A stretch of 20,936 nt of DNA, taken from IMG/VR virus record IMGVR_UViG_3300046820_000132, positions 1 through 20,936 of that record; one strand, given 5' to 3'. This document shows, piece by piece, positions 1 to 20,936 of the stretch. Every line of letters starts with the position of its first letter. Within the stretch, counting starts at the first letter, position 1. The translations under genes were made by a program, and so were the position numbers. Origin of the DNA: a virus. The notes beneath the pieces were generated by a model. It worked only from the letters and a program-made list of their open reading frames with translations. It did no database searches and was not told the origin of the DNA.

Positions 1-155
1 CTTGGATTGAAGCTACAGAAACTCGTTTGCCCGGTATTAAATCCCACATCCAGTTCGTGCTCGACAAAGAGGTTGCTAAGTCTGCATTGACTTCAACAGC
101 TATGCCTTGGGCTCCAGTTGTTGAGACTCCTGCTGCGCCAACACCAACACCTTAA
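1..155 (+). CDS. C-terminal end of an unidentified protein (5' truncated by window)
   Basis: Codons run in frame from base 3 to a TAA at 153-155, so 50 residues of a protein that begins upstream are visible. The tail ends in a Pro/Ala/Thr-rich segment (TPAAPTPTP). I do not recognise the family. It lies immediately before a virion-type protein whose ATG starts 3 nt after this stop, so the two are probably co-transcribed and this is likely another structural gene, but that rests on context only. Confidence 0.6.
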   Translation, partial: WIEATETRLPGIKSHIQFVLDKEVAKSALTSTAMPWAPVVETPAAPTPTP

Positions 156-158
156 GCC

Positions 159-773
159 ATGCCAGCTCTGCAGTCGTCCGGAGCGATTTCAATATCGCAG
201 ATTAATGCTGAGTTTGGTCGCGGCAATAATCTAAACGCCTACCGAGGCACCACTTGGTACACGGACGCAGGTGGTTCTGGCACGTTCTCTTCGGGCGCAA
301 TCTCGATGAGTGAGTTCTACGGCAAACGGGCTACCCCAGCATTTAATGTCGCTTACTCAAGCGGCTTTGGTAATGGGTATTTTATTGATGATGTGTTCTA
401 TTCCCCCGGAGCTCCGGCGGGCGCAGGTATTCGGTGGAATACCAATGGAACTATGGATCAATACGGGTATAGTTTTGGGTATCAATCCCTTGGCCAAACT
501 TGGGGGAATCCAACTACTGCTGGGATAGGCTCAAACTACTGGATTCGGTTTACGCGAACAGCAACAGGCGGTTTTGGTGCAGCTGCTGCCTCTACTGCTT
601 CTACTGGTTGGGTTCAATTAACTTCCCCCGGTAGAGAAATCACTATCTACCAAGGTTCAGCTAATCAAATAACTGCTGAGTACACTGTGGAAATATCTTC
701 AAGCTCTTCGGGCTCACCTGTACTGACGACACGAACTGGTATTACGATTGGACTGTCTAACGGCTACCTCTAA
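159..773 (+). CDS. Beta-rich phage virion/appendage-type protein
   Basis: A 204-residue protein. The first ~56 residues carry a pattern I know from many environmental phage structural proteins: a 'GAIS-SQI--EFG' start, an 'NLNAYRG' core and a closing 'SGAISMSEFYGK'. The SGAIS element occurs twice (near residues 7 and 45). The remaining ~145 residues are rich in Gly, Ser, Thr, Tyr and Trp with alternating hydrophobics, as in beta-sandwich virion decorations or fibre tips. There is no signal peptide or membrane segment. The ATG follows the previous stop by 3 nt and lacks a clear Shine-Dalgarno, suggesting coupling to the upstream gene. The exact role (decoration, tail accessory or fibre adapter) is not determinable. 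The family resemblance is from memory. Confidence 0.7.
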   Translation: MPALQSSGAISISQINAEFGRGNNLNAYRGTTWYTDAGGSGTFSSGAISMSEFYGKRATPAFNVAYSSGFGNGYFIDDVFYSPGAPAGAGIRWNTNGTMDQYGYSFGYQSLGQTWGNPTTAGIGSNYWIRFTRTATGGFGAAAASTASTGWVQLTSPGREITIYQGSANQITAEYTVEISSSSSGSPVLTTRTGITIGLSNGYL

Positions 774-827
774 TTAAAAGACCATCTTGGACAACCAACA
801 AATCTTTAAAATTGAGGTGTCTGAGAA

Positions 828-856
828 TTGGCAAACGTAAGCATTTATAATAGAAT
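828..856 (+). promoter_or_regulatory. Sigma70-like promoter upstream of the 56-residue gene
   Basis: TTGGCA at 828-833 and TAGAAT at 851-856 are separated by exactly 17 nt and match the -35/-10 consensus at 10 of 12 positions. A TATAAT at 846-851 also exists, but its best -35 spacing is only 12 nt. Predicted transcription starts near 863. The promoter lies in the longest non-coding stretch of the window (774-905), directly before a gene with a strong ribosome binding site. Confidence 0.6.
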
Positions 857-862
857 ATTAGC

Positions 863-877
863 GTTGATAACATCAAC
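863..877 (+). promoter_or_regulatory. 15-bp dyad at the predicted transcription start
   Basis: GTTGAT-aac-ATCAAC is a perfect 6-bp inverted repeat with a 3-nt centre, starting 6 nt after the -10 box. It could be an operator or a small 5' RNA hairpin. The placement over +1 favours a regulatory site, but nothing in the window identifies a binding protein. Confidence 0.35.
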
Positions 878-905
878 ATCTAATTCAACAACTTAGGAGC
901 TATCA

Positions 906-1076
906 ATGAATGATGAAGCGTATATCCAGAATCTATTAGGTGAAGTTGCTGCGCAGCGCGACTCAGCTCTCAATCAACTTGCATCTGTTGCAGCCAGAGC
1001 CAAAACGCTTGAGCAAGAAATTGCGAAGATGAAGCAAGGTGATCAAGCACCTCAAGAAGCTCCGCTTCCTAACTAA
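906..1076 (+). CDS. 56-residue coiled-coil protein, unknown function
   Basis: The ATG at 906 has AGGAG at 895-899 with 6-nt spacing, one of the best ribosome binding sites in the window. The 56-residue product is rich in Ala, Gln, Glu and Lys with heptad-like spacing of Leu/Val/Ala over residues 10-45, then a Gln/Pro-rich tail. There is no signal peptide or membrane segment. It sits alone between a promoter (828-856) and a terminator (1096-1118), so it probably makes its own short abundant transcript. I recognise no family; a small scaffold or multimerising regulator are possibilities only. It is real on the strength of its start signal and flanking transcription signals. Confidence 0.75.
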   Translation: MNDEAYIQNLLGEVAAQRDSALNQLASVAARAKTLEQEIAKMKQGDQAPQEAPLPN

Positions 1077-1095
1077 GCAACCACAGAATTAAAAC

Positions 1096-1118
1096 AAACC
1101 CGCTTCGGCGGGTTTTTT
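1096..1118 (+). terminator. Rho-independent terminator with UUCG loop
   Basis: The stem CCCGC (1099-1103) pairs with GCGGG (1108-1112) across a TTCG tetraloop and is followed by six T (1113-1118). Three A before the stem can extend pairing with the T tract. This is a textbook intrinsic terminator after the 56-residue gene and before the lysis cassette. Confidence 0.9.
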
Positions 1119-1134
1119 GTTGTCGAAAGATTTT

Positions 1135-1329
1135 ATGGAAAACGTAGAAACAAAGCTGGCAGTTCATGAAGCTATCTGCGCAGAACGATACAGCAAGATA
1201 TCTGACTCTCTAAATGCTGGAGACAAACGAATGACCAAGATCGAGTATCTGTTGTACGGCGTTATCTTGGCAGTTCTGTTTGGACCCGGCGTTGCAGCGG
1301 AGTTCTTTAAGAAATTGGTTGGTCTTTGA
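1135..1329 (+). CDS. Small single-TM, XhlA/holin-like protein
   Basis: A 64-residue protein: a charged helical N-terminal part (with VHEAICAERY near residues 9-18), a linker ending in RMTKIEYLLYG, and one C-terminal membrane segment rich in Val, Leu and Ala (about residues 44-60). This layout resembles XhlA/hemolysin-type accessory lysis proteins and small TM proteins next to phage endolysins. I chose ATG 1135 over an in-frame TTG at 1117 because the TTG lies in the T tract of the terminator. Start signals are weak (GAAAGA at 1125-1130). It is the first gene of the lysis cassette. The function (holin, holin accessory or membrane anchor) is inferred from context. Confidence 0.65.
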   Translation: MENVETKLAVHEAICAERYSKISDSLNAGDKRMTKIEYLLYGVILAVLFGPGVAAEFFKKLVGL

Positions 1330-1356
1330 CTACGTTAGTTAAACCACAGATGAAAG

Positions 1357-1512
1357 ATGAAATTTATTGTCTTTCTGTTTTTCATCACGCTTTCAGGAGC
1401 CTCTAGCCAAGACAAAAATAATGAATATCGTTGTATCCGCTGGACATGGACAGGTGATGTTTACAACAGAAAAGTTGTTTGCCTTGAATGGAAAAGAGTG
1501 GAGAAAAAATGA
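1357..1512 (+). CDS. 51-residue secreted protein with two cysteines
   Basis: ATG 1357 opens a 51-residue frame. It begins with a strong signal peptide (MKFIVFLFFITLSGASS) and continues with a ~33-residue mature part containing C26 and C42, the aromatic run RWTWTGDVYNRK, and a basic end. The two cysteines bracket the aromatic core and could form a disulfide in the periplasm. Its stop overlaps the next ATG as ATGA (1509-1512). The Shine-Dalgarno is poor. Position inside the lysis cassette suggests an envelope-acting accessory of lysis or superinfection exclusion, but no enzyme or family is identified. The coherent signal sequence and the overlap with its neighbour support it as a real gene. Confidence 0.65.
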   Translation: MKFIVFLFFITLSGASSQDKNNEYRCIRWTWTGDVYNRKVVCLEWKRVEKK

Positions 1513-2006
1513 TTGATCCAGTAACAGCACTAGCGGGAATACAGTCTGCAATTAGCATGGTCAAGAAGGCTGCGAAAGTAGCTAATGACCTAGGCTCTCT
1601 CGCGCCGATGATCGGCAAAATGTTTGATGCAAAAAGCACTGCTACCAAAGCAATGCTTCAAGCAAAGAGAGATAAGAAAGGTTCCAACATGGGAACCGCT
1701 CTTCAGATTGAAATGGCACTAGAGCAAGCCAGAGCATTTGAAGAAGAGTTAAAGATGTTGTTCATGCAAACAGGAAAGATAGATGTTTGGAACAAGATCA
1801 AAGCCCGTCAAGCCGAGATGGATAGAGATGACGCCAAAGAGATGGCGGCATTGAAAGCCGAAGAAAAAAAGGCTAAACAGAAAGAAGCAGAGATGCAAGA
1901 GTGGGCTATTGCCATTGGTGCGATTGCGTTCTTGTTGTTTTTATTGTTCATCGGCATCTATGAAATGGTGCAGTTTTGCAGCACTACAAATCGCTGCGGT
2001 AGATGA
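1509..2006 (+). CDS. Coiled-coil protein with C-terminal membrane anchor
   Basis: A 165-residue protein. The N-terminal third is amphipathic (MIDPVTALAGIQSAISMVKK), residues 60-130 are highly charged and helical (Glu/Lys/Ala-rich, coiled-coil-like), and residues 132-153 form a single membrane span (IAIGAIAFLLFLLFIGIYEM) before a short Cys-containing tail. An upstream in-frame ATG at 1488 exists. I prefer 1509 because it makes an ATGA overlap with the preceding gene and has GGAG at 1500-1503 with 5-nt spacing. This C-tail-anchored design occurs in phage lysis regions, but I cannot assign holin, antiholin or spanin activity. Confidence 0.7.
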   Translation: MIDPVTALAGIQSAISMVKKAAKVANDLGSLAPMIGKMFDAKSTATKAMLQAKRDKKGSNMGTALQIEMALEQARAFEEELKMLFMQTGKIDVWNKIKARQAEMDRDDAKEMAALKAEEKKAKQKEAEMQEWAIAIGAIAFLLFLLFIGIYEMVQFCSTTNRCGR

Positions 2007-2009
2007 GTC

Positions 2010-2159
2010 ATGAACGAGTACCAAAAACAGTTCGATCTGTTTTGCAAAGTGTTTTGCTACGGTTGCGTTGCATGGTGGTTCCTTGGTTTTTTACAGTTCC
2101 TGCCAGATGATTTATCAAACAAGATTGTTAACCTTCTATTGGGGAAGATTGGGTTATGA
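2010..2159 (+). CDS. 49-residue single-TM protein
   Basis: ATG 2010 follows the previous stop by 3 nt. The 49-residue product has three Cys, then a short hydrophobic aromatic segment (VAWWFLGFLQFLP, about residues 20-32) and an amphipathic C-terminus. It ends with TGA at 2157-2159, overlapping the next ATG (2156) as ATGA. The tight packing between coding neighbours and the membrane character support it as a real lysis-cassette microgene. No family is recognised. Confidence 0.5.
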   Translation: MNEYQKQFDLFCKVFCYGCVAWWFLGFLQFLPDDLSNKIVNLLLGKIGL

Positions 2160-2332
2160 GAGTCACGCTATACCAAATCAATGCCAACATTCTCAAGGAA
2201 GCTCAAAGAGCTATCCACCAGAAAAACTTGCAGGAACTGCAACGCCTGAACCATCAGAACGAGCAAGCGCACAAAGCCCAACAAGTGAAAAACCAATGGG
2301 CTAGACCGAACTCTGTGGACATCATGGTATGA
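2156..2332 (+). CDS. 58-residue Gln/Asn-rich helical protein
   Basis: It opens with ATGA overlap to the 49-residue gene and closes with ATGA overlap to the lipoprotein gene (ATG 2329, TGA 2330-2332). The product is 58 residues, soluble, and very rich in Gln, Asn, His and Ala, with a long predicted helix over residues 8-48. There is no signal peptide. It is supported mainly by the paired start/stop overlaps, which are hard to explain by chance. A larger overlapping frame over 2068-2304 fits the neighbours less well. Function unknown. Confidence 0.5.
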   Translation: MRVTLYQINANILKEAQRAIHQKNLQELQRLNHQNEQAHKAQQVKNQWARPNSVDIMV

Positions 2333-2532
2333 GATATTTAATTTTGCTTTTACTGCTGGCTGGCTGTGAAGACCGCTACCGCTACAAGTGTCAGAACCCA
2401 GAGTCTTTTCACTTGGAAGAGTGTCAAAAACCAAAGTGTTTATTTACACAAACATGTCCCGAGTATTTAGTTGCCCCAATCTTGGAGAAAAAAATCAATG
2501 AAGTACAACCAGAAACCAAGACTAACAATTGA
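2329..2532 (+). CDS. Cys-rich lipoprotein (lysis-cassette lipoprotein)
   Basis: A 67-residue protein with a lipoprotein signal peptide: MRYLILLLLLAGC, lipobox LAGC with the lipidated Cys at residue 13. The mature part has four more cysteines (C21, C32, C37, C43), an aromatic/basic patch DRYRYK right after the lipid anchor, and a disordered polar C-terminus. Four periplasmic cysteines could form two disulfides. ATGA overlap with the previous gene gives coupled translation. It is too short and Cys-rich to be the usual proline-rich Rz1, and an Rz1-like gene exists downstream (3197-3442). A second outer-membrane-anchored lysis or exclusion factor is therefore more likely. Similar short Cys-containing lipoproteins are common in tailed phages, from memory. 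Confidence 0.75.
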   Translation: MRYLILLLLLAGCEDRYRYKCQNPESFHLEECQKPKCLFTQTCPEYLVAPILEKKINEVQPETKTNN

Positions 2533-2989
2533 AGAAGTAGAAGTTTACGTCTGGGGCTTTGTGGTCGTATCGGTCACATTGATTCTTTGCTTCATTGTTG
2601 TTGCCTTGCTTTACTCCGTAACGTTTGTAACGCAACCAATCAAGTCAATGGCTCCTATTGACATGGCGTACACCAAGATGTTGAACGACATTGTTCTGTT
2701 GATTGTTGGTGGCATCGGTGGCGTCATAGGCAAGAAAGGCGTAGGGGCTGCTGTAAACGCTTTTGTACCGCCTCCCCCACCTATCCCTCAGTCGACGCCA
2801 ACAACCGCTCCTGCACCCATTCCTGCGCCCTCTCCAGCTCCGATATCCGGGTTTAACTGGATGAACTACAAGAACCCAGATTTAGATGAATCTTGGACTC
2901 CCCCTCCTCCTCCGACAACTCCTCCTAGTCATCTAGAAGATGACCACGAAAGGGAGCATTTGGCGGCAGCAAGAAAAGAGGTTGACTAA
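2498..2989 (+). CDS. Two-TM, proline-rich holin candidate
   Basis: A 163-residue protein. After a polar N-terminus there is a long membrane segment (about residues 16-42), a loop with SMAPIDMAYTKMLNDI, and a second shorter glycine-rich membrane segment (about 62-78, IVLLIVGGIGGVIG). A basic turn follows, then a proline-rich tail (91-130 and 144-153) ending in charged residues. Two TM segments beside spanins and an endolysin fit a holin. I chose ATG 2498 (GGAG at 2484-2487) over an upstream in-frame TTG at 2471. The gene overlaps the lipoprotein end by 35 nt, and its TAA overlaps the next ATG as TAATG. Holin function is inferred, not shown. Confidence 0.65.
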   Translation: MKYNQKPRLTIEEVEVYVWGFVVVSVTLILCFIVVALLYSVTFVTQPIKSMAPIDMAYTKMLNDIVLLIVGGIGGVIGKKGVGAAVNAFVPPPPPIPQSTPTTAPAPIPAPSPAPISGFNWMNYKNPDLDESWTPPPPPTTPPSHLEDDHEREHLAAARKEVD

Positions 2990-3465
2990 TGTTTGGAATA
3001 CCACTGCCTTGGGTACTTATTGGATTGTTATTTGTAGTCTTTGGGACTTACAGAGGCGGCTATCACTTCGGGTGGACTGATCGTGATAAAGAAATGCAAA
3101 TTGCAATCGCAAAAAAGAATGAGGAAGCTCGGGCGTTAGAGCAAACCATGACTTCCAAATTAGCTGATAAAGAAACTGAACTACGAAAGGCACAAGATGA
3201 TGTTGTTAAAAAACAGTCTGCTATGCATGAGCTTGCTCGCACTGGTAGGTTGCGCCTCCCCGCCCCCAGTTGTCCACAAGCCAGCGCAAGTACCCCCGCT
3301 CCCGTTGGAAATACACAACCCAGCGAACCCCCTCCAACCGAATCTGAGCAATCGCTTGTATCAGCTCTTATCGACATCGCAGCCGACGGGGATAAAGCCA
3401 CCCTCAAACTCAACGCCTGTGTCGCAGCCTACAACGAAGTAAGGAGCTTGATCAATGGTCAGTAG
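2989..3465 (+). CDS. Rz: Rz-like inner-membrane spanin (i-spanin)
   Basis: A 158-residue protein with one N-terminal membrane segment (about residues 5-20, no cleavage site) and a GTYRGGYHFGW turn. A long charged coiled-coil follows (about 30-85). The middle is proline-rich where it shares DNA with the embedded Rz1-like gene, and the C-terminal helix contains LNACVAAYNEV. This is the i-spanin layout: an inner-membrane anchor plus a periplasmic coiled coil that pairs with an outer-membrane lipoprotein to fuse the membranes in the last step of lysis. ATG 2989 overlaps the preceding TAA, with AGAGG at 2977-2981. It overlaps the endolysin start by 11 nt. The family call rests on architecture and the embedded partner. 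Confidence 0.8.
   Translation: MFGIPLPWVLIGLLFVVFGTYRGGYHFGWTDRDKEMQIAIAKKNEEARALEQTMTSKLADKETELRKAQDDVVKKQSAMHELARTGRLRLPAPSCPQASASTPAPVGNTQPSEPPPTESEQSLVSALIDIAADGDKATLKLNACVAAYNEVRSLINGQ
3197..3442 (+). CDS. Rz1: Rz1-like outer-membrane spanin lipoprotein, embedded in Rz
   Basis: This 81-residue frame lies wholly inside the Rz-like gene in the +1 frame. It begins with a lipoprotein signal (MMLLKNSLLCMSLLALVGC, lipobox LVGC, lipidated Cys at residue 19). The mature chain is proline-rich: ASPPPVVHKPAQVPPLPLEI, then further Pro/Ser/Thr residues. Lipidation plus proline richness plus embedding in Rz is the hallmark of lambda-type Rz1. AAAGG at 3186-3190 is spaced 6 nt from ATG 3197; ATGs at 3200 and 3227 are alternatives. 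The product would be sorted to the inner leaflet of the outer membrane and bind the Rz C-terminus across the periplasm. Confidence 0.85.
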   Translation: MMLLKNSLLCMSLLALVGCASPPPVVHKPAQVPPLPLEIHNPANPLQPNLSNRLYQLLSTSQPTGIKPPSNSTPVSQPTTK

Positions 3466-4051
3466 TGAGCAACTCAAACAACTCCATATCGGACCGCAAT
3501 GGGTAGACGCATTAAACGCAACCTTTGAGCGATTCAATATCCTGACTCCAATTCAGAAAGCTTCATTCATTGGTCAGTGTGGTCACGAGTGTGGGCAGTT
3601 CAAAGTTCTTGAAGAGAACCTTAACTACCGAGCTGAGACATTGATGAAGCTTTGGTCTAAAAGATTCCCAACACTAGAGATTGCCAATCAATATGCAAGG
3701 AATCCTAAAAAGATTGCCAACATGGTCTACTCTAATCGTATGGGTAATCGTGATGAGGCTAGTGGTGACGGCTATCGTTTCCGTGGTCGTGGGTGTATCC
3801 AGCTTACCGGGCATGCCAACTACTTCCATGCCGGTCAAGCTTGCGGACAAGATTTTGTCATGGAGCCTGATCTCGTAGCGACACCTCAGTATGCGGCAAT
3901 GACTGCCGGATGGTTTTGGGATTTACACAGATTAAATCAATACGCTGATTCGCAGAACTATGTCTTGATGACAAAGAAGATCAATGGTGGAACCATTGGT
4001 TTAAATGATCGAATCAAACACATTGAAATGGCGATAGCTGTTCTAAGTTAA
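3455..4051 (+). CDS. GH19 chitinase-like endolysin
   Basis: A 198-residue, single-domain protein of the glycoside hydrolase 19 fold, used by many phages to cleave the peptidoglycan sugar backbone. The motif GQCGHECGQF places the catalytic acid at E45. EENLNY follows with a second candidate glutamate (E54), and the substrate-cleft signature GDGYRFRGRGCIQLTGHANY lies at residues 104-123. There is no signal peptide or SAR anchor, so release needs a holin; the two-TM protein upstream is the best candidate. AAGGAG at 3441-3446, inside the Rz end, is 8 nt from ATG 3455. Length is typical for phage GH19 lysins. Confidence in the family is high. Confidence 0.93.
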   Translation: MVSSEQLKQLHIGPQWVDALNATFERFNILTPIQKASFIGQCGHECGQFKVLEENLNYRAETLMKLWSKRFPTLEIANQYARNPKKIANMVYSNRMGNRDEASGDGYRFRGRGCIQLTGHANYFHAGQACGQDFVMEPDLVATPQYAAMTAGWFWDLHRLNQYADSQNYVLMTKKINGGTIGLNDRIKHIEMAIAVLS

Positions 4052-4062
4052 GAAGGATTGAG

Positions 4063-5091
4063 ATGCCTCAGATATTGATTACTAAGTTTGCAGGGATGGC
4101 TCCAAGCATATCTCCCAAGCTACTGCCAGAAGGATTTGGCACGGAAGTTAAGAACTTAGATACCCGCTTTGGCGACTTTCGTCCGTTCTATGCTGCAGCG
4201 ACTGTGCAAAGCGCTACAGCAGGGGCAACCTTGTATAGGTTTGCAACCAACTCGTCATTCATTACAAACACCAATGATGTTGATTACGCTCGCGGTCCAC
4301 TAGCAAGTGATACAACTGAGCGAACGTATTACACAGGCGATGGCGCACCCAAGGTTACTGACATCACTTTGGCGGTTCGTCCACTTGGCGTACCAAAAGC
4401 AAGTTTGGCTCCCACCATCACAAGAGTTGTGGTGGATGAGTTGTCTACCGAGGAAGCTGAAACTTATTACAAGCAGCTAGGTGCAAAAGTATTGGCTTAC
4501 ATGAACGCCAATAGAACTCTCACGTACATAGGCGCAGCAAGAACAGCTCCTTGGAATGGAACTATCCCAACACCTTCTACAAGTTACGAAGATCAGGTAA
4601 GGTTTACGATCCCAAGCTCAACAGTTAACGGTGTTAAGACTCCAACCAAAGAGATCTACAAGTCTTTATTCGGAACGGGTGTTGAGGTGGATGCGGATAA
4701 CTACGCAGCAATCCTGAGAGCCAGAGCACCGTCTTATGCATTCCCAAATCTCAAATCAATATTGCTGACATACACAGACGCAGCTGGCGCTACGCTTTTC
4801 ACGGACGCACAGGCTCAAAAGTTTGTTGACTTTATTTCTGATCTTGTATCTGTCAATAACGATTACGTAAAGACCAGATCTGCAAAGCTTCAATCATTAG
4901 CTGATCAGTTTTATGCAGCAGCCAGTGGAGGTGATGGCTTGAATTCCGCAATCAATGCAGCATGGGTTAATTTTTACAGTCAAACGGCAGTAACAGATGC
5001 GATTACAAAAGGAAAGAATACTTTGGCTCAGAACCTGCTGAACATGACTGCCACTCTGTCTTCGCCAACAACATACAATTACGAAGCCTAA
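4063..5091 (+). CDS. N-terminal part of a tail nozzle/hub-like protein
   Basis: A 342-residue protein. Residues 1-118 match the start of a tail structural family I know as a single long protein in many environmental podovirus-like phages: MPQILITKFAGMAPSISPKL, then a GDFRPF turn, an RTYYTGDGAPKVTD stretch and RPLGVPKAS. Residues ~125-342 instead form a mostly helical polar region (STEEAETYYKQLGAKVLAY and later helices) that I do not recognise. The expected downstream part of the family is in the next ORF. AAGGA at 4053-4057 gives a good start. The stop TAA (5089-5091) is followed by one T and then the next ATG. Whether it works as a separate subunit or half of a split protein is unknown. Confidence 0.65.
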   Translation: MPQILITKFAGMAPSISPKLLPEGFGTEVKNLDTRFGDFRPFYAAATVQSATAGATLYRFATNSSFITNTNDVDYARGPLASDTTERTYYTGDGAPKVTDITLAVRPLGVPKASLAPTITRVVVDELSTEEAETYYKQLGAKVLAYMNANRTLTYIGAARTAPWNGTIPTPSTSYEDQVRFTIPSSTVNGVKTPTKEIYKSLFGTGVEVDADNYAAILRARAPSYAFPNLKSILLTYTDAAGATLFTDAQAQKFVDFISDLVSVNNDYVKTRSAKLQSLADQFYAAASGGDGLNSAINAAWVNFYSQTAVTDAITKGKNTLAQNLLNMTATLSSPTTYNYEA

Positions 5092-5092
5092 T

Positions 5093-6763
5093 ATGCCAAG
5101 TCAATTTACCGGCCAATCTGTAACGCAATTAGCAAACTTAATATCTACGTACATTGTTGATGACAATGGGGCAAAGAAAGTAGATCAAGCTGGTTTAAAA
5201 AACTTTATCCTCAGCAATCTTGTTCAACTGCCGTACTACGACCAGACTTCTGCGCTATCAAACTCACCAGAAGTAGATAGATTAGTCAACTCATTAGTTC
5301 AAGTTGTTGACAAAGAAAACTATGTTGGATGGGCAAATTATCCTCAAGGTTCTTTGGATTCAACAGCGGTTGAAACAACAAGCAAGACATTGATTGATCT
5401 TCAACAGCAAGCAAAGAAGATTAACTTAGAGATTCAAACTTACTACGAGTCAATTCTCAAAGATAAAGATAATACGATCAATGACGCATTCCAAGCAGCA
5501 TTGACAGTTCCAGGTGGTAACACACCAGCAACCGGTGTTGAGTTAAGAGATGTATATAGAACATACATATACACATACGTCACTGATAGGGATGAAGAGT
5601 CTGCGCCCTCCCCGGCTGTAGCTACACCATTGAAGATTGATCAGAACGACAACGTATTGGTTGAGTGGCTTGCCCCTCCTGTGAACAGAACGGATATCAA
5701 TCGAGTACGTATCTATCGGAACTCTTCAGGAAATTCATCTAGTGGATTCATGTTGATACATCCGTTGGCTGATATACCAGTTACAACTAAATACGACCCT
5801 GCCAAAACCAATCCAAATTATCTGGACAATTTTGCTGATGATAGGCTTGGTGAGCCATGCCCAACTTTTAATTGGGAGATGCCTCATTCATCTCTTAAAG
5901 GATTAGTAGCTCTTCCAAATGGAATCATGGCTGGGTTCGTTGGAAATACGATTTACTTCTCTGAACCAAACATTCCTTACGCATGGAATCCTGAGTACGC
6001 AATCGTTGTTGAGTACGAAGTAGTTGGCATGGTTGCTTTTGGTCAATCTATCTTTGTTGGGACAAAGGGTAATCCCTATGTGGTTAATGGCGCTGATTCA
6101 GCGGGTATGTCCGCTATCAAGCTTGAGCTTAACCAGTCGTGCGTATCCAAAAGATCATTGAGAACTATTGGTAGCTCAGTAATCTATGCCAGTCCAGATG
6201 GATTGGTGTTGTATCAAAACGGTAGCGCAAACGTATATACGTCCGGGATCATCAGCAAGGCTGATTGGCAAGCTCTAAGTCCAACATCAATAATTGGAGT
6301 TGAGTTTGAAAATAGGTACTACGCTTTCTATACCTCTGGTTGCTTAGTGTTTGACTTGACAAGTGGCAGCTACACAAAATTAGACTTAACAGCAAATGCT
6401 GCATTCTCCGATAGAACATCAGATACGTTGTTTATCCTAACGGGAACTTCGATTAAGAATGCCTCTACTCTGTCAGGCACAGCATTAACTGGATCATATA
6501 AAAGCAGGGTTTACAGGTTTCCGCAGCCGGTATCTTTTTCATGGTTGTATTTTGATACTGATACTCAGCTATCAGAATCTACAACCACAGTGAAGATTTA
6601 TCGGGATGGATCATTGGTTTTGACGAAATCAATGACTACTAATGATCCTGTACGTTTACCTTCTGGTCGTGGGTCTGAGTGGCAAGTTTGGATTGAATCA
6701 AATATCAAAATCAACTGGGCTATCTTGACATCAACAACAGATGAATTGAAGGCTCTTCCATGA
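5093..6763 (+). CDS. Tail nozzle/hub-like beta-propeller protein
   Basis: A 556-residue protein. The first ~150 residues are helical and unfamiliar. From residue ~151 it carries the core of the tail structural family whose N-terminus sits in the preceding ORF: YIYTYVTDRDEESAPSPAV, RVRIYRNSSG, LVALPNGIMAGFVGNTIYFS, a PYAWNPEY turn, CVSKRSLRTIG, and VIYASPDGLVLYQNG. These repeating beta-strand motifs suggest a propeller-like ring at the tail tip. There is no Shine-Dalgarno before ATG 5093, so translation probably restarts from the upstream gene (TAATATG). It ends with ATGA overlap to the fibre gene, fitting tail-tip assembly with the fibre. The family resemblance is from memory; nozzle is my best guess. 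Confidence 0.65.
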   Translation: MPSQFTGQSVTQLANLISTYIVDDNGAKKVDQAGLKNFILSNLVQLPYYDQTSALSNSPEVDRLVNSLVQVVDKENYVGWANYPQGSLDSTAVETTSKTLIDLQQQAKKINLEIQTYYESILKDKDNTINDAFQAALTVPGGNTPATGVELRDVYRTYIYTYVTDRDEESAPSPAVATPLKIDQNDNVLVEWLAPPVNRTDINRVRIYRNSSGNSSSGFMLIHPLADIPVTTKYDPAKTNPNYLDNFADDRLGEPCPTFNWEMPHSSLKGLVALPNGIMAGFVGNTIYFSEPNIPYAWNPEYAIVVEYEVVGMVAFGQSIFVGTKGNPYVVNGADSAGMSAIKLELNQSCVSKRSLRTIGSSVIYASPDGLVLYQNGSANVYTSGIISKADWQALSPTSIIGVEFENRYYAFYTSGCLVFDLTSGSYTKLDLTANAAFSDRTSDTLFILTGTSIKNASTLSGTALTGSYKSRVYRFPQPVSFSWLYFDTDTQLSESTTTVKIYRDGSLVLTKSMTTNDPVRLPSGRGSEWQVWIESNIKINWAILTSTTDELKALP

Positions 6764-9700
6764 GTACGCCAATTGATAATGAAAAGAATCCACCAGTCGG
6801 TGATGGTGTCAAGCTTCCGGGTCTTGCCGCACCTACGTCTGATGTCAATCAGCTACGAAATGTAGTTGAGACAATTAAAGAGATTGTTGAGATTCGGGAA
6901 GGTAGACGAGGATCTAAATACGATCAAGTTGTTACTTGGCGTGATTTGTATAACGTCGGATTGATTGCTGTTAACTCTGGTGGACAAACGTACATCAAAA
7001 GCATTGACTCAAGCGGCGTGACTGGCGTTACATTGATGTCGCCAAACTTGTCGACTATGATGATTGATCAGTTCGACAAGAAGATCAAAGCCACACAAGT
7101 CTATCAAGATATCTTTTCAGAGATAGGCAAGGCTTCATCTTACAAAGGTGTGCCACAAGAGGTTGTTGACATTTTAATCAGCGACTTAGCGGAAGAGGCA
7201 AAAAACCGAGGCGCTGACATCCAGCGGGTTGACCAGCGAATACAAGAGGTTGACAGATCGCTGGCAATAAGCACCCAGACTTTGACGGCAAGCATTGACA
7301 ATGCACAGGCGGCAATTCGCGAGGTATCTTTTGCAAGTGTTAACAGAGATTCCGCATCAGCCGGTAAGGTAACAACTTTAGTATCTAGCCTTGGTAACTA
7401 TTACCAAGATGGCGGTACAGGCAGAGCGCAGCTAGAGCAGACTTTAACAACACAGGCTGACCGAATAACTGGTCTCCGGGCGCAATACTCTATCAAGGTA
7501 AAAGCCGGTGGAGCTATCGCTGGTTTTGGAATTTCTGCCACAGAAGTTGATGGTGTTCCATCTTCAGCATTTATTATTGCGGCAGACAAGTTTGCCATTG
7601 TCTCTCCTAACTACGTTGGTGGAGCGACAAACACTCCAGACAATAACATCATCCCGTTCGGCGTAGACACGAATGGTATATACATGAACTCAAATGTGTA
7701 TATCAAAGGGACAACAAAGATTGATGCTGGCGGAAAAGTAATTTTAGATGGGTTGCGAGGTTCGTTAAACCTTGCAGTTACTGCTGCAGCGTGGAGTGAT
7801 ACAAGCGCAAGACAAGCTGTATGGGCTGCGCTTGGAAAAGCCGATAGCGCCACAACAAACAATCATTTGGTAATTGGTGACACTGTCACAATTACTTCCG
7901 GTCAAACTCCTCCCGCATTCATACAAACAAAGTATTGGTCTGGTTCAGCATGGGCAACAATGGGTGTTTCCATCAATGGAAACCTATTGGTGTCTGGCTC
8001 AATTTCCGCAGACCAAATTGATACCCGTGGTTTGAGCATCAAAGATTCAGCGGGTAATGTAATCTTTAGTGCTGGCACATCTTTAAGCACATCAAGAATC
8101 AGTGGGCTTGGTACTCTTGCTGGTCAGAACTCTGTTAGTTACTCAGCTTTGGATGGGACAAAGCCACCAAGTGATGCAACAAGAAACATAGTCACCTTCA
8201 GCGCAACAGAGCCAAGCTCTCCAGTAAATGGAGATATCTGGGTAGATACTAGTGCTAATCCATATGTCATCAAGGCTCGCACTTCAGGTGCATGGAATAC
8301 CGGTGCTAACTACACAACAAACACCAATCAATTAACTGACGGTGCGTCTCTTGGTCAAACATCACTATGGACTGGAGTTACAGGAACAGGTAGACCCGCA
8401 GATAACGCAACGAAGAATATATTTAGTCAGGGTGGTTTTGCAAGTAGACCAGTTGGCAGTGATGGTGATTTATTTTATTCAACAGACTCATTTCAACTTT
8501 ACCAAAAGGTAGATGGCGCATGGGTACTTGCAGCAAACAATACTTCTGTTGATGCCAACGGCGCAATAAATGGTACTTCCGCAGGTAGCGGAACTGTAGT
8601 TGCAAACAATAGGATAAGTCTTGCTGCAAACGGAACCTTAAGTGGAGCTGGCGGTGGTCAAGTAACTATTAGTGGTCTTGGATACAGCGGCGCATTAAAC
8701 GCAACACGTAATGTATTTACACAAGGACCCATTGCCAGCATACCAAGTGGTTTAGATGGCGATGTGTACTTTGCAAATGATACAAATCAGCTGTATCAAA
8801 AAATTGCTGGTAGCTGGGTTTTGTCGGCAAATAAAACATTTGTTGATAGCGATGGAACTATTAAGGGTGTTTCAACAGGAGCTGGTACGGCTGTCGCTAA
8901 CAGCGCGATCACCATTACAAGCGGCGTTCTTAATGGAATTGGAACTGGAAATGGAACTGCTGTTGCTAACGGATTAATTACGCTTTCGTCAAACGGCACA
9001 TTAAGTGGCGCAGGTGGAGGAACCGTAACTATTACAGGTCTTGGATATAGCGGCGCGCTAGATGCGACAAAGAATGTTTTCGGCAGAGGTTTGTTTGCAA
9101 ATAGACCGGCGGGTTCAGACGGTGATTTGTTTCTTGCAACTGATACTAGGCAGCTTTACCAGAAGGTGGCTGGATCTTGGTTTATAGCTGCGAATGATAC
9201 TTTCCTAGATGCAGATGGAACTATCAAAGGAATTTCGACTGGCAGTGGGACTGTTGTAGCTAATTCACAGATTACTATTACCAACGGAGCAATAACTGGA
9301 ATTGGTACTGGAGTAAATACAAAGGTTGCAAACAGTGAAATTTCAATTAGTTCTTCAGGGGTATTGAGTGGCGCTGGTGGTGGCACGGTCACGATAAGTG
9401 GTTTAGACAATACAGTTTTAAGAAGCGCCAATCCAATTACATCAACAAATATTGGAACTTATATTTCCTCTGGCGTAATTACCAATGCATACATTGGTCA
9501 GTTCATTCAGTCGACGAATTATTCACCCGGTGTATCTGGATGGCAAATTGATAAAGCTGGATCTGCTGAATTAAACGATGCTACTTTACGAGGATCGGTA
9601 GTTGTCGGAACAACTCCAGTTATTTCCGGAAATGGAATGACTGGTTCGGGCGCAAGAATCAATAGCACTGGGACATTTGCTTTAGGAAATGCCACAACAA

Positions 9701-10326
9701 ACATTACATTTAATGGTACTGGCATGTTTCTTAATGGGAATGTGGTTGGTATAGAAAACTTGATTCCCGGTGCTGCGCTTCCGAACTATGTTCGTACATA
9801 CAAAGGAAATGTTTCTCCAACTGTTAACGTTGGTACGCTAGCAAGCAATAGCGCTTGGGGCCCGTTGGCTATGGATGCTTCGGCGCTTAACAACAAACTT
9901 GGCGCAACAGATTACGATGCATACCGCACACTGTTCCCTGCCGGTACGTATTTTTATGAGCTGTCTGTTCCTGTTAAAAACAACACCAGCGATACCAATG
10001 ACGCTACGTACACAGCCCTAGTGGTCAACCCACCCGGCGGCCCCGGTGGTTCATACCAAAATGTAATTGTTGGTTACGATTACGAGACGTATTCGCCGAT
10101 ATACGAAAGCCAGTTTGTGTCTAACCCCTATACAGTTGTAAGTACCGCAGGAGTTAACGTTGTTGGTGATTGGCAAACTGCCACGATCTTTGGCGTTGGT
10201 CGCTTCACACTAGCGTCACCTACGTACATCTCCCCAGCGGTTATGACCACTGAGTCAAATAACATGAACGTTGTTGCTCGCACCGGTTTTTGCACTTTGA
10301 TTTGGCGTGTCTGGAGAGCCGACTAA
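6760..10326 (+). CDS. Large J-like tail fibre / host-specificity protein
   Basis: An 1188-residue protein. Residues ~30-110 form a mixed attachment region. Residues ~150-235 form a helical coiled-coil shaft. Residues ~240-285 match the DUF1983-type segment near the C-terminus of lambda gpJ-like central fibres (AGGAIAGFGISATEVDG, then AADKFAIVSP). A receptor-binding beta-rich part follows, with a diverged repeat (from residue 472) and three tandem repeats at 549-646, 647-767 and 768-887. A shaft motif (STNYSPGVSGWQIDKAGSAE) precedes a unique Gly/Asn/Thr-rich C-terminal tip. Its start overlaps the previous stop as ATGA, with GAAGG at 6748-6752. The downstream gene is its chaperone. Expected role: trimeric host-recognition fibre. 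Confidence 0.85.
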   Translation: MSTPIDNEKNPPVGDGVKLPGLAAPTSDVNQLRNVVETIKEIVEIREGRRGSKYDQVVTWRDLYNVGLIAVNSGGQTYIKSIDSSGVTGVTLMSPNLSTMMIDQFDKKIKATQVYQDIFSEIGKASSYKGVPQEVVDILISDLAEEAKNRGADIQRVDQRIQEVDRSLAISTQTLTASIDNAQAAIREVSFASVNRDSASAGKVTTLVSSLGNYYQDGGTGRAQLEQTLTTQADRITGLRAQYSIKVKAGGAIAGFGISATEVDGVPSSAFIIAADKFAIVSPNYVGGATNTPDNNIIPFGVDTNGIYMNSNVYIKGTTKIDAGGKVILDGLRGSLNLAVTAAAWSDTSARQAVWAALGKADSATTNNHLVIGDTVTITSGQTPPAFIQTKYWSGSAWATMGVSINGNLLVSGSISADQIDTRGLSIKDSAGNVIFSAGTSLSTSRISGLGTLAGQNSVSYSALDGTKPPSDATRNIVTFSATEPSSPVNGDIWVDTSANPYVIKARTSGAWNTGANYTTNTNQLTDGASLGQTSLWTGVTGTGRPADNATKNIFSQGGFASRPVGSDGDLFYSTDSFQLYQKVDGAWVLAANNTSVDANGAINGTSAGSGTVVANNRISLAANGTLSGAGGGQVTISGLGYSGALNATRNVFTQGPIASIPSGLDGDVYFANDTNQLYQKIAGSWVLSANKTFVDSDGTIKGVSTGAGTAVANSAITITSGVLNGIGTGNGTAVANGLITLSSNGTLSGAGGGTVTITGLGYSGALDATKNVFGRGLFANRPAGSDGDLFLATDTRQLYQKVAGSWFIAANDTFLDADGTIKGISTGSGTVVANSQITITNGAITGIGTGVNTKVANSEISISSSGVLSGAGGGTVTISGLDNTVLRSANPITSTNIGTYISSGVITNAYIGQFIQSTNYSPGVSGWQIDKAGSAELNDATLRGSVVVGTTPVISGNGMTGSGARINSTGTFALGNATTNITFNGTGMFLNGNVVGIENLIPGAALPNYVRTYKGNVSPTVNVGTLASNSAWGPLAMDASALNNKLGATDYDAYRTLFPAGTYFYELSVPVKNNTSDTNDATYTALVVNPPGGPGGSYQNVIVGYDYETYSPIYESQFVSNPYTVVSTAGVNVVGDWQTATIFGVGRFTLASPTYISPAVMTTESNNMNVVARTGFCTLIWRVWRAD
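8173..9420 (+). repeat. Tandem repeat array inside the fibre gene
   Basis: A diverged unit (8173-8403) is followed by three clear units at 8404-8697 (98 residues), 8698-9060 (121) and 9061-9420 (120). Each begins [ND]AT[KR]N[IV]F and contains GDLF or GDVYF, QLYQK.-G[AS]W, LSGAGGG and the end motif TI[ST]GL. Unit 1 lacks about 23 residues present in units 2 and 3 (one inner repeat around GIGTG.-.-.VAN). Codon-level differences between units are many, so the duplication is old or maintained at protein level. Confidence 0.9.
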
Positions 10327-10529
10327 TGTCTAACGAAAATTACAGCAGCTTGGCAATGGAAGCAAAGACCAAACGAAACCGCCTTTTATATGAGACGGAT
10401 TGGACTCAAATGCCAGATGTGCCCCTGACAAACAAAGTCTTGTGGGCGACCTACCGCCAAGCATTGCGCGACATCACAGCACAATCCGGTTATCCAGCAG
10501 AAATCATCTGGCCAACTCCGCCGCAATAA
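10326..10529 (+). CDS. Phage tail (fibre) assembly chaperone
   Basis: A 67-residue protein with the signature of the small phage tail assembly chaperone family (PF16778 type): RNRLLYETDWTQMPDVPLTN, then a W-YRQALRDI motif, and a closing GYPAEIIWPTPPQ. These proteins help tail fibres fold and trimerise. Placement directly after the fibre gene, with TAATG overlap (ATG 10326), supports the role. I chose ATG 10326 (GGAG at 10313-10316) over an upstream in-frame ATG at 10290 that would overlap the fibre gene by 37 nt. It is probably not part of the virion. Length and motifs are typical. Confidence 0.88.
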   Translation: MSNENYSSLAMEAKTKRNRLLYETDWTQMPDVPLTNKVLWATYRQALRDITAQSGYPAEIIWPTPPQ

Positions 10530-10537
10530 GCCATAAT
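10509..10537 (+). promoter_or_regulatory. Candidate promoter for the ejection-protein module
   Basis: TGGCCA (10509-10514) and CATAAT (10532-10537) are spaced 17 nt and match the sigma70 consensus at 9 of 12 positions. The segment following the -10 box, ATTAGCATTG, matches that after the -10 box of the promoter at 828-856 (ATTAGCGTTG) at 9 of 10 positions. Part of the site lies in the end of the chaperone gene. Confidence 0.4.
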
Positions 10538-10552
10538 ATTAGCATTGCTAAT
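10538..10552 (+). promoter_or_regulatory. 15-bp dyad next to the second candidate promoter
   Basis: ATTAGC-att-GCTAAT is a perfect 6-bp inverted repeat with a 3-nt centre, directly after the -10 box at 10532-10537. It has the same arm and centre lengths as the dyad at 863-877 but a different sequence and offset. There is no T tract, so it is not a terminator. It is either an operator-like site or a short leader hairpin. Confidence 0.3.
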
Positions 10553-10580
10553 TTACGCTTAGTTGCGCTTGTGAGGGTGC

Positions 10581-10985
10581 ATGAGGTTGGTAGAACAACT
10601 CAACCCTGAAGTCTATCTTCAGGCAGAAATGGATGGGGTTGACTCAGGATACTTTGTCTCCCCTACTTTTTCAAGGCAAACCTATTTAAGCAAACTTACC
10701 GAGCTTCCATCAGTTGGTTACCAACATGATGACAAAGATATCGGGGGCGCTGTACTAATCGGCAACAAGCTACATCTTGCCGTCACTAAACAACACAAAG
10801 GATTGTGGGCTTTTTTATTAAAGCCGACTTTGTCGTGGGCGTTTTCTCACTACAACCCATTGATTGTTTGCATTTCTAGCAATAACTACTCAGCCATAAG
10901 GCTGTTAGACGCAACCAGTTTCCGTTTCGTAGAAAGTAAAGACGGTATGAATACCTATGAGATATCACCGAAGGAGATGACATGA
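10581..10985 (+). CDS. GNAT-fold acetyltransferase-like protein (gp13-like position)
   Basis: A 134-residue protein with GNAT-like features: a GGAVLIGNKLHLAV hairpin (residues 55-68), QHKGLW (71-76) where the acetyl-CoA-binding loop Q/R-x-x-G-x-G/A normally lies, a helix, and the late motif CISSNNYSAIRLLDATSFRF (97-116). The second small residue of the cofactor loop is replaced by W, so catalysis is uncertain. Phages of T7-like layout often have a small GNAT-like protein just before the internal core genes (position of T7 gene 13), which is exactly where this gene sits. GAGG at 10573-10576 precedes ATG 10581. It ends with ATGA overlap to the next gene. It could acetylate a virion or host protein, or only act in assembly. 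Confidence 0.6.
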   Translation: MRLVEQLNPEVYLQAEMDGVDSGYFVSPTFSRQTYLSKLTELPSVGYQHDDKDIGGAVLIGNKLHLAVTKQHKGLWAFLLKPTLSWAFSHYNPLIVCISSNNYSAIRLLDATSFRFVESKDGMNTYEISPKEMT

Positions 10986-12013
10986 GCTTCGTAAGAGACC
11001 TACTGTTCGGGAAAGCACCAGCTGCTCCTGACTACAAGCCCATAGCTGAAGCAAATAAAGAAATTTCAGCAGAGAGCATGACGTTTGCAAAGGAGCAAGC
11101 GGCAATTAACAATGCAGATCGCAAGCGGCTACTGGATTCCTCTGAAGGAATCATGAACCGCCAGTTAGGATTGGCAGAAAAAGAGTCAGCTCGTTCAGAT
11201 GATTACTTTAATTACGCCAAGCAAACGTTCCGTCCGGTAGAGCAAGCTATCGCAAGAGACGCGATGAACTTCAACACCGGTCAGTACGCCAGAGACTTAG
11301 CAGCGAGAGCTGGCACTGACGTTAATTACGGTTTTGAAAACGCTCGTGGTCAGGGGATGCGATCTCTCAGCCGTATGGGCGTAAGACCAGACTCAGGTGC
11401 ATTTGCCGCAACAGTAGGAAGGCTCGCATCAGATCAAGCTCTGGGGCTTGCAAACGCTCAGACTAATGCCTACCTAACTGCCGATCAAATGAAGCGTGGA
11501 GCGCTAACCAATGCCGCTTCTGTGGGGCGCGGATACCCCGGCGCATCTCAAGGCAGCAGTCAGCTGGCTGGCGGCAACTTAGCTGGCGCTAACAGCTCGA
11601 TGAATCAAACGCAGGGCACGATCAATCAAGGCGCAATGATTCCGGGGCAGTATTACAGCACCGCAATGAATGCGAATAACTCTGCGGCTAATAACTTGAA
11701 CATGGGCTTCCAGAACCAGTTTGCAAATTTCCAAACACAAGGAATGCAGACTGCCGCAATCATGAACGCTGCTGGTGCTTTTTTTGGTGGCGGCGGTCGG
11801 GCAGATGGCGGGGACATCAAATCTGGCGGCGCTATCAAGGGACCCGGCACGGGTATCTCTGACTCTATCCCAGCCATGCTATCGGATGGCGAGTACGTGA
11901 TACCAGCAGATGTGGTTAAACGCAAAGGCGTTGAGTTCTTTGACAAGTTGTTAGAGAAGCATCACATGCCAGCAGCAGAACAGAAACGTAGATACGGAAT
12001 TGGGGGACGGTAA
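10982..12013 (+). CDS. Internal/ejection virion protein (gp14-like position)
   Basis: A 343-residue protein with no signal peptide. The N-terminal ~200 residues are Ala/Gln/Asn-rich helices (for example SRMGVRPDSGAFAATVGRLA), consistent with virion core proteins that form a channel with the next two gene products. The C-terminus holds ADGG (274-277) and then GPGTGISDSIPAMLSDGEYV (287-306), a short module found in many tail-tube-length and ejection-type phage proteins, followed by a basic tail. AAGGAG at 10971-10976 lies 5 nt before ATG 10982. ATGA overlap upstream and TAATG overlap downstream mark a tight operon. The role as a T7 gp14 counterpart is inferred from position and composition. Confidence 0.65.
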   Translation: MSFVRDLLFGKAPAAPDYKPIAEANKEISAESMTFAKEQAAINNADRKRLLDSSEGIMNRQLGLAEKESARSDDYFNYAKQTFRPVEQAIARDAMNFNTGQYARDLAARAGTDVNYGFENARGQGMRSLSRMGVRPDSGAFAATVGRLASDQALGLANAQTNAYLTADQMKRGALTNAASVGRGYPGASQGSSQLAGGNLAGANSSMNQTQGTINQGAMIPGQYYSTAMNANNSAANNLNMGFQNQFANFQTQGMQTAAIMNAAGAFFGGGGRADGGDIKSGGAIKGPGTGISDSIPAMLSDGEYVIPADVVKRKGVEFFDKLLEKHHMPAAEQKRRYGIGGR

Positions 12014-13647
12014 TGGCTAATCCATATGATTTCACAAGTGGTTACATGCAATCACGCCAATTGGCAGAACAGCGTAAGCAAGCGGAGGAGACGAAGAAGT
12101 ATAGGGAAGAGGCTATTAAACTTCAGCGTGATGAGATCGCCGCTAATGCACCATACAAAGCCGCATTAGCAAGACAGGCTGATGCAGCTGGTCTGAAAAT
12201 TGGAGCCGAAACAGAGGGTGTTACTTTAGCAAACGATCTCACTAGATCGTACATCCCAAGAATTCAACAACTGTTGAATAGGAATAACAATAAACTCGGC
12301 GCTCAAAGCGGACCTGTATTTAATCCAAAGAATTTCGCTTCACCAGACTACGGATTCAAAGCTGATTACAGCTTGGCTGGCTCCTCAGACTCAGACTCAG
12401 AAGATTTTGATAGATATGCTGATGGAGGTGCAATTAGATCTTTTTCAAATGGCACACCCGGTGGATTAAAAGTTCCTAAACGAGCTGAAGCAATTGGCAC
12501 GGCTGCTAATGTAGAGCAGCCAGATGCTATGGCTCCAGAGCGTATTAGCCCACTGCAAGTTCTTTCTGAGAATGATCCACAGAAAGCAACAACGCTCACG
12601 CAAAATATCTTTGGCGCAACACCTAAAGAGTTTCAAGAAATGCTCGGTGCTTTTAGCATGATTGACTTTGCTCGAGGCAAGGCAACATCTTCAGACTTGA
12701 TGAATCAAGTCGATAAGATCAGGAAGATGCAAGCTGAAGGTGTGGGTGTAGCTATTCAGCGTGGATTAGCTGGAGACTTTAAAGGTGCGCAATCTGCTTT
12801 TGATGAAAGCGGTGACCAGCGGTTTGGCGACAATGTTCAATCAATGAAGAAGATAAAAATTGAGAACGTTGTTCCCGGAGCCGCATTAAAGACTAAAGAT
12901 TTTTACGATGGTCTAGAAGTAACTTTGAAAGATGGTAGCAAGATGACACTGGATCCTCGTCGTCTTTTAGCTGAGACCGTAAGCCTTAAAGAAGTTATAG
13001 ATAACGACTATCGCTTTGGTAATAGTATTAGACAAAATGATGCGAGTGTTTTCAACACCCAATCAGCTAATGCAAGAACTGCTCTAGATAGACAGCTGCG
13101 TAATGATAGGCTTAAGCAAGAAGAAGAACTCAAGCGAGATAAGTTGCTTGGGGACGAGTTTTCTCTTTATGTTAAGGGTAGGCAGCAAGCCTTTACTCGC
13201 GACAATCCCGGCAACACCATCGATCCGACTCTTAAACAAGAGAAGATGGATGAGATTGAGCAGATGGGTATGGTTGGTTACAACGTAGCAAAGACTAATT
13301 TGCGAATGGGTAATAAAAACGTTACGGCTGGCTCAGTTGTTCCATATTTGCCATACATGGGTGATATCACAAATCAAGTAACAGACAAAGCAAAGATTGA
13401 ATTCTGGAAGAATCCAAATAACTTTGCAAAGGGTCAAGATGGCAAGCCTTTGGGTATGGAGTTTGAAAATAGAAAGTATTTACAAACAAGAGATGGCACG
13501 TTTCTGCCTATGCCATATGTAAATTTACCTCCAGCTACCAATCCTAAACCTAGTGGAAATGTTTCAACACCTGAAGAAGATCAGCAGAGATACATTAGAA
13601 ATAGATCCCCGGGATACCGCGACCAGAATACTCGCCAAGGAGGATAA
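12013..13647 (+). CDS. Internal/ejection virion protein (gp15-like position)
   Basis: A 544-residue soluble protein. Residues 10-75 are a charged Gln/Lys/Glu-rich helix, followed by a disordered Ser/Asp-rich stretch (SSDSDSEDFDRYADGG, residues 124-139). The central part is helical and the C-terminus Pro/Gln/Arg-rich. The motif ADGGAIRS (136-143) repeats part of the C-terminal module of the preceding protein, hinting at a shared partner. Its first five codons are identical to those of the giant gene that follows (MANPY). GGGGGA at 12002-12007 precedes ATG 12013, which overlaps the previous TAA. By order and size it corresponds to T7 gp15, part of the DNA-ejection conduit; no direct sequence similarity to T7 is claimed. 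Confidence 0.6.
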   Translation: MANPYDFTSGYMQSRQLAEQRKQAEETKKYREEAIKLQRDEIAANAPYKAALARQADAAGLKIGAETEGVTLANDLTRSYIPRIQQLLNRNNNKLGAQSGPVFNPKNFASPDYGFKADYSLAGSSDSDSEDFDRYADGGAIRSFSNGTPGGLKVPKRAEAIGTAANVEQPDAMAPERISPLQVLSENDPQKATTLTQNIFGATPKEFQEMLGAFSMIDFARGKATSSDLMNQVDKIRKMQAEGVGVAIQRGLAGDFKGAQSAFDESGDQRFGDNVQSMKKIKIENVVPGAALKTKDFYDGLEVTLKDGSKMTLDPRRLLAETVSLKEVIDNDYRFGNSIRQNDASVFNTQSANARTALDRQLRNDRLKQEEELKRDKLLGDEFSLYVKGRQQAFTRDNPGNTIDPTLKQEKMDEIEQMGMVGYNVAKTNLRMGNKNVTAGSVVPYLPYMGDITNQVTDKAKIEFWKNPNNFAKGQDGKPLGMEFENRKYLQTRDGTFLPMPYVNLPPATNPKPSGNVSTPEEDQQRYIRNRSPGYRDQNTRQGG

Positions 13648-16600
13648 ATGGCTAATCCATATTACCTTGACTCGGATACGGCACTGAGCGCGATCAAGTC
13701 AAAATCTAAAGGTTTATCGCTTGTGGGTATGGACTTGCCAGACTTTAGTGGAATGGCTACGCCTAAAGAAGCTATTCCCACTCAACGGTCAACTCCTGTT
13801 GCTACCCCTGCCCCGGTTCAGTCACAAAGTTCCGGCGGTAGTCAGCTTATATCAATGGATCTCCCGGACTTTTCTGGGCTTCCTAATGTAGCTCCAACAT
13901 CTAGCGCTTCAGCAAAACCCACAGAAGAAGGATTCTTTACTGGACTAGGTAAAGCTTTGTCTGGTGGCGTACAAGATACAGGCGGCAGTCTGTACTCTGC
14001 TGGCGCTACAGCGGTTGATGCTAGGGGTGCGGTAGTAGATTCAGCTAGAGCTGCGGCAGCTAGATCACCAGATCAAGCTTTGGCACTTCAAAACTTTAAT
14101 GCTGACATTAAGAAACGCCAAGCCGCAGATGACACGGGATTGTTAGCTGGTATCAAGAACGTTGCTGGCGCTGTGTATGACAATCCTGAAGGCGCATTCC
14201 AAATGGTTGTGTCTCAGCTGCCTAACACCGCTGTATCTTTAGGTGCTGGCGCGGCTGGAGGAGCAGCAGGTTTTGCTTTTGGTGGTCCAATTGGCGCTGT
14301 TGCCGGTTTTATTACTGGTTTGTTCTCTGCCAATACAGCATTGGAGATTGGTGGCAAAGCGCAGAAAGCTGCAAGTGATGGTAATTTTTCAGACGCAGAG
14401 CGTTATGAAGCCATCCAGCAAGGTGTTGTTAAAGGCGGTGTCATTACCGCAGTGGACGTAGCTACCCTTGGCGCATCCAAATGGATCTTGGGTACAGCCA
14501 ACCGTGCCGTCGAAGCGGCTACTGTGCGTACACTTGAATCAGCGGGATACGACGCTACAAAGTTAGCAACTTCAATCAAGCAATCTCAAGTTGAGGCGCT
14601 AAAGGCTACTGCCAATCAAGGCAGAGAAGCAAGCACTGCGGCTTTGGAGAAAGCCACGTTTGAAGCAATGGTTCGTGAAGGTGTTACAGATCCCAAGTTG
14701 GTATCAGCCATTCGAAATGCACAGACTACTGCGCTTGAAGGCGTAAATACCATTGCACGTAAAGCAAGCAGGGGCACTGCCGCTGTTGGATTAGAAACTG
14801 TTGGTGAGGGTCTTGGAGAGTACCTTGGAGAGCTTGCCGCTACTGGCGAAGCATCACCTACAGAGGCTGTACTGGAGGCGCTTGCAGGACTTTCTATGAG
14901 CGTTACAGAGCTTGGTGGATTAGCCAAGCTTGAGAAGCCCGGTCAACTAACACAAGCTACAAATGTGGCTGGTCTTCGTGGGCTTGATAAGAACGGAAAC
15001 ATTCAATCAACCAAACAGGAACTCAATCAAGACATCACCCGATTGGATGATGCCAACTTGATGAGAGCAACGATTGATATTGAAGGTGCTTTCAAGCGGG
15101 ATGCTGATCAAGGCACACGCAAGACATTGGACATGATGACTGCTCTTTATGACCAAGCATCAGACGATGAAGCTGGAACAGCGGTCAAGCAATCTCTTGA
15201 TCGGGTAGCAGCTCGTGTTGGTTTAAGTACAGCGTTTAATTCGCTTAAAGGTAACAGGGTAGCTATCAATGAAGGCTACTCAATCTTAAGTGATGCTCCT
15301 CAGTTAGGCGAAGATTTCTTGACTAGCGCAGAAGTCTACGGGAATACCCTCCCCCCTATGGGCAGAGTTAAATTCCCACCCAAGCCGCAACGTACTCAAG
15401 AAGATATTGATGCTGAGAATGAGGCGATGTGGGATGCGCAAGGGGCTACAGCCACTAATCCGCTGGATGCAAATCAAACATCAATTGACGTTACTCCGCC
15501 AGATTTAAATCAATTAGATGTTACTCAATCAATAGCACCCGATCAGAACCAAGAAGTAAATCAGCAAGCAGATACTCAAGCTCAAAACGTTATAACGACA
15601 TGGGACACCATAGCACCGGGTCAAACAATCACGCTGTATCGTGGTGAATCACAGGATCAAATGCGAGATGGTCAATGGTGGACTACAGATAGAAGTAAGG
15701 CGGAGAAATACGGTACTGTTACAGAGGTATCTCTACCTTCAGAAACGGTAGGTCAGAATTCAGCCCGTGGTCAAACTGCTGATGAGTTTGTATTCACAAG
15801 TATTCGCCCCACTACTTTAGCCAAGCTTCCCGAAGCTTTTACTGAAATGGACAAAGGGGTTGGAACTCAAACTAATCGAGTTGCCGATGTTGGGACAGCC
15901 CCGCAAGATGTTATTGCTTTCCACTTAACAGAGTCAAATACCCGCAAGGGTAAAGAAGGTGTAGCGCCTACTGACATACAGATTTCAGAAGTGCCTCCGT
16001 TCTTGCAGAAGATTGCTGATGCATTTGGTGTTAAGTTAAATGGCTATACAACCGACAAGTCAACTGTCAAAGGCTTTAGCGACAACAACAGCAACAACAT
16101 TTACATCAATACGGCAGCACTGTCTAAGGTTGATGGCATGTTTATCTTGGGCCATGAGGTATGGCATCAGCTAGAGAATCGAAACAAAGCTTTAGCGGAT
16201 GAATTGTCCGCCAGTATTGTTGGTTACCTCAAGGGGAATGCATACGCAAGATACGCCAAGAAGCTGAGTGATCTTGGTTATTCCAAAAATGATATAGACA
16301 GTGAGATTACCGGTGACATCCTTGGTTTGATGTTCAATGATGGTAGGTTCTGGCAGATGGTGGGACAAAAGAATCCCAACCTACTTGAAGCAGTTCGCAT
16401 TGCGATTGACAGCATCCTTGCAAAAATGAAAGAGATGTTTGGAAGAGCTGATGGTTTGCAAAAACAACTCACGGATGTCGAGACAGTGCGAGATTTGCTG
16501 TCTTCTGTTGCAGCTGAGTTGGCGCAACAGAAAGGCACCTCTGGAGACCAAACTGCTAGCTTCATGGAAGACTCTGAAGATGCAGATCCACGCATGGCGG

Positions 16601-19600
16601 AAGTTAACCGTCTTCGTAAAGAAGGTAAAACAGATCAAGCATCTAAGTTAAAGCAAAAGATTGAGGCAGATGCTAAGACAGTACGTCAAGCCAACATTGA
16701 CCAAGAAGAAAACGATAACGAAACATTCAGAGCCAATGATCCATTGGTTCAGGTTGAATCTTTGTTGTCTCAAGGCAACGTTGGTCAAGCATCTAAGGTG
16801 TTTAGAGAAAACAAGTTGTTTGAAACTCGGGGTATTGACTTCTCAAGTCTGATGAAGAAAGCCAAGGCAGCGCCTAAGAAGGCAATGATTGGTACAGGCA
16901 GAGGTAAACAACTGGACGAGCTTACTAAAGACAAGCCAGCTAAAGAAGCGCCAGCACCAGCAGAAAAGCGTGTTGTGTACTCTGAGCCAGTAGAGGAGTT
17001 GCGTCGTAAGTTCAATGGAATCATTGGTCAGACTACGCAAACTGCGTACTTCACAAACACTCGTAAGCTTTTGGAAAAACAAATCAATGATTTGTACGGA
17101 AAGCTGAGTGCTTTGAATACGATGGTTGTAAAGAACAGCGACGGAACTCAGTCAGTATTCAAGCTACAAGATGAGTCAGACGAGAATGCTGGCATGTGGG
17201 GATACAGCGATCTAAACGCTTATGACCGCAGCGCTGATGGATTTGTTTACGACAAACCATCAACCAAACAAGAACTTCTTGGTCGCTTACGCCAGTTAAA
17301 CGAAGAGCTTGAGCTTATTCGAGGCAAGTCCGCTGCAAGCAAGGCGGCTTTGTTCAAGCGTGGCGCTGCCCGCATGGCTGACACCATGATGGGTCTGTCC
17401 AAAGAGGCGATCATTGCGGGGTCCAACCGCGAAGAAGTAAATGAGCTTCTATCTAACTACATGCAGATGCTGACTGCCTTGGCGGTTACAGAGTCTGAGG
17501 CTAGACAAAACAGGTTGGCTAGGTCTAAGTTCAACAGCGAAGGTTTTAAAGAATCTACTGCAACTGAAGCTGAGATTCAAAATGAAATCCAAGAGCAGTT
17601 AAATGCCGCTCAAGATGCCGCCAATCAAACACCTCCAATGACAGAGGAAGAGGCATTAGGAAAGCTGATTCAGGATGTACGTAGTAATACCATCTCTGTT
17701 GCTGACGCATCTCAAGCGATTGATCAAGCTGCCAAGGAAGGCGACATTACCAACAAGGCTAATGTTGTTAAGCGATTCTTAGCTGGGTTAGTTGGCGATC
17801 TTCCAAACCTTGTTGGTACTCAATACGACAGACGACTAAGCCAGATAACCTCTTGGGCATCTGCTGCCAGTCGTGACGGCTTGCTTCGCTTTGATGACTT
17901 CATTGATGTTTTCAGCATGCAAGGTGTGGATATTCCTTTCGCAATTACCCAAAATACGCACGTTGCATTACGCCAAAGGTTTACAGACTATCTAGCTCAA
18001 GCAGGTACAGGCTACGCCAATCGTGACGCATGGATGCGCTCAATGGATTCGGTGATTAACTTTAATCCCGGTCTGCTAAAGAACGGAACGTTCACTGATT
18101 CAGAAGTTGCTGGCTACGAAGCATGGAAGGAAGCCACACAGAACGTAGCTAAACGCCGCAAGATTGGAGACAGGGAATCCAACACATTAGAGGATGCATT
18201 CCCTCACCTCCTGTTCCTTGACCACACGTTGAATGAGATGCGCAATCCATCAACAATGCCAGAGCGTGAGCAGATCATTCTTTCAAAGACTATTCCGAAT
18301 CTGGTTGATGCTTACTTTGGGGACGTTGCATATGCAATGCACTTTAGACCAGATTTGAGATTACAAGTTCTTGATATCTTGTCTGAGGCGGAGCAAAAGG
18401 AGTTTGAAACTTGGATCGATAACAAGAGAAAAGCTGTTAATACCGAAGTTAACTTATCTGCAAGAGTTCCATTCATTAAGGAACTTCTTGGTATGAGGTT
18501 CATGGATGATGCCACGTTCGGGCAATTCCGAAACCAGATTATCAGATCACAGTTGAGTGATCTACGGGATATTACTGATGCTGCTAATGCAGTCAATCAG
18601 ATTGCAATGACTGGGGTTGATCCAACCACAGGCGAGATCTTTGAGCGAGGAACTGTTCAAGCCGAGCAGATTCTTTCTGATCACATTGACAGTTTGGTAA
18701 TGAACGGATTAATGGAAGATGTGGTGAACACATCAACCGGCAATACCATGTCTCAGTATGGTGCAAAGCTACGCGAAGACATGGGCTTTGGTGAGACAAG
18801 GGAAGACACGCTTGACCAGATTAGGGACACAAGAGCGGAAGAGAGAGACGCTGCTGGTGAATCCCCAACAATTTCTATTGAAGATTTTGAGAGATCTAGT
18901 GGTAGACAAGAGAACACAGATGATCTTTCTACCGATGAGCTATACAACATTGGCGAAGAAGTTGATGTTCAAGACATGACAACCCGGGAGGATGATGCTC
19001 CGCTGCGTCGTGGAATGTTCAGTGGCGTTCTGACTAACGAGTTGGTCAATACGTATGTAGCCAAGATTACCAGCAAGTGGAAGAACGCTCCTCAGATCGT
19101 GGTGCTAAACAGCCACTTCCAATTACCCGCAGCCTTGCGTGACCAAGTCACAGGCATGCTGACTGAAGGCATGGGCGCTAAAGGTTTGTTCGATAGCGCT
19201 ACTGGCGTAACCTACCTGTTTGCTGACTATTTGACTGGCGAGGCGGACACGCAGTTCACCCTCTTCCATGAGATTTACGGACACTTGGGTAACCGTGCGT
19301 TCCAAGGCGCTGACTTCGATCAGTTCCTGCTGAACATGTACAACTCTAACGAGGTTGTCCGCCGTACTGTAGATGCTGCCGTGGCTAAAGGCGGAGTAAC
19401 CAAGCTGCAAGCCATCGATGAAGTCTTGGCTGACATGGCGGCTGATGGCGTAGAGGTATCAGCGGCAACAGAGTGGATTGGCAAGACGATTGCTGGTCTA
19501 CGTAACATTGGCTTTAACTTCTTGGCTGACTTCCTTGGCAAGATGACCAGTGCTGAATTGGCTTACAGCCTAAAGATGGCAAAGCAGCACGTAGACAATG

Positions 19601-20936
19601 GCGGTGGATACAGCCCACTTAAGGGTGCGCCTCGGGATATCCGACTGGCTGAAGGTAAATTGCCTTATGAGTTGTTTGCTACCAAAGGTGGTAACACCAC
19701 AGGCTACGCTCGTTATGACCCCCTAAATGACACATGGTATTTGTTTTCCAATAAGAACGGAGACATCCGCCAAAGATCGTTTGTAAATACGTTCGACAAC
19801 TACGATCAGCTTCAGCAGTTTATGAGGAGATTGGGTACTGTTGAGCAGCGTGTGCGTTCTGGATTCTTCAGAGACAACAAGATCCCTGCTGACTACGTGG
19901 CTTTCGAGAAGTCTCGTGAAGTAAGCAGACTGCGTGGTTACTGGAATGCTGCTGTTAACAAGTTACAGAACCAGTACGCTCCAGTATTTAGGATCGTTGA
20001 GCAGATGGAGAAGATTGGTCGTGTAAGCGATCAGCTTGATCTGCGCAAAGACTTGCGTTTGTATGAGCGCCAGACAGCTGTCATGGTTGAGGATGCAAAC
20101 AAAGAGTTCGTCACTCCAATCATGAACTTACTGAAAGAAGCAAGAAAGCAAAAGGGTAAGCAAGGGTACGCATCGGAGGATGGGACAATCCAAGCCGCCA
20201 CTATTGATGAGATGTTGAATCTTTTCCTAGTTGCCCAGACAGCTGAAGAGCGTAACTTGCAGATCAATAGGATTAATCCAACCAGCCTAAAAGGCTCTGG
20301 TATGGACACCCTTATTGCAAGGGAGATCCTTGACTTTGTAAGCCAGCAGTCTTACGCCAAGCAGTTCAATGAGATCGGCAAACTCTTGGATGCAATGAGC
20401 GACAAGAAGATTAACAATGAGATTGCCACTGGATTGATTACAAAGAAGGATGGTGAAGCAAGACGTTCTGCCTATGCGCATTACCGGAATCTGTCCGGCA
20501 TCAATAAAGAAGTTGACGAAGACTTCATGGATGACCCTAGCTTAAACATGAGCACCAAGTTCTTGAATAAAGCTCGTGATAAGAGAGCGCTTGGTAGATC
20601 TGACATTGCGCAAGAGGTGCTGGCTAGAACCATCCTTGGCTACGAGGCATCCATTATTCGTGGTCAAAAGAATTTAGTCTCACTAAAAGTTCTAGCATTC
20701 TTTGAAACAAACTATGACCCGAACTTTGTCTCTATCAATGAGCAATCTAAGATTAAAAAGATTGGTGAAGATGGTTTTGTCCAGATCATAGATAACGAAC
20801 AATACATTCGACAGCCTGATGTGATGGTTGCAAGGCTAAGAGGTATACCAATAACCATTAGGTTTAAAGATACTGGAGCCGGTTCCATTGTTGAATCGTT
20901 ATACGGCACGAATCCAGTTGCGCAAAATCGTTTGCT
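13648..20936 (+). CDS. Giant polyvalent ejection-type protein (3' end beyond window)
   Basis: The frame is open from ATG 13648 to the window edge: 2429 complete codons, no stop. AAGGAGG at 13637-13643 is the strongest ribosome binding site seen. In order: MANPY start; twin MDLPDFSG motifs (28-35, 70-77); a glycine-rich hydrophobic stretch (about 200-231); helices; an ADP-ribosyltransferase-like domain (about 652-730, R665, T679/T680, E713); a zincin-like domain (HEVWH 836-840); long helical regions; an acidic linker (about 1740-1785); a second zincin-like domain (HEIYGH 1874-1879); and helical large-polyvalent-protein-type C-terminal regions. Many domains on one phage chain is the mark of polyvalent proteins. 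Place and size match T7 gp16. Delivery into the host cell with the DNA is inferred. Confidence 0.92.
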   Translation, partial: MANPYYLDSDTALSAIKSKSKGLSLVGMDLPDFSGMATPKEAIPTQRSTPVATPAPVQSQSSGGSQLISMDLPDFSGLPNVAPTSSASAKPTEEGFFTGLGKALSGGVQDTGGSLYSAGATAVDARGAVVDSARAAAARSPDQALALQNFNADIKKRQAADDTGLLAGIKNVAGAVYDNPEGAFQMVVSQLPNTAVSLGAGAAGGAAGFAFGGPIGAVAGFITGLFSANTALEIGGKAQKAASDGNFSDAERYEAIQQGVVKGGVITAVDVATLGASKWILGTANRAVEAATVRTLESAGYDATKLATSIKQSQVEALKATANQGREASTAALEKATFEAMVREGVTDPKLVSAIRNAQTTALEGVNTIARKASRGTAAVGLETVGEGLGEYLGELAATGEASPTEAVLEALAGLSMSVTELGGLAKLEKPGQLTQATNVAGLRGLDKNGNIQSTKQELNQDITRLDDANLMRATIDIEGAFKRDADQGTRKTLDMMTALYDQASDDEAGTAVKQSLDRVAARVGLSTAFNSLKGNRVAINEGYSILSDAPQLGEDFLTSAEVYGNTLPPMGRVKFPPKPQRTQEDIDAENEAMWDAQGATATNPLDANQTSIDVTPPDLNQLDVTQSIAPDQNQEVNQQADTQAQNVITTWDTIAPGQTITLYRGESQDQMRDGQWWTTDRSKAEKYGTVTEVSLPSETVGQNSARGQTADEFVFTSIRPTTLAKLPEAFTEMDKGVGTQTNRVADVGTAPQDVIAFHLTESNTRKGKEGVAPTDIQISEVPPFLQKIADAFGVKLNGYTTDKSTVKGFSDNNSNNIYINTAALSKVDGMFILGHEVWHQLENRNKALADELSASIVGYLKGNAYARYAKKLSDLGYSKNDIDSEITGDILGLMFNDGRFWQMVGQKNPNLLEAVRIAIDSILAKMKEMFGRADGLQKQLTDVETVRDLLSSVAAELAQQKGTSGDQTASFMEDSEDADPRMAEVNRLRKEGKTDQASKLKQKIEADAKTVRQANIDQEENDNETFRANDPLVQVESLLSQGNVGQASKVFRENKLFETRGIDFSSLMKKAKAAPKKAMIGTGRGKQLDELTKDKPAKEAPAPAEKRVVYSEPVEELRRKFNGIIGQTTQTAYFTNTRKLLEKQINDLYGKLSALNTMVVKNSDGTQSVFKLQDESDENAGMWGYSDLNAYDRSADGFVYDKPSTKQELLGRLRQLNEELELIRGKSAASKAALFKRGAARMADTMMGLSKEAIIAGSNREEVNELLSNYMQMLTALAVTESEARQNRLARSKFNSEGFKESTATEAEIQNEIQEQLNAAQDAANQTPPMTEEEALGKLIQDVRSNTISVADASQAIDQAAKEGDITNKANVVKRFLAGLVGDLPNLVGTQYDRRLSQITSWASAASRDGLLRFDDFIDVFSMQGVDIPFAITQNTHVALRQRFTDYLAQAGTGYANRDAWMRSMDSVINFNPGLLKNGTFTDSEVAGYEAWKEATQNVAKRRKIGDRESNTLEDAFPHLLFLDHTLNEMRNPSTMPEREQIILSKTIPNLVDAYFGDVAYAMHFRPDLRLQVLDILSEAEQKEFETWIDNKRKAVNTEVNLSARVPFIKELLGMRFMDDATFGQFRNQIIRSQLSDLRDITDAANAVNQIAMTGVDPTTGEIFERGTVQAEQILSDHIDSLVMNGLMEDVVNTSTGNTMSQYGAKLREDMGFGETREDTLDQIRDTRAEERDAAGESPTISIEDFERSSGRQENTDDLSTDELYNIGEEVDVQDMTTREDDAPLRRGMFSGVLTNELVNTYVAKITSKWKNAPQIVVLNSHFQLPAALRDQVTGMLTEGMGAKGLFDSATGVTYLFADYLTGEADTQFTLFHEIYGHLGNRAFQGADFDQFLLNMYNSNEVVRRTVDAAVAKGGVTKLQAIDEVLADMAADGVEVSAATEWIGKTIAGLRNIGFNFLADFLGKMTSAELAYSLKMAKQHVDNGGGYSPLKGAPRDIRLAEGKLPYELFATKGGNTTGYARYDPLNDTWYLFSNKNGDIRQRSFVNTFDNYDQLQQFMRRLGTVEQRVRSGFFRDNKIPADYVAFEKSREVSRLRGYWNAAVNKLQNQYAPVFRIVEQMEKIGRVSDQLDLRKDLRLYERQTAVMVEDANKEFVTPIMNLLKEARKQKGKQGYASEDGTIQAATIDEMLNLFLVAQTAEERNLQINRINPTSLKGSGMDTLIAREILDFVSQQSYAKQFNEIGKLLDAMSDKKINNEIATGLITKKDGEARRSAYAHYRNLSGINKEVDEDFMDDPSLNMSTKFLNKARDKRALGRSDIAQEVLARTILGYEASIIRGQKNLVSLKVLAFFETNYDPNFVSINEQSKIKKIGEDGFVQIIDNEQYIRQPDVMVARLRGIPITIRFKDTGAGSIVESLYGTNPVAQNRL
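14215..14340 (+). other. Glycine-rich hydrophobic segment of the giant protein
   Basis: Residues ~190-231 contain VSLGAGAAGGAAGFAFGGP followed by IGAVAGFITGLFSA: closely spaced Gly and Ala with hydrophobics, long enough for two membrane passages and like glycine-zipper segments of membrane-active proteins. In an ejection protein this could insert in the host inner membrane during DNA entry. Membrane insertion is inferred from composition only. Confidence 0.5.
15601..15837 (+). other. ADP-ribosyltransferase-like domain (ART-PolyVal type)
   Basis: Residues ~652-730 show the R-S/T-E order of the ART fold: TLYRGES (R665, NAD-binding strand), GQWWTTDRSKAEKYG (T679/T680 in place of the STS motif, with the helix that follows), and ADEFVF (E713, candidate catalytic Glu). 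No second Glu/Gln sits two residues before E713 (A711), unlike classic E-x-E or Q-x-E toxins. The short spacing resembles ART domains described in phage polyvalent proteins. Transfer of ADP-ribose to a host target is possible but unproven. Confidence 0.6.
15901..16440 (+). other. Zincin-like metallopeptidase domain 1 (HExxH)
   Basis: Residues ~752-931. HEVWH at 836-840 supplies two histidine ligands and the catalytic E837. EITGDILG at 886-893 offers E886 as a plausible third ligand, 46 residues after the second His, in the E-x-x-x-D form seen in several zincins. A predicted strand before the motif (NNIYINTAAL) matches the edge strand of zincins. It resembles the metallopeptidase domains of polyvalent proteins. 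Substrate unknown: self-processing or a host protein. Confidence 0.65.
19069..19569 (+). other. Zincin-like metallopeptidase domain 2 (HExxGH)
   Basis: Residues ~1808-1974. The segment KWKNAPQIVVLNS, a YLFADYL strand, LFHEIYGHLGNRAF, and DEVLAD (1924-1929) form a pattern I recall from giant phage proteins. The His pair is spaced one residue wider (H1874, H1879) than in HExxH, as in the HExxGH site of M49 dipeptidyl peptidase III. E1925 is the likely third ligand, 46 residues after the second His. Activity is not shown. Confidence 0.6.

What the first reader, a model, noticed from the sequence alone, without database searches (positions are those of the whole stretch)
13648..20936. Giant polyvalent ejection protein carrying an ART-like domain and two distinct zincin-like sites
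One uninterrupted frame of at least 2429 codons combines a membrane-active-looking segment, an ADP-ribosyltransferase-like domain and two separate metallopeptidase-like sites. Its operon order matches T7 genes 13-16, so the protein may be packaged in the virion and ejected. That would deliver NAD-dependent modification and proteolysis to the host at the moment of DNA entry, before any phage gene is expressed. Seen: the frame, motifs and order. Known: polyvalent proteins bundle effector domains in phages and conjugative elements. Inferred: virion location and delivery.
Basis: partly seen in the sequence, partly recalled or inferred. Interest (0 to 1): 0.85.

Follow-up and report, generated by a model that had tools for sequence, protein, structure and literature searches.

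The report
Giant phage protein with swappable cargo
This is a very large protein that a phage probably carries in its particle and injects with its DNA; it bears enzyme-like modules, one of which a close relative replaces with other sequence and which also turns up in a plasmid's DNA-transfer protein.

Summary
The frame is real: 2429 codons, cut by the contig end. [quoted passage not shown] A C-terminal homologue with LPD38, Burkholderia phage JC1 gp69, is found in purified virions, and three further window ORFs match two other JC1 virion proteins. So 'polyvalent virion protein' is well supported by homology; ejection is inferred. Two metallopeptidase-like sites exist: HExxH (residue 836) and HExxxH (residue 1874), the latter of a described polyvalent form. 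The ART-like module (residues about 655-735) has moderate support: invariant R, T and E, and a model whose weak structural matches are mostly ART-superfamily proteins (best Z 4.0). It lacks the H-Y-D signature published for polyvalent-protein ARTs. Relatives occur in other long phage proteins, including T7-like internal virion proteins, and in a MobF relaxase. The sister phage lacks it at the same place and carries another cassette nearby. Verdict: a new variant of a known kind, with a variable cargo slot and an unnamed ART-like family. Activity, host targets and proteolysis of host proteins remain untested.

The parts
13648..20936 (+). Giant polyvalent protein gene, 2429 codons, open at the 3' end of the contig
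   Evidence: complete homologue L002:10001-19456, 3151 aa
14266..14331 (+). Glycine/alanine-rich hydrophobic segment, residues 207-228
   Evidence: best 19-residue hydropathy mean 1.52
15451..15886 (+). Exchanged block (residues about 602-746): no blastn match to the sister phage between flanks of 92-93% identity
15610..15852 (+). ART-like module, residues about 655-735; invariant R665, T679, E713
15970..16497 (+). First zincin-like domain, residues about 775-950; HEVWH at 16153-16167, candidate third ligand E886
16578..16590 (+). Site where the sister phage carries about 409 bases instead of 13 (another cassette)
19090..19542 (+). Second zincin-like domain, residues about 1815-1965; HEIYGH at 19267-19284, candidate third ligand E1925
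12013..13647 (+). 544-aa protein directly upstream (position of an ejection protein; no JC1 homologue found)
10982..12013 (+). 343-aa virion protein, homologue of JC1 gp64
10581..10985 (+). 134-aa protein, in the place of JC1's acetyltransferase gp63 (homology not found)
4063..6763 (+). Two ORFs (342 and 556 aa) that together match one tail protein (phrog_511; JC1 gp61)

Best explanation
A phage-type polyvalent protein, packaged in the virion and delivered with the DNA. A shared backbone (middle part, HExxxH zincin, C-terminal half with LPD38) probably serves packaging and entry; the zincins probably cut the chain so that cargo domains are freed. Ahead of the middle part lies a variable cargo slot. 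In this phage it holds an ART-like module that would use NAD+ to modify a host molecule in the first moments of infection. Shown here: sequence, relatives, exchange of the module, homology to a known virion protein. Inferred: ejection, cleavage, NAD+ chemistry, host target.
For: LPD38 at residues 2814-3000 of the sister protein, E 3e-23; LPD38 is listed as phage-type only. JC1 gp69 is C-terminally homologous (E 4e-29), has LPD38 near its own C-terminus and gave 51 unique peptides from CsCl-purified virions. The window's 343-aa and 342/556-aa ORFs match JC1 gp64 and gp61, also virion proteins. The gene directly upstream of the ART-bearing giant is a 'DNA ejection protein' family member in 2 of the 5 loci whose directly upstream gene was scanned (L019, L020). 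ART-like module: all 10 loci have it in a long ORF (756 to 3528 codons); R, WWT and E are invariant in 10 aligned rows. Of 50 structural rows shown, 40 are, by title or entry series, Tpt1/KptA, PARP/tankyrase or a named ADP-ribosyltransferase. Module exchange: 436 non-matching bases between flanks of 92-93% identity.
Against: No virion or enzyme data for this phage. ART fold: Foldseek has no match at E<=0.001 in PDB or BFVD (best BFVD rows are uncharacterised phage proteins, E 0.01), best Z only 4.0, model mean pLDDT 71.8; a profile search of PDB sequences found no ART. The module is short (about 80 residues). Zincin folds: no convincing library match; an IrrE row (3dti) at rank 33, E 2.2, is only suggestive. 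Zincin 1 has only one diverged relative (L032). ART was found in none of the 80 loci kept for zincin 2 (of 120 confirmed), though many of those ORFs are cut by the locus edge. Morphology is inferred from JC1: the 343-aa protein also matches tape-measure families and the fibre matches tail-tip and central-fibre-J families.
Confidence: 0.6

Rival explanations
1. The ART-like module has the fold but not the chemistry proposed: a Tpt1/KptA-like RNA repair activity or a catalytically dead binding module.
For: The best structural rows are Tpt1/KptA (Z 3.5-4.0); the module is short; the usual S of the R-S-E triad is T here.
Against: R, T and E are invariant across 10 rows from several backbones, which argues against decay; in the loci seen it sits in long phage proteins or a relaxase.
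Confidence: 0.25
2. The zincins are effectors that cut host proteins, rather than self-processing proteases.
For: PMC5512222 section 8 lists this as possible; the HExxH zincin is in the variable slot (found in L032 and the sister, not in the other nine of L030-L039, some truncated), as cargo would be.
Against: The HExxxH zincin goes with the shared backbone (those relatives were, however, retrieved by this very domain); P1 DdrB is described as proteolytically processed before packaging.
Confidence: 0.25
3. The protein is a late morphogenesis factor that acts in the producing cell and is not ejected.
For: No virion data for this phage; the gene is simply in the late operon.
Against: JC1 gp69 is in virions; ART-like module in proteins annotated as internal virion proteins of phiKT and PGT2 and in a conjugative relaxase.
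Confidence: 0.1
4. The ART block in this contig is an assembly chimera.
For: Only one contig was found that carries it in this context.
Against: Reading frame intact through both junctions; a similar N-terminal region and the module also occur together in L021.
Confidence: 0.04

Closest known systems
Phage-type polyvalent proteins (Iyer et al. 2017, PMC5512222; sections 8, 9, 29, 32 and passages read)
   Same: Very long, several domains, LPD38, zincins including the HEXXXH form, next to virion genes
   Different: The ART-like module lacks the published H-Y-D signature; [quoted passage not shown]
JC1 gp69, DarB-like giant of Bcep22-like phages (PMC9144972, passages and table parts read)
   Same: C-terminal homology, LPD38 near the C-terminus, neighbours gp61 and gp64 homologous to window ORFs; found in virions
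   Different: The JC1 table rows shown list HepA, YtxK and COG4646 (helicase/methylase by my reading), LPD3 and a lytic transglycosylase; none was found here in Pfam. No ART is among the rows shown
N4 virion RNA polymerase (PMC12633501, passages read)
   Same: About 3500-residue ejection protein with a HExxH motif domain, in one operon with two smaller ejection proteins
   Different: No RNA polymerase domain seen here by Pfam
T4 Alt (as described in PMC5512222)
   Same: Head-packaged, injected ART; R-S-E type active site
   Different: Separate protein; no sequence relation tested
phiKT/PGT2 internal virion protein
   Same: Carries a relative of the module in a long internal virion protein with an SLT domain
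   Different: 1400 aa, no HExxH or HExxxH found, T7-like phage (Autographiviridae)

Membership tests
Phage-type polyvalent protein | Large multidomain protein with an LPD domain | tested here: met
   LPD38 E 3e-23 in the complete sister; it lies beyond the window's end
Phage-type polyvalent protein | Gene among virion genes | tested here: met
Phage-type polyvalent protein | Several unrelated enzymatic domains | tested here: inconclusive
   ART-like and two zincin-like by motif and model only
Phage-type polyvalent protein | Packaged and injected | not testable with these tools
   homologue JC1 gp69 in virions
ART superfamily | ART fold | tested here: inconclusive
   Z up to 4.0, 40 of 50 rows ART by title or entry series; no Foldseek E<=0.001
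Tox-ART-HYD2 clade (published polyvalent ARTs) | H in strand 1, Y in strand 2, D in strand 5 | tested here: not met
   strand 1 has invariant R, strand 2 WWT, the last strand invariant E; read from the alignment and model, not from a structure
R-S-E type ART | R, S, E active site | tested here: inconclusive
   R and E invariant; T in the S position
Zincin, HEXXH | HEXXH helix after a three-stranded sheet, then a helix with E | tested here: inconclusive
   motif and predicted order fit, with the later helix at low confidence; only one diverged relative; fold search inconclusive
Polyvalent zincin, HEXXXH form | HEXXXH motif and later E | tested here: met
   invariant in 5 sequences (window and 4 of the 5 records found by plain tblastn) and in 35 found partly with the motif pattern
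Polyvalent zincin, HEXXXH form | Zincin fold | tested here: inconclusive
   predicted element order compatible; fold and profile searches without a convincing zincin match; DUF6782 putative metallopeptidase for 2 of 35 members
DarB-like protein | Helicase/methylase part | tested here: not met
   Pfam found only LPD38 in P0002
T7 gene 13-16 ejection module | Homology to T7 gp13-16 | not tested
   order only; T7 proteins were not compared

The most novel reading that the evidence does not exclude
A compact, so far unnamed ART family with an R-T-E signature is a portable first-contact effector: it is loaded into whatever protein enters the recipient cell with the DNA, in phage giants of at least three backbone groups and in a conjugative relaxase, and is exchanged as a cassette so that phages that are 92-99% alike around it carry different cargo against host defences.
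Probability: 0.35. Interest if true: 0.7.

Novelty: new variant of a known kind. Interest (0 to 1): 0.5.

Why it matters
If the module is an ART, it widens the set of NAD-using effectors delivered before any phage gene is expressed, probably in podovirus-like phages (inferred from JC1), where ARTs are reported as rare (3%, PMC9503650 passages). The close sister with a different slot gives a natural comparison: same backbone, different cargo. The presence of the module in an E. coli phage (phiKT) and in a relaxase makes its function testable in laboratory strains.

Tried and rejected
Family searches of the window part of the giant: Pfam only HsbA at E 0.46, PHROGs only unnamed phrog_4776 and phrog_30882 at E 0.02 and 0.07, NCBIfam only EzrA, 17 bits against a cut-off of 556, PDB by sequence one row at E 0.41. 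ART module alone: no significant Pfam match (best is Bac_rhamnosid_N, E 0.069), PHROGs phrog_4776 and phrog_30882 (7 and 4 of 10 members at E<=0.1, best 6.5e-4 and 2.2e-3), PDB by profile nothing below E 0.8. Genome collection, two scans: 64 and 46 stretches matched a pattern, none confirmed. First viral scan with the ART pair: 63 stretches, 1 confirmed. Zincin 1: no match in the phage collection; a scan with its alignment gave only the two known contigs. Zincin 2: Pfam gave DUF6782 (putative metallopeptidase) for 2 of 35 members. Foldseek and VIA with the 1200-residue model: I recognised no zincin among the 50 VIA rows shown; one row for a T7 ejectosome tunnel has rmsd 39.6 and is meaningless. 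Literature: none of the listings pointed to a description of this module; it has no name to search for, and only the held library was covered. Four papers were opened: PMC5512222 (outline, sections 8, 9, 29, 32, passages), PMC9144972, PMC9503650 and PMC12633501 (passages).

Circularity and weak points: L022/L023 (phiKT, PGT2) are rows of A4, so their profile E-values are not independent; outside the profile they have tblastn E 0.04-0.05 and 0.005-0.006. The relaxase is not in A4 and scores E 7e-19 with it, but it was in A3, the query. Zincin 2 relatives were retrieved with patterns of which one holds HExxxH, so its conservation there is partly by construction; 34 of the 80 loci were used. The masked comparison used 10 proteins (without L017 and L023) and the truncated window protein; it gave five groups at E<=1e-5. 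Repeated with the full sister, L017 added and E<=1e-3, L015 touches the sister's C-terminal part (21% identity, E 9e-5), in line with LPD38 in L015, so only four groups remain unlinked: window/sister/L021 with L015-L020, L014 (cut at its 3' end), phiKT, relaxase. No control was run for how often HExxH or HExxxH occurs by chance in the ART-bearing ORFs. In one search the profiles of the 342-, 556- and 134-aa ORFs rest on no other relative than the sister's copy.

Full report
What is in the window. The window is a complete viral record of 20,936 bases. Its last frame starts at 13648 and runs 2429 codons off the end. The upstream late genes are a GH19-type endolysin (3455-4048), a tail protein split over two ORFs (4063-6763), a long tail fibre (6760-10326), a 134-aa protein, a 343-aa virion protein and a 544-aa protein. 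Of six starts looked at, five overlap the previous stop or lie within one base of it; the 134-aa gene does not. The giant gene has AGGAGG just ahead of its ATG.

The complete protein. A sister contig of 60,024 bases (L002) and a third of 17,461 bases (L003) match closely. L002 carries the full gene, 3151 residues. Pfam finds LPD38 at residues 2814-3000, E 3e-23, beyond the window's end, which is why the window alone gave no domain. Iyer et al. [quoted passage not shown] The sister's late genes include a terminase large subunit, a connector/portal-type protein (phrog_332, portal second) and a major head protein. The integrase-like gene directly behind the giant was named by me from its sequence, not by a family search.

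Virion evidence by homology. The C-terminal 1351 residues match 130 phage records, 101 of them Vibrio phages, among them Burkholderia phage JC1 gp69 (E 4e-29). JC1 gp69 gave 51 unique peptides in CsCl-purified virions, gp64 nine and gp61 six (PMC9144972, passages and tables), and its table lists LPD38 at 4195-4401 of 4515 residues. Against a set of six JC1 proteins, the profile of the 343-aa protein (six relatives) matches gp64 (E 2e-31); profiles of the 342- and 556-aa ORFs, which rest on the sister's copy alone, match gp61 (E 3e-9 and 5e-54); the 134- and 544-aa proteins matched none. JC1's order is gp61, gp62, acetyltransferase gp63, gp64, gp65, gp66, gp67, gp68, gp69, which parallels the window; T7 itself was not compared. 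Against a plain podovirus reading, the 343-aa protein also matches tape-measure families and the fibre matches tail-tip and central-fibre-J families.

The ART-like module. A relative at 47% identity lies in another giant ORF. A search with a four-row alignment found 10 loci (one is the contig already known, two are phiKT and PGT2 by length). In all 10 the module lies in a long ORF, of 756 codons (cut by the contig end) to 3528, and in 8 of 10 (all but phiKT and PGT2) a HExxH or HExxxH motif follows downstream, without a chance control. The plasmid collection gave one record, a MobF relaxase of Paraburkholderia plasmid pBPHYT01, between its relaxase and helicase parts (E 2e-8; 1e-9; profile E 7e-19; Pfam). 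The phage collection gave phiKT and PGT2 internal virion proteins (E 0.04-0.05; 0.005-0.006). With the module masked, 10 such proteins fall into five groups at E<=1e-5: L015/L016/L018/L019/L020, window/L021, L014, phiKT, relaxase. With the full sister and E<=1e-3 the first two join weakly through the LPD38 region (LPD38 in L015), leaving four. Of 10 upstream proteins scanned, two (in L019 and L020, each directly upstream of the giant) match a DNA ejection protein family; the directly upstream genes of L015, L016 and L021 did not.

Is it an ART? Conserved are LYRG, WWT and (D/N)EFVF; R, T and E are invariant in 10 rows, two of which are near-duplicates. The AlphaFold2 model has core blocks at pLDDT 73-88, mean 71.8, pTM 0.59. 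Foldseek gave no match at E<=0.001. VIA-align of Foldseek's first 1000 chains gave best Z 4.0 (rmsd 3.2, 64 residues) to Tpt1; of the 50 rows shown, by title or entry series, 14 are Tpt1/KptA, 25 PARP or tankyrase and one a named ADP-ribosyltransferase. That Tpt1 is of the ART superfamily, and that several of the other ten are ART-like, I recall without a call. Z is below the usual level of trust, and the rows are redundant, but their agreement is notable. The published polyvalent ARTs have an H-Y-D signature and the Alt/VIP2 family is said to be absent from genuine polyvalent proteins; the present module lacks H-Y-D. Its R-T-E reading is mine.

The zincins. Site 1, HEVWH at 836, is rare by chance (6 of 2000 shuffles) and its domain is kept at 39% identity in L032. 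Site 2, HEIYGH at 1874, is the HEXXXH form that Iyer et al. describe for polyvalent proteins; H, E, H and a later E are invariant in five sequences, the window and four of the five records found by plain tblastn. A 1200-residue model (mean pLDDT 64.9, pTM 0.32) gives for site 1 a helix, three strands and the motif helix (blocks 64-79), then a later helix with the candidate glutamate at low confidence (50-56); for site 2 a strand, a helix, two strands, the motif helix and a later helix with the candidate glutamate (blocks 67-85). Both are compatible with the zincin core. Fold searches with this long model were inconclusive.

The cargo slot. Against L002 the window DNA matches at 92.6% (13915-15450), then not at all for 436 bases, then at 92.3% (15887-16577) and 98.8% (16591-20936); the sister has about 409 bases where the window has 13. 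That extra cassette has relatives in L037 and as small separate genes in Vibrio phages, beside ribonucleotide reductase genes in the two looked at. Ten further relatives (L030-L039) were retrieved by zincin 2, so all have it; the C-terminal half is seen in nine (L037 is cut at its 3' end) and the middle part in seven, but the N-terminal region only in four (four of the ten are cut at the N-terminal side), zincin 1 only in L032, the sister cassette only in L037 and the ART module in none. L031 has another HExxxH stretch in the slot. So the slot varies while the backbone stays.

Most likely working. Packaged with its neighbours, delivered at DNA entry, cut by its own zincins, releasing an ART-like module that modifies a host molecule. 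Packaging is supported by homology; the later steps are inference. The finding is a new variant of a known kind, interest 0.5.

Noticed in passing
window 4063-6763: One tail protein family (phrog_511, JC1 gp61) is split over two ORFs of 342 and 556 aa that both carry extra sequence at the junction; the sister has the same split.
   Followed up: partly
window 9600-10443 against L002: The C-terminal part of the tail fibre and the next small gene show no blastn match to the sister phage although flanks are 95-98% alike; internal repeats lie at about 8590-9395.
   Followed up: no
L002:12880-13288: Unnamed cassette (conserved GSxxSST, SAEGxRxGRV, YNxGER) in two giants and as small separate genes in Vibrio phages, beside nrd genes in the two looked at.
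   Followed up: partly
L007:6246-16289: Another ART-bearing giant also has an inorganic pyrophosphatase domain (E 5e-48); stretches that look NADAR- and SLOG-like to me were not tested.
   Followed up: no
L025 (Bacteroides phage BS-TP4): A gene of about 16.2 kb encodes a relative of zincin 2 next to a portal gene.
   Followed up: no
L031, slot region: A different HExxxH stretch (LHEIGAH) sits in the variable slot.
   Followed up: no
L002:19708-20811 and L113: An integrase-like gene follows the giant gene directly in the sister phage (opposite strand; named by eye) and an annotated integrase does so in Stx phage P27, which suggests a temperate phage with a similar layout.
   Followed up: no
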